DNA of 49,700 nt from Bacillota bacterium. Its GTDB lineage: Bacteria > Bacillota > Clostridia > Acetivibrionales > DUMC01. How positions within the stretch are numbered: the stretch's first letter is position 1; every line of letters starts with the position of its first letter. Both the position numbers and the translations under genes were made by a program. The notes under the pieces are model-generated. The model saw only the letters and a program-made list of their open reading frames with translations, did no database searches and was not told where the DNA came from. This document shows, one piece after another, positions 1-49,700 of this stretch. The stretch lies in contig JABUEW010000014.1 in assembly GCA_013314855.1 (NCBI GenBank), positions 1 through 49,700 of the forward strand, written 5' to 3'.

Positions 1-125
1 TGAGCAAAATAATTACATTGATGTGCTATTAAATTTTATTCAAAATTATTTTGCGAGTTTGATTTGCCCCGAAGTGAATTTACAGGCTCTAGAGGCCTGG
101 AGCACCGTTTCTGGAATATAATGGG

Positions 126-827
126 TCATGGGAAGAAAATGCGCCCTTTCTCCCAGGGAAGATGAATCATTTTTTCCATATAGAGAATATCCCCTGTAAT
201 ACCAGCATATTCCAGGCTTTCTGTATCTTTAAATAATGTAGACAATATACTTGTAAACATAACAGGTACGCCCAACTTAAGGGCAGCCTTCTCAATAACT
301 TCCTTACTTTCCAACAGGTCATAGACGGTTGTAGCTCCCAGCAAATTAGTGTTATTTACAATCCCCTTTATCTTTAAACCTGAACTTTTTTCTATAGCAA
401 AAAACATTTCTTCAATTTTTTCAACTGTATTTGTCATAAGTCTTTTTATGTTCACAACAAAAAAATGCCCATAATCCTCCTGCAAAATCTCTTCTTTATA
501 TCTGGATAGGGCTGTAGCGCCCAGGTCATCACCACCCACGTCAAAAACAACTCTATAATCTTTATTTTCCAATAATGTATTTATTTCCGGAGGTAGTGCA
601 GGCACATCCACATTCGTATTTGCATAGGCAGGAGCAATCACCCATACTCCCTTGTTTTCTAAATACTCTTTTACATCCATTGTCCGAAAATATGGATTTA
701 CTATATCAAAATCTACTATGGCCGTTCTATTACTCATCTCCGATAATTTTAAAGCATAGTTTACCGCAACTTCAGTTTTCCCGCTGCCAAAATGGCCTGT
801 AAAAATATTTATCCGTTTTGAAAACAT
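126..827 (-). CDS. P-loop ATPase-like protein of unknown role
   Basis: A 233-residue protein opening with a clear Walker A loop (GHFGSGKTE, residues about 11-19), followed by a segment resembling the switch regions of MinD/CobQ-type ATPases (VDFDIVNPYFRT) and a possible Walker B-like stretch (YRVVFDVGGDD). No membrane segment or metal motif is visible. The ATG start is supported by AAGGAGA about 8 nt upstream, and the start overlaps the end of the upstream ThiF-family gene by 19 nt, so the two are probably translationally coupled. In other anaerobes similar proteins sit near 2-oxoacid:ferredoxin oxidoreductase genes, but the downstream neighbour lies outside the window. Nucleotide binding is well supported; the substrate and role are unknown. 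Confidence 0.85.
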   Translation of the reverse strand: MFSKRINIFTGHFGSGKTEVAVNYALKLSEMSNRTAIVDFDIVNPYFRTMDVKEYLENKGVWVIAPAYANTNVDVPALPPEINTLLENKDYRVVFDVGGDDLGATALSRYKEEILQEDYGHFFVVNIKRLMTNTVEKIEEMFFAIEKSSGLKIKGIVNNTNLLGATTVYDLLESKEVIEKAALKLGVPVMFTSILSTLFKDTESLEYAGITGDILYMEKMIHLPWEKGRIFFP

Positions 828-1531
828 ATAAGCATCTCCTTTATTAAGTCTTTTACAACTTCCCCAGCAATTATAAGTCCGGCAACTGAAGGTACAAAAG
901 AAATACTCCCAGGAACTTTCCTTGCATTAGTGCCATTATCCGTCACTTTTATTGGCTTTTCCGTAGAATAAACCACCTTCAGAGATTCAATCCCCCTTTT
1001 TTTAAGCTCTCTTCTCATAATTCTGGCGAAGGGACATACTGAAGTACTGTATATATCGGATACGGCAAACTTAGACGGATCCAGCTTATTTCCAGCACCC
1101 ATACTGCTAATTATAGGTATTCCCATTTTTTTGGCTGTTACTATAAGTTCTACTTTGCTAGGTATAGTGTCTATTGCATCGACAATGTAGCTATAATCAC
1201 TTTGTATCATCTCATGAGCATTAATCCCGGTAAAAAACTTTTGATAAGCATACACTTGGGCCATAGGGTTTATATCCAGTATTCTTTCCTTCATTACTTC
1301 AACCTTTGGTCTTCCTATAGTACTCATTGTCGAATGTATTTGTCTGTTAATATTTGTTATGTCTACACAATCACTATCAATAAGTAGTATAGAACCCACA
1401 CCTGCCCTTACAAGCCCCTCAACAGCAAAAGAACCTACACCACCTATTCCAAATACTGCTACTTTGCTTTGTTTAAGTTTTTTCAGTCCTTCTTTTCCTA
1501 TCAACATTTCTGTCCTTGAAAACTGATGCAT
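809..1531 (-). CDS. tcdA: ThiF/E1-like enzyme, tRNA threonylcarbamoyladenosine dehydratase (TcdA-like)
   Basis: The N-terminal half is an E1/ThiF adenylation domain with the nucleotide-binding loop GIGGVGS (residues about 29-35), the acidic LIDSDCVD segment and the NRQ motif (NINRQIHS) that contacts ATP. The later SVCPFARIMRRELKK stretch is typical of the TcdA/CsdL branch, which cyclises N6-threonylcarbamoyladenosine at tRNA position 37. Length (about 240 aa) fits the family. A GTG nine bases upstream is also open, but ATG at 1531 is preferred because GAGGAG lies about 8 nt before it. It is co-directional with, and overlaps, the P-loop ATPase gene downstream. ThiF-like enzymes have several substrates, so the tRNA role is family inference. 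Confidence 0.85.
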   Translation of the reverse strand: MHQFSRTEMLIGKEGLKKLKQSKVAVFGIGGVGSFAVEGLVRAGVGSILLIDSDCVDITNINRQIHSTMSTIGRPKVEVMKERILDINPMAQVYAYQKFFTGINAHEMIQSDYSYIVDAIDTIPSKVELIVTAKKMGIPIISSMGAGNKLDPSKFAVSDIYSTSVCPFARIMRRELKKRGIESLKVVYSTEKPIKVTDNGTNARKVPGSISFVPSVAGLIIAGEVVKDLIKEMLICFQNG

Positions 1532-1636
1532 ACATTTCACTCCTCATATTAAAATATACATTAAAACACATATTACTACAACTCATATTTCAATAACACA
1601 TCAACAAATTTATTATGTAAAAAATTTCTTTACGTA

Positions 1637-1664
1637 TTGACTTAACGTATCATTTTGTGATAAC
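1637..1664 (+). promoter_or_regulatory. Putative sigma-A promoter for the decarboxylase gamma/beta pair
   Basis: TTGACT at 1637-1642 and an extended -10 (TGT then GATAAC, 1656-1664) are separated by 16 bp, about 50 bp upstream of the strong AAGGAGGT ribosome site of the first gene. Called from consensus resemblance only. Confidence 0.5.
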
Positions 1665-1716
1665 TTTAACATAATGGGTAAGTTTGTGTTTTGATAACAA
1701 ATAAGGAGGTGCAAGT

Positions 1717-2103
1717 GTGGAACTAGCGTTAACAGTAACATTTGTTGGATTATTTGTTGTTTTTACAGCTTTGATTATATTGGCGTTTATGATATTTTTT
1801 ACCAGCAAAGTATTCGCCTTAAAAATTTCAAATAATAGAATAGTTGCTAATAATTCAAAAGCCCAAGACATACTCCATCCGACAAATATTAAAAAAGATA
1901 CCGTAGCTGCCGAGAAGGATAATGCCGTAGTTGTCGAGAAAGATGAAAGTGAACTCATTGCTGTATTAACTGCAGCAGTAATGGCAAGTATGAAGCAAGC
2001 TCCAGATTTTAAGGTTAAAATTAAATCTTTCAAAAGAATATGTAATGATTCACCTGCCTGGAGTTCTGCAGGGTTAGCTGAACAAATCAGCAGCCGTATT
2101 TAA
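1717..2103 (+). CDS. OadG-like sodium pump decarboxylase gamma subunit
   Basis: A 128-residue protein with one strongly hydrophobic N-terminal segment (about residues 3-30) followed by a charged, alanine- and lysine-rich cytoplasmic tail. This is the layout of gamma subunits (OadG/MmdD type) that anchor biotin-dependent sodium-translocating decarboxylases. The GTG start has a perfect AAGGAGGT upstream. It lies 53 bp before the beta subunit gene in the same direction. Its C-terminal stretch (SFKRICNDSPAWSSAGLAEQ) resembles the conserved tail seen in many clostridial gamma-like proteins. Sequence conservation in this family is low, so the call rests on topology and on the neighbouring beta subunit. 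Confidence 0.7.
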   Translation: MELALTVTFVGLFVVFTALIILAFMIFFTSKVFALKISNNRIVANNSKAQDILHPTNIKKDTVAAEKDNAVVVEKDESELIAVLTAAVMASMKQAPDFKVKIKSFKRICNDSPAWSSAGLAEQISSRI

Positions 2104-2156
2104 AAGTCAATAATTTATAATTTATAATTTAATCTATCTAAAAAGAAGGATGGAAT

Positions 2157-3293
2157 TTGAATATGTTTTCGGAATTTACTAATACTATAAGTGAGCTTTT
2201 AAATAATTCAGGTTTTATCCAGGGTGACTGGAAGCAATTTTTAATGATACTGATTGCCTGTGTTTTAATATATTTGGCGATTGTCAAAAAGTATGAGCCT
2301 CTTTTGCTTCTTCCTATATCTTTTGGTATGCTCATTGCTAATATTCCCATGGCAAATCTTAGCTCCTATGATGAGGGAGGTTTGATATATTACCTGTACC
2401 AAGGTGTAAAACTAGGCATATACCCTCCGTTGATTTTCCTTGGTATTGGTGCCATGACAGATTTTGGACCATTGATTGCAAATCCAAAAAGTCTTTTACT
2501 TGGAGCAGCAGCTCAACTCGGAATATTTACAACATTTATAGGTGCATTAATTCTTGGGTATACGCCACAACAGGCAGGCGCCATAGGTATAATAGGCGGT
2601 GCGGATGGCCCCACTGCTATATTTGTAGCAAGCAAACTGGCTCCCGATATGCTGGGTGCCATAGCAATAGCCGCTTATTCATATATGGCCCTTGTACCTA
2701 TAATTCAACCACCAATAATGAAACTTCTTACTACCAAAAAGGAACGCAGCGTAGTAATGAGTCAATTGCGGCCAGTTTCCAAACTTGAAAAAGTGGTTTT
2801 CCCAATTATAGTTACTATTCTGGTTTCATTGTTCATACCTAATGCAGCCCCCCTTGTAGGTATGCTCATGCTTGGAAATCTCTTTAGAGAAAGCGGTGTT
2901 GTTGAAAGGCTAAACAAAACTGCTCAAAATGAATTGATTAATATCATTACCATATTCCTTGGAGTTTCGGTAGGTGCTACAGCAACTGCAGATAGATTTC
3001 TTAATAAAGAGACCATTGGTATAGTAGTGTTAGGTCTTGCTGCATTTTCATTAGGTACAGCCGGAGGAGTATTATTTGGAAAAATCATGTACTGGGCAAC
3101 AGGCGGAAAAGTAAATCCTTTAATTGGTTCTGCGGGTGTCTCTGCCGTGCCTATGGCAGCGAGGGTATCTCAGAAGGTAGGTCAAGAGGCAAATCCAAGT
3201 AACTTCCTTCTTATGCATGCCATGGGACCAAATGTAGCAGGTGTTATAGGTTCAGCAGTAGCGGCAGGGATACTATTGAGTATATTGGGTTAA
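2157..3293 (+). CDS. oadB: Sodium ion-translocating decarboxylase beta subunit
   Basis: A 378-residue polytopic membrane protein of the OadB/MmdB/GcdB family, the subunit that couples carboxybiotin decarboxylation to outward Na+ transport. The diagnostic [20 protein letters not shown] motif is present (about residues 142-161), and the C-terminal [14 protein letters not shown] and [15 protein letters not shown] segments are also family-typical. The TTG start at 2157 is 6 nt after AAGGA; an ATG two codons later (2163) is the alternative. Neither a carboxyltransferase alpha subunit nor a biotin-carrier gene is nearby, so the substrate (oxaloacetate, methylmalonyl-CoA or glutaconyl-CoA) cannot be assigned. 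Confidence 0.95.
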
Positions 3294-3313
3294 ATTGAAA
3301 TCAACACTGTTAA

Positions 3314-3350
3314 AAGTACCCGTCTTTTCAAAAACGGGTACTTCTCTTTT
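3314..3350. terminator. Bidirectional intrinsic terminator between oadB and fur
   Basis: A perfect 10-bp inverted repeat (AAGTACCCGT at 3314-3323, ACGGGTACTT at 3334-3343) with a 10-nt loop. It is followed by CTCTTTTAC on the plus strand and TTTTAACAG on the minus strand, so it can serve both convergent genes. Confidence 0.85.
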
Positions 3351-3405
3351 ACTTCTGTCGTCTTTCAGCCGAAACTATAACCTCTACAATTTATTGCAGG
3401 CGTGG

Positions 3406-3864
3406 TTAAGAGTTTCTGTTTCCATTGGATTTTAAACATTCTTTACAGTAACCGTAAAACTTTACGCTATGGTTTTTTACCAGAAATTCATTTTCTTTTA
3501 AAATCTGTTCTTCCAGCAACTCCAGAAGGTCATACTTTACTTCAGAAATAGAACCGCATTTTACGCAAATTAGATGGTGATGTAGATGATCTTCTTCACT
3601 TTTATTAAGTTCATATCTACCTTTTCCATCATCCAGGTCAATTTTATGCACAAACCCCATATCTTCCAAGAGCATAAGAGTCCTATAAACTGTTGCTACT
3701 CCAATTTCAGGTGTATTAATCTTGACAAGGCCATATATTTCCTCAGGACTTAAATGTTTTCCTTCATTTTGAATAATAATATCCAGTACAGCTTTTCTCT
3801 GGGCAGTAAATCTCAATCCCCTGGCCCTTAATTCATCTTCAAATATAACATTCATATCTATCAT
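3406..3864 (-). CDS. Fur-family metal/peroxide-responsive transcriptional regulator
   Basis: A 152-residue Fur-superfamily repressor. An N-terminal winged helix (LRFTAQRKAVLDII, then GVATVYRTLMLLEDMG as recognition region) precedes a dimerisation domain with the metal-ligand cluster HLHHHLICVKCG and the second zinc pair CKEC near the C-terminus, so the structural Cys4 zinc site is complete. The ATG at 3864 is chosen because AGGAG lies 8 nt upstream; a GTG three codons earlier would overlap that ribosome site. Fur, Zur and PerR cannot be told apart confidently here. The HLHHH arrangement and the D/E-rich surroundings fit Fur or PerR. Confidence 0.9.
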   Translation of the reverse strand: MIDMNVIFEDELRARGLRFTAQRKAVLDIIIQNEGKHLSPEEIYGLVKINTPEIGVATVYRTLMLLEDMGFVHKIDLDDGKGRYELNKSEEDHLHHHLICVKCGSISEVKYDLLELLEEQILKENEFLVKNHSVKFYGYCKECLKSNGNRNS

Positions 3865-4023
3865 TAAACGCACTCCTTAAAACTTACATAAACACCATAC
3901 TCATTACAAATTATCCTATCCGGAATATAAATACCACAATAACATTATAATCAATTATTTTACATTTTGCAAATTATTCTGTGATGGTAAGGAAAGCAGT
4001 GCTTAAAGAGTTGAAATTTTCAC

Positions 4024-4053
4024 TTTACCAAATCAATATGATTCTGCTATAAT
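4024..4053 (+). promoter_or_regulatory. Sigma-A promoter upstream of apgM
   Basis: TTTACC at 4024-4029, an 18-bp spacer, then a consensus TATAAT at 4048-4053 preceded by TGC (extended -10). The start codon of apgM lies 37 bp downstream. Confidence 0.7.
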
Positions 4054-4089
4054 AGGAGAAGTTGAAAAAATGAAAAAAGGATTGATTTT

Positions 4090-5310
4090 ATGAAATATAT
4101 AGTAATTCTTGGGGATGGAATGGCAGATTATCCTATATCCCAACTAGGAGACAAAACCCCCTTACAATACGCAAAAAAGCCGAATATAGATATTCTTGCT
4201 TCTAAGGGCATTGTTGGTTTGGTTAAAACTATACCGGATACTTTGCCTGCGGGAAGTGATGTGGCAAATTTATCGGTAATGGGATACAACCCGGAAATAT
4301 ACTATACAGGAAGATCACCCCTTGAAGCCATAAGTATGGGAGTAGACCTTGATACAAAAGATTTGGCTTTCAGGTGTAATCTGGTAACCCTGTCTAATGA
4401 GGAAAACTATACTGATAAGATAATGGTTGATTATAGTTCAGATGAAATATCCTCTGAAGAAGCTACAGAAATTATTAATGAAATCAACCGACATTTTAAG
4501 TCTCCGGAAATAGTTTTTTACCCGGGGATAAGTTATCGTCATTGTATGGTTTGGAAAAATGCTCCGGAAGGGTTTGATCTTACTCCTCCCCATGACATTC
4601 TGGGGAAAAATATTGCACCCTTTGTCCCTAAAGGCAAAAATGGTTCAGTCCTGCTTAATATGATGGTAGAGAGCTATAACATATTAAAAAATCACTATAT
4701 AAACAAAAATAGAGTTAATAGGGGTTTAAGACCCGCCAACTCCATATGGCTATGGGGAGAAGGTAAAAAACCATCTATTCCAACTTTTTTTGAAAAGTAT
4801 AATCTGGAAGGTTCAGTGATATCTGCGGTAGACCTTGTTAAAGGATTGGGTATATGCATGGGTCTTAAAGCTGTCCATGTAAAAGGGGCTACCGGTAACA
4901 TTCACTCCAATTTCAGGGGTAAGGCAGATGCTGCCCTTGAAGAGCTTGAATCGGGCCGTGATTTTGTTTACATTCATGTTGAAGCACCGGATGAATGTGG
5001 TCATAGGTATGAAATTTACAATAAAGTAAAATCTATTGAATTAATTGATGAGCATATAGTGGGAAGGCTACTTGGGGGATTAAGGTATTTTGGCCATTAC
5101 AGGATACTTATTCTTCCCGACCATCCAACACCGCTATCCTTAAGGACTCATACATCTGACCCTGTACCCTTCATAATATATGACAGCAGTTATGGAAAAT
5201 CCTCTGGCGTCCAGAGTTATGATGAATTTCAGGCAAAAAATACAGGTATTTTTATAGAAGCCGGTTATAAATTGATGGATTATTTTATAGAAGGAAGGTT
5301 ACTCAAATGA
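4090..5310 (+). CDS. apgM: Cofactor-independent phosphoglycerate mutase, ApgM type
   Basis: A 406-residue alkaline-phosphatase-fold mutase interconverting 3- and 2-phosphoglycerate (or acting on homoserine phosphate in some lineages). It starts with the metal-binding GDGMAD (residues 8-13), has the PAGSDVANLSVMGYNP nucleophile region and the later metal ligands HVEAPDECGH and LPDHPTP. Length matches the archaeal-type aPGAM family. The start has AAAGG upstream. A seven-codon frame beginning with ATG at 4070 ends by overlapping this start and might couple initiation. The stop overlaps the ychF start (ATGA), so the two form an operon. Confidence 0.93.
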   Translation: MKYIVILGDGMADYPISQLGDKTPLQYAKKPNIDILASKGIVGLVKTIPDTLPAGSDVANLSVMGYNPEIYYTGRSPLEAISMGVDLDTKDLAFRCNLVTLSNEENYTDKIMVDYSSDEISSEEATEIINEINRHFKSPEIVFYPGISYRHCMVWKNAPEGFDLTPPHDILGKNIAPFVPKGKNGSVLLNMMVESYNILKNHYINKNRVNRGLRPANSIWLWGEGKKPSIPTFFEKYNLEGSVISAVDLVKGLGICMGLKAVHVKGATGNIHSNFRGKADAALEELESGRDFVYIHVEAPDECGHRYEIYNKVKSIELIDEHIVGRLLGGLRYFGHYRILILPDHPTPLSLRTHTSDPVPFIIYDSSYGKSSGVQSYDEFQAKNTGIFIEAGYKLMDYFIEGRLLK

Positions 5311-6401
5311 AGCTAGGTATTGTAGGTTTGCCAAACGTAGGAAAAAGCACATTGTTTAATGCATTGACTAAAGCAGGTGCAGAGAGCGCTAATTACCCTT
5401 TCTGCACTATCGAACCCAATGTTGGCATTGTCCCGGTCCCTGACGAAAGGCTAAACGTCCTCGGAAAAATGAGTAACTCAGAGAAAATAGTCCCTGCCAC
5501 AATAGAGTTTATTGATATTGCAGGTTTGGTTAAAGGTGCTAGTAAAGGCGAAGGGCTGGGAAACAAGTTTCTATCCCATATCCGGGAAGTTGATGCTATT
5601 GTTCATGTAGTACGCTGCTTTGAAGACAGTAACATAGTCCATGTAAACGGGTCTATAAATCCTCCAAGGGATATGGAAACCGTCAACCTGGAACTCATAT
5701 TTTCAGACCTTGAGTCTATAGAAAAGAAAATAGACAAAACCCAAAAAATGCTTAAATCAAGTGACAAAAGATACAAGATTGAGCTTAATATATATGAAAG
5801 AATAAAAGATAACTTGGAAAAAGGAATGCCTGTAAGGGCCTTGACATTTGACAAAGAAGAATTACCTCTAGTAAAACAGTTGTCTCTTCTTACAAGTAAA
5901 CCTATAATATATGCAGCTAATGTATCTGAAGAAAGCATAAAAGCTATTGATAGTAATGCTTACTATCTTCAACTGAAAGAGGCTGCAATTAAAGAATCCT
6001 CTGAAGTTATAGTTATATGTGCCAGAATTGAAGAAGAGATTGCCCGACTTGATGATAAAGAGAAGAGGGAGTTTTTAAACCTTCTGGGCCTTGAAGAAAC
6101 AGGACTTGATAAACTTATCAAGGCAAGTTACAGATTATTAGGATTAATAAGCTTTCTTACAACCGGACCCAAAGAATCCAGAGCGTGGACAATTGTAAAA
6201 GGGACAAAAGCCCCTCACGCTGCAGGTAAAATTCACAGTGACTTCGAAAGGGGCTTTATTCGGGCAGAAGTAATATCTTATGAAGAATTGGTCAAATGCG
6301 GCTCATATACTGCTGCTCGGGAAAAAGGCCTTATACGTTCGGAAGGAAAAGATTACATTATCCAGGACGGCGATGTGGTATTATTCAGGTTTAATGTTTA
6401 G
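5307..6401 (+). CDS. ychF: Redox-regulated ribosome-binding ATPase YchF
   Basis: A 364-residue Obg-related P-loop protein. G1 (GLPNVGKSTLFNALT) is at residues 6-20, G3 (DIAGLVKGASKGEGLGNKF) near 70, and the G4 position reads NVSEE rather than NKxD, the YchF signature that switches preference from GTP to ATP. The C-terminal TGS-like domain contains the conserved KAPHAAGKIHSDFERGFIRA. It overlaps apgM by 4 nt upstream. Its stop codon overlaps the stop of the convergent cheW gene, leaving no room for a separate terminator. Confidence 0.97.
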   Translation: MKLGIVGLPNVGKSTLFNALTKAGAESANYPFCTIEPNVGIVPVPDERLNVLGKMSNSEKIVPATIEFIDIAGLVKGASKGEGLGNKFLSHIREVDAIVHVVRCFEDSNIVHVNGSINPPRDMETVNLELIFSDLESIEKKIDKTQKMLKSSDKRYKIELNIYERIKDNLEKGMPVRALTFDKEELPLVKQLSLLTSKPIIYAANVSEESIKAIDSNAYYLQLKEAAIKESSEVIVICARIEEEIARLDDKEKREFLNLLGLEETGLDKLIKASYRLLGLISFLTTGPKESRAWTIVKGTKAPHAAGKIHSDFERGFIRAEVISYEELVKCGSYTAAREKGLIRSEGKDYIIQDGDVVLFRFNV

Positions 6402-6859
6402 GTGCCTGATAATGACCTCAACGCCTCCTCAGGGAGTACACTTTCTAAATGAATTATGGGAAAAAGCAATTCACCGTCTATTGCAAATTTTTTTATACAG
6501 GCATTCTCCGGAGTAGTAATTATCCTTGGGGTATCCTGTATAGCTTTACCCTTTAATCTCAATATTCTAGAAACATTATTTACAGCGAAACCCACAAGGA
6601 TTTTATTAGCTCTTGCCAGTATAATTTTAGGATCATCAGGTACGGTTGTTCCTTCTAACCCCAGGTACTTTCCTAAATTCACAACCGGGATCATATTGCC
6701 CCGAACATTGGTATACCCTTCCATATAAGGCATTTTGTTTTCACTATTCCCGTATTCCCCTTGTAATATGCTATACTCAACAACCTCTTCAACCTCTTCA
6801 GCACTTGCCCCAAAAGGTAAGCCATCTAGAGAAAATACGACAATTTGGGCTTCATTCAT
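6398..6859 (-). CDS. CheW-like chemotaxis coupling protein
   Basis: A single CheW domain (about 153 aa): FSLDGLPFGASAEEVEEVVEY, then RGNMIPVVNLGKYLGL, the standard beta-barrel core that links chemoreceptors to CheA. No other chemotaxis gene is in the window, so it is an orphan copy; its receptor or partner cannot be named. An upstream in-frame ATG exists, but ATG at 6859 is favoured by GAGGGGAG 7 nt before it. It has its own promoter (6896-6924). Confidence 0.85.
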   Translation of the reverse strand: MNEAQIVVFSLDGLPFGASAEEVEEVVEYSILQGEYGNSENKMPYMEGYTNVRGNMIPVVNLGKYLGLEGTTVPDDPKIILARANKILVGFAVNNVSRILRLKGKAIQDTPRIITTPENACIKKFAIDGELLFPIIHLESVLPEEALRSLSGT

Positions 6860-6895
6860 ACTAAAAACTCCCCTCATCAACAAAGTTCTTCATTG

Positions 6896-6924
6896 ATTAT
6901 AGCATACTTTACTATATTTTACAA
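6896..6924 (-). promoter_or_regulatory. Promoter for the cheW-like gene
   Basis: Read on the minus strand: TTGTAA, 17-bp spacer, TATAAT with an upstream TGC (extended -10). It fills the gap just after the stop codon of the oxidoreductase gene, implying separate transcription of the CheW gene. Confidence 0.65.
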
Positions 6925-8037
6925 TTATTTAATGGATGCTTGTATTCTTTCCTGAAGTTTTTTATAAAACAAGTCTTCGTCAACAGGTATCTCCACCCAG
7001 TCATCCATCCAGGTTGATAAATATATTGCATTGGATATCTCAAGCCCATTTATTCCTTCTACACCGGGTGCCAGCAGTGGTGTTCCATTTAGGATTGAGT
7101 TAACCCAATTGGAGGTTATCCCTACATGACCTGTTGTAGAACCACTGACAGGTATTTCACATTTCCAACATTCCGGACTGCCAAACATCCCCTTAAAATC
7201 AGCATTATATTGCCTTTCGGAATATCTTAAACGCCAGAATATAATTTTATTATCTTCTACCACGATCTTTCCTCTATCTCCGGTTATTTCCAGGCGATCT
7301 GTCCCAGGAGCTTCTCCTGTGCTTGTAATAAATACTCCGGTAGCACCATTTTTATATTCAACATAAGCTGTTACATCATCTTCAACCTCAATATCGTGGT
7401 ATTTACCAAAATGGCAAAAACCACGTACCTTCACGGGCATACCGCATATCCACTGCCAAAGGTCCAGCTGATGCGGAGCCTGATTAAGAAGCACACCCCC
7501 GCCTTCTCCTTCCCATGTGCCCCGCCATCCTCCTGAATTATAATAATTCTGTGTGCGATACCATGTGGTTATTATCCAATTTGTCCTTTTAATCTCTCCC
7601 AACTCTCCATTTAACAATAAATCTCTTACCTTTTGGTATAATGGGTTTGTACGGTTATTATACATAATACCGAATACTTTACCGCTTTTTTCCGCCGCTT
7701 CATTCATTTCCTTCACCTGCTTTGTATAGACTCCTGCAGGTTTTTCTATCAAGACATGTAAACCGTGTTGAAATGCCTTAATTGCAAATTCAGGGTGTGT
7801 ATAATGGGCAGTGGCAATTAAAACTGCATCAACAGGAGCGTTGGCAAAAAACAAGTCGGTATTATCAAATCTTCGTACCTTATCTCCAAATTCTTCCTTT
7901 GCCAGTTCAAGCCGGGATTGGTTGATGTCACATACCGCACTCAATTCACCCCCCGGCACCGTGCCCTTGAATATGTATTTTGCGTGATTAAAACCCATAT
8001 TACCCAATCCAATAACTCCGATCCTAACTTTTTTCAT
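6925..8037 (-). CDS. Gfo/Idh/MocA family NAD(P)-dependent oxidoreductase
   Basis: A 370-residue sugar or cyclitol dehydrogenase. The N-terminal Rossmann fold carries GVIGLGNMGFNHAKY (residues about 7-21) and the family's EKPAG motif (about residue 97), whose lysine is the catalytic base. The C-terminal alpha/beta sheet domain includes GGGVLLNQAPHQLDLWQW, placing the conserved D and H of the active site. A GGAGGG ribosome site precedes the ATG. It is third in an operon behind two sugar phosphate isomerase/epimerase genes, a pairing typical of inositol or 3-keto-glycoside catabolism. The exact substrate is not readable. Confidence 0.92.
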   Translation of the reverse strand: MKKVRIGVIGLGNMGFNHAKYIFKGTVPGGELSAVCDINQSRLELAKEEFGDKVRRFDNTDLFFANAPVDAVLIATAHYTHPEFAIKAFQHGLHVLIEKPAGVYTKQVKEMNEAAEKSGKVFGIMYNNRTNPLYQKVRDLLLNGELGEIKRTNWIITTWYRTQNYYNSGGWRGTWEGEGGGVLLNQAPHQLDLWQWICGMPVKVRGFCHFGKYHDIEVEDDVTAYVEYKNGATGVFITSTGEAPGTDRLEITGDRGKIVVEDNKIIFWRLRYSERQYNADFKGMFGSPECWKCEIPVSGSTTGHVGITSNWVNSILNGTPLLAPGVEGINGLEISNAIYLSTWMDDWVEIPVDEDLFYKKLQERIQASIK

Positions 8038-8057
8038 ATCAAACCCTCCATGTAATG

Positions 8058-8915
8058 TTAACTTTGTATTTCTGCAATAATCTTCTTTAAAGCATGTACA
8101 GCGATAGCAAACTGCTTTGGGCCCCCCTCAGGCAGGTCATTTATCTTTGAATGGAGTTCAAGCTCGGTAAAACCACGGAAAGAGCCCAAATGGGGTTCTA
8201 AAGATAAGAAACCTTCAAATCCGCCGTTATACAAGTCCTGTAAAATATCTTTAACTTTACCGTCACCATAACCCGACGGCACAACCTGTTTGTCCTTTGC
8301 TACCGCATCCTTTATATGCAAATAGGCAATATAACCTTTTAGTAACCTATATGCATGAGGATAAGTTTCAACATCACACTGTACAAAATTGGCAGGGTCA
8401 AATACTGCCTTCATATAATCACAATCCATAGTCTTAAGCAAATCAAGACATCGTTCGGCGGTATCTCCGTAAATATCTTTTTCATTTTCATGAAGAAGTG
8501 TTATGTCATAACCTTCTGCTGCCTTTATAAACTTTTCCCACCTTCTCATAACTTCATCTCTATATAAAGCAGGATCCTCGCCTTTGGGTATATAGAAACT
8601 GAACATCCTGATATATTTGGTTTCAAGGATACATGCAATCTCCAGCGTGTGTTTAAAAAGCTCCAAATGTGGTTTGAAATCATCAGTAACCATTATTTTA
8701 CCTATTGGAGAACCTACAGCAGATATTTTAAAACCTTTATCATCAAGCTCACTTTTAATCTCTTTCACCTCATCAAGAGAATGCCGTACCAAGTTTTTCC
8801 CGTTAACCCCCCTCATTTCAATATATTTTATATCATGTTGCTCCAAAACATCCATCTGTGTTGTAAGATTAGCATCTATCTCATCTGCAAAAGCACTTAA
8901 AATAAATTTACCCAT
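8058..8915 (-). CDS. Sugar phosphate isomerase/epimerase (xylose isomerase-like TIM barrel)
   Basis: A 285-residue IolE/IolI/Hps-like TIM barrel (AP endonuclease 2 superfamily). Typical features are the IKYIEMRGVNGKN strand, the metal-binding glutamate in LLHENEKDIYGD, AVFDPANFVQ with a ligand aspartate, and YLHIKDA with a ligand histidine. GGGAGGT lies 12 nt upstream. It is followed within 20 bp by the Gfo/Idh/MocA oxidoreductase and is probably co-transcribed. The sugar cannot be assigned from sequence alone. Confidence 0.9.
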   Translation of the reverse strand: MGKFILSAFADEIDANLTTQMDVLEQHDIKYIEMRGVNGKNLVRHSLDEVKEIKSELDDKGFKISAVGSPIGKIMVTDDFKPHLELFKHTLEIACILETKYIRMFSFYIPKGEDPALYRDEVMRRWEKFIKAAEGYDITLLHENEKDIYGDTAERCLDLLKTMDCDYMKAVFDPANFVQCDVETYPHAYRLLKGYIAYLHIKDAVAKDKQVVPSGYGDGKVKDILQDLYNGGFEGFLSLEPHLGSFRGFTELELHSKINDLPEGGPKQFAIAVHALKKIIAEIQS

Positions 8916-8999
8916 ATATACTCATTACCTCCCTTTTTTATTCTAACGGCATGTATCCCCGTGCCGCCAAAACTTCGCACCATTTGCCCCATATCCAGG

Positions 9000-9758
9000 C
9001 TACATGCTTTTAAGGTTCCTGAAACTTATAGCAAGGCTCTCAAAGGGATCCCTCAAGCAAATATCCTGTTCTACACAATACCATTTGACTCCAATGTCTT
9101 TGCATGTATTTAGGATTGCAGGCCAATTTAGATTCCCTTCCCCAATTTCAGCAAATATCTGTTTGTCTTCTTTTATAGCCATATCTTTAAGGTGAATTAC
9201 ATCCATGCGCCCCTTCACCTTCTTAATCCACTCTACAGGATCAGCACCTCCTGCCTGCACCCAGTATGTGTCAATCTCAAAGCCGAATACTTCAGGATCT
9301 GTCTCATTTAGAAGTATTTCCATGCCTGTCTTTCCATCAAATTTTTCAAATTCAAATTTGTGATTATGGTACACAAATTTAAGCCCCTCATCCGCAAATT
9401 TCCGGGCAATCTTTGAAAATTCCTTCGCAAATTTTACAAATCCTTCTGCATTTTTCCTATATTCAGGCGGCATGCTGCCCAAGCCTATATATTCGCAGTC
9501 CCAAATTTTATGTTCTTCTACAAGCGCATCAAAATCATTTATCATCCTGTTATAAGGCATATGAGTTACTATAATTTTTACACCGGCCTCATCTGCCAAA
9601 TCCTTTAGATGATAAGGATCTATTGCGCCAAACCCCGACACCTGCACGGCATCATAGCCTATTTCCTTAACCCTATGCAAGGTCTTTTTAATATCTTCAG
9701 GAGTTTGCGTAAAATTCCTCACAGTATATAATTGCGCAACAATTTTCTTAGTATCCAT
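9000..9758 (-). CDS. Sugar phosphate isomerase/epimerase, second paralogue
   Basis: A second TIM-barrel isomerase/epimerase (252 aa from the chosen start), with VKIIVTHMPY, VYHNHKFEFEKFDG (the N-H-x-E metal-binding strand), FEIDTYWVQAGGADPVEWI and DVIHLKDM. The frame is open to 9869, but the family-like start MDTKKIVAQLYTVRNF at 9758 has GGAGGT 8 nt upstream; an ATG at 9791 with its own AGGAGA is the alternative. It is the first gene of the three-gene sugar operon and is divergent from the AraC regulator. The HNH-x-E pattern resembles inosose dehydratase/hydroxypyruvate isomerase-like members; the substrate is unknown. Confidence 0.9.
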   Translation of the reverse strand: MDTKKIVAQLYTVRNFTQTPEDIKKTLHRVKEIGYDAVQVSGFGAIDPYHLKDLADEAGVKIIVTHMPYNRMINDFDALVEEHKIWDCEYIGLGSMPPEYRKNAEGFVKFAKEFSKIARKFADEGLKFVYHNHKFEFEKFDGKTGMEILLNETDPEVFGFEIDTYWVQAGGADPVEWIKKVKGRMDVIHLKDMAIKEDKQIFAEIGEGNLNWPAILNTCKDIGVKWYCVEQDICLRDPFESLAISFRNLKSM

Positions 9759-9902
9759 AAAATCATACCTCCATCTTTCTTGATCTTCCATGCTTAAAAT
9801 TCTCCTATTTAAGGGTACATTTAAGCCGGGTGCATTTAATTTAAGTGAAGAAAATATATGCCCCCTCATTTACACTCTTCATTTTATTTATTATAATATA
9901 TT

Positions 9903-9956
9903 ATAAAAGCAAAGTCTTTGCTTTTATTGGCCAATAGATTGCTTTTTTTGCTTTTA
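9903..9956. promoter_or_regulatory. Operator-like repeat array between the AraC regulator and the sugar operon
   Basis: An 11-bp perfect inverted repeat, ATAAAAGCAAA (9903-9913) and TTTGCTTTTAT (9917-9927), separated by 3 bp. It is followed by two more direct copies of the half-site: ATTGCTTTTT at 9938-9947 and TTTGCTTTTA at 9947-9956. Copies 2 and 3 are 21 bp apart, about two helical turns. The array lies between the divergent genes, 26 bp before the regulator's start. It is probably the AraC binding site (inference). Confidence 0.65.
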
Positions 9957-9981
9957 ATATTAAATATTAACAGTATGGAAT

Positions 9982-10857
9982 GTGAAAACAATGGATGAAG
10001 TATTTAAAAAATATTTTAAGAATCCCTCCGGTATAATTAATTATTCTCATAGCAAAACCAATACATATACAGGAATGGATTTTCACCTTCATGAGTTCTT
10101 CGAAATATACTTTTTTATTTCAGGTAATGTAAACTATTTTATTGAAAATAAAGTATACCACCTCAAATACGGCGACCTGCTGATAATGAACAACCATGAA
10201 ATACATAGGCCTTCAATTTCTCCAGGAGAACAATACGAGAGAATAGTAATCCATTTTGATCCTTCTATAGTCCAAGTATTCAGTTCTCCGGGCCTAGATT
10301 TGATATCATGCTTTGTCGATAGGCCCAAAGGAGAATATAACAGAGTAAGTTTAAACAAGTCACAGATAGATGAAATACAATATATGTTATCAAAGGTGGG
10401 ACATTATAGCACAAATGTAAATGCTTATTGCAGCATCCTAAAGTTTACTGCTTTTATTGAACTTTTAGTAAATATTAATAAGATATATAATATATATAAT
10501 GCAGTGGAGAATAAAGATGAGTACAGCAAGATCCCTGAAAAACTTGCCTCAATAATAGACTTTATTGATAAAAACCCTGAAAAGGATCTATCTCTTCAGG
10601 CTCTGGAAAAAACCTTTTATATAGACAAGTATTACCTTAGCAGACTATTTAAAAAACATACCGGCAGCAATATTCATGAATATATTTTGTATAAAAGGAT
10701 TTCGAAAGCTAAAAGGCTGTTATCTGAAGGGTACAATATTACCGATACATCAATCATGTGTGGGTTTAATGACTATTCTAATTTTTATAGAATGTTTAAG
10801 AAAACAGTAGGTGTTTCTCCGTCACATTATAAAAAAAACACGGCTTTTAAGTTATAG
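9982..10857 (+). CDS. AraC-family transcriptional regulator with cupin sensor domain
   Basis: A 291-residue regulator. The N-terminal half is a cupin-like ligand-binding domain (FHLHEFFEIYFFISG, then YGDLLIMNNHEIHRP). The C-terminal hundred residues are a double helix-turn-helix with the AraC signature (DKYYLSRLFKKHTG, then SIMCGFNDYSNFYRMFKK, then GVSPSHYKK). It begins at GTG 9982 or ATG 9991; neither has a strong ribosome site. It is divergent from the isomerase/dehydrogenase operon and is likely its activator, sensing a sugar or derivative. The repeat array at 9903-9956 is the candidate target. Confidence 0.93.
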   Translation: MKTMDEVFKKYFKNPSGIINYSHSKTNTYTGMDFHLHEFFEIYFFISGNVNYFIENKVYHLKYGDLLIMNNHEIHRPSISPGEQYERIVIHFDPSIVQVFSSPGLDLISCFVDRPKGEYNRVSLNKSQIDEIQYMLSKVGHYSTNVNAYCSILKFTAFIELLVNINKIYNIYNAVENKDEYSKIPEKLASIIDFIDKNPEKDLSLQALEKTFYIDKYYLSRLFKKHTGSNIHEYILYKRISKAKRLLSEGYNITDTSIMCGFNDYSNFYRMFKKTVGVSPSHYKKNTAFKL

Positions 10858-10876
10858 TCCGCTTATAATACTTCCG

Positions 10877-11887
10877 CTATTTTATTCCCCTCATTTCATA
10901 AGTCTTATCTCTTGTCATTAAATCATTAACAGCCTCTTCAGGGTCTTTTCCATTAAACAGAACATCATATGCTTCAAAAGTTATAGGCATAATAATATTT
11001 TCACGCTTTGCAAGGTTATATGCGGCTCTTGTAGTTGTTACCCCCTCCACTACCATTTTAACCTCACTAATTGCTTCATTTACTGATTTTCCTTTGCCAA
11101 TCAGTATCCCTGCCCTTCTATTCCTACTATGCATGCTGGTGCATGTAACAACTAAATCACCTATGCCCGCAAGTCCTGCAAAAGTCTGAGGATGGGCTCC
11201 AAGAGCCATCCCTAACCTAGTTATTTCTGCAATCCCCCTTGTTATTAATGCAGCTTTAGTATTGTCACCATAGCCTAGGCCATCGGATATTCCCGCACAT
11301 AATGCTATAACATTTTTTAATGCACCGCCCAGCTCAACCCCAATGATATCTTGATTAGTGTAAACCCTGAATTTAGAAGACATAAATATATCCTGGGCAT
11401 ATTCAGCAGCCTGCTTATTACTCGATGCGGCAACATAGGCTGTAGGTATCCCCAGGGCTAATTCTTCCGCATGACATGGGCCTGAAAGCGCAACATAAGT
11501 TGCCCCTGGTATCTCCTGCAAGACTACTTCTGAGAGGCGAAGCCCCGTACTCTCCTCCAGTCCCTTGGAAAAACATGCAATTATCTGCTCATCATTTATA
11601 TAACTTGAAATAACTTTTACATTTGACCTTATTGTTTGTGATGGAATTACCAGTACAACCATATGTGTATTCCTTAAAGCTTCTTCAATATCTGCTGTAC
11701 AGAATACACCCTCAGGTATTTTGACACCTGGAAGCTTTTCAACCTGCTCCCTCGTTTGATTTATCATATCTACCTCTTCTGTAAAAGGTGACCATATTTT
11801 TACTTTATGTCCATTTCCTGCCAGCAATATTGAAAGCGCCGTACCCATACTCCCGGCCCCAATAATCGAAATATTTTTATTTCCCAT
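10877..11887 (-). CDS. gpsA: NAD(P)H-dependent glycerol-3-phosphate dehydrogenase
   Basis: Makes sn-glycerol-3-phosphate from dihydroxyacetone phosphate for phospholipid synthesis. The Rossmann loop SIIGAGSMGTALSILL is at the N-terminus, FSKGLEESTGLRLSEV and GALKNVIALCAGISDGLG mark the active-site lysine region, and GLAGIGDLVVTCTS is family-diagnostic. The ATG at 11887 is chosen: AGGGTGAT precedes it and it lies 4 nt after the plsY stop; an upstream in-frame start would overlap plsY by 38 nt. It is the last gene of the DUF512-der-plsY-gpsA operon. Confidence 0.97.
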   Translation of the reverse strand: MGNKNISIIGAGSMGTALSILLAGNGHKVKIWSPFTEEVDMINQTREQVEKLPGVKIPEGVFCTADIEEALRNTHMVVLVIPSQTIRSNVKVISSYINDEQIIACFSKGLEESTGLRLSEVVLQEIPGATYVALSGPCHAEELALGIPTAYVAASSNKQAAEYAQDIFMSSKFRVYTNQDIIGVELGGALKNVIALCAGISDGLGYGDNTKAALITRGIAEITRLGMALGAHPQTFAGLAGIGDLVVTCTSMHSRNRRAGILIGKGKSVNEAISEVKMVVEGVTTTRAAYNLAKRENIIMPITFEAYDVLFNGKDPEEAVNDLMTRDKTYEMRGIK

Positions 11888-11891
11888 AATA

Positions 11892-12491
11892 TCACCCTGT
11901 CTTTTTACCCAGCTTTGATTCTGTACCATTTATTAACCTTTCAATATTTGAGTGGTGTTTTACAATTACTAGAAATCCTAATGCTATAGAAAAGACTATA
12001 AGCTCAATACTACGGTTAAACAAAATAGCCAGGATAGGCAAAATGATTGCTCCTGTAATAGAACCTAAAGATACGTATCTTGTTAATAAGACAACAACTA
12101 TAAAAGCACCAAGTGCTATTATTGCCAATTTCCAGTCAATAAAAACCATAACTGCAAAAGATGTAAGGACTCCTTTTCCGCCCTTAAATCCAAAATACAC
12201 GGGCCAATTATGGCCAATAATAGCAAATCCTCCTGCAACAATGGCCCCCGTTTGCCCTGCAATATAGTAGCCCACAAAGCAGGAAATAATTCCCTTTAAA
12301 GCATCTCCAATTAATACTAACAGGGCAGCAGTCTTCCCGAGTATCCTCAAAGTATTGGTTACGCCTGCATTTCCACTGCCATGTTTTCTTACATCAACCC
12401 CATAAAACCTGCCGATAACCAATGAGCTGTTTATACTACCCAAAAGATAACCGATAGCTGCAGATATGACAATCCTAAGAATTGTATCCAT
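11892..12491 (-). CDS. plsY: Glycerol-3-phosphate acyltransferase PlsY
   Basis: A 200-residue membrane protein with the three PlsY motifs: GSINSSLVIGRFYGVDVRKH followed by GSGNAGVTN, then GHNWPVYFGFKGGKGVLTS, then a C-terminal KHHSNIERL. It transfers acyl groups from acyl-phosphate to glycerol-3-phosphate, directly using the product of the adjacent gpsA gene. The ATG start shares a base with the der stop codon (TGATG), indicating translational coupling; a TTG one codon earlier is also possible. Confidence 0.96.
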   Translation of the reverse strand: MDTILRIVISAAIGYLLGSINSSLVIGRFYGVDVRKHGSGNAGVTNTLRILGKTAALLVLIGDALKGIISCFVGYYIAGQTGAIVAGGFAIIGHNWPVYFGFKGGKGVLTSFAVMVFIDWKLAIIALGAFIVVVLLTRYVSLGSITGAIILPILAILFNRSIELIVFSIALGFLVIVKHHSNIERLINGTESKLGKKTG

Positions 12492-13825
12492 CAAAACATT
12501 ACCTCACTTTCTTTCTCCTTTATAATAAACTTTATTGGAGTACCTTTAAACCCAAATGTTTTTCTGAGTTGATTTTCAAGATACCTTTCATAAGAATAAT
12601 GCATCAGTTCTTTATTATTCACAAAAATAATAAAACTTGGCGGTTTAATACCCGTCTGAGTTATATAATAAATCTTTAAACTCTTCCCCTTATCAGATGG
12701 AGGCTGTACCATTGCTGTTGCTTCATTTATTACTTCATTCAAAACTCCTGTAGGTATTCTTAATGCAGATTGTTCCCATACTTGCTTTATCAAATCGAAC
12801 AGGCGTCCAACTCTTTGTCCTGTTAATGCAGAAATAAACAACACAGGAGCATACATCATAAAACTCAATTTTTCTAATACCCGCTTTTCATAGTCTTCAA
12901 GGGTACCTGTTTGTTTTTCTACAGAATCCCATTTGTTTACTGCAATTATGGATGCTTTACCCTTTTCATGGGCATAACCGGCAATCTTAGTATCTTGTTC
13001 TGTAACACCATCCTGTGCGTCAATCATAATCAGGCACACATCTGCCCTTTCTATAGCAGTCCATGACCTAATTGTACTATACTTTTCAATGTTATCTGTA
13101 ATCCTGCTTTTTCTCCTTATCCCCGCAGTATCTATAAATATAAACTTATCCTCACCTTTTTCTACATAAGTATCTACGGCATCTCTTGTTGTTCCGGGGA
13201 TATCTGTTACAATAAGCCTTTCTTCCCCAAGAATCCTGTTTATAAGGGATGATTTCCCTACATTCGGTTTCCCGACAACCGCCACTTTAATTGTATCTTC
13301 GTCTAAATCCTCACCATCATCTTCAGGAAAATAATTGTATATTTCATCTAAAAGTTCTCCTATAGCTAAACCATGTATAGATGAAATAGGAATTGGCTCT
13401 CCCATACCAAGGTTATAAAACTCATACACCTCCGGCGGTGTATTTCCAATTCTGTCAACCTTGTTTACTGTCAAAAGTACCGGTTTATTTGTTTTTCTAA
13501 GCATATTGGCCACTTCATAGTCCGAAGAGGTCAGTCCTTCTTTGGCATCAACCATAAAAACAATAACATCAGCAGTTTCAATAGCAATTTCCGCCTGTCT
13601 TCTCATTTGCTGCATTATTTCATCCTGGGCATAAGGCTCAATTCCGCCTGTATCAATCAAAATAAACTTTCTGTTTCTCCATTCTGCTTCAGTATATATC
13701 CTATCACGGGTTATACCCGGCGTATCTTCTACAATTGATATTCTTTTTCCTGCAATATAGTTAAATAAAGCGGACTTGCCTACATTAGGCCTTCCTACTA
13801 TTGCTACAATAGGTTTTGACATCAT
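12491..13825 (-). CDS. der: Ribosome biogenesis GTPase Der (EngA)
   Basis: Double-Era GTPase of 444 residues. The first G domain has GRPNVGKSALFN near residue 9 and DTPGITRDR; the second has GKPNVGKSSLINR near residue 184 and DIPGTTRDAVDT; the NKVD and NKWD G4 motifs are present. A KH-like C-terminal domain ends with the usual RKTFGFKGTPIKF. It acts in 50S subunit maturation. GGAGGT precedes tandem ATGs, and the second (13822) has the better spacing. It follows the DUF512 gene by 18 bp and overlaps plsY. Confidence 0.98.
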   Translation of the reverse strand: MMSKPIVAIVGRPNVGKSALFNYIAGKRISIVEDTPGITRDRIYTEAEWRNRKFILIDTGGIEPYAQDEIMQQMRRQAEIAIETADVIVFMVDAKEGLTSSDYEVANMLRKTNKPVLLTVNKVDRIGNTPPEVYEFYNLGMGEPIPISSIHGLAIGELLDEIYNYFPEDDGEDLDEDTIKVAVVGKPNVGKSSLINRILGEERLIVTDIPGTTRDAVDTYVEKGEDKFIFIDTAGIRRKSRITDNIEKYSTIRSWTAIERADVCLIMIDAQDGVTEQDTKIAGYAHEKGKASIIAVNKWDSVEKQTGTLEDYEKRVLEKLSFMMYAPVLFISALTGQRVGRLFDLIKQVWEQSALRIPTGVLNEVINEATAMVQPPSDKGKSLKIYYITQTGIKPPSFIIFVNNKELMHYSYERYLENQLRKTFGFKGTPIKFIIKEKESEVMF

Positions 13826-13843
13826 TTCACCTCCAAAAGCTTA

Positions 13844-15190
13844 TCAGGTTACTCGTCCTAGAATCCCGTCAACAAATGCTTTACCGTTTACTTCCAAAAC
13901 TTTTAACTCTACACCCAAAATACTTTCTACTAATTTCACCGTATAGTCATCTAAAAATACCTGCCGGTCGAACTTAAGCATTGTTTCAGGAATCAACAGC
14001 TCACATCCCAATTCTTTATCTTTTAGCTCATTAACAATATCCTGTCCTGTTAAAAGCCCTGCTACAGTTACATATTCCCCAAAGAATCTATTTTCTATGG
14101 GATATACATTTATTTTAACATCATTATACCTTTTCTCCAATTCATCTGTCAGCTCTTTTATAAGCTTGTACGCAGAAATTCCGGTTGCTATACTTACAGC
14201 CCTATGAGGTATTTTTTTAACTCCACAGGGCATATTTTGTTTTTCCAGCTTGTGCAAGTATTCATAAAATTCATATTTAAACAAAGAAACAAGGCCAACG
14301 CCGTTTTCCAATTGAGGGAAACCCTCATACTCTTCATGCCCTGGAACTTCATAGCCAGCCATTATATAGAACTCATCTGCAGGGTAAACCACTCTCGAAC
14401 CTTTTTCCACCAGCAATTTCTTTTGCCAGGCTTTAACCTGTGTTAAAATATTACAAGCTTCTTCCTTATCGTAGGGTATTAAATCAAATAAACCCTCTCT
14501 ATACCTGGTTATACCTACCGGTACAACTGAAATACTGTGAACTCGCGGATATAGATTGGAAAGATCCTCAATGGTCTTGTCCAACTCTTTACCATCATTA
14601 ATTCCTCTACACAGTACCACCTGGCAATTTACGTTTATGCCCGCATCAGTCAATTTTACTATCTTCTCAAGCACATTTCCGGCAAATTTATTTCTAAGCA
14701 TGAATACCCTCAAAGATGGGTTGGTTGTATGAACGGAAATGTTTATGGGAGACATGCGGTACCTTATTATTCTATCTATATCCTTATCCTTCAAATTGGT
14801 CAAGGTTACATAATTCCCCATTAAAAATGACAATCTAATGTCATCATCTTTAAAGTAAAGGGTTTCCCTCATACCTTTAGGTAACTGATCTATAAAGCAA
14901 AAAATACACTTATTTGTGCACTTTTTTGTATTGTCAAACAAGGGGTCGGCAAACTCAATTCCCAAATCCTCATAAGTATCTTTTTCAATATCTATTTCCC
15001 ATATATCCCCATCGTCCTTTTGTACCCTGATATTCAGCATATCCTCAGCTATAAAGAATTTGTAATCGAAAATATCTTCTATTTTCTCTCCGTTAATAGT
15101 TAAAATATGGTCTCTCGTACTAATTCCCGCTTCCTCGGCAATACTCCCCGGCAAAACTCTTTGCACTATAGCACCTTTTTTATTACTCAC
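13844..15190 (-). CDS. DUF512 PDZ-radical SAM family protein
   Basis: A 448-residue conserved Firmicutes protein. Residues 1-45 form a PDZ-like domain (AIVQRVLPGSIAEEAGISTRD). A radical-SAM-like cysteine cluster CTNKCIFCFIDQLPKGMR (CxxxCxxC) follows near residue 92, then a TIM-barrel region and the C-terminal DUF512 segment. The biochemical reaction is not known. It commonly sits immediately upstream of der, as here (18-bp gap). The proposed GTG start has only a weak ribosome site (AGGTGAG overlapping it), and the leader carries a 13-bp direct repeat. Confidence 0.9.
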   Translation of the reverse strand: MSNKKGAIVQRVLPGSIAEEAGISTRDHILTINGEKIEDIFDYKFFIAEDMLNIRVQKDDGDIWEIDIEKDTYEDLGIEFADPLFDNTKKCTNKCIFCFIDQLPKGMRETLYFKDDDIRLSFLMGNYVTLTNLKDKDIDRIIRYRMSPINISVHTTNPSLRVFMLRNKFAGNVLEKIVKLTDAGINVNCQVVLCRGINDGKELDKTIEDLSNLYPRVHSISVVPVGITRYREGLFDLIPYDKEEACNILTQVKAWQKKLLVEKGSRVVYPADEFYIMAGYEVPGHEEYEGFPQLENGVGLVSLFKYEFYEYLHKLEKQNMPCGVKKIPHRAVSIATGISAYKLIKELTDELEKRYNDVKINVYPIENRFFGEYVTVAGLLTGQDIVNELKDKELGCELLIPETMLKFDRQVFLDDYTVKLVESILGVELKVLEVNGKAFVDGILGRVT

Positions 15191-15193
15191 CTG

Positions 15194-15232
15194 GACTCTT
15201 ATCCTCCATTGTTCATCTTGACTCTTATCCTC
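15194..15232. repeat. 13-bp direct repeat in the leader of the DUF512 gene
   Basis: GACTCTTATCCTC occurs at 15194-15206 and again at 15220-15232 (period 26 bp), just before the start of the DUF512-der-plsY-gpsA operon. On the transcript each copy reads GAGGATAAGAGTC and so resembles a ribosome site. Confidence 0.6.
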
Positions 15233-15260
15233 TAAACTTACATTAAGCAGTTATTTAGTC

Positions 15261-15290
15261 AAAAAGCAGCAGTTTGGCGCACTGCTGCTT
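15261..15290 (-). terminator. Intrinsic terminator after rpmF
   Basis: Inverted repeat of 10 bp (AAGCAGCAGT at 15264-15273, ACTGCTGCTT at 15281-15290) with a 7-nt loop, followed on the minus strand by TTTTTG. It separates yceD-rpmF from the DUF512-der operon. Confidence 0.85.
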
Positions 15291-15328
15291 TCATATGTTT
15301 TCATGGTTTTAAGTTGGTTCTATGGAAC

Positions 15329-15514
15329 TTATTTAGCTTGTGCCTTCTTTAAAACTACTTTCCTATCATAATAACCGCATTCCTTACAAACTCTATGAGG
15401 AAATGTCAATTTATGACACTGAGGACAAGTCACAAGCGCTGGAGCCGACAATTTCCATTGAGACCTTCTTTTCCCCGTCCTTGCCTTAGACCATTTCCGC
15501 TTTGGGTTTGCCAT
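15329..15514 (-). CDS. rpmF: 50S ribosomal protein L32
   Basis: A 61-residue protein starting MANPKRKWSKARTGKRR, the canonical L32 N-terminus. It carries the zinc-ribbon pairs CPQC and CKEC, so this is the zinc-binding form. TGGAGGTG precedes the ATG. It directly follows yceD, the usual bacterial arrangement, and ends in a strong terminator. Confidence 0.98.
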   Translation of the reverse strand: MANPKRKWSKARTGKRRSQWKLSAPALVTCPQCHKLTFPHRVCKECGYYDRKVVLKKAQAK

Positions 15515-15540
15515 CTGTTACACCTCCATTTACAAGTCTA

Positions 15541-16041
15541 CTATTCAAAAAAAAACTTCAGAACCTCCATTTGCGGATTTACATACCTTTCCTCACTACA
15601 ACTGCACTTTCCCTCATTCAGGTTGCTTCCACATATTGGGCAAAGTCCTTTACATTCATCACTACAGATCTGTTTCATAGGTAAATTTAAAATAATATAA
15701 TTTTTTAGTATTATATCTATATCAAGGTAATCACCTTCATAAGTAAATACATCATCTTGAGGGGTAACCCTTGCGGCATTAAGTATATTTTCATTAACCC
15801 CTATTGACATATTTCCGTGAATATTATTCAAGCACCTGTAACAATTAATATCATATTCAAACTTTATAATGCCTACAAAGTTTAATAACCCTTTCAATCT
15901 AGTTAGAGTCCCTTTAAAACTAACGTTTCCAGGCAAAGTGTAACCATTTATTGGGCTTTCGAGTCCTTCAACCTTATCATTATATTCTATCTCTAAACAA
16001 CCGCTTTCATTTTTTAAAATATCCGATATATTGATTTTCAT
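15541..16041 (-). CDS. yceD: DUF177/YceD family protein
   Basis: About 166 residues of the YceD (DUF177) family, linked genetically to 23S rRNA maturation and almost always located upstream of rpmF. Visible features are the central CYRCLNNI pair and the C-terminal cysteine-rich segment CSDECKGLCPICGSNLNEG, which probably binds zinc in Firmicutes homologues. ATG at 16041 is chosen over the upstream GTG because AAGAGG lies 8 nt before it. Transcription very likely starts from the near-perfect promoter at 16072-16100. Confidence 0.93.
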   Translation of the reverse strand: MKINISDILKNESGCLEIEYNDKVEGLESPINGYTLPGNVSFKGTLTRLKGLLNFVGIIKFEYDINCYRCLNNIHGNMSIGVNENILNAARVTPQDDVFTYEGDYLDIDIILKNYIILNLPMKQICSDECKGLCPICGSNLNEGKCSCSEERYVNPQMEVLKFFFE

Positions 16042-16071
16042 AAGCCCCACCTCTTAAAACTGACAAAAGTA

Positions 16072-16100
16072 ATTATACTAACTAACATAAGCCTTGTCAA
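16072..16100 (-). promoter_or_regulatory. Consensus sigma-A promoter for yceD-rpmF
   Basis: On the minus strand: TTGACA, exactly 17 bp, TATAAT, i.e. both hexamers match consensus. It lies about 30 bp upstream of the yceD start, as expected for a highly expressed ribosomal operon. Confidence 0.88.
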
Positions 16101-16135
16101 GAGTGATATTTTGGCTGTGCAATCTTGTCCCGTAA

Positions 16136-17341
16136 TTATTTTGAAGCCGTAAGTTTCAGGGTCTCTCTGGCAATTTCCAATTCTTCATTTGTAGGTATTA
16201 CAAGGGTCCTGACCTTTGCATCCTCTGTACTTATATCAATTTCTTTACCCCTTGCATTTTTATTTTTCTCCCAGTCTATACTAATTCCCAGGTAATCTAA
16301 CCCCTTTAGTACTTTTTCTCTTACAATTTCATTATTTTCTCCTATTCCTGCAGTAAATATAACAGCATCTACTCCCTCGGTCACTGCCGAATACTCTCCG
16401 ATATACTTTTTAACCCTGTAGCAAAAAACATCAATTGCAAGTTGAGCTCTTTCATTTCCATTATCTGCTGCAACCTGTATATCCCTAAAATCACTGCTTA
16501 CACCGGATATGCCCAGTACCCCCGACTTTTTATTCAAGTATTCATTTACTTCCTCTATAGACATTTTTTCCTTTTCCATTAAGAAAAATACAACAGCCGG
16601 ATCAATTGTACCGCTTCTGGTTCCCATTGCCAAACCTGCAAGTGGTGTAAAACCCATACTGGTATCTACCGATTTTCCATTCTTTATGGCGCAAATACTT
16701 GCACCATTCCCGAGATGGCAAGAAATCAGCCTTAATTCTTCCAGAGGCCGGTTTAGCATTGCTGCAGCTCTCTGGGCTACGTACTTGTGTGAAGTCCCAT
16801 GAAATCCATATTTACGAACTCCATGTTCCGTATACAATTCATATGGCAGTGCATATAAATATGCATATTTAGGCATTGTCTGATGGAATGCCGTATCAAA
16901 AACAGCAACCATAGGAGTATTTGGCATTATTTCTTTACATGCTTCTATCCCTGTTATATTGGGAGGATTATGAAGAGGTGCAAGCTTAATACATTCTTTT
17001 ACGGCTTTCATTACTTCCTCATCAATGATTACTGAATTATGGAATTTTTCTCCTCCATGTACCACTCGGTGTCCAACTGCAGATATTTCCGACATATCCG
17101 ATATAACACCCAAATCTTTATCTGTTAAAGCAGTAATTGCTTCCTGTACTGCAGTTTTATGATCCGGCATGTTCTTTTCTATAATAATAGTATTATTACC
17201 GTATTTGGTATATTTAAGAATAGAATTATCTATTCCTATCCTATCGCATAACCCCTTAGCAAGTATAGTTTCGGTAGTCATATCAATCAACTGGAATTTT
17301 AAGGAAGAACTTCCTGAATTAATTACTAAAATCTTTTTCAT
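16136..17341 (-). CDS. ackA: Acetate kinase
   Basis: A 401-residue ASKHA-fold kinase producing ATP from acetyl phosphate. [11 protein letters not shown] is at residues 8-18, [10 protein letters not shown] near 90, [12 protein letters not shown] near 145, the catalytic region [12 protein letters not shown] near 180, and GTRSGTIDP and AGIGENN further on. Length is standard. It lies 19 bp downstream of pta in the same direction, giving the classic acetyl-CoA to acetate ATP-yielding route. Confidence 0.98.
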
Positions 17342-17360
17342 ACTATACCAACCCCCATCA

Positions 17361-18383
<1,023 letters not shown>

Positions 18384-18466
18384 TCAACATCAAACAAAAA
18401 TAAAATTAAAATAATTTATTACCAGGTCATAATAGCTGCTCGTATCAAGCTTTTCCGGCCATTTCT

Positions 18467-18495
18467 ATTATATACAATACGTTTATTGTATACAA
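18467..18495 (-). promoter_or_regulatory. Promoter with internal inverted repeat upstream of pta-ackA
   Basis: On the minus strand: TTGTAT, 17 bp, TATAAT. Most of the spacer and part of both hexamers lie inside an 8-bp perfect inverted repeat (TATACAAT at 18471-18478, ATTGTATA at 18485-18492, 6-bp gap), a plausible repressor site (inference). Confidence 0.6.
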
Positions 18496-18558
18496 GATAA
18501 GTAACATAAAAATTATTTAGCAATATAAAAAATTAATGATAAAAAAAGAATGTTGCTG

Positions 18559-19803
18559 CTACTCTTTGATAAATTCGTTATATTCTTTTACAGCAATATT
18601 TTGTACTTTAATTCGCTCTGAATTTATACTATTGTAGTTTTCTTTTAAGACAAGTAAAATATCTTTATCTATAACGTTGTTTTCAGCCATTTTTTCCAAA
18701 ATCCATAAGCTCTTTTCTAGGTCCATTCCCTTTCTGTAAGGTCTATCTTCAGTGATAGCTGTAAAAATATCTGCAATAGCAACTATCCTGGCATTAAATG
18801 AGATTTCGTCACCTTTTAAAGAGAAAGGATAACCTTTTCCATCAAGCCTTTCGTGATGAAAAGCTGCCATTTCGCTTATTTCTTCAAGACCGCTCACCTT
18901 CTTTAAAATTCTGTAAGTATAATAAGTGTGAGTTTTTATGATATTTATTTCTTCTTCTGTCAAATTACCAGTTTTTTCTAATATTTCTGTTGGAATAGCC
19001 AACTTGCCCAGATCATGTAAATGGCCTGCAATTTTCAGTTTTCTCTGCTCATTTTTGGATAACCCCGAATAAGCCCCAAGAAGTTCTGCTACAGCAGCAA
19101 CACCACTAGAATGGGTAGCAGTATATCTGCTCCTGAAGTCAATAATACGCTCAAAAAGCTCAGTTACCGTATATATATCCTGCTCACCCAAAGTAATATT
19201 GTAAATCTGGTCATTGATTTTACATTCATCTCGAGGGAAGTTCATTATATCCAGCCAAAAAGATATGGGTTCGGCTACTTTAAGGAATACGTTTACAGCT
19301 TCAGGCATAAATTTTTCGCCTGATTCTTCATGTATCCTGTCCTTTATTTTTTTGGTTTGTCCAACCAATTCCCTTCTTCTATCTATCAGAACATCAACCC
19401 TGTCCGCCAGATGTAAAATATAGCTTTCAACAGGCACTTGTGAAGAATTATTATTCTGCTTTTTCCAATTGTCATGATGATGTTTTATAATTACCGCTAT
19501 TTTTTCAAGAGGCTTAAAACTTTTAAGGAGTCGGTAACCTAATTCAGCATGCTTATAGGAACTTATAACATCAAATTCTAGTGCATCGAGCCTCTCTTTA
19601 AGTGATATACCTCCACAGTCATGGAGAAGTGATGCTAAGAATAGGTCTCTTTGCTCCTCCCTCGTTATTCCCATTCCCACTCCAATTGCCCGGCTAATAT
19701 AAGCAACACGCTTATGATGACCATCTAACTCTGGGCTTATCATATCCATTACATCAGATAATGCAATAAAAAGGTCTAACAGTGAAATACGGATATTCTC
19801 CAT
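18559..19803 (-). CDS. Two-HD-domain protein with HD-GYP cyclic-di-GMP phosphodiesterase signature
   Basis: About 414 residues with two HD-type domains. The N-terminal one has HHKRVAYISRAIG and LLHDCGG. The C-terminal one has GHLHDLGKLAIP and the complete HD-GYP signature AAFHHERLDGKGYP, the hallmark of cyclic-di-GMP phosphodiesterases. No transmembrane segment or receiver domain is seen. ATG at 19803 is chosen, with GGGGGATT just upstream; the frame continues upstream through a 10-bp tandem repeat. It is transcribed alone and probably modulates second-messenger levels. Confidence 0.88.
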   Translation of the reverse strand: MENIRISLLDLFIALSDVMDMISPELDGHHKRVAYISRAIGVGMGITREEQRDLFLASLLHDCGGISLKERLDALEFDVISSYKHAELGYRLLKSFKPLEKIAVIIKHHHDNWKKQNNNSSQVPVESYILHLADRVDVLIDRRRELVGQTKKIKDRIHEESGEKFMPEAVNVFLKVAEPISFWLDIMNFPRDECKINDQIYNITLGEQDIYTVTELFERIIDFRSRYTATHSSGVAAVAELLGAYSGLSKNEQRKLKIAGHLHDLGKLAIPTEILEKTGNLTEEEINIIKTHTYYTYRILKKVSGLEEISEMAAFHHERLDGKGYPFSLKGDEISFNARIVAIADIFTAITEDRPYRKGMDLEKSLWILEKMAENNVIDKDILLVLKENYNSINSERIKVQNIAVKEYNEFIKE

Positions 19804-19811
19804 TTCAATCC

Positions 19812-19883
19812 CCCATATATTCCCATATATTCCCATATATTCTACTTACTATTTCTATAAAACCTTACTATTTCTATAAAACC
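19812..19883. repeat. Two adjacent tandem repeats upstream of the HD-GYP gene
   Basis: Three perfect copies of the 10-mer CCCATATATT run from 19812 to 19841. They are followed by two copies of a 19-mer (TTACTATTTCTATAAAACC, 19846-19864 and 19865-19883). The first array abuts the ribosome site of the downstream gene. Confidence 0.85.
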
Positions 19884-19990
19884 ATCTGGACAAATTGGCA
19901 GGTCATACTGGAATATTTGATATGTCCTTGCAAAATCCGGATAAAAATAGTTTTTCCTCAACTCTCACATTTCAACTTTATACTCTAATC

Positions 19991-20560
19991 TCACACTTCT
20001 AATATTATATCCTCCAGTTTTCTTTTTGGTACATGCAGTACCCCATTTCCATCTTTATAGTACTTTATTGAACCATTTTCATCTTCAACAACAGGATTTT
20101 CTGCTTTATACCCAAGTGCAACAACACTGTCAATTATGTATTGGCCAGGAATATTTAATATGGATTTCACTGCCTCCCTATCAACCGACCCAATCCAGCA
20201 GGTACCTATATTTTCCTCCTCTGCGGCAAGTAAAATATTCTGTATTGCCGCACCAATGTCCAGCTCATAACCACTTCTTCTTATTGCAGTGTCTGCCAAT
20301 ACAATAATATATGCTACAGGTCGTTCACCCTCTTTGGGATCTCCGTAGGGGGCTAGATAACCTGCCCATTTTAAATGCGCAAATACCTTCTCTACCCTTT
20401 CAGGGTCATCTATAATTACATATTTTATAGGCTGTAAGTTTGCTCCCGATGGCGCATGGCGGGCAGCATTAATAAGTTTCAATAAAACCTCCCGCTTTAT
20501 TTTTTCCTGCTTAAACTTCCTGATTGTCCTTCTCCTAAGTATTATTTCATAGACACTCAT
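19991..20560 (-). CDS. Nitroreductase-family FMN oxidoreductase
   Basis: A 189-residue nitroreductase-fold protein. The N-terminal RRRTIRKFKQEKI gives the FMN-phosphate-binding arginines, AARHAPSGANLQPIKYV supplies further flavin contacts, and ENIGTCWIGSVDR near residue 120 is family-typical. GAGGGG precedes the ATG. There is no ferredoxin domain. The physiological substrate is unknown; members reduce quinones, nitroaromatics or flavins. Confidence 0.9.
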   Translation of the reverse strand: MSVYEIILRRRTIRKFKQEKIKREVLLKLINAARHAPSGANLQPIKYVIIDDPERVEKVFAHLKWAGYLAPYGDPKEGERPVAYIIVLADTAIRRSGYELDIGAAIQNILLAAEEENIGTCWIGSVDREAVKSILNIPGQYIIDSVVALGYKAENPVVEDENGSIKYYKDGNGVLHVPKRKLEDIILEV

Positions 20561-20703
20561 AATACAACCCCTCTTTTTTTATTTTTACCTACTATATTTT
20601 AACATAGGTTACCAAAATAAAAAACATTAATTCTATTTTTTACAAAAATATATTTATGAATATTATTGATGGGTATTATCAAATACTAAAAGTGAAAATT
20701 TAA

Positions 20704-21765
20704 ATGGAGGGACACGCAAACTTACATGCGGGAATTATGGTCATTATTGGCAAGCATGAAATTAAAAAATTTAACAGAATAAGGTTAAATCAAATAAAGG
20801 CAGTTTTTTCTAAATTTACCATCATAATGCTATGCATTGTTTTTTTCATGTATGCATTATCATTAACAGGTTGTGGCACACGAAATACAAAACCTTCTCC
20901 AGGAGATCAATCGACAGAGGGAAATCAACAATCCGATAAAGTACCTGATGATTTAAAAGAAATGGAAGAAAGCATAGAAAAAATCATTAAATCTCTTGAC
21001 GGTCCTGCAGTAGGTATACGAGAAGAAAAGACAACAGGGCAGTTACAGGATTCAGAAAAAGGTAGAGAAACAGGAGAAAAAAAGCCTAATCAAGAATCGC
21101 AGGGTTCTGAAAATAATGAAAAAGAGAATAAAGAAGGAAAGAATGAGAAGGAAGAGGGTAAAAAAGAAAGTGAAGGCAAAAATGACGAAAAAGACAGTGC
21201 AAGTACACAGCAAGAACAGGATACTAGCGGTAAAACCCGGCAAACTGATACCTGGGAGGAAATTACCCCTATTATTAATAAAATGCACTATACTTGGAAT
21301 TCCTATTTGCCTGATGCCGTAAAAAAGGGAGCAAACCAAAAAACAATTGATGATTTTAGCAATGCCCTTAATAGTTTAACGAATACTATAATATCCAAAA
21401 ACAAAACAAACACTCTTATGGCAGCAAACTATCTTTACGCCTATATACCTGATTTATTTTCCCTCTACAGGACTAAATTCCCATCAGAAATTAAAAGAGT
21501 AAGATACTATGTAAGAAATGCAATGTTGAATTCAATGACAGCCAATTGGATCCAGGCTGAACTTGATATTAACAACTTGAAATCTACGTGGGCGGTATTA
21601 AAGAATATATTAAATGAAGAACAACAAGATGCAAAAGGCAAACTTGATTTTTCCATTTCCGAACTGGAAAAAGTCATAAAAGCAAAAAACCAGCCCCTTG
21701 CAGATATAAAAGGGAGAATAACTCTTGCCAATATTGAAGAATTGGAAAAATCATTCCCCCAATAA
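20704..21765 (+). CDS. Predicted lipoprotein of unknown function
   Basis: The frame has a basic N-terminus, a hydrophobic segment (about residues 39-55) and a lipobox LTGC at residue 58, predicting lipid anchoring at the outer face of the membrane. A glutamate/lysine/asparagine-rich linker (about residues 118-180) is low complexity and probably disordered. The C-terminal 170 residues are helical with no family I recognise. The start is uncertain: ATG at 20704 gives an unusually long signal region, ATG at 20737 shortens it, and neither has a well-spaced ribosome site. It stands alone between divergent and convergent neighbours. Confidence 0.75.
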   Translation: MEGHANLHAGIMVIIGKHEIKKFNRIRLNQIKAVFSKFTIIMLCIVFFMYALSLTGCGTRNTKPSPGDQSTEGNQQSDKVPDDLKEMEESIEKIIKSLDGPAVGIREEKTTGQLQDSEKGRETGEKKPNQESQGSENNEKENKEGKNEKEEGKKESEGKNDEKDSASTQQEQDTSGKTRQTDTWEEITPIINKMHYTWNSYLPDAVKKGANQKTIDDFSNALNSLTNTIISKNKTNTLMAANYLYAYIPDLFSLYRTKFPSEIKRVRYYVRNAMLNSMTANWIQAELDINNLKSTWAVLKNILNEEQQDAKGKLDFSISELEKVIKAKNQPLADIKGRITLANIEELEKSFPQ

Positions 21766-21798
21766 GTTTAGATATTTTTTCCATTTACATTTACGCAT

Positions 21799-22809
21799 CT
21801 ATCGTACATCAAACAAATACTTTGCAAATTCAGAATCTGAATCAATTATTATTTTCGTATTTTCTTTTAATGTCTTCTTATATGCCTGCAGAGTCCTCCA
21901 GAAGGCATAAAATTCAGGATCTCTGTTATATGCCTCGGCATATATCCGCAGAGCTTCAGCATCACCTTCGCCCTTTATCCGTTCAGCTTCTTCATATGCC
22001 TGTGCCTCAATAATAGTTGCCTCTTTGTCTGCTTCTGAACGTATCTTCTGGGCTTCCTCCTGCCCTTCTGAACGGTATGATTTTGCAGCTCGCTGCCTTT
22101 CAGTATTCATCCGGTTAAAAATATTGTTGTAATTTTCTTCCGGGAAATCCGTCCTCTTAATTCTTACATCCACTACTTCCATACCGTAACTTGTTACCTG
22201 CTCATTTGTGCTTTCTTTTATTCTTTGCAGCATGTCTGCCACAAAATTTTTGTCAGATATTACCACATGAGACTCTACTTTTCCAATTTCTTCATTGAGT
22301 TTGGAATAGATAATATCATCCAGCCTGGTATGGGCAGCTCTTTCATTTCCAAGGGAGGAATAAAACAATGCAGGGTTATTTATTCTCCACACGGCATAGT
22401 TGTCAAGTACCAGTTTCTTTTTATCCCTAGTAACCACTTCCCTGGAATCCGTATCATAAGTAAGAAGCATGCTTGTAAACTTTTCGACTGTCTGGATAAA
22501 AGGAACTTTTACATGTAACCCTTTCCTGTCGGATATTTTTATCTTTCTGAACTGGGGATTTTCTTCAATAGCTTTCAAAAGGTTCTCTGTCTTTTCATTC
22601 ACAACTATCTTTACTACTTCATTGAACTGCTTTACTACCGCCTGTTCCCTCTCATCCACCTGAAAGAAGAACATGTTGAAAATTATACTTAATAGAATAA
22701 CGGCAAGAGCAATTATTCCCACTAGTTTGAAAAATCTTTTATAATCTGAAAAATTAAATTTTTTATTCATTTTCATATTAATATAATCAAAATTTGGATT
22801 GCCGTCCAT
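21799..22809 (-). CDS. hflC: HflC-type SPFH/band 7 membrane protein
   Basis: About 336 residues: a transmembrane helix (near residues 26-48), then the SPFH domain (VDEREQAVVKQFNEVV, then LTYDTDSREVVTRDKKKL, then VVDVRIKRTDFPEENYNNIF) and a coiled C-terminal stretch rich in A/E. It pairs with HflK to form the oligomeric cage that encloses and regulates FtsH protease. ATG at 22809 follows a strong GGAAGGAGG; an in-frame ATG at 22842 is possible. The family-diagnostic ERMNTERQRAAKSYRSEG-type segment is present (NRMNTERQRAAKSYRSEG). Confidence 0.93.
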   Translation of the reverse strand: MDGNPNFDYINMKMNKKFNFSDYKRFFKLVGIIALAVILLSIIFNMFFFQVDEREQAVVKQFNEVVKIVVNEKTENLLKAIEENPQFRKIKISDRKGLHVKVPFIQTVEKFTSMLLTYDTDSREVVTRDKKKLVLDNYAVWRINNPALFYSSLGNERAAHTRLDDIIYSKLNEEIGKVESHVVISDKNFVADMLQRIKESTNEQVTSYGMEVVDVRIKRTDFPEENYNNIFNRMNTERQRAAKSYRSEGQEEAQKIRSEADKEATIIEAQAYEEAERIKGEGDAEALRIYAEAYNRDPEFYAFWRTLQAYKKTLKENTKIIIDSDSEFAKYLFDVR

Positions 22810-22899
22810 GATGGTTTTAAGCCTCCTTCCGCTGATTTTCATTCACTTCATCCACGGTATTGCTTTTTATAATGGTTTAGTTTTAAACATCTCAACTTT

Positions 22900-23862
22900 T
22901 CACTTATTTGCCTCATTTTTTAAAACCGGATTCTGCTCAAGGGGCAAAAACTTAATCAAATTTCCATCAGAGTCTACTATATACTTTTCAATACCTGGAA
23001 GCACTTCTTCCATAGTTTCAAGGTACATACGCACTCTGGTAACTTCTCTGCCATGTTCATATTTCTCCAGTATTTGAATAAAATTAGCCACGTCACCTTT
23101 TGCCTCTGCAATCCTTTTCTCCTTATAGGCTATAGCCTCGTTTATCATGGCAGCAGCATTACCTCTAGCCCTTGGAATAACCTCATTCTTGTAACTTTCA
23201 GCTTCATTAATATAACTGTTCCTGTCTTCCCTGGCATTTGCCACATCCTTGAAAGCTGAATCCACTTCATCAGGAGGGTAAACATCCTGTAACTGGACTG
23301 CAATTATATTAACACCAAGCTTGTAATTATCGCAAATTTTCTGCAAATCTTCTTTTATTTCCTGTTGGATTTCAAACTTGTTTTCTGTAAGGACCTCATC
23401 GAGGATATGGTTTGCAATAACTCTCCGTATTGCAGACTCAGCAGCTATTTGCAGTGTTCCTTCTTGATTTTTAACATTAAAAAGATAATCAACCACATCC
23501 TTAATTTTGTATTGTATAGCAGTCTCAACATTTACCAGATTCTCGTCCCCTGTTAACATCAGAGACTCTACAACCGGCACATCGGCATAAGTTGGATATT
23601 GTCTGTGACCACCCTCTTTTAGTGTTTTGTATCCAAACTCAAGTCTTTTTATTTCCAGAACATTAACCTTGTCCACACGCTCGACCGGTGCAGGAAAATG
23701 CCAGTTCAAACCTGCCTTTGATACAGTCCTTTCGTATTTTCCAAACCTCAATACAACTGCCTCTTCGCCCGACTTTACCGTGTAAAACCCTGAACTTAAC
23801 CAAAATAAAGCAAACAAAATTACAATTACTATGAACAAATATTTAGAGACTTTCTTGAACAA
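22900..23862 (-). CDS. hflK: HflK-type SPFH/band 7 membrane protein
   Basis: About 320 residues with an N-terminal membrane helix, the SPFH core (VKSGEEAVVLRFGKYERTV, then GLNWHFPAPVERVDKV) and the coiled region with VQLQDVYPPDEVDSAFKDV, which identifies HflK rather than HflC. A TTG start at 23862 is preferred because GGGGGGAG lies 8 nt upstream; the ATG at 23880 contains that ribosome site and is less likely. It is followed by hflC and probably forms a membrane complex with it. Confidence 0.93.
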   Translation of the reverse strand: MFKKVSKYLFIVIVILFALFWLSSGFYTVKSGEEAVVLRFGKYERTVSKAGLNWHFPAPVERVDKVNVLEIKRLEFGYKTLKEGGHRQYPTYADVPVVESLMLTGDENLVNVETAIQYKIKDVVDYLFNVKNQEGTLQIAAESAIRRVIANHILDEVLTENKFEIQQEIKEDLQKICDNYKLGVNIIAVQLQDVYPPDEVDSAFKDVANAREDRNSYINEAESYKNEVIPRARGNAAAMINEAIAYKEKRIAEAKGDVANFIQILEKYEHGREVTRVRMYLETMEEVLPGIEKYIVDSDGNLIKFLPLEQNPVLKNEANK

Positions 23863-23955
23863 AATAACATCTCCCCCCATTCTACTGGTATTTTTTTAGC
23901 CAAGAACTTATTATATAGAATTATAACATAGAAAAGAAATAAAAAAAACTCTCTT

Positions 23956-23981
23956 TGGGGACGTATTTTTTAAATATGACC
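23956..23981. repeat. Imperfect palindromic intergenic repeat
   Basis: A 26-bp imperfect palindrome beginning GGGGACGTATTTT and ending AAATATGACCC, in the gap between folD and hflK. It resembles the GGGGAC...GTCCCC-type interspersed repeats I know from clostridial genomes (from memory, not searched). It might serve as a weak stem-loop after folD. Confidence 0.45.
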
Positions 23982-24022
23982 CATATAATGACAGAAACAT
24001 TGCGAAATGTATATTCTATTTT

Positions 24023-24883
24023 TCACTGATTCTTCTCATATGCTTTTCTTGCCGCCTGGATTACGTGTTTTGCAAGAACTGAAGTAGTTACAGTTCCTAC
24101 ACCTCCCGGTACCGGTGTTATGCTCCCGGCAATATCTGCGACACTATCGAAGTCAACATCGCCGCAAAGGTTGCCATCCGGGTCGACATTAATCCCAACA
24201 TCAATAACAACGGTACTGGGCGAAATAAAATTCCTGTTTACCATTTTTGCTTTTCCCGCTGCTGCAATTAAAATATCTGCCCTTTTACAGATTTCCTCAA
24301 GGTTTTTTGTCCGCGTATGGCAGATTGTTACAGTCCCGTGTTTTTTTAGCAGCAGCATTGAAAGGGGTTTCCCTACAACCATGCTCCTGCCTATTACAAC
24401 CACGTTTTTACTCTCTACAGGTATTTTGTAATAATCAATCATCTCAATAACCGCTTCAGGAGTGCACGGTGCAAAACCGCTCCCATCTCCTGCAAAAACC
24501 TTTGCTATGTTGACAGGATTCATACAGTCAACATCCTTATCAGGACATATTATCCCTTTTATTTTCTCTTCATCTATATGTTTCGGCAAAGGGCGAAACA
24601 CTAGTATCCCGTGTATATTTCCATCTACGTTTATTTTATTTATTTCATTTATTAACCCTTCTTCGGATATGTCTTCAGAAAATGCAAATACAGTACAATT
24701 TATCCCTACGCTTTCGCACCTTTTTATTGCCCCTCTTTCATAAGCAAGGTCATCAGGCCTCTCACCCAGCCTCACTATCGCCAATGTAGGTAAAATACCT
24801 TTATTTTTTAGTTCCTCCACTTCAATTATCATTTTATCCTTCATAGCTTTAGTTACTTCTGAGCCCTTCATTATTAACGCCAT
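24023..24883 (-). CDS. folD: Bifunctional methylene-THF dehydrogenase/methenyl-THF cyclohydrolase
   Basis: A 286-residue FolD. YERGAIKRCESVGI supplies the catalytic lysine region, GILVFRPLPKHI and DVDCMNPVNIAKV follow, VVIGRSMVVGKPLSMLL is the NAD(P)-binding motif, and SITPVPGGVGTVTTSVLAKH is the C-terminal signature. It interconverts methenyl- and methylene-THF. AAGGAGG precedes the ATG, 12 bp after fchA. It is the last gene of the large C1 cluster. The presence of a separate cyclohydrolase (FchA) next door suggests that in vivo it works mainly as the dehydrogenase. Confidence 0.98.
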   Translation of the reverse strand: MALIMKGSEVTKAMKDKMIIEVEELKNKGILPTLAIVRLGERPDDLAYERGAIKRCESVGINCTVFAFSEDISEEGLINEINKINVDGNIHGILVFRPLPKHIDEEKIKGIICPDKDVDCMNPVNIAKVFAGDGSGFAPCTPEAVIEMIDYYKIPVESKNVVVIGRSMVVGKPLSMLLLKKHGTVTICHTRTKNLEEICKRADILIAAAGKAKMVNRNFISPSTVVIDVGINVDPDGNLCGDVDFDSVADIAGSITPVPGGVGTVTTSVLAKHVIQAARKAYEKNQ

Positions 24884-24895
24884 TTAGAAACCTCC

Positions 24896-25528
24896 TTACT
24901 GTACCTTTATTCCGCTTTCAACTTCATTGTAAACCCTGTCGGCTCTTTTTTTACCTTCTTCAAGCATCTCTTCAACTCTTTTATTAATTTTTGCTGCATA
25001 TTCCCTATCCTTCATCATCTTTGTATTAATAAATACATTAAGGCTTGCGCCCATTAAAGCCGATTTGCAGAAAAGCACACCTACACCCACATCACTTATT
25101 GCTATCCTGGTGCCTTTAAGTGCGAGTTCTTCATGAAGTTCTATCGCCTCCAGGGACTTTTCCATAATCTGCAGTGGAACACTGCAAGCCGTCCTTAAGG
25201 CTTCTTCCATAACTTCATCCCGTCTTTTCTTTTCTTCTTCCGTGTTTTTTGGAAGGCCATATGCTTTTGAGAGGGGCTCAAAGACTTCTGCATCTTTTTC
25301 TACAAGAGTAATAAGTTCTTCTTGAAGTATTTCCGCCTTTTTTAGTATAGCCTGTATATCTTCCTGTACATCTGCGTATTTCTTTTTCCCCAGGGTAAGG
25401 TTCCCTACCATGCTTCCCAAGGCCATACCAAGAGCACCCACAAAGGCTGATGCTCCTCCCCCTCCCGGTACAGGTTCCCTTGAAGCAAGTATATCCACAA
25501 ACTCTCTGCAAGTTTTGCCGGTAAGCAT
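24896..25528 (-). CDS. fchA: Methenyl-THF cyclohydrolase / formimidoyl-THF cyclodeaminase family
   Basis: A 210-residue FTCD_C-fold protein. PVPGGGGASAFVGALGMALG is at residues 17-36, and KDAEVFEPLSKAYGLPKNTE follows near 79. The helical bundle matches the cyclodeaminase/cyclohydrolase family; in acetogen-type clusters this protein converts formyl-THF to methenyl-THF. GGAGG precedes the ATG. It is flanked by fhs and folD, which supports the C1 role over histidine degradation. Confidence 0.95.
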   Translation of the reverse strand: MLTGKTCREFVDILASREPVPGGGGASAFVGALGMALGSMVGNLTLGKKKYADVQEDIQAILKKAEILQEELITLVEKDAEVFEPLSKAYGLPKNTEEEKKRRDEVMEEALRTACSVPLQIMEKSLEAIELHEELALKGTRIAISDVGVGVLFCKSALMGASLNVFINTKMMKDREYAAKINKRVEEMLEEGKKRADRVYNEVESGIKVQ

Positions 25529-25586
25529 CTTAACAAATCCTCCATTTAGTAATTTTTAATATTATTATATTAGTATTATATTAGAA

Positions 25587-27266
25587 TTAGAATAAGCCAG
25601 AAATCCTTCCTGAAGCATCAACATCAATTTTTTCTGCGGCAGGAACTTTCGGCAAGCCCGGCATTGTCATAATCTCGCCTGTTAAGGCTACTATGAACCC
25701 AGCTCCTGCCGAAACTTTAACATTTCTTACGGAAACTTTGTAATTCTTTGGCCATCCCAGTTTTTTGGGGTCGTCCGAAAGTGAATATTGAGTCTTGGCC
25801 ATACAGACAGGAAGTCTTCCAAAACCATTTTCTTCTAATTTCTCAATTTCTTTAAGAGCTGCAGGTAAAAAATCAACTCCATCTCCACCATAAATTTCCC
25901 TTACTATTGTTTCAATTTTCTCCTTAATAGGCATATCCAATTGATAAATAAAATTAAAGTTCGATTTGCCTTCATCAATCAACCTTATAACCTCCTGTGC
26001 CAGCTCTACACCCCCTTCGCCGCCTTTTGCCCAAACTTCGGACAGTACAACATTAACACCGTATTCTCTGCATTTCTCTTTGACAAAGCTCAATTCAGCT
26101 TCAGTATCTGTCGGGAAACGGTTCAAGGCAACCACTGCCGGCAAACCGAATTTTACCGTTACATTTTCTATATGTTTAAGCAAGTTTGGAATACCTTTCT
26201 CAAGATAACATAGATTCTCTACTCCCCATTCATTTTTCGAAGCACCGCCATGGTGTTTGAGGGCTCTTACAGTTGCAACAATAACAACGGCTGAAGGTTT
26301 TAATCCTCCTACCCTGCATTTTATATCCACGAATTTTTCTGCTCCAAGGTCAGCACCGAAACCAGCCTCCGTCACAACGTAATCTGCAAGTTTCAAAGCT
26401 GTTTGTGTTGCCATTATGCTGTTACAGCCATGGGCAATATTGGCAAAAGGCCCTCCATGCACAAAGGCAGGAGTATGCTCCAGGGTCTGGACCAGGTTAG
26501 GTTTTAAAGCATCCTTTAATAATGCAGCCATAGCACCTTCTGCCTTTAATTGTCCTGCAGTAACAGGCTTGTCGTCCCTTGTATATCCTACAACAATATT
26601 TCTCAAGTTTTCCTTCAAATTTTCTATGCTCCTGGAAAGACACAAAATAGCCATTACTTCGGAAGCTACCGTAATGTCAAATCCATCCTCCCTGGGCACT
26701 CCATTTGTCCTTCCGTTTAGACCATCCACAATAAACCTGAGCTGCCTGTCATTCATGTCAATACATCTCTTCCAGGTTATTTTCCGGGTATCCAGCCCCA
26801 ATTCATTTCCTTGGTAAATATGGTTATCTATCATTGCTGCCAATAAATTGTTTGCAGCACCTATTGCATGTATATCTCCGGTAAAATGCAAGTTTATATC
26901 TTCCATAGGTACAACCTGGGCATATCCTCCACCGGCTGCACCTCCTTTAACGCCAAAAACAGGTCCTAAGGAAGGTTCCCTTAAAGCTATCATTGTTTTC
27001 TTTCCCAATTTGCTTAATGCATCTCCCAAACCTACTGAAGTAGTTGTTTTACCTTCGCCTGCAGGAGTAGGAGTTATGGCAGTTACAAGAATCAACTTTC
27101 CGTCTTCCCTGTCCTTCAATTTTTCCAGGATATTGTAATTAACCTTTGCTTTGTATTTGCCGTATAACTCAATATACTCAATGTCAATACCTATCTTTTC
27201 CGCAATTTCTTCAATGGGCATAAGCTCTGTACTTTGAGCTATTTCAATGTCACTTTTATATTCCAT
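25587..27266 (-). CDS. fhs: Formate-tetrahydrofolate ligase
   Basis: A 559-residue formyl-THF synthetase, full length for the family. It activates formate with ATP to 10-formyl-THF, the first ATP-requiring step of the methyl branch. [20 protein letters not shown] (the P-loop) is near residues 66-85, [19 protein letters not shown] near 108, [16 protein letters not shown] near 270, and the C-terminal [19 protein letters not shown] is conserved. AGGAGGAG precedes the ATG. It lies between the formate channel gene and fchA. Confidence 0.99.
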
Positions 27267-27299
27267 ACAACCTCTCCTCCTACAATTTTATTTATTTTG

Positions 27300-27341
27300 A
27301 ATGCTGCTTTGTTATTTTAAAAATTGACAAAGCGCAGCATT
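27300..27341. other. Long stem-loop between the formate channel gene and fhs
   Basis: AATGCTGCTTTGT (27300-27312) pairs with ACAAAGCGCAGCATT (27327-27341), leaving a 2-nt bulge and a 14-nt loop that is itself partly self-complementary. There is no T-run on the minus strand after the stem, so it looks more like a processing or stability element than a terminator. Confidence 0.55.
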
Positions 27342-27383
27342 AGTTCGTTATTAACTTACTTTTATTTATACTAAATATTTATA

Positions 27384-28265
27384 CTAAATTGCCGGTCCTA
27401 TGTTGTCCCCAGTCTTGCTTATCTTCTTTCCCTTTCCTTCATAAAGATATATAAACCAGTAGGCAATACCAACGAATAATGCTCCTCCCACTATATTTCC
27501 TAGGGTTACGGGGATAAGGTTTTTGGTAAACATGCCTCCCCACGTTAATGAATCAAGCTTTTCAGGAGTTACACCAATTTCAATGGCCGCCTTTATCCAT
27601 GTTTCATTTGTCTTTGCCAGCAATCCGGCAGGTATATAGTACATGTTTGCAATGCTATGCTCAAATCCGGAAGTTACAAAAAGCCATATAGGGAAAAATA
27701 TTGCCAGGATTTTACTTGCAATATCCTTTGCCGCCGCAGCCATCCAGACGGCTAAACATACCAGCCAGTTACACATAATACCCATAAAAAATGCATTTTT
27801 AAAAGAAAGCCCGGTTTTATAGACTGCAGTTTTAATTGTAAAAGCACCTAATAATCCATTGGAAAAATCAAGTTGCCCTGATTGATATATGAAAAATGCA
27901 ACAATAATTGACCCAATAAAGTTTCCAAAATATACAACAGTCCAATTTTTAAGCAATCCTTTCCACGATGCTTTTTTGCAGGCACATGCAATTACAATAA
28001 GATTGTTCCCGGTAAATAACTCTGCTCCTGCAATAATTACCATTATTAGTCCTGTAGTGAATATTGCACCTGCCAGGGCCTTCGCAAGGCCAAAGGAATT
28101 TACAGTATGAATTGCAACATTGGAACCCTCGGCTGCAAAAGCAATAAAAGCACCTGCCATTATGCCTAAAAAAAGCATTTTATAAGCAGGAAGGCTTACT
28201 TTTTTACAACCTGTTTCAATGAATGCCCTGGATATTTCCGCAGGGCTTAAAAACGATTTTTCCAT
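27384..28265 (-). CDS. Formate/nitrite transporter family channel (FocA/FdhC-like)
   Basis: A 293-residue membrane protein with about six hydrophobic segments. It contains FNT-family motifs such as AGAFIAFAAEGSNVAI, GAELFTGNNLIVIACACKK and WTVVYFGNFIGSI, plus the C-terminal SGFEHSIANMYYIPAGL, which carries the conserved pore histidine region. The family moves formate, nitrite or hydrosulfide; the position directly upstream of fhs argues for formate (import or efflux). AAGGAGATGG precedes the ATG. It lies 25 bp after the FlxA-like gene. Confidence 0.93.
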   Translation of the reverse strand: MEKSFLSPAEISRAFIETGCKKVSLPAYKMLFLGIMAGAFIAFAAEGSNVAIHTVNSFGLAKALAGAIFTTGLIMVIIAGAELFTGNNLIVIACACKKASWKGLLKNWTVVYFGNFIGSIIVAFFIYQSGQLDFSNGLLGAFTIKTAVYKTGLSFKNAFFMGIMCNWLVCLAVWMAAAAKDIASKILAIFFPIWLFVTSGFEHSIANMYYIPAGLLAKTNETWIKAAIEIGVTPEKLDSLTWGGMFTKNLIPVTLGNIVGGALFVGIAYWFIYLYEGKGKKISKTGDNIGPAI

Positions 28266-28290
28266 CCAACCATCTCCTTATCATCATTTT

Positions 28291-29127
28291 CTAATACTCC
28301 TGCGGCATTTCGGCCAGTTCTTCCATACAAAATACTGGACCATCAACACATACATATTTATGGCCTATATTGCACTTTCCACATTTTCCCACCCCACATG
28401 TCATCCTCATTTCAAGGGTTGTATATATTTTGTTTTTCGGTATACCCAGTTCCACAAGTTTAGCCGATACAAATTTTATCATTATAGGCGGGCCGCATGT
28501 AACAGCATAAGTATTATTAAAATCAATATCCATTTCCCCGACTATGTTGTGTGGAAAACCCACCTTGCCGTCCCATCCCTGTTCCGGCCTGTCTATTGTT
28601 AATACAATTTCCGTATCTTTGCTCTTTGACCATTCACCAAAATCTCTCTTATATATGAAATCCCCTGTACTCCTCGCTGCTAAAAGCATCTGGACTTTTT
28701 TATATTTGTCCCTGTTCTCACGGTGGAGGATATAGGCAATTAAAGGCCGAAGGGGTGCAAGACCTAATCCCCCCGCAATTATTAAAATGTTACTGTTTTC
28801 CATCAAACCAAGTGGAAAGGTATTGCCCAGAGGACCTCTTATCCAGACAGTATCTCCCGATTTCAGATTATGTATTGCTTCAGTTACAACTCCCACTCTT
28901 TTTATGCTGACCTCAAAGAAGTCTTTATCCAAAGGAGACGAAGCAAATCCGAAAGGTGCTTCTCCAACGCCCGGCACTGAAAACTCAAAAAATTGTCCCG
29001 GCATAAATTCCATCTTTTCATTACCATCAGCTAATTTGAGCCTAAAAGTTTTTATGTCTATATCGGATGACGTTTCCTGGATAACATTCATTATTTCTGC
29101 CTTAACTGGTAAATACAGGTTACTCAC
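28291..29127 (-). CDS. FlxA/AsrB-like FAD/NAD(P)-binding oxidoreductase subunit
   Basis: A 278-residue ferredoxin-NADP reductase-type flavoprotein. The flavin domain contains MPGQFFEFSVPGVGEAPFGF. The NAD domain contains IIAGGLGLAPLRPLIAY. The C-terminus carries a four-cysteine motif for a [2Fe-2S] cluster: CGVGKCGKC then CVDGPVFC. This matches the NAD(P)H-handling subunit of sulfite-reductase-like AsrB, PyrK and the FlxA subunit of FlxABCD-HdrABC complexes. It overlaps the end of the FlxB-like gene by 8 nt. Its likely job is to exchange electrons with NAD(H) (inference). Confidence 0.9.
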   Translation of the reverse strand: MSNLYLPVKAEIMNVIQETSSDIDIKTFRLKLADGNEKMEFMPGQFFEFSVPGVGEAPFGFASSPLDKDFFEVSIKRVGVVTEAIHNLKSGDTVWIRGPLGNTFPLGLMENSNILIIAGGLGLAPLRPLIAYILHRENRDKYKKVQMLLAARSTGDFIYKRDFGEWSKSKDTEIVLTIDRPEQGWDGKVGFPHNIVGEMDIDFNNTYAVTCGPPIMIKFVSAKLVELGIPKNKIYTTLEMRMTCGVGKCGKCNIGHKYVCVDGPVFCMEELAEMPQEY

Positions 29128-30148
29128 TTTTCAATACCCCCATTATTTCATGCACTACACTTTTAATATTCATTCCTGCAGGGCAGCTTCTTATGCATCT
29201 TCCGCATCCGGTGCAGGCAATGTAGCCAAAGTTTTGCTTTACATAGATGTATTTGTGCAATATTCTTTGACGGTACCTTTCCTTTTTTGAAGGCCTGGGG
29301 TTATGCCCTGAAGCATGCAGAGTAAACTTTGGGTACATACAGCTGTCCCAACACCTGTACCTTACAGCTTTACCATCCTCTAAAACGTCTTTAAAATCAA
29401 AACAGTGGCAGGTAGGGCATATATAGGTACATGTACCGCACCCCATGCACTTTTCCGCAATTTTGCCCCAGTCTATTTTATTAAATAATGTGTTTTCATC
29501 GGCTTCAATTATTAATTGAGCTTTTTGAGATTCAGCCTCAGGCTTAGACTTAGGTATATCCATGACCGCATCTGCAACAAGGCCCTTTGATGCAAATTTA
29601 TCTAAAACATAGTCTCCGGTATCTGTAAAAGAATAAAATTCATAGTTTTTACCATATCCATCAGGTTTTTCAATAAATATGTCGCAGTCTTTGGAAAAGT
29701 TTTTATCTACTCCTCTTTCATCGCAAAAACATCCTGGCTTCTTACTTCGGCATCCGGTTCCGACTAAAATAATGTTTTCACGGCGTTTAATAACCTTTTC
29801 GTCTTTATATTTTCCTTCCGAGAAAACAGCGGTTAAGACTTTCAATCCCTCCAAATCACATGGTTTGACGCCAATTATAACCGTTTTATCCTCAACTTCT
29901 TCTTCAACTAAGTTACATCCGTTATTAAAGACCATCAATTTTTCCAGCTGGGGAAATAAAAATTCCTTGGGTGATTTATAGGGCAGTTCATCATTGTCAA
30001 TAGCTTTAATAATATCATCCCCAATATCAGTTATTTTCTGGAATTCCAATAACCCGTTTCTTTTTGCAGGTGCTACCACACTATAATCCTTTACCAATAC
30101 TCCAATTGCTTCTTTAATCTTATTTTTTGGTATTGCAGCACATCTCAC
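29120..30148 (-). CDS. FlxB/AsrA-like 4Fe-4S dicluster protein
   Basis: An iron-sulfur protein of about 342 residues with an N-terminal AsrA-type domain (VVIGVKPCDLEGLKVL, GCRSKKPGCFCDERG). Two cysteine clusters follow, CMGCGTCTYICPTCHCFDF and CTGCGRCIRSCPAGMN, giving two predicted [4Fe-4S] centres. It would relay electrons between the FlxA flavin subunit and the rest of the complex. The frame is open to 30184, but that start would overlap flxC by 65 nt. GTG at 30148 after GGGGGTGAG is the more plausible start; exact initiation is uncertain. Confidence 0.88.
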   Translation of the reverse strand: MRCAAIPKNKIKEAIGVLVKDYSVVAPAKRNGLLEFQKITDIGDDIIKAIDNDELPYKSPKEFLFPQLEKLMVFNNGCNLVEEEVEDKTVIIGVKPCDLEGLKVLTAVFSEGKYKDEKVIKRRENIILVGTGCRSKKPGCFCDERGVDKNFSKDCDIFIEKPDGYGKNYEFYSFTDTGDYVLDKFASKGLVADAVMDIPKSKPEAESQKAQLIIEADENTLFNKIDWGKIAEKCMGCGTCTYICPTCHCFDFKDVLEDGKAVRYRCWDSCMYPKFTLHASGHNPRPSKKERYRQRILHKYIYVKQNFGYIACTGCGRCIRSCPAGMNIKSVVHEIMGVLKSE

Positions 30149-31058
30149 CCTTCTCACCCCCAAGAAATCCAATTTCCCGGTCATCTTTATTAAATGCAGC
30201 TAAAGCAGGGGTTTCACCGGGATCCATCCCTGCCCTATATCCATAAACATTCCTACAGAAATCAGTTATTTCTTTTATCAGGTAACGTATTTTTACTCCT
30301 GAAGGGCAAGCCTTTTCACAGGCACCGCATTCTACACATCTTCCGGCCAGGTGCATTGCCCTTCCTAAATGAAATACCATTTTTGCTCCTGTTTCCAAAT
30401 CAGTAGGAAGCCAATTGGGCATTGAGCGTTCAATAAAACATACAGGACAGTAGCAGCCATAACATGCCTGTCTACAGGAAAAACACAATATGCACTTTTT
30501 TAACTCGTTCCGGAATTTTTCGAGCTTTTCTTTTTGTATGTCCCCACTTTCAGCTTCACCATACGCTCCATTATCTTCTGCAGCCCCTGTATAAGGAACA
30601 ATCTCTGAATCAGGCTTTGCATTATATTTTTGCTCAGCTACTTCTCCATTGCTTTTTATAAGAATATCAAATAACGGAGGAATATGTACTGTACACTCAT
30701 CACACCCCGGTGATAAAGAACCATCATGCTTTTTCATACCCTTGCATTCCATTCCTATTATATAAATATTATCTCTGGCTACCTGGTTTTCAACAATGTA
30801 CATAACTATTGCCCTGGCGTCGCAGGGTTTAGCAACTATTCCCACTTTTCCCTGCTTCTCCAGGAGATATTTTGCAAGATTAGGGTTACAATAATCATCC
30901 CATTTTAATTTATCTATTTCATCCGGTTTTCTTACAAAAAACGGTATAGCACTGTTTTCCAGATCACCATCAGTATATGCCAGTATTAAACCAACCTTTT
31001 CTTCACTCAGCAATCTTTTGCATACATCCGTCAATTGTTTCCTTTGATTATTATCCAT
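30120..31058 (-). CDS. FlxC-like 4Fe-4S protein with FrhB-type N-terminal domain
   Basis: A 312-residue protein. The N-terminal half (IPFFVRKPDEIDKLKWDD, GIVAKPCDARAIVMYIVE, YIIGMECKGM) resembles the coenzyme F420 hydrogenase/dehydrogenase beta domain. The C-terminal half has a cysteine-rich CILCFSCRQACYGCYCPVC segment and the classical CVECGACEKACPSGVK. At least two [4Fe-4S] clusters are predicted. It begins directly after the mvhD-like gene (ATG right after its TAA) and overlaps the FlxB-like gene. The role as an electron-wire subunit is inferred from the gene order. Confidence 0.87.
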   Translation of the reverse strand: MDNNQRKQLTDVCKRLLSEEKVGLILAYTDGDLENSAIPFFVRKPDEIDKLKWDDYCNPNLAKYLLEKQGKVGIVAKPCDARAIVMYIVENQVARDNIYIIGMECKGMKKHDGSLSPGCDECTVHIPPLFDILIKSNGEVAEQKYNAKPDSEIVPYTGAAEDNGAYGEAESGDIQKEKLEKFRNELKKCILCFSCRQACYGCYCPVCFIERSMPNWLPTDLETGAKMVFHLGRAMHLAGRCVECGACEKACPSGVKIRYLIKEITDFCRNVYGYRAGMDPGETPALAAFNKDDREIGFLGGEKGEMCCNTKK

Positions 31059-31484
31059 TTACTTCACTCCCGTCAAATGGTTAGGGCCCAGTTTTCTGAC
31101 TCTTTCCGTCACTTCTTTCACAACTTCCGCAAACCTGCCCCCTTCTGAAGCAGATATCCATGTAAAGTGCACCCTATCGGGGTTTATTCCTGCAGTTGTA
31201 ATAAGCTTTTTAAGTACTGTAAAGCGTCTCCTGGCATACATGTTTCCAGACAAGTAATGGCAATCTCCCGGGTGACACCCCGATACCATAACGCCATCAG
31301 CCCCCTCTGCCAGGGCTTTAATAATAAACAGCGGGTTTAAGCGGCCTGAACAAGGCACCCTAATAATTCTTATATTGGGCGGATATTGAAGCCTGCTGGT
31401 CCCAGCCAGGTCTGCCCCGGCATAGCTGCACCAGTTGCATAAAAAGGCAATAATCTTCGGTTCCCATCCTGTATTGTCCGCCAT
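31059..31484 (-). CDS. MvhD/FlxD-type hydrogenase iron-sulfur (delta) subunit
   Basis: A 141-residue MvhD-family protein. The cysteines of the [2Fe-2S] site are visible in IIAFLCNWCSYAGADLAG, RVPCSGRLNP and VSGCHPGDCHYLSGN. In methanogens and Moorella-type complexes MvhD connects a hydrogenase or flavin subunit to HdrA, the bifurcating flavoprotein. AGGAGGGC precedes the ATG; it begins 1 nt after the HdrA stop and directly abuts flxC, so stoichiometric co-translation is likely. Confidence 0.93.
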   Translation of the reverse strand: MADNTGWEPKIIAFLCNWCSYAGADLAGTSRLQYPPNIRIIRVPCSGRLNPLFIIKALAEGADGVMVSGCHPGDCHYLSGNMYARRRFTVLKKLITTAGINPDRVHFTWISASEGGRFAEVVKEVTERVRKLGPNHLTGVK

Positions 31485-31485
31485 G

Positions 31486-34400
31486 TTACGCCCTCCTTAA
31501 AAGATATTCAATTTCACTTACAACCTGCCTGTCAGTGAAGCCGTTTATATCTATGGCACCACACCTGCATACTGCCGAACATGTACCGCAACCCTTGCAA
31601 AGGGCGGCGTTTACCACGGCTTTTCTTATTGTTCCATTTCTCTTTTTTATTTCCTGTACACTTATAGCTTTATACGCACAGACTTTTTCACAGGTACCAC
31701 AGGCCGTACAAAGCTCTTCTGAAACCTGGGCTATTGTACCTTCCGCTTCCAGGAAGTCCTTTGATATTACCGTTGCTGCCCTTGCTGCTGCAGCTTTCCC
31801 TTGTGTAATACTTTCCTTTAAATTCTTAGGACTGTGGGCCAGTCCGCAAAGGTAAACACCATCAGTTGCAAAATCAACAGGCCTCAATTTCGCATGTGCT
31901 TCAAGGAAGAAACCTTCCTGATTTAAGGGAACCTTTAGAAGCTGGGCAAGTCTCCTGTTTTCATCTATTTGCGGTACGATTGCACTGGCCAGGACAATCA
32001 AATCAGCATTCATAACAATATAGTCCTGAAATAATGCATCATAAACTTTTATTTTTAACCCTTCATTTTCATCCCGGTAAACTTCCGGCTTTTTATCAGT
32101 CTCATATCGGATAAATTGGACTCCTTGCTTCCTTGCCTGCTTGTAGTTTATTTCATTCATTCCGTAAGCTCTTATATCCCTATACAAAATCGTGACATTC
32201 ATATCACTATTTATTTCCTTAAGCACAAGAGCATTTTTTATTGCCTGACTGCAGCATACCCTGCTGCAATACGCTCTCTCATCATCTCTTGAACCAACGC
32301 ATTGTATCATTACCACGTTTTTTATAGATTTCATAGATCCAATACTGTCCATAGAACTATCCATAGAGCTAATAGTATCCTTTTTCAAAATCTCTTCAAG
32401 TTCAAGTTGGGTAATAACTCTTTTGTCTTTCCCGTATAAATACTCTTCAGAGCGGTATTCTTTTGCTCCGGTAGCAACAATAACAACACCGTGATCTATC
32501 TTTTTGTCTTCTCCATTGGTTGAAAGTATAGTAGAATATTTTCCAACATACCCATCTATACTTTTTATCTCAGAATTTAAAAATACTTCAATTAATTTAT
32601 TGTTTAAAACCTCATTTATATACTTCCTGGTATAGTTGCCTACAAGCCTTCCCGATGGCGTTACATTGAGTCTTGCAGCATTTCCGCCCAATTCATGGGT
32701 TTTCTCTACCAGATATACCTTGTATCCCATTTCTGCTATTTTTAGCGCAGCAGCTATGCCAGCCATTCCTCCGCCAATAACAAGCGCAGACTTATTAACT
32801 TCAATTCTTTGACGGGTAAGTTGTCTGGCAAAGGTAACTTTGGCTACAGCCATCCTGACCAAGTCTTTTGACTTTTCCGTGGCTTCCCTATACCTGTCCA
32901 TATGAACCCATGAGCACTGGTCACGGATATTTGCCATTGAAAAAAGGTAGGGGTTTAAACCTGTTTTCCTGAGTACTCCCTGGAACAGGGGTTCATGGGT
33001 CCTTGGAGTACAGGAAGCTACTACAACCCTATTAAGTCTGTATTCCTTTATCCTGTCCGCAATAGTTTTTTGTGCATCTACAGAACATGTATAAAGATTA
33101 TCCTCCGCATACTCTACAAAGGGTAAAGTTTTCGCATACTCTACCACCGCCTTTACGTCAACGAATCCTCCAATATTTATACCGCAGTGGCATACAAATA
33201 CGCCAATTCTAATTGGTTCTTTTGAAATGTCCCTTTCAGGGACTTTAATCTCTTCTTTAAAATACAAAGTAAAATCTTCCTCGAAATTTGTTTTACTTGC
33301 CACAGCAATACTGGCTGCTTCGCCCGCGGCAGCGCTTGCCTCTACAACAGTTTCAGGGATATCCTTTGGTCCTGCAGAAGCACCGCAGGCCAATATACCT
33401 TCCTTAGATGTTCTGGGAGGCTGCATTTCATTAACCCATATAAAGCCGTATTTGTCGGTTTTTACTTCTGTCTTCTTAAGCAAGGATTTAATGTCTTTGC
33501 CTGCTTTAAGCCCTACCGACAATACTACCATATCATACTCTTCTGAAGCAGCATTGCCATCTTCATCACAATAATTTACAGCAAGCCTTCCAGTATCATC
33601 ATTTTTAATAACTCCTGAAACCCTGCTCCTGATAAACCCTACACCATATTTGTTTTTGGCAGAATCAATATACTTATCGAAATCTTTTCCATATGCCCTC
33701 ATATCCATGTAAAAGATATTCACTTGTTTTACCGAAGGAAGGTGCTCTCTTGTAATAATAGCCTCTTTTACAGCATACATACAACAAACGGCAGAGCAAT
33801 AATCCCCTCCGCATTTGGCGTCTCTTGACCCTACACACTGGATAAATGCTACCTTTTCAGGGGCCCTTCCATCTGACGGCCTCTGTACATGGCCGCTGAA
33901 TGGACCGGATGCCGACAAAATCCTTTCATATTCCATGCTGGTTACTACATCCGGATACCTTCCGTACCCAAATTCCGGAGGTATTTCATAAGTCGGGTCA
34001 TACCCGTTGGCCATTATGACAGCACTTACAGGAACTTCAATTATTTCATCCGTCTGTCCATGGCATATGGCATTTGCCTGACATACAGCCTCACATGCCT
34101 TACACTCGCTACAAACAGAACAGTCTGCACATCGTAATGCTTCTTTTTTGGCATTTTCTTCAGAAAGGCCTAATTCAACCTCTTTAAAAGTTGTAATTCT
34201 TTCTTCAAGCCCAATAGTAGGAATATTTATCCGTGGAGCAGGTTTAAGACTATCCAAATTTATCTCTTCAATAGGGGTCTTTGGCAAAAGAATAGGTCCT
34301 ACTGGTAATTCTAAGCCTTCCAAATAATTATATATACTTCTGGCTGCCTTGTTTCCGGCTGCTATTGCATCAATTACGGTAGCAGGCCCGGTTAATGCGT

Positions 34401-35982
34401 CTCCGCCGGCAAATACGTCTGCAATGTTAGTCCTCATGGTCTCAGGGTTGCAAATAATCTGTCCTTTATTATCAAAGCAAGGCCCTGCAGCCTCGCCTAT
34501 AAAATCAGTATCAACTCTTTGCCCTATTGCAGTAATTACCGTATCGCATTCAATAACATATTCGGATCCCGGTATTGGTTCAGGCCTTCTGCGTCCGCTT
34601 TTGTCAGGTTTCCCCCGTTTATTCTTTATGCATTTAAGGCCCTTAAGAGTGCCAGCTTCTGAAAGGGCTTCAAGAGGTGATGTAAGGAATTCAAACTTTA
34701 CTCCTTCCTCTTTAGCATGCTGAATTTCCCATATGTTGGCAGGCATTTCGTTTTCTGTCCTTCTATAAACCACTGTCACCTCAGAACCTAAACGTATTGC
34801 TGAACGGGCAGCGTCCATAGCTACATTTCCACCGCCCACAACCAGCACTTTCTTCCCTATATTGGTTTTTTGGCCAAGATTCAATTTCCTTAAGAATCCA
34901 ATGCCGGATATTATACCGGGCAATTCCTCTCCCGGTATTCCAAGTTTAATATCCTTATGGGCACCTATGGCAAGGAAAAACGCCTTAAACCCTTTTTTTC
35001 TCAAATCATCCAGCGTCAAATTCTTTCCTATAGGTGTATTACAATGTATCTCAACACCCATATCCCGAATAATTTGGATTTCACGCCTTAAAACCTCTTT
35101 ATCAAGCCTGTAATCAGGAATTCCTACCCTAAGCATTCCCCCTGGTTCTTCCAATGCTTCGAATATTGATACCTTGTAACCCATAAGGGCTAATTGATAG
35201 GCACAGTTAAGCCCTGCAGGTCCTGAACCTATTATTGCTACTTTCGTATCCTTCAAACCGGAATTTATTTTTACTTGAGGTTTTATTCCCTGTGATATTT
35301 CATAATCTGCTATAAAACGCTTTAATGCGGCTATTGATACGGGTGAGTCAACGTATTGCCTGCTACAGGCACTCTCACAGGGATGGAAACAGACTCTTCC
35401 TAAAACACCCGCAAAGGGCGTTGCTTTCCTTACCAGTTCCAGAGCCTCTTTGTACCTTCCCTGGCCTATAAGGGCTACATACCCGTGAGCGTCAATATGC
35501 GCAGGGCAATTATATTTACATGGAGATGTTCCTTTCTTATCTATAGCTACTTTATTAGGTACCGCCTGGGCAAAGGGTTTGTATATAGCATGTCTTTTGC
35601 CTATGCCCATATCGAACTCGCTTTTGGCTTCAATTGGGCACTTTAGGGTACATTCACCGCAACCTGTACATTTTTCCTCATCTATAAACCTGGCCTTCTT
35701 TTTTATTACTGCAGTAAAGTCCGGTGCTTCTCCTTTTATTTCTAAAACTTCGCTCCATGTAAAGGTTTTAATCAAAGGATGGTTAAAACATGAGGTAACT
35801 TTAGGAGCAAGAATACATGCAGAACAATCATTGGTGGGAAAAGTCTTGTCAAGCTGTGCCATTCTTCCTCCAATGCTGGGTGTCTTCTCTACTATGAACA
35901 CCGGAATTCCCATCTCCGCAAGGTCAAGCGAAGCCTGTATTCCTGCTATTCCTCCTCCTATTACAAGTACGGGTTTTTTCAT
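31486..35982 (-). CDS. Giant HdrA flavoprotein with an inserted GltD-like NAD(P)H oxidoreductase module
   Basis: A 1498-residue fusion. Residues 1-145 start an HdrA-like module (VLVIGGGIAGIQASLDLAE, NDCSACILAPKV, CTGCGECTLKCP). Residues about 150-560 are a GltD/NfnB-like unit with its own CKYNCPAHID and CFHPCESAC clusters and two Rossmann loops (IIGSGPAGLNCAY near 247, VVGGGNVAMDAARSA near 377). HdrA sequence then resumes at a cysteine-rich CADCSVCSECKACEAVC (near 617) to about 915. A complete second HdrA follows: GVFVCHCGINIGG (926), SALVIGGGMAGIAAA (1064), ferredoxin motifs CTACGTCEKVC (1424) and CKGCGTCSAVC (1462). Bound FADs and many [4Fe-4S] clusters are predicted. GGGAGG precedes the ATG. 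It is the likely electron-bifurcating core of the cluster (inference). Confidence 0.92.
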   Translation of the reverse strand: MKKPVLVIGGGIAGIQASLDLAEMGIPVFIVEKTPSIGGRMAQLDKTFPTNDCSACILAPKVTSCFNHPLIKTFTWSEVLEIKGEAPDFTAVIKKKARFIDEEKCTGCGECTLKCPIEAKSEFDMGIGKRHAIYKPFAQAVPNKVAIDKKGTSPCKYNCPAHIDAHGYVALIGQGRYKEALELVRKATPFAGVLGRVCFHPCESACSRQYVDSPVSIAALKRFIADYEISQGIKPQVKINSGLKDTKVAIIGSGPAGLNCAYQLALMGYKVSIFEALEEPGGMLRVGIPDYRLDKEVLRREIQIIRDMGVEIHCNTPIGKNLTLDDLRKKGFKAFFLAIGAHKDIKLGIPGEELPGIISGIGFLRKLNLGQKTNIGKKVLVVGGGNVAMDAARSAIRLGSEVTVVYRRTENEMPANIWEIQHAKEEGVKFEFLTSPLEALSEAGTLKGLKCIKNKRGKPDKSGRRRPEPIPGSEYVIECDTVITAIGQRVDTDFIGEAAGPCFDNKGQIICNPETMRTNIADVFAGGDALTGPATVIDAIAAGNKAARSIYNYLEGLELPVGPILLPKTPIEEINLDSLKPAPRINIPTIGLEERITTFKEVELGLSEENAKKEALRCADCSVCSECKACEAVCQANAICHGQTDEIIEVPVSAVIMANGYDPTYEIPPEFGYGRYPDVVTSMEYERILSASGPFSGHVQRPSDGRAPEKVAFIQCVGSRDAKCGGDYCSAVCCMYAVKEAIITREHLPSVKQVNIFYMDMRAYGKDFDKYIDSAKNKYGVGFIRSRVSGVIKNDDTGRLAVNYCDEDGNAASEEYDMVVLSVGLKAGKDIKSLLKKTEVKTDKYGFIWVNEMQPPRTSKEGILACGASAGPKDIPETVVEASAAAGEAASIAVASKTNFEEDFTLYFKEEIKVPERDISKEPIRIGVFVCHCGINIGGFVDVKAVVEYAKTLPFVEYAEDNLYTCSVDAQKTIADRIKEYRLNRVVVASCTPRTHEPLFQGVLRKTGLNPYLFSMANIRDQCSWVHMDRYREATEKSKDLVRMAVAKVTFARQLTRQRIEVNKSALVIGGGMAGIAAALKIAEMGYKVYLVEKTHELGGNAARLNVTPSGRLVGNYTRKYINEVLNNKLIEVFLNSEIKSIDGYVGKYSTILSTNGEDKKIDHGVVIVATGAKEYRSEEYLYGKDKRVITQLELEEILKKDTISSMDSSMDSIGSMKSIKNVVMIQCVGSRDDERAYCSRVCCSQAIKNALVLKEINSDMNVTILYRDIRAYGMNEINYKQARKQGVQFIRYETDKKPEVYRDENEGLKIKVYDALFQDYIVMNADLIVLASAIVPQIDENRRLAQLLKVPLNQEGFFLEAHAKLRPVDFATDGVYLCGLAHSPKNLKESITQGKAAAARAATVISKDFLEAEGTIAQVSEELCTACGTCEKVCAYKAISVQEIKKRNGTIRKAVVNAALCKGCGTCSAVCRCGAIDINGFTDRQVVSEIEYLLRRA

Positions 35983-35999
35983 AATATCCTCCCAACAAT

Positions 36000-36443
36000 T
36001 TACAAGTCTCCCTGATCATTTAATTCTTTCTGAGCATTAACCTTTATTGTTAATTCCTTAACCTTCGATATCCGTTGCTTTCTTAACTCTATATCTATGT
36101 TCTCAATTTCCTTTAACATGCTTTCCGGGGCATAACCTTCTTCGACCGCCATTTGTCTTAAAACTCTTACTATATCTGCAAATCTCACGTCCTGGGGACA
36201 ATGGGCGACGCAAATATGGCATTGGCTGCATTGCCATATTTCAGGGGAAGAGAGGACTTCCTCCTTCATTCCCAGCAAAATCATTCTCATAAAACGCCTG
36301 GGATTATATTCACTATATAAACTGCTTACCGGGCAACCCGCTGTACAGGTACCACATAAATAACAATTTTTTACCTTCTCTCCACCAGGCCTTGATGCCA
36401 CCTCATTTTTAAATTCAGTATCAAGCAATGTACATGCCAGCAT
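36000..36443 (-). CDS. HdrC-like 4Fe-4S protein
   Basis: About 147 residues with the HdrC double-cluster signature CYLCGTCTAGCPVSSLY and CSQCHICVAHCPQDVRF, i.e. two [4Fe-4S] clusters in a soluble protein. In HdrABC it links HdrA to HdrB. Here no HdrB follows: metF lies 34 bp upstream and the giant HdrA gene 17 bp downstream. The ATG at 36443 has GGAGTG 6 nt before it; the upstream TTG is less likely. It may pass electrons straight between HdrA and the MetVF reductase (inference). Confidence 0.92.
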   Translation of the reverse strand: MLACTLLDTEFKNEVASRPGGEKVKNCYLCGTCTAGCPVSSLYSEYNPRRFMRMILLGMKEEVLSSPEIWQCSQCHICVAHCPQDVRFADIVRVLRQMAVEEGYAPESMLKEIENIDIELRKQRISKVKELTIKVNAQKELNDQGDL

Positions 36444-36477
36444 ATTAATCACTCCGTTCAAAACGTTTCTTAAACAT

Positions 36478-37470
36478 TTACAATGCAGGTCTTGGCAGGA
36501 AACCTGCCTTTTCTACAATTACAGGCACTATGTTTTCCCAGCCTACCGCCATAATGTGGATACCCTTTACCCCTTCTATCTTCCTTATTTCATTAATTAA
36601 ATCCAGGGCAATCCTTACTCCCTCTTCCTCCTGGGATACTGCTTTTGCCATCCTTTCAACAAAAATGTCAGGCACATCCATTCCGGCAACCTTTTTTGTC
36701 ATCTCAATTGATTTTAATGATTTATTAACCAGGATACCTGCCAAAATATAAGCTTTATTATGGAGGCCTGCTTTCCTTACTCTTTCCATCCACCCGGCAA
36801 ACTTCTCTACATCGTATATAGCCTGGGTTTGAATGAACTGTGCCCCTGCTGCAATTTTTTTATGCAGCCTTATAAACTGGAGTTCTTCAGGATCCGCAAA
36901 AGGATTGGCGGTTGCACCTATAAAAAACTCAGCCGGTGTTTTAGTGCTCCTTCCGCACATAAAAACCTTTTCTTCCTTCATCATTCTTAAAGCATTTACC
37001 AGTTGAATTGAGTCAATGTCATAGACATTTTTTGATTGGGGATGATTACCGAAAGACTGGTGGTCCCCCGAGAGACATAAAACATTCCTAAGTCCAAGAG
37101 CATATGCGCCCAAAAGGTCACTCTGGATTGCAATCCTGTTCCTGTCACGGCATGTCATTTGGACTACAGCTTCTAATCCTTCCTGCTGTATCAAATAGGC
37201 CGCCGCAATACTGGACATTCTAACCATGGCTGTCTGGTTATCGGTGACATTTGCCGCATCAACCAGCCCTGCCATATCCCGGGCTTTCTTGCGTACAAAA
37301 TCCGCATCTGCACTCATTGGAGGGCCTATTTCAGCAGTTACGGAAAAATGGCCTGCCTTCAATACTTTCTGCAAATTGCTCTTCATATTTTTATCATGTA
37401 GATTTATATTTTCATTATCTTTATTACTAGTTATATTTACATTATCTATATTACTTGACTTTGAGCTCAA
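36478..37470 (-). CDS. metF: Methylene-tetrahydrofolate reductase MetF
   Basis: A TIM-barrel flavoenzyme reducing methylene-THF to methyl-THF. FSVTAEIGPPMSADADFV gives the catalytic glutamate region, DAANVTDNQTAMVRMSS and LCLSGDHQSFGNHPQSKNVY are the FAD-binding signatures, and FIQTQAIYDVEKF is the substrate-binding strand. The frame extends further upstream, but a TTG at 37470, 7 nt after AGGAGG and overlapping the metV stop by 4 nt, fits best. This leaves a 28-residue N/D/K-rich leader before the usual MKSNLQKVLKAG beginning (ATG at 37386 is the alternative). It partners with MetV. Confidence 0.93.
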   Translation of the reverse strand: MSSKSSNIDNVNITSNKDNENINLHDKNMKSNLQKVLKAGHFSVTAEIGPPMSADADFVRKKARDMAGLVDAANVTDNQTAMVRMSSIAAAYLIQQEGLEAVVQMTCRDRNRIAIQSDLLGAYALGLRNVLCLSGDHQSFGNHPQSKNVYDIDSIQLVNALRMMKEEKVFMCGRSTKTPAEFFIGATANPFADPEELQFIRLHKKIAAGAQFIQTQAIYDVEKFAGWMERVRKAGLHNKAYILAGILVNKSLKSIEMTKKVAGMDVPDIFVERMAKAVSQEEEGVRIALDLINEIRKIEGVKGIHIMAVGWENIVPVIVEKAGFLPRPAL

Positions 37471-38135
37471 AGCATAACCTCCTTTTTCTCCACTTTCCTG
37501 GGACCCCCATCCCTGCTGCTTCTCCAATCTTTAGGAGGAATTATCTCATATAAATTATCCAGTTTTCCAAGGACTTTAAGCCTGTCATATATCAATTGCC
37601 ATCCACAGTCAATGTCAGGATTGATTTCGCATTTTCCTCTTGATGAACCTCCACAAGGCCCATTAAAATTGCTCTTTGAGCATCTCGTCACAGGGCAAAT
37701 ACCACCTGTCTTTTCCAGTATACAATCGCCACAACCCTGACACATCTCAGTCCAAACTCCTACATCTCTTGTAACTCCCATAAACTTGGTATTGACACCT
37801 GGAAGTACAGGCTTATTCTTAAATTTTTCCACCATAAACTGTACCCCAGCTCCACAACCTAAAGATAGGATTGCTTCGCAATCTTCCAGTTGAAAAGCAA
37901 TATCTTCAAGAAATTCACTATCACATTGCCTTTTAGGTGTTACCACTTTTATTTCAATGTGCTTATTTTGCTCCATACTTTTAACTTTCAGCACAGAAGC
38001 CAACTTCAAGGCCTCCTTTTCCCCTCCTGCCATGCACACCGTAACACATGTGCCACAAGCAGCAATGGCAATTTTATTAAAACCTTCCAGGTACCTTATT
38101 ATTTCTTCTATAGGTTTTTGTTCGGCAACTATCAA
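37467..38135 (-). CDS. metV: MetV, iron-sulfur/zinc partner of methylene-THF reductase
   Basis: A 222-residue MetV-family (MTHFR C-terminal-like) protein. The N-terminal region has IAACGTCVTVCMAGG. Later cysteines in CQGCGDCILEKTGGICPVTR and CSKSNFNGPCGGSSRGKCE make up the metal site typical of acetogenic MetV, which forms a complex with MetF and supplies its electrons. A TTG start with AAGGTGG 7 nt upstream is used. Placement directly before metF and next to Hdr genes matches the Moorella-type MetVF-Hdr arrangement. Confidence 0.93.
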   Translation of the reverse strand: MIVAEQKPIEEIIRYLEGFNKIAIAACGTCVTVCMAGGEKEALKLASVLKVKSMEQNKHIEIKVVTPKRQCDSEFLEDIAFQLEDCEAILSLGCGAGVQFMVEKFKNKPVLPGVNTKFMGVTRDVGVWTEMCQGCGDCILEKTGGICPVTRCSKSNFNGPCGGSSRGKCEINPDIDCGWQLIYDRLKVLGKLDNLYEIIPPKDWRSSRDGGPRKVEKKEVML

Positions 38136-38197
38136 AGTAAAACCACCTTCTCTCCTATAACAAATTCCGTGTACAATGCTTTACTGTAAAGCCGCTT

Positions 38198-39778
38198 CTA
38201 TGTTACCGTACTCTTTGTCCTGTCATCAATTAACAATCTTATATGCTCTTCTGCAACATAAGGCATGGCATGGGAAACTTGTATATAATCTATCCTGTTT
38301 TCATCAAGTCCTAAATCCCTTAAAAGTTTCCTTGCCCTATCTACGTGAAGTTTCGACCTTTTGTTACCCTCAAAATGTTTACAGGCCTTATCCATACAGG
38401 TCATAACCAGCACTTTTTCAAAGTCTTTAAGTGAATCGAGAAGCATCTCAGTAGCTATTTTCCCTCCACAGGAAACAGGTACAATTTCTATTTTCTCTTG
38501 GAGTTTTTCCATGCGATCCAATATTTTTTTGACAGCTATTTCTCCTGAATTTTCGCAGCAAATTATTTTTAAAGACTTCCGTATTACACAACCGTTGAAA
38601 TTATCCGGATAGTCTGATTTTTTTGCGGTATCTAAAACATCTAAACTATTATCCTCTACAATGCTTATGGCATTAGCAGGGCAAACCGACTCACAAATTC
38701 CGCATCCGCAACATGCATTCTTTAAACTCTTCATTACCGAGTTTTCATAATCAGGATACATTGCCTGGTGGGGGCATGCCCTGTAACAGGTATAGCAGAA
38801 AGCACATTTTTCACTGTCTACCTGTGCATAATAAATGCTATATTGCGTAAGATTATGTTCTCTTTTCTTTATGTCTACATCTTTTTCTTTGGCTGTTTGT
38901 AAAAACGATAAATCTTCTTTAATTGATGATATTGTAAAATTAATACAATCTTCCAATTCTCCGTCTCCTCCGGGTAAGGATTTTGTGTTTATTAAATATA
39001 CGCCCTTGCGGCTTGTCAAGGTAGGATACAGAAAACTGTTTCTTCCGTTTGCAAAACCCTCTTCGTTTAGTTTTAACCTTAACATTTTATATATATTTTT
39101 CAATCCTTCTCCGGGGATCAAAGACCCCACCCACACCAGTAAACTTGTTTCAATAGTAATACTCCCTATTTCATGGATTGCTTTTATATAAAAAAGATTT
39201 TTTTCAATATCATAGTTTATGGAAATATTATCATATTTAACAAATGTGACGCCTAAACTTCTCGCATCCAAGTAAAGCCTTTCAAGGCTGCCTTCTGCCG
39301 GGCCTGCTGTCCTAATAAACTTAAGCAGACAAAACACCTTTCTTTTTTTCTTTGCAAACTCAATGGCCTTGATCAATACGGCATGAGTGTTGTATGCCTC
39401 GGATTCTTCAGGGTAATCCAAAAGAAAAACAATTGGGGCGTTTTTGTTACTTACACTGCTTATATAACTTATATTATTTATGTCATCCCGGCCTTCCAAT
39501 TGGTCCAGAGTTAATACAGGCAAATACTCTGTACCGGACTCTTCCGGCAACTCTTCAGGGAAAGCTGCAAAAACCGATTCCTCTGTAATAACAATATGAG
39601 TAGCGTTAATAGTGTTTCCTGTTTTCCCTCCTGTTATTATGGTGAAATTCCCTACTTCCCCTTCAGCCCTCTTTATATCATTAATGTCTTCAAGAATTAC
39701 TGGACTTAGGCCTTCTCTATTCAATCTTTCAGATAGCAATTCATTAATTCTGTTTTTACCGATAATTACAACACCCAT
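38198..39778 (-). CDS. Degenerate HdrA-like / ferredoxin / MvhD-domain fusion
   Basis: About 526 residues. The N-terminus resembles a Rossmann start, but its glycine loop is lost (GVVIIGKNRINELL in place of GxGxxG), so dinucleotide binding is doubtful. The middle region ends in a stretch aligning by eye with HdrA's C-terminal lobe (SRKGVYLINTKSLPGGDG). Two ferredoxin clusters follow (CAFCYTCYRACP near 328, CCGCGICESVCP near 355). A C-terminal MvhD-like domain has IICCENSGEIAV, VPVSCGGKIATEML and MTCMDKACKHFEGNKR. ATG at 39778 has GGAG 6 nt upstream. With the adjacent FAD protein it looks like a split HdrA-MvhD (inference). Confidence 0.8.
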   Translation of the reverse strand: MGVVIIGKNRINELLSERLNREGLSPVILEDINDIKRAEGEVGNFTIITGGKTGNTINATHIVITEESVFAAFPEELPEESGTEYLPVLTLDQLEGRDDINNISYISSVSNKNAPIVFLLDYPEESEAYNTHAVLIKAIEFAKKKRKVFCLLKFIRTAGPAEGSLERLYLDARSLGVTFVKYDNISINYDIEKNLFYIKAIHEIGSITIETSLLVWVGSLIPGEGLKNIYKMLRLKLNEEGFANGRNSFLYPTLTSRKGVYLINTKSLPGGDGELEDCINFTISSIKEDLSFLQTAKEKDVDIKKREHNLTQYSIYYAQVDSEKCAFCYTCYRACPHQAMYPDYENSVMKSLKNACCGCGICESVCPANAISIVEDNSLDVLDTAKKSDYPDNFNGCVIRKSLKIICCENSGEIAVKKILDRMEKLQEKIEIVPVSCGGKIATEMLLDSLKDFEKVLVMTCMDKACKHFEGNKRSKLHVDRARKLLRDLGLDENRIDYIQVSHAMPYVAEEHIRLLIDDRTKSTVT

Positions 39779-39840
39779 TTTAAACTCCACATCCCCCATG
39801 TCCAAATAACACTTCTTTATATCTTCCTATACCTGAATTC

Positions 39841-39900
39841 CCACTTCTCACACCTAACTCCTCACCTCTACCCTCTCACCTCTCACCTCTAACTTCTCGC
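39841..39900. repeat. Degenerate CTCACCTCTA-type repeat at a gene end
   Basis: A polypyrimidine run of loosely repeated units (CTCACCTCTA, CCTCTCACCTCT, ACTTCTCGCCTCT) covers the last codons and stop region of the HdrA-like FAD gene. A similar but shorter stretch with CTCTCAC and ATCTCACACTTCT lies at about 19960-19998. Confidence 0.6.
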
Positions 39901-40918
39901 CTCTAAAAGCCAACTCTTTTGCAACTGCCAGTGATTGGGCATAAACCTCTTCTATTCTTTTCGGACCGCCTGCACAGCCTGCAATATATATTCCCGTGGT
40001 TTCAGGCCTCACAACATATCTGAGAAATCCGTTTTCGTCCTGTTCCAGCCCACATATCTCTGCAATATGCCCGGCATCCTCTGCGGGATGTATTCCTTCA
40101 GAAAGAATAATAATATCATATTCTCTCTCAATCAGTTTAGAAAGTTTTGGATCTTCATAAACTATTTTTGCAGGTGTAATGCCCGGTATACCACTTTTTA
40201 TCTTTATCGGCCTGCACCCTATAAACTCAATTTTTTCATTTTTCAGTGATTCAAAATAGCCTCTCCCCTCAACCCACTGCAGATCCATGTAAAAGAAAGT
40301 TATTTCCGCTTCAGGGTAATACTGTCTTATTACTTTAGCTGCCCTGGTCGAATATCCACAGCAAACACGTGAACAGTACATGGCTTTTTCCTTTATATCT
40401 CTTGAACCAAAACATTGAATAAAGGCGATACTTTCCGGTTTTCCTGACAATAATCCACTAAATAATTCTTTTTTACCTCTATGTGAAATAATTTTCTCAA
40501 GTTGATATCCACTGATTATATTACTGTTGGAATTAAACTCAAGATTTGACCAAGATATTGAAGAAAAATTGTCGAAACCTATTGCAACAACAATTTTATC
40601 CGTTCTCTCAAGAATTCTGGTATTGTCTTTTACTTTGACAATTACTTTATAGTCTCCCTTTTTACCATCTATATCAATCAATCGTGAGTGTGTTAATATT
40701 TCTATTTTTTCATTATTCTTTATATTATCCCATAAATTCTTTACAAGGCACAGTCCACAATTATTACACGTATCTGTTGCTTTACAACCATAGTTTTTAA
40801 CTTTACCACCTATATCATCGGACTTTTCAATAATAGTAACTTCCATACCCCTGCTCGCAACTTCATTTGCTATCAAGCATCCTGCAAGTCCTCCACCTAT
40901 TACTACTATTCGGGCCAT
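39854..40918 (-). CDS. HdrA-like FAD-binding protein (split HdrA FAD half)
   Basis: A 354-residue flavoprotein. VVIGGGLAGCLIANEVASRG at the N-terminus binds FAD; TDTCNNCGLCLVKN near residue 50 is the HdrA-type cysteine segment; IAFIQCFGSRDIKEKAMYCS and RVCCGYSTRAAKVIRQYY are unmistakable HdrA signatures. It lacks HdrA's N-terminal CHCGxNI region and C-terminal ferredoxins, which the next gene may partly provide. The last dozen residues (KLEVRGERVEVRS) are encoded by a repeat, so the original C-terminus may have been replaced. It is first in the C1/Hdr cluster, with AGGTGAT before the ATG. Confidence 0.87.
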   Translation of the reverse strand: MARIVVIGGGLAGCLIANEVASRGMEVTIIEKSDDIGGKVKNYGCKATDTCNNCGLCLVKNLWDNIKNNEKIEILTHSRLIDIDGKKGDYKVIVKVKDNTRILERTDKIVVAIGFDNFSSISWSNLEFNSNSNIISGYQLEKIISHRGKKELFSGLLSGKPESIAFIQCFGSRDIKEKAMYCSRVCCGYSTRAAKVIRQYYPEAEITFFYMDLQWVEGRGYFESLKNEKIEFIGCRPIKIKSGIPGITPAKIVYEDPKLSKLIEREYDIIILSEGIHPAEDAGHIAEICGLEQDENGFLRYVVRPETTGIYIAGCAGGPKRIEEVYAQSLAVAKELAFRGEKLEVRGERVEVRS

Positions 40919-40950
40919 TTTCTATCACCTGTTTCAGTTTCAATAAGTTT

Positions 40951-40962
40951 CCATAGCTATGG
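40951..40962. promoter_or_regulatory. 12-bp perfect palindrome upstream of the Hdr/C1 cluster
   Basis: CCATAGCTATGG, perfectly palindromic, 33 bp before the start codon of the first gene of the cluster. It is a possible operator for the cluster promoter; no clear -35/-10 pair could be fixed around it. Confidence 0.35.
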
Positions 40963-41093
40963 TATAAAATTAGAACTATACAAACAAAAATTTCTATATA
41001 AACAAAAATTCATTTTTAATTATTACACATAACAAAAACAAGGTATAGAAAAATGTTTGTTTTTTTTGTACTTTTTAGTTGATTTATTGTATC

Positions 41094-44000
41094 CTAAATA
41101 AACCTCATCTGTTGGTGCTCAACCTTATAAAACGCTGTTTCAATACTCTGATCGGATTTTACCAGACTTGACCTGATAACGCTTGTATTTGACACGAGCA
41201 TTCTATGCACTAAGCTGTATACCACATCAAACTGAGCGTAGATATTAACTTCCTGCAGTCCCGTCAAACATATCATTTGGGTTTTTGTAGCCTTTGCAAG
41301 TTCAAAAATATAGTTGAGCAGATGTCCTGCATTTGCCTGTCCGAAAGGATTGTCTATCCATATAACTTTTGAAGAACCGTGCCAATTTGTCTTTTTATAC
41401 CGCAGATAAGAAATTATTGATATAAACATGGCAAAAAAGCCTGCTAGTTTTTCTCCGCCCGACCAGTTAATAACCGTCTCCCATGGTATATGCCGCGATA
41501 ATTCAATATTTGATTCGGGTTTATATACTTTTATGACAATTTCATTTAAATTGACTACAGCATCAAAGAGGCGGACCGGAGACATCATCCTGGCTATTTC
41601 TTCGTCAATTTTTGCAGGGTCATACGTTCTATTCTCCTTCATTTTCTCAATTTCAGATATACAATTATCAATATATTGAGACATAGCTGCTTTGCCGGTT
41701 TCAGGATTAAGAGTTGGCATTTGTATCTCTACCGTCTTAACATTTACATTTCCTATTCTTATTTTAGAAAATCCATCCACCATTTTTAATTCATCATATA
41801 CCGATTCAGCCCGCCTATAACTTCTTTCAACAATTTCATCTTTATTTTTTAAGCATTCTGCAAGTTGAAGTTCAGTGGCCCTTTTCATATTTTCAACAGT
41901 AAGTGATATTCCTTCATATATTTCTTTTATATATTCATAATTAAATATGTTTTCACTCATAATATTGGAAAGTATCCTCTTTATAACTTCATTATCTTCC
42001 CATTCCCTATCGCTGTAAAGCTGTTCGTAATTCTCCATTACCACATTTCTCGCAGTATTTAACTTTTCAACACTGGCATTATATTTTCTGTATTCTCTAT
42101 TCTTAAGAACAGCAATCTCCTCGACTGACATTTTCATGATGTCCCATATGGATGTACCATCTTCTAAATTGCCATACTCATTAAAATCAACTTTTTGTCT
42201 TCCTTCCTCTCCCATAGCGCTTGCATCAATAATTGCACTCAGTGATATAAGAGTTTCCTCAATTTTCCCCTTTCTTACTTTCAGCGCAGCAAGTTTTGCT
42301 TCATTTTTTTTACATTTGCGTTCAAAATCATTTATCTGCTCGTTATACACTTCAATATCTATAACACTAATATCATCAAATTCACAAGGAGGCTTTCTAT
42401 ACATACTGAATATACTTTTTGCCATATGCTGAGTACTCCCTGTTAATTTGTCTCTTTCACTAACCAGCTTACTTTCTTTTGTCTTTAAAACACCAATTTC
42501 TTCTCTTAACTGTTTTAACTGTTTTTCATTCTCCTGTATTTCATCATAAGATATTCTTTCGGTTGCTGTTGTTTCCAGATCTCTTTCATCAAAACCATTT
42601 CTATGAATATTATTAATACAGCTGTCTATGTTTTTTTCTATCATGCTAATACTTTCTTTTATTAATTGCACCTGCTCTCCGGAAATTTTTCTTTCCAAAC
42701 CCTTAATTCTGGCTTCAATTTCATCGGCTGTACCTTCAACTTTTATACTCATTTTGTCAATCCGCAAAAATGTTTTTACTTCACTTAATCTTATGCGATT
42801 TTTCTTCCTGTTTTCTTCATTCATCTTAATCTGTTCTTTTATTACAGAAATATCCTCTTTCAGCTTCTCCATTTTGTTTTCCAGCTCAAGCTTCTTATTT
42901 TCAATTAGCTTCTCTTGCCCTCTTAATTCTTCCATATTCATCTTGTGCTCTTTATCCAGTAAATTTAATTCAATATATCTGGTTAACCTTTCTATATAAC
43001 TTTTGTTTTCTTCTATCTCTTTATCTTTCTGCTCAATATTTTCATTAACTAACTTTAAGTCAATTTCAATTCTATTATTTTGAGCTGCTAATTTTATAAG
43101 TTTTTCATTATGTGAATTAATATCCTTGTTCAATTGTTCAAGAGACTCGGATAGTTCTTTTATATATGATTGAGGATACTGTGTTATAAATTCCTCTATC
43201 CTGACAATTAATTTATTAATCCGTTCTTCATCTTCTTTATACTTAGAAATATTTAATTCTGTTGCTTGAAGATTGTCGTCAATACTTATCACATATTCAT
43301 CAAAAACCTTTTCATTTACTGCTAATTCACTGTTTTTTGTGCGAACTACATAAATATCTAACAGGCCTATGGGATCAATCCCTTCAACCTGCTTAGTTTC
43401 TGTACTCTCACTCTCCATCTTTATCCCTTTGCTGCTGTTTACTATAAGGACTACAGGGTACTCCTCTACCAATTCCAAAATTTTTCCGGAAAGTGTCTTT
43501 ACTCGATCCATTTCACTTTGTTCTACCACAATAGAATACTGAACCAGGGGATTTAAACTAATAAGCTTCTTCCTTTTCTCTTCCGGATGATATTTAAGCC
43601 ACAATGTTCCAGGCAAACAATTTACATCATTTTCCACCAGAAAATCATATACCTTCTTAATTTCATAATCAGGTATATAATAATCACAATCTTCCAGCAG
43701 TAACTTCTTCTTTTTTATATCATGGTATCTGTTAATCTCCCTGGTTAGAGAATTTGATGTGGTATTTCTTTTATTTTTCAGTTTTTCCCTGAAACTATCT
43801 TCGTAAATATTTCCTTCTACTTCGTACACCAGGGCCTGCCTCTTCAAATCAGCCAATTTATTATTATATGATTCAATGCTGTTTTCAAAGTTCTTCTTCT
43901 TTTCTTCAAGCCTTGCAAGGTGTTCCCTTATATTAGACTCTCTTATTTTATTGTCTTCCAAAGCATTTTGAAGTTTAGTTCTTTCTTCTAACGCCTGATT

Positions 44001-45527
44001 TTTCTCCCCAAGTAAGATTTCCTCTCGTTCTTTCATCTTTTTTAAAAATTCTTCAGGCTCGAACATAATAGCTGCGTCTTTACTCAAGAAATACTGTGTA
44101 ATCTGCTTTATTTCTTTTTGTACCTTTTTTATTTCGGATTCCAGCACCGCTATTTCCGCTTTAATTCTATCTCTTTCGGTATTGGTTTTTGCAATGTTAT
44201 TATTTATTTGTAAAACTTCATTTTCTAAGGTTTCTTTTTTAACTAATAAATTTTTATAGGTTTCATCAAGATTGTTTCCTTTTTCTTCTAACAAACCCTT
44301 CAGATAAAGAAGACAATTCTGGTATTCCTCTTCCAGTTCACTCCTCTCCTTTATAATGGTTTGAAGCATGGTTTTTTTCTCAATAAGTTGTTTCCTTTGC
44401 TCAATAAGATCAATATAGTAGTTTGCTGAATAAAGGTACCTGATTTTGTTTTCAAAATCCTGTGCTTTGCTATCTTTCGTTCTAAGACAATTCCTTATTT
44501 CTTCTAAATCTTCCTCAATTAAATGTATCTGTTTAATTTCTTTGCGATACTCAAGACTATCTTTTCTGTATTTAGCCTCCTCAATTTGGGATTTTATCTT
44601 AAGAATTTCTTCTTCTATTCTTTCAATATCACTTTTAAGTCTCTTTATCACCATAGTAAGCAGATTTTCAAGAACACAAAGATTACGATAGCATGAAAAA
44701 TTCTCTTCTACCTTTTTTGTATAATTGTCAACTTTAATAAGCAGTTCTTTGAATTTTTCGAGAAAACTATCGTAAACCTTTATTCTATGCTGATAAATGG
44801 GTATATTTTTTATATTTTCTAAGTGTTTTTTAAAAGTTTTTGCCAGTATACCTTCTTCATCCCCCTCCATAGGAGGCATAGCCGGTATTATTAGCTTCTC
44901 AACTACATGCCTTGATTTACGCGCACTTTCAAAAAACTTTTCGATACCACCTTCTGTTTGGTTAATTATTCTTATGGCTTCAAACTCTTCTTCAAAAAGA
45001 TTATAGGTTTCCAGTTTCTGTCGGTAATCCTTAAGCCTGTCCCTTGAATAAACATTTATTCTGTATGCTGAAGAAGATGAAAGCTCGCGTAATAACTTGT
45101 AGAACTCTGAAAAACCTATCACTTGCTTACTACTATCCACCACTGGCATGTTTTTTATATCATACTTATTAGGTGCAGTATAAGAATGAATATAGGTAAA
45201 ATATCTCAAGTCCTCACTACCTTTTGCAAAGCATACTCCAGTCAAAAGGTACTCGGTGCCTGCTGTAAGTCCATCTAAAATCCATTCTGTCATTATATGT
45301 GTAGTACCCGAATCCAGTTTAAAGTAATCGGCAAACCGGCGGCTTCCAAGCTGGCTATTCGGTTTTAAAACCTGGAGGGCAAGCTGAAGTATTAATGTTT
45401 TTCCGCCGCCATTTTCTAAGTTTAGTAGGGTATTCTTACCATCAAACTCAAACAATTCATTCGCAATATACTTTTTGTCATCATCATATTTAAAATTCAC
45501 TACCCTAAATCGATTAACCTTTGGCAT
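41094..45527 (-). CDS. jetC: Wadjet SMC-like ATPase JetC
   Basis: A 1477-residue SMC/MukB-like protein. Walker A (NLENGGGKT, residues 36-44) is at the N-terminus. Very long heptad-rich coiled coils cover about residues 270-1250, broken by a hinge-like globular region (about 590-780). The C-terminal ATPase half has the signature NWSGGEKLAGF (near 1352) and Walker B VIWIDNPFG (near 1390). It is the DNA-extruding motor of the condensin-like Wadjet complex, which recognises small circular plasmids. It follows jetB by 65 bp and is last in the operon. Confidence 0.93.
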   Translation of the reverse strand: MPKVNRFRVVNFKYDDDKKYIANELFEFDGKNTLLNLENGGGKTLILQLALQVLKPNSQLGSRRFADYFKLDSGTTHIMTEWILDGLTAGTEYLLTGVCFAKGSEDLRYFTYIHSYTAPNKYDIKNMPVVDSSKQVIGFSEFYKLLRELSSSSAYRINVYSRDRLKDYRQKLETYNLFEEEFEAIRIINQTEGGIEKFFESARKSRHVVEKLIIPAMPPMEGDEEGILAKTFKKHLENIKNIPIYQHRIKVYDSFLEKFKELLIKVDNYTKKVEENFSCYRNLCVLENLLTMVIKRLKSDIERIEEEILKIKSQIEEAKYRKDSLEYRKEIKQIHLIEEDLEEIRNCLRTKDSKAQDFENKIRYLYSANYYIDLIEQRKQLIEKKTMLQTIIKERSELEEEYQNCLLYLKGLLEEKGNNLDETYKNLLVKKETLENEVLQINNNIAKTNTERDRIKAEIAVLESEIKKVQKEIKQITQYFLSKDAAIMFEPEEFLKKMKEREEILLGEKNQALEERTKLQNALEDNKIRESNIREHLARLEEKKKNFENSIESYNNKLADLKRQALVYEVEGNIYEDSFREKLKNKRNTTSNSLTREINRYHDIKKKKLLLEDCDYYIPDYEIKKVYDFLVENDVNCLPGTLWLKYHPEEKRKKLISLNPLVQYSIVVEQSEMDRVKTLSGKILELVEEYPVVLIVNSSKGIKMESESTETKQVEGIDPIGLLDIYVVRTKNSELAVNEKVFDEYVISIDDNLQATELNISKYKEDEERINKLIVRIEEFITQYPQSYIKELSESLEQLNKDINSHNEKLIKLAAQNNRIEIDLKLVNENIEQKDKEIEENKSYIERLTRYIELNLLDKEHKMNMEELRGQEKLIENKKLELENKMEKLKEDISVIKEQIKMNEENRKKNRIRLSEVKTFLRIDKMSIKVEGTADEIEARIKGLERKISGEQVQLIKESISMIEKNIDSCINNIHRNGFDERDLETTATERISYDEIQENEKQLKQLREEIGVLKTKESKLVSERDKLTGSTQHMAKSIFSMYRKPPCEFDDISVIDIEVYNEQINDFERKCKKNEAKLAALKVRKGKIEETLISLSAIIDASAMGEEGRQKVDFNEYGNLEDGTSIWDIMKMSVEEIAVLKNREYRKYNASVEKLNTARNVVMENYEQLYSDREWEDNEVIKRILSNIMSENIFNYEYIKEIYEGISLTVENMKRATELQLAECLKNKDEIVERSYRRAESVYDELKMVDGFSKIRIGNVNVKTVEIQMPTLNPETGKAAMSQYIDNCISEIEKMKENRTYDPAKIDEEIARMMSPVRLFDAVVNLNEIVIKVYKPESNIELSRHIPWETVINWSGGEKLAGFFAMFISIISYLRYKKTNWHGSSKVIWIDNPFGQANAGHLLNYIFELAKATKTQMICLTGLQEVNIYAQFDVVYSLVHRMLVSNTSVIRSSLVKSDQSIETAFYKVEHQQMRFI

Positions 45528-45592
45528 TGTATCAAACCCTTTCTAAAAAATATGGGAAATTTCAGTACAAATCATGTTGGTCATATTCCATA

Positions 45593-46336
45593 TTATTCGA
45601 CATTATTCGGGTGGTGCCAGGCACCCTCAATAAACGACAATATCTCCTTTTTACGAGTGTTTTCGGGATAATATCCCATTATCAGGGCGTCCATCTTACT
45701 TGTTGTAAATATCTCGTTTTCATTGTCTATATTCACCAACCCTTGTTCTCTCAAAAACCTTATTGTTTTAAAAATATAGCTAATCCTTGTCCCCGTAGAC
45801 AAACTGTACTGAACAATTTTTTCATCATAAGCAGGAAGGTTTAGCCAGAATCTCGCTGCAGAAGAAAAATTATAACTTAATTCTCTATCAACTTTCTCCC
45901 TTTCTTCTTCTTCCAATTGAGAAATGTTTTCCATCTTTTGTGTGATATAGTTTTCAAGTTCTTCAACTTTCAACATAGTTCTGCATTTATTATTATAGTT
46001 TTCGCCGTTATAAAATTTTATTATTATAGCTAGAATTATAATATAAACGACATATAATTCAGTGTTGTTGGAAATCCTCAAAGCATTTCTCAGTTCTTCA
46101 TTAGTAAAACCTAAAAGTCTGTTATCTATATGGGGAGAATAATACAGAATATCTCCTGCCCTAATTATCATTATACCTGCCTCTTCCTCTAAAAGGTGCA
46201 TTAGATGCGATACTTCAGGGTCATCGTAATCATTGAACAACGCCGGATCGTCAGACTTTTTCATTTCCGATTTTTCAAGCAGCCTTAAAAATATTCTGAA
46301 AGCTTTTCTTGCTGACTCTGAATGTACGTATTCCAT
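45593..46336 (-). CDS. jetB: Wadjet subunit JetB (kite-like, DUF4194 type)
   Basis: A 247-residue protein rich in short helices with a winged-helix-like C-terminal region (RISYIFKTIRFLREQGLVNI then IFTTSKMDALIMGYYPE), as expected of the MukE/KITE-type subunit. The ATG shares its first base with the jetA stop region (1-nt overlap). The final residues (EGAWHHPNNVE) are encoded by a palindromic repeat (45613-45625), so the native C-terminus may have been altered. Assignment relies on size and on its position between JetA and JetC. Confidence 0.85.
   Translation of the reverse strand: MEYVHSESARKAFRIFLRLLEKSEMKKSDDPALFNDYDDPEVSHLMHLLEEEAGIMIIRAGDILYYSPHIDNRLLGFTNEELRNALRISNNTELYVVYIIILAIIIKFYNGENYNNKCRTMLKVEELENYITQKMENISQLEEEEREKVDRELSYNFSSAARFWLNLPAYDEKIVQYSLSTGTRISYIFKTIRFLREQGLVNIDNENEIFTTSKMDALIMGYYPENTRKKEILSFIEGAWHHPNNVE
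45613..45625. repeat. GGTGCC-A-GGCACC palindromic repeat inside the end of jetB
   Basis: A 13-bp palindrome (two 6-bp arms around a single A) 20 bp before the jetB stop. It matches the GGTGCCTGGCACC-type element that I recall as widespread in clostridial genomes (from memory, not searched). Confidence 0.6.
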
Positions 46337-47979
46337 TAAAATTCCCCCCTTATTATAAAATTAGTAATAATATTTCCATTTGCGAAAGTATATACTTCTT
46401 TGGATACCTCTTTGGATACCTCTTTGGACAAATTGCCTGCGAAGTTATCCGGTGAAATCAACGCCAACTTTTTAATTTTTCTGTAATGCTTGTTTTTCTC
46501 AATTATTCTCGTCACAATAAGCTCAAGATTTATGTTATATGTAGTGTCTGAAACAAGCCTGGTTCCTACCTCTGTAATTTCAGTAATATCCAACTCCTTA
46601 TTCTGATGAAGCATCATTATTAGGCTGTAAAAGTCAAAATCCGAAGAAGCTTTATTGTATGCTTCAACATCAAATCTTTCCAATACAGCCTCCAGTGTAG
46701 TTTCAACTTTATTTTTCTCTGTACCTGCCTTCCCACTTATATACACCCAATAAACCTCTTCTAAAATTTTTTCAAGGTAATACTCTATCTTTTTGTTCCT
46801 TATTTCCACCTGCTCCTTTATTTCTTTTTCCTTTTTCTCCATCTCTTCTTCTATATCTATAAAAGTTTGCTCTTCCTCTTCCTCTGTTCTAATTCGTTGA
46901 TAGTCTACAGCTTTCATAATATTGAACTGTTTATATTTCCCTGTATTAACAATAATAGGGGAAAGAATTGAATGCAATATATCAACTGGCAAATCCTTCG
47001 ACATAAGCACATCAAATATACTTTTCTCAAAATCAATAAACTCGGATATTCCCTGCCTTAACCTGAATTCAAGCATTTTGAGATACTCTTCTATTATGTT
47101 TAGTTTTTCCTTGAAAAGCCTGTCATGTTCCGCCGCTGTTATATTAAGTCTTTCAGAAAGTTTACTTATCTGAAACAAGGCTTTCAGGTCTTTCTCATCA
47201 AGCTCTTCTTGACTTATTTTTTCAATGTTTTCTCGCTGCTCTTTTAATATCCTTTTAATATTAGTAAACTCTTTTCTCTCAATATTAAACTGTTCCTGTA
47301 TACGCACAAACATTTTCTTTAATTCTTCAAAATCCACTCCGAGAACATTTTGACGAATATTAAGTATTAATGCCTCAAGTTTTTCCCTAAGCTGTCTTAC
47401 CTGCAGATTTAATTCGTTTACTGTTTGAAGTGCTCCTGTAAATACTCCTTTTTCTATTTGCTGCTTAAGGTAAAGCTGTGTAACATTTATTCGGAACTCC
47501 GAGTAAATCTCCCTTGTTTTAAAAAGAAGCTCCATTCCCTGCTCAGTAAGCTTATATTTAGCCATTTTCTTTATTTCATAATATGACGTGTCAATCAGTT
47601 TTACGGGAACAGTTTCATCCTTTCCTGATTCAAGGTTTTTATAAGGATAAGGGAAAACCTCTCCTCCGCTCCCGGCAATAGCATCTCTGATGTAAAAAGC
47701 CATTTCTTTTGCTTCATCTTGTGTGATATTCCTGCCGTAGGAATCATAAATCACATCCTGCAAAAAAGAAGCAATTTCGTCAATACTGCATTCTTCCCTT
47801 CCTATAAGCATATTTTCCAGAATAAACAGCATTACGCCAAAACCTATTGAAACCATATCGTACTCTTCATATTTCTGCAGATATGCAAGCTTCTTAATTA
47901 GATGTACAAAAGGTGCAAGATTTCTCATCCTTACGGAGAAATCTTTCAAGCACTCATATTTATTAATCTTCTCTTGCAA
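46336..47979 (-). CDS. jetA: Wadjet subunit JetA (kleisin-like)
   Basis: A 547-residue mostly helical protein with winged-helix-like N-terminal sequence (FLQDVIYDSYGRNITQDEAK, then YKLTEQGMELLFKTREI) and an extended central coiled coil. It corresponds to the kleisin-type subunit bridging JetC heads. It resembles the JetA of clostridial Wadjet systems rather than the DUF3375 type, which suggests type II; the subtype is inference. A TTG start has AGGAGG 9 nt upstream and overlaps jetD by 17 nt. Near the C-terminus a 12-bp repeat encodes SKEV three times. Confidence 0.85.
   Translation of the reverse strand: MQEKINKYECLKDFSVRMRNLAPFVHLIKKLAYLQKYEEYDMVSIGFGVMLFILENMLIGREECSIDEIASFLQDVIYDSYGRNITQDEAKEMAFYIRDAIAGSGGEVFPYPYKNLESGKDETVPVKLIDTSYYEIKKMAKYKLTEQGMELLFKTREIYSEFRINVTQLYLKQQIEKGVFTGALQTVNELNLQVRQLREKLEALILNIRQNVLGVDFEELKKMFVRIQEQFNIERKEFTNIKRILKEQRENIEKISQEELDEKDLKALFQISKLSERLNITAAEHDRLFKEKLNIIEEYLKMLEFRLRQGISEFIDFEKSIFDVLMSKDLPVDILHSILSPIIVNTGKYKQFNIMKAVDYQRIRTEEEEEQTFIDIEEEMEKKEKEIKEQVEIRNKKIEYYLEKILEEVYWVYISGKAGTEKNKVETTLEAVLERFDVEAYNKASSDFDFYSLIMMLHQNKELDITEITEVGTRLVSDTTYNINLELIVTRIIEKNKHYRKIKKLALISPDNFAGNLSKEVSKEVSKEVYTFANGNIITNFIIRGEF
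46397..46429. repeat. In-frame 12-bp tandem repeat in jetA
   Basis: TCTTTGGATACC at 46397-46408 and 46409-46420, with a partial third copy to 46429. The reading frame encodes SKEV three times near the JetA C-terminus. Copy-number change would alter length without shifting frame. Confidence 0.8.
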
Positions 47980-49114
47980 AACTTAATGCCTCCTGAGGTA
48001 TATATTTCCCTAATTTTAAAACATTTGAAATTCTTTGTCTGTAGTATTCGTCAAAGAAATTCAAAAATTCTTCAATTAAAATTACATCCTGTTTTCTTTT
48101 TAAATTCGGCGGAGAATCTGTTCCATCAATCAATTCCTTATACAGTTCCACATGAGGTATTATGTTATATTGAGAATAACTATCTTTTAAGTTAAGGTAA
48201 ATACCTATGCCTTCATAATCAATATCGCCGAAATAATATATATTGTCAATAGTTTGTTCTCTGGCAATTTCTTCCATAAATTTAAAACTGCTTATTATCT
48301 TTTTACCTTCGCCATAAATTAAAAGATCAATTTTAATCCCACCTATAACAGTGCCAGGCTTTCTGTTAAGCAGTTTCATAATGGACATAAAAGTGTCTTT
48401 ATTCTCAATTATCAAGGCGTTATACTTGTTGCAGCTATTCGATTCCCTATTTTGGTTTAAATTTGTGTCTTTTTTTATATCTTTATTTGCATCATTTCTA
48501 TTATATAAAATGTAAAAAAAGGCTTCGTAAGTCTTGTAGCAGTTTAAACTATCAAGACTCATCCCGAGCCTTTTTAAAAGAGCTTCTCCGTGTTGTGCCA
48601 GATATTTTTCATCATTGAATATCTCAAAAGATCTTTCATTTAGTGTATACCTGTACTTGAGGAATTTGCTTTTTTCCTTATTTAATAAATAATTGTGAAG
48701 CTTTAAAATATAATCCCTGTCTTTTTTATACTGTTTAAGGTTTTTTAAATAATAAGTCTTTTTTATCTCAGGATAAATAGAAATAAGTTCTCGCCTTAAG
48801 TCTTCCTCTTCACCAGTAGATATGCCTTCCTTCAAATTACTTGTATTTACCCTGTACCTTAAAGCTAAAGGAGGATTCCTGGGATATATACCGGAATTTT
48901 TGACAGGAGAAAGCACTCCTTGATTACATAAATCTTCTATAATAGAGGCAAATTTTTGATAGCCACCCTCCAGTTCAAACTTTAATGCTCCCAACTGTTC
49001 TTCAGTCATCATTAAAATGTCCCGTGTTTCAATCATTTTCTTTTTACTTCCTTCAATGATTTTTTTTACCTGTCTATCCAATAAAACATCAAGCCCCTTA
49101 CACTTAAACAGCAA
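47963..49114 (-). CDS. jetD: Wadjet nuclease subunit JetD (TOPRIM-like)
   Basis: A 383-residue protein whose C-terminal half has a topoisomerase/primase-like metal site: YNALIIENKDTF (acidic strand near 234) and IYYFGDIDYEGIGIYL (the GDxDxEG motif near 292), as in the DUF2220 domain that cuts plasmid DNA. The N-terminal half is helical and variable. It is first in the operon. The TTG start at 49114 has no clear ribosome site; a TTG about 11 codons in, after AAGGGG, is an alternative. It overlaps jetA by 17 nt. Confidence 0.88.
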   Translation of the reverse strand: MLFKCKGLDVLLDRQVKKIIEGSKKKMIETRDILMMTEEQLGALKFELEGGYQKFASIIEDLCNQGVLSPVKNSGIYPRNPPLALRYRVNTSNLKEGISTGEEEDLRRELISIYPEIKKTYYLKNLKQYKKDRDYILKLHNYLLNKEKSKFLKYRYTLNERSFEIFNDEKYLAQHGEALLKRLGMSLDSLNCYKTYEAFFYILYNRNDANKDIKKDTNLNQNRESNSCNKYNALIIENKDTFMSIMKLLNRKPGTVIGGIKIDLLIYGEGKKIISSFKFMEEIAREQTIDNIYYFGDIDYEGIGIYLNLKDSYSQYNIIPHVELYKELIDGTDSPPNLKRKQDVILIEEFLNFFDEYYRQRISNVLKLGKYIPQEALSFARED

Positions 49115-49172
49115 TCTATGTAATAGCAGATTTTTTATTTTTAGTTAGTTCTAATGCTCTATTACTAGCATT

Positions 49173-49201
49173 ATTGTATATCATTTACACTCCGGTTTCA
49201 A
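49173..49201 (-). promoter_or_regulatory. Putative promoter of the jetDABC operon
   Basis: On the minus strand: TTGAAA, 17 bp, TACAAT, about 60 bp before the first start codon. A nearby TTGACA about 25 bp upstream has no matching -10. Short inverted repeats (AATACA/TGTATT) lie further upstream. Confidence 0.5.
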
Positions 49202-49374
49202 CACTCGTTTGTGTCAATAACACATCATTCAATAATACATCAGTGTATTGTTATAAAGCCAATTGTCAAGAAAACCATCTTATCAGATTTTACATACTTT
49301 CAGCATTCTTATATATTTCTTCATAATAATAAATAATAATAATTGGTTTCAAATCAAAACACCTCAATTTACCC

Positions 49375-49506
49375 TTATGCCTGCCAGATAAAATAAAATG
49401 CAAGCAGTATCAGTATACTCCCGGCTGCTTTCTCTACAGTTGTCTGGTATTTGCTCAGCTTTTCAAAATTTTTCAACGTTCCCGTAAATATACTTGTGCC
49501 TAAGTT
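49375..49506 (-). pseudogene. Remnant of a CcdA-like membrane protein (C-terminal fragment)
   Basis: An open 43-residue stretch, from just after an in-frame TGA at 49507-49509 to a TAA at 49375. It reads like the end of a polytopic protein: TGTLKNFEKLSKYQTTVEK followed by a hydrophobic AAGSILILLAFYFIWQA. This pattern matches the last helix of CcdA-type thiol-disulfide permeases, which often accompany small thioredoxin genes like the one just upstream. There is no start codon or ribosome site. It is interpreted as a decayed 3' remnant. Confidence 0.55.
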
Positions 49507-49510
49507 TCAA

Positions 49511-49536
49511 ATAGAGAAGCTAAGAAGCTTCTCTAT
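49511..49536 (-). terminator. Stem-loop after the thioredoxin-family gene
   Basis: Perfect 10-bp inverted repeat ATAGAGAAGC (49511-49520) and GCTTCTCTAT (49527-49536) with a 6-nt loop, 16 nt after the stop codon. The following minus-strand bases (TTGAAAC) are not a full T-run, so termination may be inefficient. Confidence 0.5.
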
Positions 49537-49552
49537 TAACTTGCAAATCTCC

Positions 49553-49700
49553 TTACATTTCATCCTTTATGAGCTTTTTGATTTCTTCCGTGCCAGGAAC
49601 TCTGCCAAAAGCCTTTACTTTGCCATTTACTACAAGTCCTGGAGTCATCATAATGTTGTACTCTGTGATTTTGTTTATTTCAGTTACTTTTTCAACATCG
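49553..49700 (-). CDS. Small thioredoxin-family redox protein (3' part only)
   Basis: Only the last 48 residues are in the window; the gene continues beyond 49700. The visible part (NIMMTPGLVVNGKVKAFGR then VPGTEEIKKLIKDEM) has the cis-proline TPGLVVNGK motif and C-terminal helix of the small glutaredoxin-like or redox-active disulfide protein family (MTH895/TM0996 type). The CxxC active site would lie in the missing N-terminal half. It is followed by a hairpin and the CcdA-like remnant, suggesting an original trx-permease pair. Confidence 0.75.
   Translation of the reverse strand, partial: DVEKVTEINKITEYNIMMTPGLVVNGKVKAFGRVPGTEEIKKLIKDEM

What the first reader, a model, noticed from the sequence alone, without database searches (positions are those of the whole stretch)
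31486..35982. GltD-like NAD(P)H oxidoreductase inserted inside an HdrA module, followed by a second full HdrA
The insertion is not a simple end-to-end fusion. HdrA sequence runs to about residue 145 (CTGCGECTLKCP, then the segment around AIYKPFAQAVPNKVAIDK), a GltD/NfnB-like unit occupies about 150-560, and HdrA sequence resumes at a cysteine-rich ferredoxin-like segment near 617. A second HdrA with the CHCGINIGG start occupies 926-1498. The protein could thus hold several FADs and its own NAD(P)H site beside the FlxA NAD site, suggesting two pyridine nucleotide entry points (for example NADH and NADPH).
Basis: partly seen in the sequence, partly recalled or inferred. Interest (0 to 1): 0.72.

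Follow-up and report, generated by a model that had tools for sequence, protein, structure and literature searches.

The report
HdrA enzyme with built-in NADP port
An anaerobic bacterium carries a very large electron-splitting protein, of an already described but little studied type, that has a complete NADP-binding enzyme spliced into its middle and sits in a methyl-folate-making gene cluster, which makes it a good natural system for finding the unknown third partner of that kind of enzyme.

Summary
One HdrA thioredoxin-reductase module (residues 1-150 and about 623-897) is interrupted between the two halves of its inserted ferredoxin by a full GltD-type domain (about 151-622); residues 923-1498 are a second HdrA. 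Not an artefact: same fusion at 78% in a sister genome and near full length in 68 of 80 named loci. The architecture is published: HdrL (2009), HdrA of Moorella type IV methylene-THF reductase (2022), similar ANME-1 HdrAs (2022). New here: (1) the insert is the permuted StnC-type GltD with Lys221, not the Glu of bifurcating NfnB, so probably a non-bifurcating nucleotide port; the bifurcation pair of module 1 is invariant (101 of 101). (2) Its 2'-phosphate motif is YRR (NADP type), but CLE (NAD type) in nine Moorella-like proteins; Moorella's HdrA oxidises NADH. (3) This lineage adds Flx-like genes beside MvhD and lacks HdrB (no CCG domain in 6 of 6 genomes). I read it as a type IV methylene-THF reductase with an NADP(H) port in HdrA and a separate Flx, probably NADH, port. 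FlxA's nucleotide and the reaction direction are undecided; the Flx/motif association is phylogenetically confounded.

The parts
31486..35982 (-). HdrA(GltD insert)-HdrA fusion (HdrL type), 1498 aa
35533..35982 (-). Module 1, HdrA thioredoxin-reductase part with FAD motif and first ferredoxin half (residues 1-150)
   Evidence: query 5-150 = 5odc_A 146-291
35800..35835 (-). TNDCSACILAPK (50-61); C56 equals HdrA Cys197, the ligand given in trans to the N-terminal cluster; in-frame TGA (selenocysteine) here in 45 of 80 named relatives
35638..35670 (-). First [4Fe-4S] motif of the HdrA inserted ferredoxin, C105 C108 C111 C115
34117..35532 (-). Inserted permuted GltD (StnC-type) unit, residues 151-622; it shares the cysteine-rich stretch 617-634 with the resumed HdrA ferredoxin
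35320..35322 (-). Lys221, position of the fourth ligand of the proximal [4Fe-4S] cluster (K170 in StnC, Glu in NfnB)
35212..35229 (-). GSGPAG, FAD motif of the insert (252-257)
34759..34767 (-). YRR (406-408), 2'-phosphate (NADP) motif; CLE in Moorella-like proteins
34399..34413 (-). FAGGD (524-528), second FAD motif of the insert
34081..34134 (-). RCADCSVCSECKACEAVC (617-634): permuted GltD CxxC plus second half of the HdrA ferredoxin
33292..34065 (-). Module 1 HdrA resumed (640-897) with bifurcation pair E686/K739
31489..33216 (-). Module 2 HdrA (923-1498): N-terminal cluster domain (C931 C933 C966 C991), TrxR part without inserted ferredoxin or Cys197 motif
31552..31734 (-). C-terminal two-cluster ferredoxin of module 2 (1417-1477)
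31059..31484 (-). MvhD/FlpD (FlxD-like) adapter, 141 aa
   Evidence: PF02662 2.2e-57
30120..31058 (-). Fe-S protein, FlxC-like (name by position and analogy; only weak Fer4 matches)
   Evidence: conserved neighbour
29120..30184 (-). AsrA/HydB-like Fe-S protein, FlxB-like (name by analogy)
   Evidence: NF040833 1.5e-39, below its cut-off
28291..29127 (-). FAD/NAD(P) reductase, AsrB/HydG-like, FlxA-like (name by analogy)
36000..36461 (-). HdrC-like, two [4Fe-4S]; no HdrB found in the genome
36478..37527 (-). MetF methylene-THF reductase
   Evidence: PF02219 2.9e-42
37467..38135 (-). MetV-like partner (PF12225)
   Evidence: 8.4e-39
38198..39805 (-). HdrA C-terminal part + ferredoxin + FlpD, 535 aa
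39854..40918 (-). Short HdrA-like flavoprotein, 354 aa; aligns full length with 6tjr
25587..27266 (-). Formate-THF ligase (Fhs), same methyl branch
   Evidence: NF010030 946 bits, cut-off 652
27384..28265 (-). Formate/nitrite transporter

Best explanation
The protein is the HdrA (HdrL-type) hub of an Hdr-type (type IV) methylene-THF reductase. Its two HdrA modules form one chain that replaces the HdrA homodimer: module 1 gives Cys197 (C56), module 2 gives the N-terminal cluster domain and the C-terminal ferredoxin. The GltD unit sits at the place where methanogen HdrA passes low-potential electrons to ferredoxin, and acts there as a non-bifurcating NADP(H) port wired by its own [4Fe-4S] clusters to the HdrA ferredoxin. 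The FAD of module 1 (E686/K739) is the bifurcating or confurcating site. [quoted passage not shown] one branch goes through HdrC to MetVF and methylene-THF without HdrB, the other to or from NADP(H). Shown: architecture, motifs, operon, no HdrB found. Inferred: complex formation, cofactor use, electron order and direction.
For: Architecture and fold. The gene order short HdrA, HdrA-FlpD, MetV, MetF, HdrC, fusion, MvhD, FlxC, FlxB, FlxA recurs in six genomes, window included, as far as contig ends allow, and in most of the other Clostridia loci. The published Moorella HdrA has the same layout, 1487 aa and E696/K750/E1204/K1246. P0001 reads YRR. Non-bifurcating insert: position 221 is Lys in 78, His in 19, Arg in 1, Glu in 0 of 98; StnC with Lys does not bifurcate at this FAD; in the same genome the NfnB-like protein has Glu and two NuoF-GltD fusions have Lys. 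Bifurcating site in module 1: E686 and K739 in 101 of 101; in module 2 E in 50 and K in 66 of 99. HdrB: PF02754 in 0 of 6 operon-bearing Clostridia genomes, against 15 and 22 matches in G433 and G416.
Against: FlxA's nearest solved relative is sulfhydrogenase 1 gamma (201 bits), then PyrK (81 bits), so NADH there is not shown. [quoted passage not shown] in Sporomusa, whose HdrA lacks the GltD unit, co-reduction of NAD(P)+ or ferredoxin was not seen and NADH was not used. Eight of 26 Flx-less methylene-THF reductase contexts also carry YRR, so YRR does not need Flx. A tree-based test of the Flx/motif link has four independent pairs and is not significant. In L047/G107 the insert's NADP and FAD motifs are lost although the operon is intact. 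No acetyl-CoA synthase (PF03598) was found in this genome or in 3 of the 5 other operon-bearing Clostridia genomes, so the pathway around it is unclear.
Confidence: 0.55

Rival explanations
1. Same complex, but NADPH is the donor: NADPH enters at the insert, the HdrA FAD splits electrons to methylene-THF and to NAD+ (through Flx) or ferredoxin; or the whole runs backwards and oxidises methyl-THF.
For: The insert is NADP type; StnC feeds NADPH electrons inward through the same Lys-type cluster; the genome has an Nfn-like pair, two NuoF-GltD fusions (one beside an [FeFe] hydrogenase of group A6) and two Rnf-Nqr family genes.
Against: In the characterised relative NADH is the reductant that was found. 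Sequence gives no direction.
Confidence: 0.3
2. The insert is mainly a structural or electron-relay element; the NAD(P) site is a leftover and all pyridine nucleotide traffic goes through FlxA.
For: L047/G107 keeps all Fe-S cysteines of the insert but has GGEY, YEG and no FAGGD in an open reading frame; three further members (L075, L080, L088) have altered nucleotide motifs.
Against: 97 of 100 rows with a residue there keep D528; 69 of 100 keep R407 and 70 of 100 R408, and 27 of 100 are switched as a block to L-E rather than decayed. P0001 has every motif.
Confidence: 0.12
3. The insert carries its own NfnB-like bifurcating flavin, giving two bifurcation sites in one chain, as suggested for ANME-1 HdrA9-11.
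For: Arg equivalent to TmNfnB R187 is kept (R292 in 99 of 100 with a residue); 44-45% identity to NfnB chains over about 405 aligned residues; FlxA is a distant relative of NfnA (4ylf_A, 75 bits); suggestion in PMC9012536.
Against: StnC also keeps this Arg and does not bifurcate there; the Glu ligand of NfnB is Lys here and Glu in 0 of 98; the layout is the permuted StnC one; StnC-type chains align over 474 residues at Z 50-51 against about 405 at Z 38-40 for NfnB.
Confidence: 0.08
4. Assembly artefact or chimeric contig.
For: None found.
Against: Independent genomes with the same junction.
Confidence: 0.01

Closest known systems
HdrA of the Moorella thermoacetica type IV methylene-THF reductase (HdrCBA-MvhD-MetVF), 1487 aa
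   Same: Domain order, length, GltD unit inside module 1, second HdrA without inserted ferredoxin, E/K pairs in both modules, MvhD and MetVF neighbours
   Different: Insert motif CLE (NAD type) in the nine Moorella-like loci against YRR here; HdrB present there, not found here; no Flx or short HdrA genes in those nine loci, apart from an HdrA-like gene upstream in L158
HdrL of Desulfobacterium autotrophicum HRM2 (heterodisulfide reductase/glutamate synthase fusion)
   Same: HdrA plus GltD-type fusion followed by MvhD
   Different: Selenocysteine in HdrL1 and HdrL3; HdrL1 and MvhD are followed by dsrABC; sequence not compared here
ANME-1 HdrA9/10/11
   Same: About 500 aa NfnB-like insertion in the HdrA ferredoxin domain
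   Different: No MetF in a cluster with HdrA in the ANME-1 genomes studied; sequences not fetched here
StnC of the Sporomusa ovata Stn transhydrogenase and NfnABC relatives (8oh5, 9bov)
   Same: GltD unit with Lys at the ligand position, C-terminal CxxC segment, NADP(H) port feeding a cluster chain
   Different: StnC joins it to a NuoG-like domain; here it is inside HdrA
FlxABCD-HdrABC of Desulfovibrio
   Same: Flx-like oxidoreductase genes next to HdrA and MvhD
   Different: Here with MetVF, without HdrB, with an HdrL-type HdrA; the Flx papers were not read (titles seen in reference lists); the comparison is from recall

Membership tests
HdrA, bifurcating type | TrxR-like FAD module with E356/K409 equivalents | tested here: met
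   E686/K739 and E1196/K1249 in P0001; module 1 pair in 101 of 101
HdrA, bifurcating type | N-terminal cluster domain, Cys197, inserted and C-terminal ferredoxins | tested here: met
   All present but shared out over the two modules
HdrL / type IV methylene-THF reductase HdrA | GltD unit interrupting the ferredoxin/TrxR part of the first HdrA, second HdrA following | tested here: met
Type IV (Hdr-type) methylene-THF reductase complex | MetV, MetF, HdrA, HdrC, MvhD in one cluster | tested here: met
Type IV (Hdr-type) methylene-THF reductase complex | HdrB | tested here: not met
   No CCG domain found in the genome (96.6% complete), nor in 5 further operon-bearing Clostridia genomes
NfnB (bifurcating) | Glu as fourth ligand of the proximal [4Fe-4S] cluster | tested here: not met
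   Lys221; Glu in 0 of 98 members
NfnB (bifurcating) | N-terminal RCLxC segment before the PCxxxCP segment | tested here: not met
   That segment lies after the domain at 582-621; score 64, 0 of 2000 shuffles as high; the N-side flank scores 22, 490 of 1000 shuffles as high
StnC-type GltD | Lys at the ligand position, C-terminal CxxC segment, NADP motif | tested here: met
StnC-type GltD | Second possible ligand C114 of StnC | tested here: not met
   Ala165 here; Ala, Val or Ile in 98 of 98; C114 is not strictly conserved among StnC homologues either
Flx module | FlxA-like FAD/NAD reductase, FlxB-, FlxC-like and MvhD/FlxD genes together | tested here: inconclusive
   Genes present and conserved together, but not compared with the Desulfovibrio Flx sequences; names by analogy
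Flx module | NADH specificity of FlxA | tested here: inconclusive
   Nearest solved: sulfhydrogenase gamma, then PyrK
Electron bifurcation | Coupled exergonic and endergonic electron transfer | not testable with these tools
   needs enzyme assays

The most novel reading that the evidence does not exclude
The GltD unit is an exchangeable pyridine-nucleotide cassette plugged into the ferredoxin exit of HdrA. In Moorella-like enzymes it is NAD type; in Clostridia that have a Flx module at MvhD it is NADP type and HdrB is dispensed with. The window would then encode a machine for three couples (NADH, NADP(H), methylene-THF) in which exergonic methylene-THF reduction drives NADP+ reduction by NADH, and Flx is the kind of partner missing from the long-unexplained type IV enzyme.
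Probability: 0.3. Interest if true: 0.72.

Novelty: new variant of a known kind. Interest (0 to 1): 0.5.

Why it matters
The third electron carrier of the type IV methylene-THF reductase is still unknown according to two 2026 papers (passages). Moorella's complex oxidises NADH and does not reduce ferredoxin; the position of the GltD unit, at the place where methanogen HdrA hands electrons to ferredoxin, gives a structural reason for both (inference). The variant here is a natural experiment: NADP type instead of NAD type in the insert, added Flx-like genes at MvhD and no HdrB. It turns the open question into simple assays (NADPH against NADH, with and without Flx).

Tried and rejected
Artefact: rejected by recurrence. 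NfnB-like bifurcating insert: disfavoured by Lys221, StnC likeness and permutation. Reading the architecture as new: rejected after the papers.

Flx/motif association: of 101 rows, 59 have at least 3.5 kb on both sides. Of these, with Flx: 20 YRR, 1 CLE, 1 degenerate; without: 17 YRR, 19 CLE, 1 other; a plain Fisher test on the YRR/CLE rows gives p 1.7e-4. This is not independent evidence: 20 of the 59 are regions that I chose from the 47 full-length places, nine of them Moorella-like on purpose, and the tree test has four independent pairs, none in the opposite direction, not significant. I keep it as a lead only. The tree is FastTree with midpoint root; the fewest changes between NAD and NADP type on it are nine, of which its starred branches force four for the NAD group.

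FlxA cofactor from sequence: undecided. HdrB in the genome: none found. Acetyl-CoA synthase in the genome: none found, so the word acetogen is not used for this organism. The Mock 2014 paper was not held; its results are cited through later papers. ANME-1 and D. autotrophicum sequences were not fetched. The 2'-phosphate rule (Arg pair NADP, acidic residue NAD) is general knowledge, recalled, checked here only against the Moorella case. QmoA/QmoB likeness of the two short HdrA genes is recalled, not tested. Fold matches to families not listed are not excluded. Module 2 was not modelled.

One search stopped with a script error after L099 (relatives with in-frame TGA); one search replaced it. In the listings some genes were hidden behind longer frames of the other strand; one search found MetV in G001 and G189 and MvhD and MetF in L153 and L155.

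Full report
What is in the sequence. The reverse-strand ORF 31486-35982 encodes 1498 residues. Matches to the solved methanogen HdrA 5odc_A show the cut: query 5-150 equals HdrA 146-291 and query 623-830 equals HdrA 292-500, so nothing of HdrA is missing there and about 470 residues sit between the two [4Fe-4S] motifs of its inserted ferredoxin. The inserted part matches GltD-type families (PRK12771 562 bits, above its cut-off of 516; Fer4_20; Pyr_redox_2). Residues 923-1498 are a second HdrA with the N-terminal cluster domain and the C-terminal ferredoxin but without the inserted ferredoxin. A model of residues 1-912 (pLDDT 87.6, pTM 0.84) aligns over 150-634 with StnC-type chains (9bov_A Z 51.2, rmsd 1.7, 474 residues; 8oh5_C Z 49.9) and over 2-897 with HdrA (8rvu_a Z 48.6, rmsd 1.7, 420 residues; 5odc_A Z 47.5, rmsd 2.5, 424 residues).

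Not an artefact, widespread, but patchy near home. G001, same genus, has it full length at 78%; G011 and G030 carry it cut by contig ends. In the class, 3 of 391 sampled genomes (G000 included) match across the whole first junction with a frame of that length; 113 others passed the threshold with other proteins or shorter stretches. In the order 4 of 58 have the fusion; in the order of G107 1 of 30. A scan of named genomes found 458 relatives, of which the best 80 were kept; 68 of these 80 span the query from residue 6 or before to 1483 or beyond, the other 12 are partial. By record title they are Clostridia, many Desulfobacterota, Peptococcaceae, a Chloroflexi, a WOR-3, two Thermoplasmatota and a Thermoguttaceae, among others. 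In the phylum of one Peptococcaceae MAG, at least 44 of 398 genomes (47 places by my count of the rows; two candidates per genome were scored) have it full length. In G416 the two halves also occur as neighbouring separate genes (978 and 589 residue frames).

Prior art. The architecture was named HdrL, a heterodisulfide reductase/glutamate synthase fusion, in Desulfobacterium autotrophicum (PMC2702500, passages read). PMC9430772 (Kremp and colleagues 2022; [quoted passage not shown] So the thing itself is known.

One chain as a broken-symmetry dimer. In P0001 the first module has the Cys197 motif (TNDCSACILAPK, C56) and no N-terminal domain; the second has the N-terminal domain with its cysteines (C931, C933, C966, C991) and no Cys197 motif. 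This is the complementarity reported for double HdrAs. In 45 of 80 named relatives C56 is an in-frame TGA, so selenocysteine probably stands at this very ligand. The bifurcation pair E/K is invariant in module 1 (101 of 101 rows) but not in module 2 (E 50, K 66 of 99). The bifurcating flavin is therefore probably the one in the module that carries the insert.

What kind of GltD. In free NfnB the RCLxC segment precedes the domain. In P0001 the corresponding segment follows it: the N-terminus of the genome's own NfnB-like protein aligns with residues 582-621 (score 64; 0 of 2000 shuffles as high, maximum 50), while the flank on the N side gives nothing (score 22, 490 of 1000 shuffles as high). 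StnC and relatives share this layout. The fourth ligand position of the proximal cluster is Glu in NfnB and Lys in StnC, whose FAD does not bifurcate (PMC10482914, passages read). P0001 has Lys221; of 98 members 78 have Lys, 19 His, 1 Arg and none Glu. As a control inside the genome, its NfnB-like protein (next to an NfnA-like one; families TIGR01316 and PRK06222) has Glu, and two NuoF-GltD fusions have Lys. The insert is therefore best read as a non-bifurcating nucleotide port, against the idea of two bifurcation sites. Against this: R292, the N5 arginine of NfnB, is kept, and FlxA is a distant NfnA relative.

NADP or NAD. P0001 reads VYRRTENEMPA, and the five solved relatives that were printed read YRR at the same place. 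Before looking I noted that Moorella-type proteins should differ, having seen CLE in L112 and in a Desulfobacterota group. Nine loci whose protein is exactly 1487 residues with E696, K750, E1204 and K1246, as printed for M. thermoacetica, and that lie in operons with HdrC, HdrB, MvhD, MetV and MetF, all read CLE at the same place. The Moorella HdrA oxidises NADH. Over 101 rows there are 69 YRR, 27 CLE, 4 other and 1 without data, with nine changes as the fewest on the tree. In methylene-THF reductase contexts with enough flank, Flx-bearing loci are 14 YRR, 0 CLE, 1 degenerate; Flx-less ones are 8 YRR, 18 CLE. The tree test is not significant, and my sampling of Moorella-like loci was deliberate, so this stays a lead.

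The surroundings. In six genomes, window included, the order is short HdrA, HdrA-FlpD, MetV, MetF, HdrC, fusion, MvhD, FlxC, FlxB, FlxA, then in two (G000, G107) the formate transporter, and Fhs, as far as contig ends allow. FolD and an FTCD_C-type cyclohydrolase gene lie next to Fhs in the window. HdrB is not just missing from the operon: the CCG domain was found in none of the six genomes, against 15 and 22 matches in G433 and G416. Acetyl-CoA synthase was found in G030, G189 and G433 but not in G000, G001, G011 and G107. Two Rnf-Nqr family genes are present.

How it probably works. Inference from these facts: Flx reduces MvhD, MvhD the C-terminal ferredoxin, and this the HdrA flavin of module 1. 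One electron branch goes through HdrC to MetVF. The other leaves through the inserted ferredoxin, but there the GltD unit replaces free ferredoxin as the terminus. That agrees with the report that the Moorella complex has NADH diaphorase activity and does not reduce ferredoxin (passages in PMC8578096). [quoted passage not shown] Direction and donor are open; NADPH as donor is the main rival. A sister protein (L047 = G107) has lost the NADP and FAD motifs of the insert but keeps its cysteines and the whole operon, one case in which the port was given up with Flx present.

Verdict. Observation confirmed. The protein is a member of a known kind; the operon is a new variant of it (Flx-like genes added, NADP-type insert, no HdrB found). 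I found no description of this combination in searches of the held library, which lacks most subscription journals; of their hits I read passages of ten papers and only listings of the rest.

Noticed in passing
window 41094-49114 (-): Complete Wadjet (type 3) defence gene set: JetD 47963-49114, JetA 46336-47979, JetB 45593-46336, JetC 41094-45527, directly upstream of the redox operon.
   Followed up: partly
L047 7208-11563 (= G107): Insert with decayed NADP and FAD motifs (GGEY, YEG, FAGGD lost) in an intact 1451-aa frame and intact operon.
   Followed up: partly
45 of 80 loci among L039-L118, e.g. L051 near 10043: In-frame TGA at the Cys197 position (e.g. TNDCAMUIISPK): probable selenocysteine at the trans ligand of the HdrA N-terminal cluster.
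   Followed up: partly
G000 whole genome: Methyl-branch genes of the Wood-Ljungdahl pathway but no acetyl-CoA synthase hit in a 96.6% complete genome; also none in G001, G011, G107.
   Followed up: partly
window 38198-40918 (-): Short HdrA-like flavoprotein plus HdrA-ferredoxin-FlpD protein conserved at the head of the operon; the first aligns with 6tjr; role unknown.
   Followed up: partly
19 of 98 members, e.g. L087, L096, L111: His instead of Lys at the proximal-cluster ligand position 221; 13 of the 19 also carry CLE.
   Followed up: no
G416:C54:46028-50451: HdrA(GltD) and second HdrA as separate adjacent genes, a possible unfused form.
   Followed up: no
L107 1730-6637 and downstream: Thermoplasmatota MAG with two HdrL-type fusions in one locus beside HdrC, HdrB, MvhD and Flx-like genes.
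   Followed up: no
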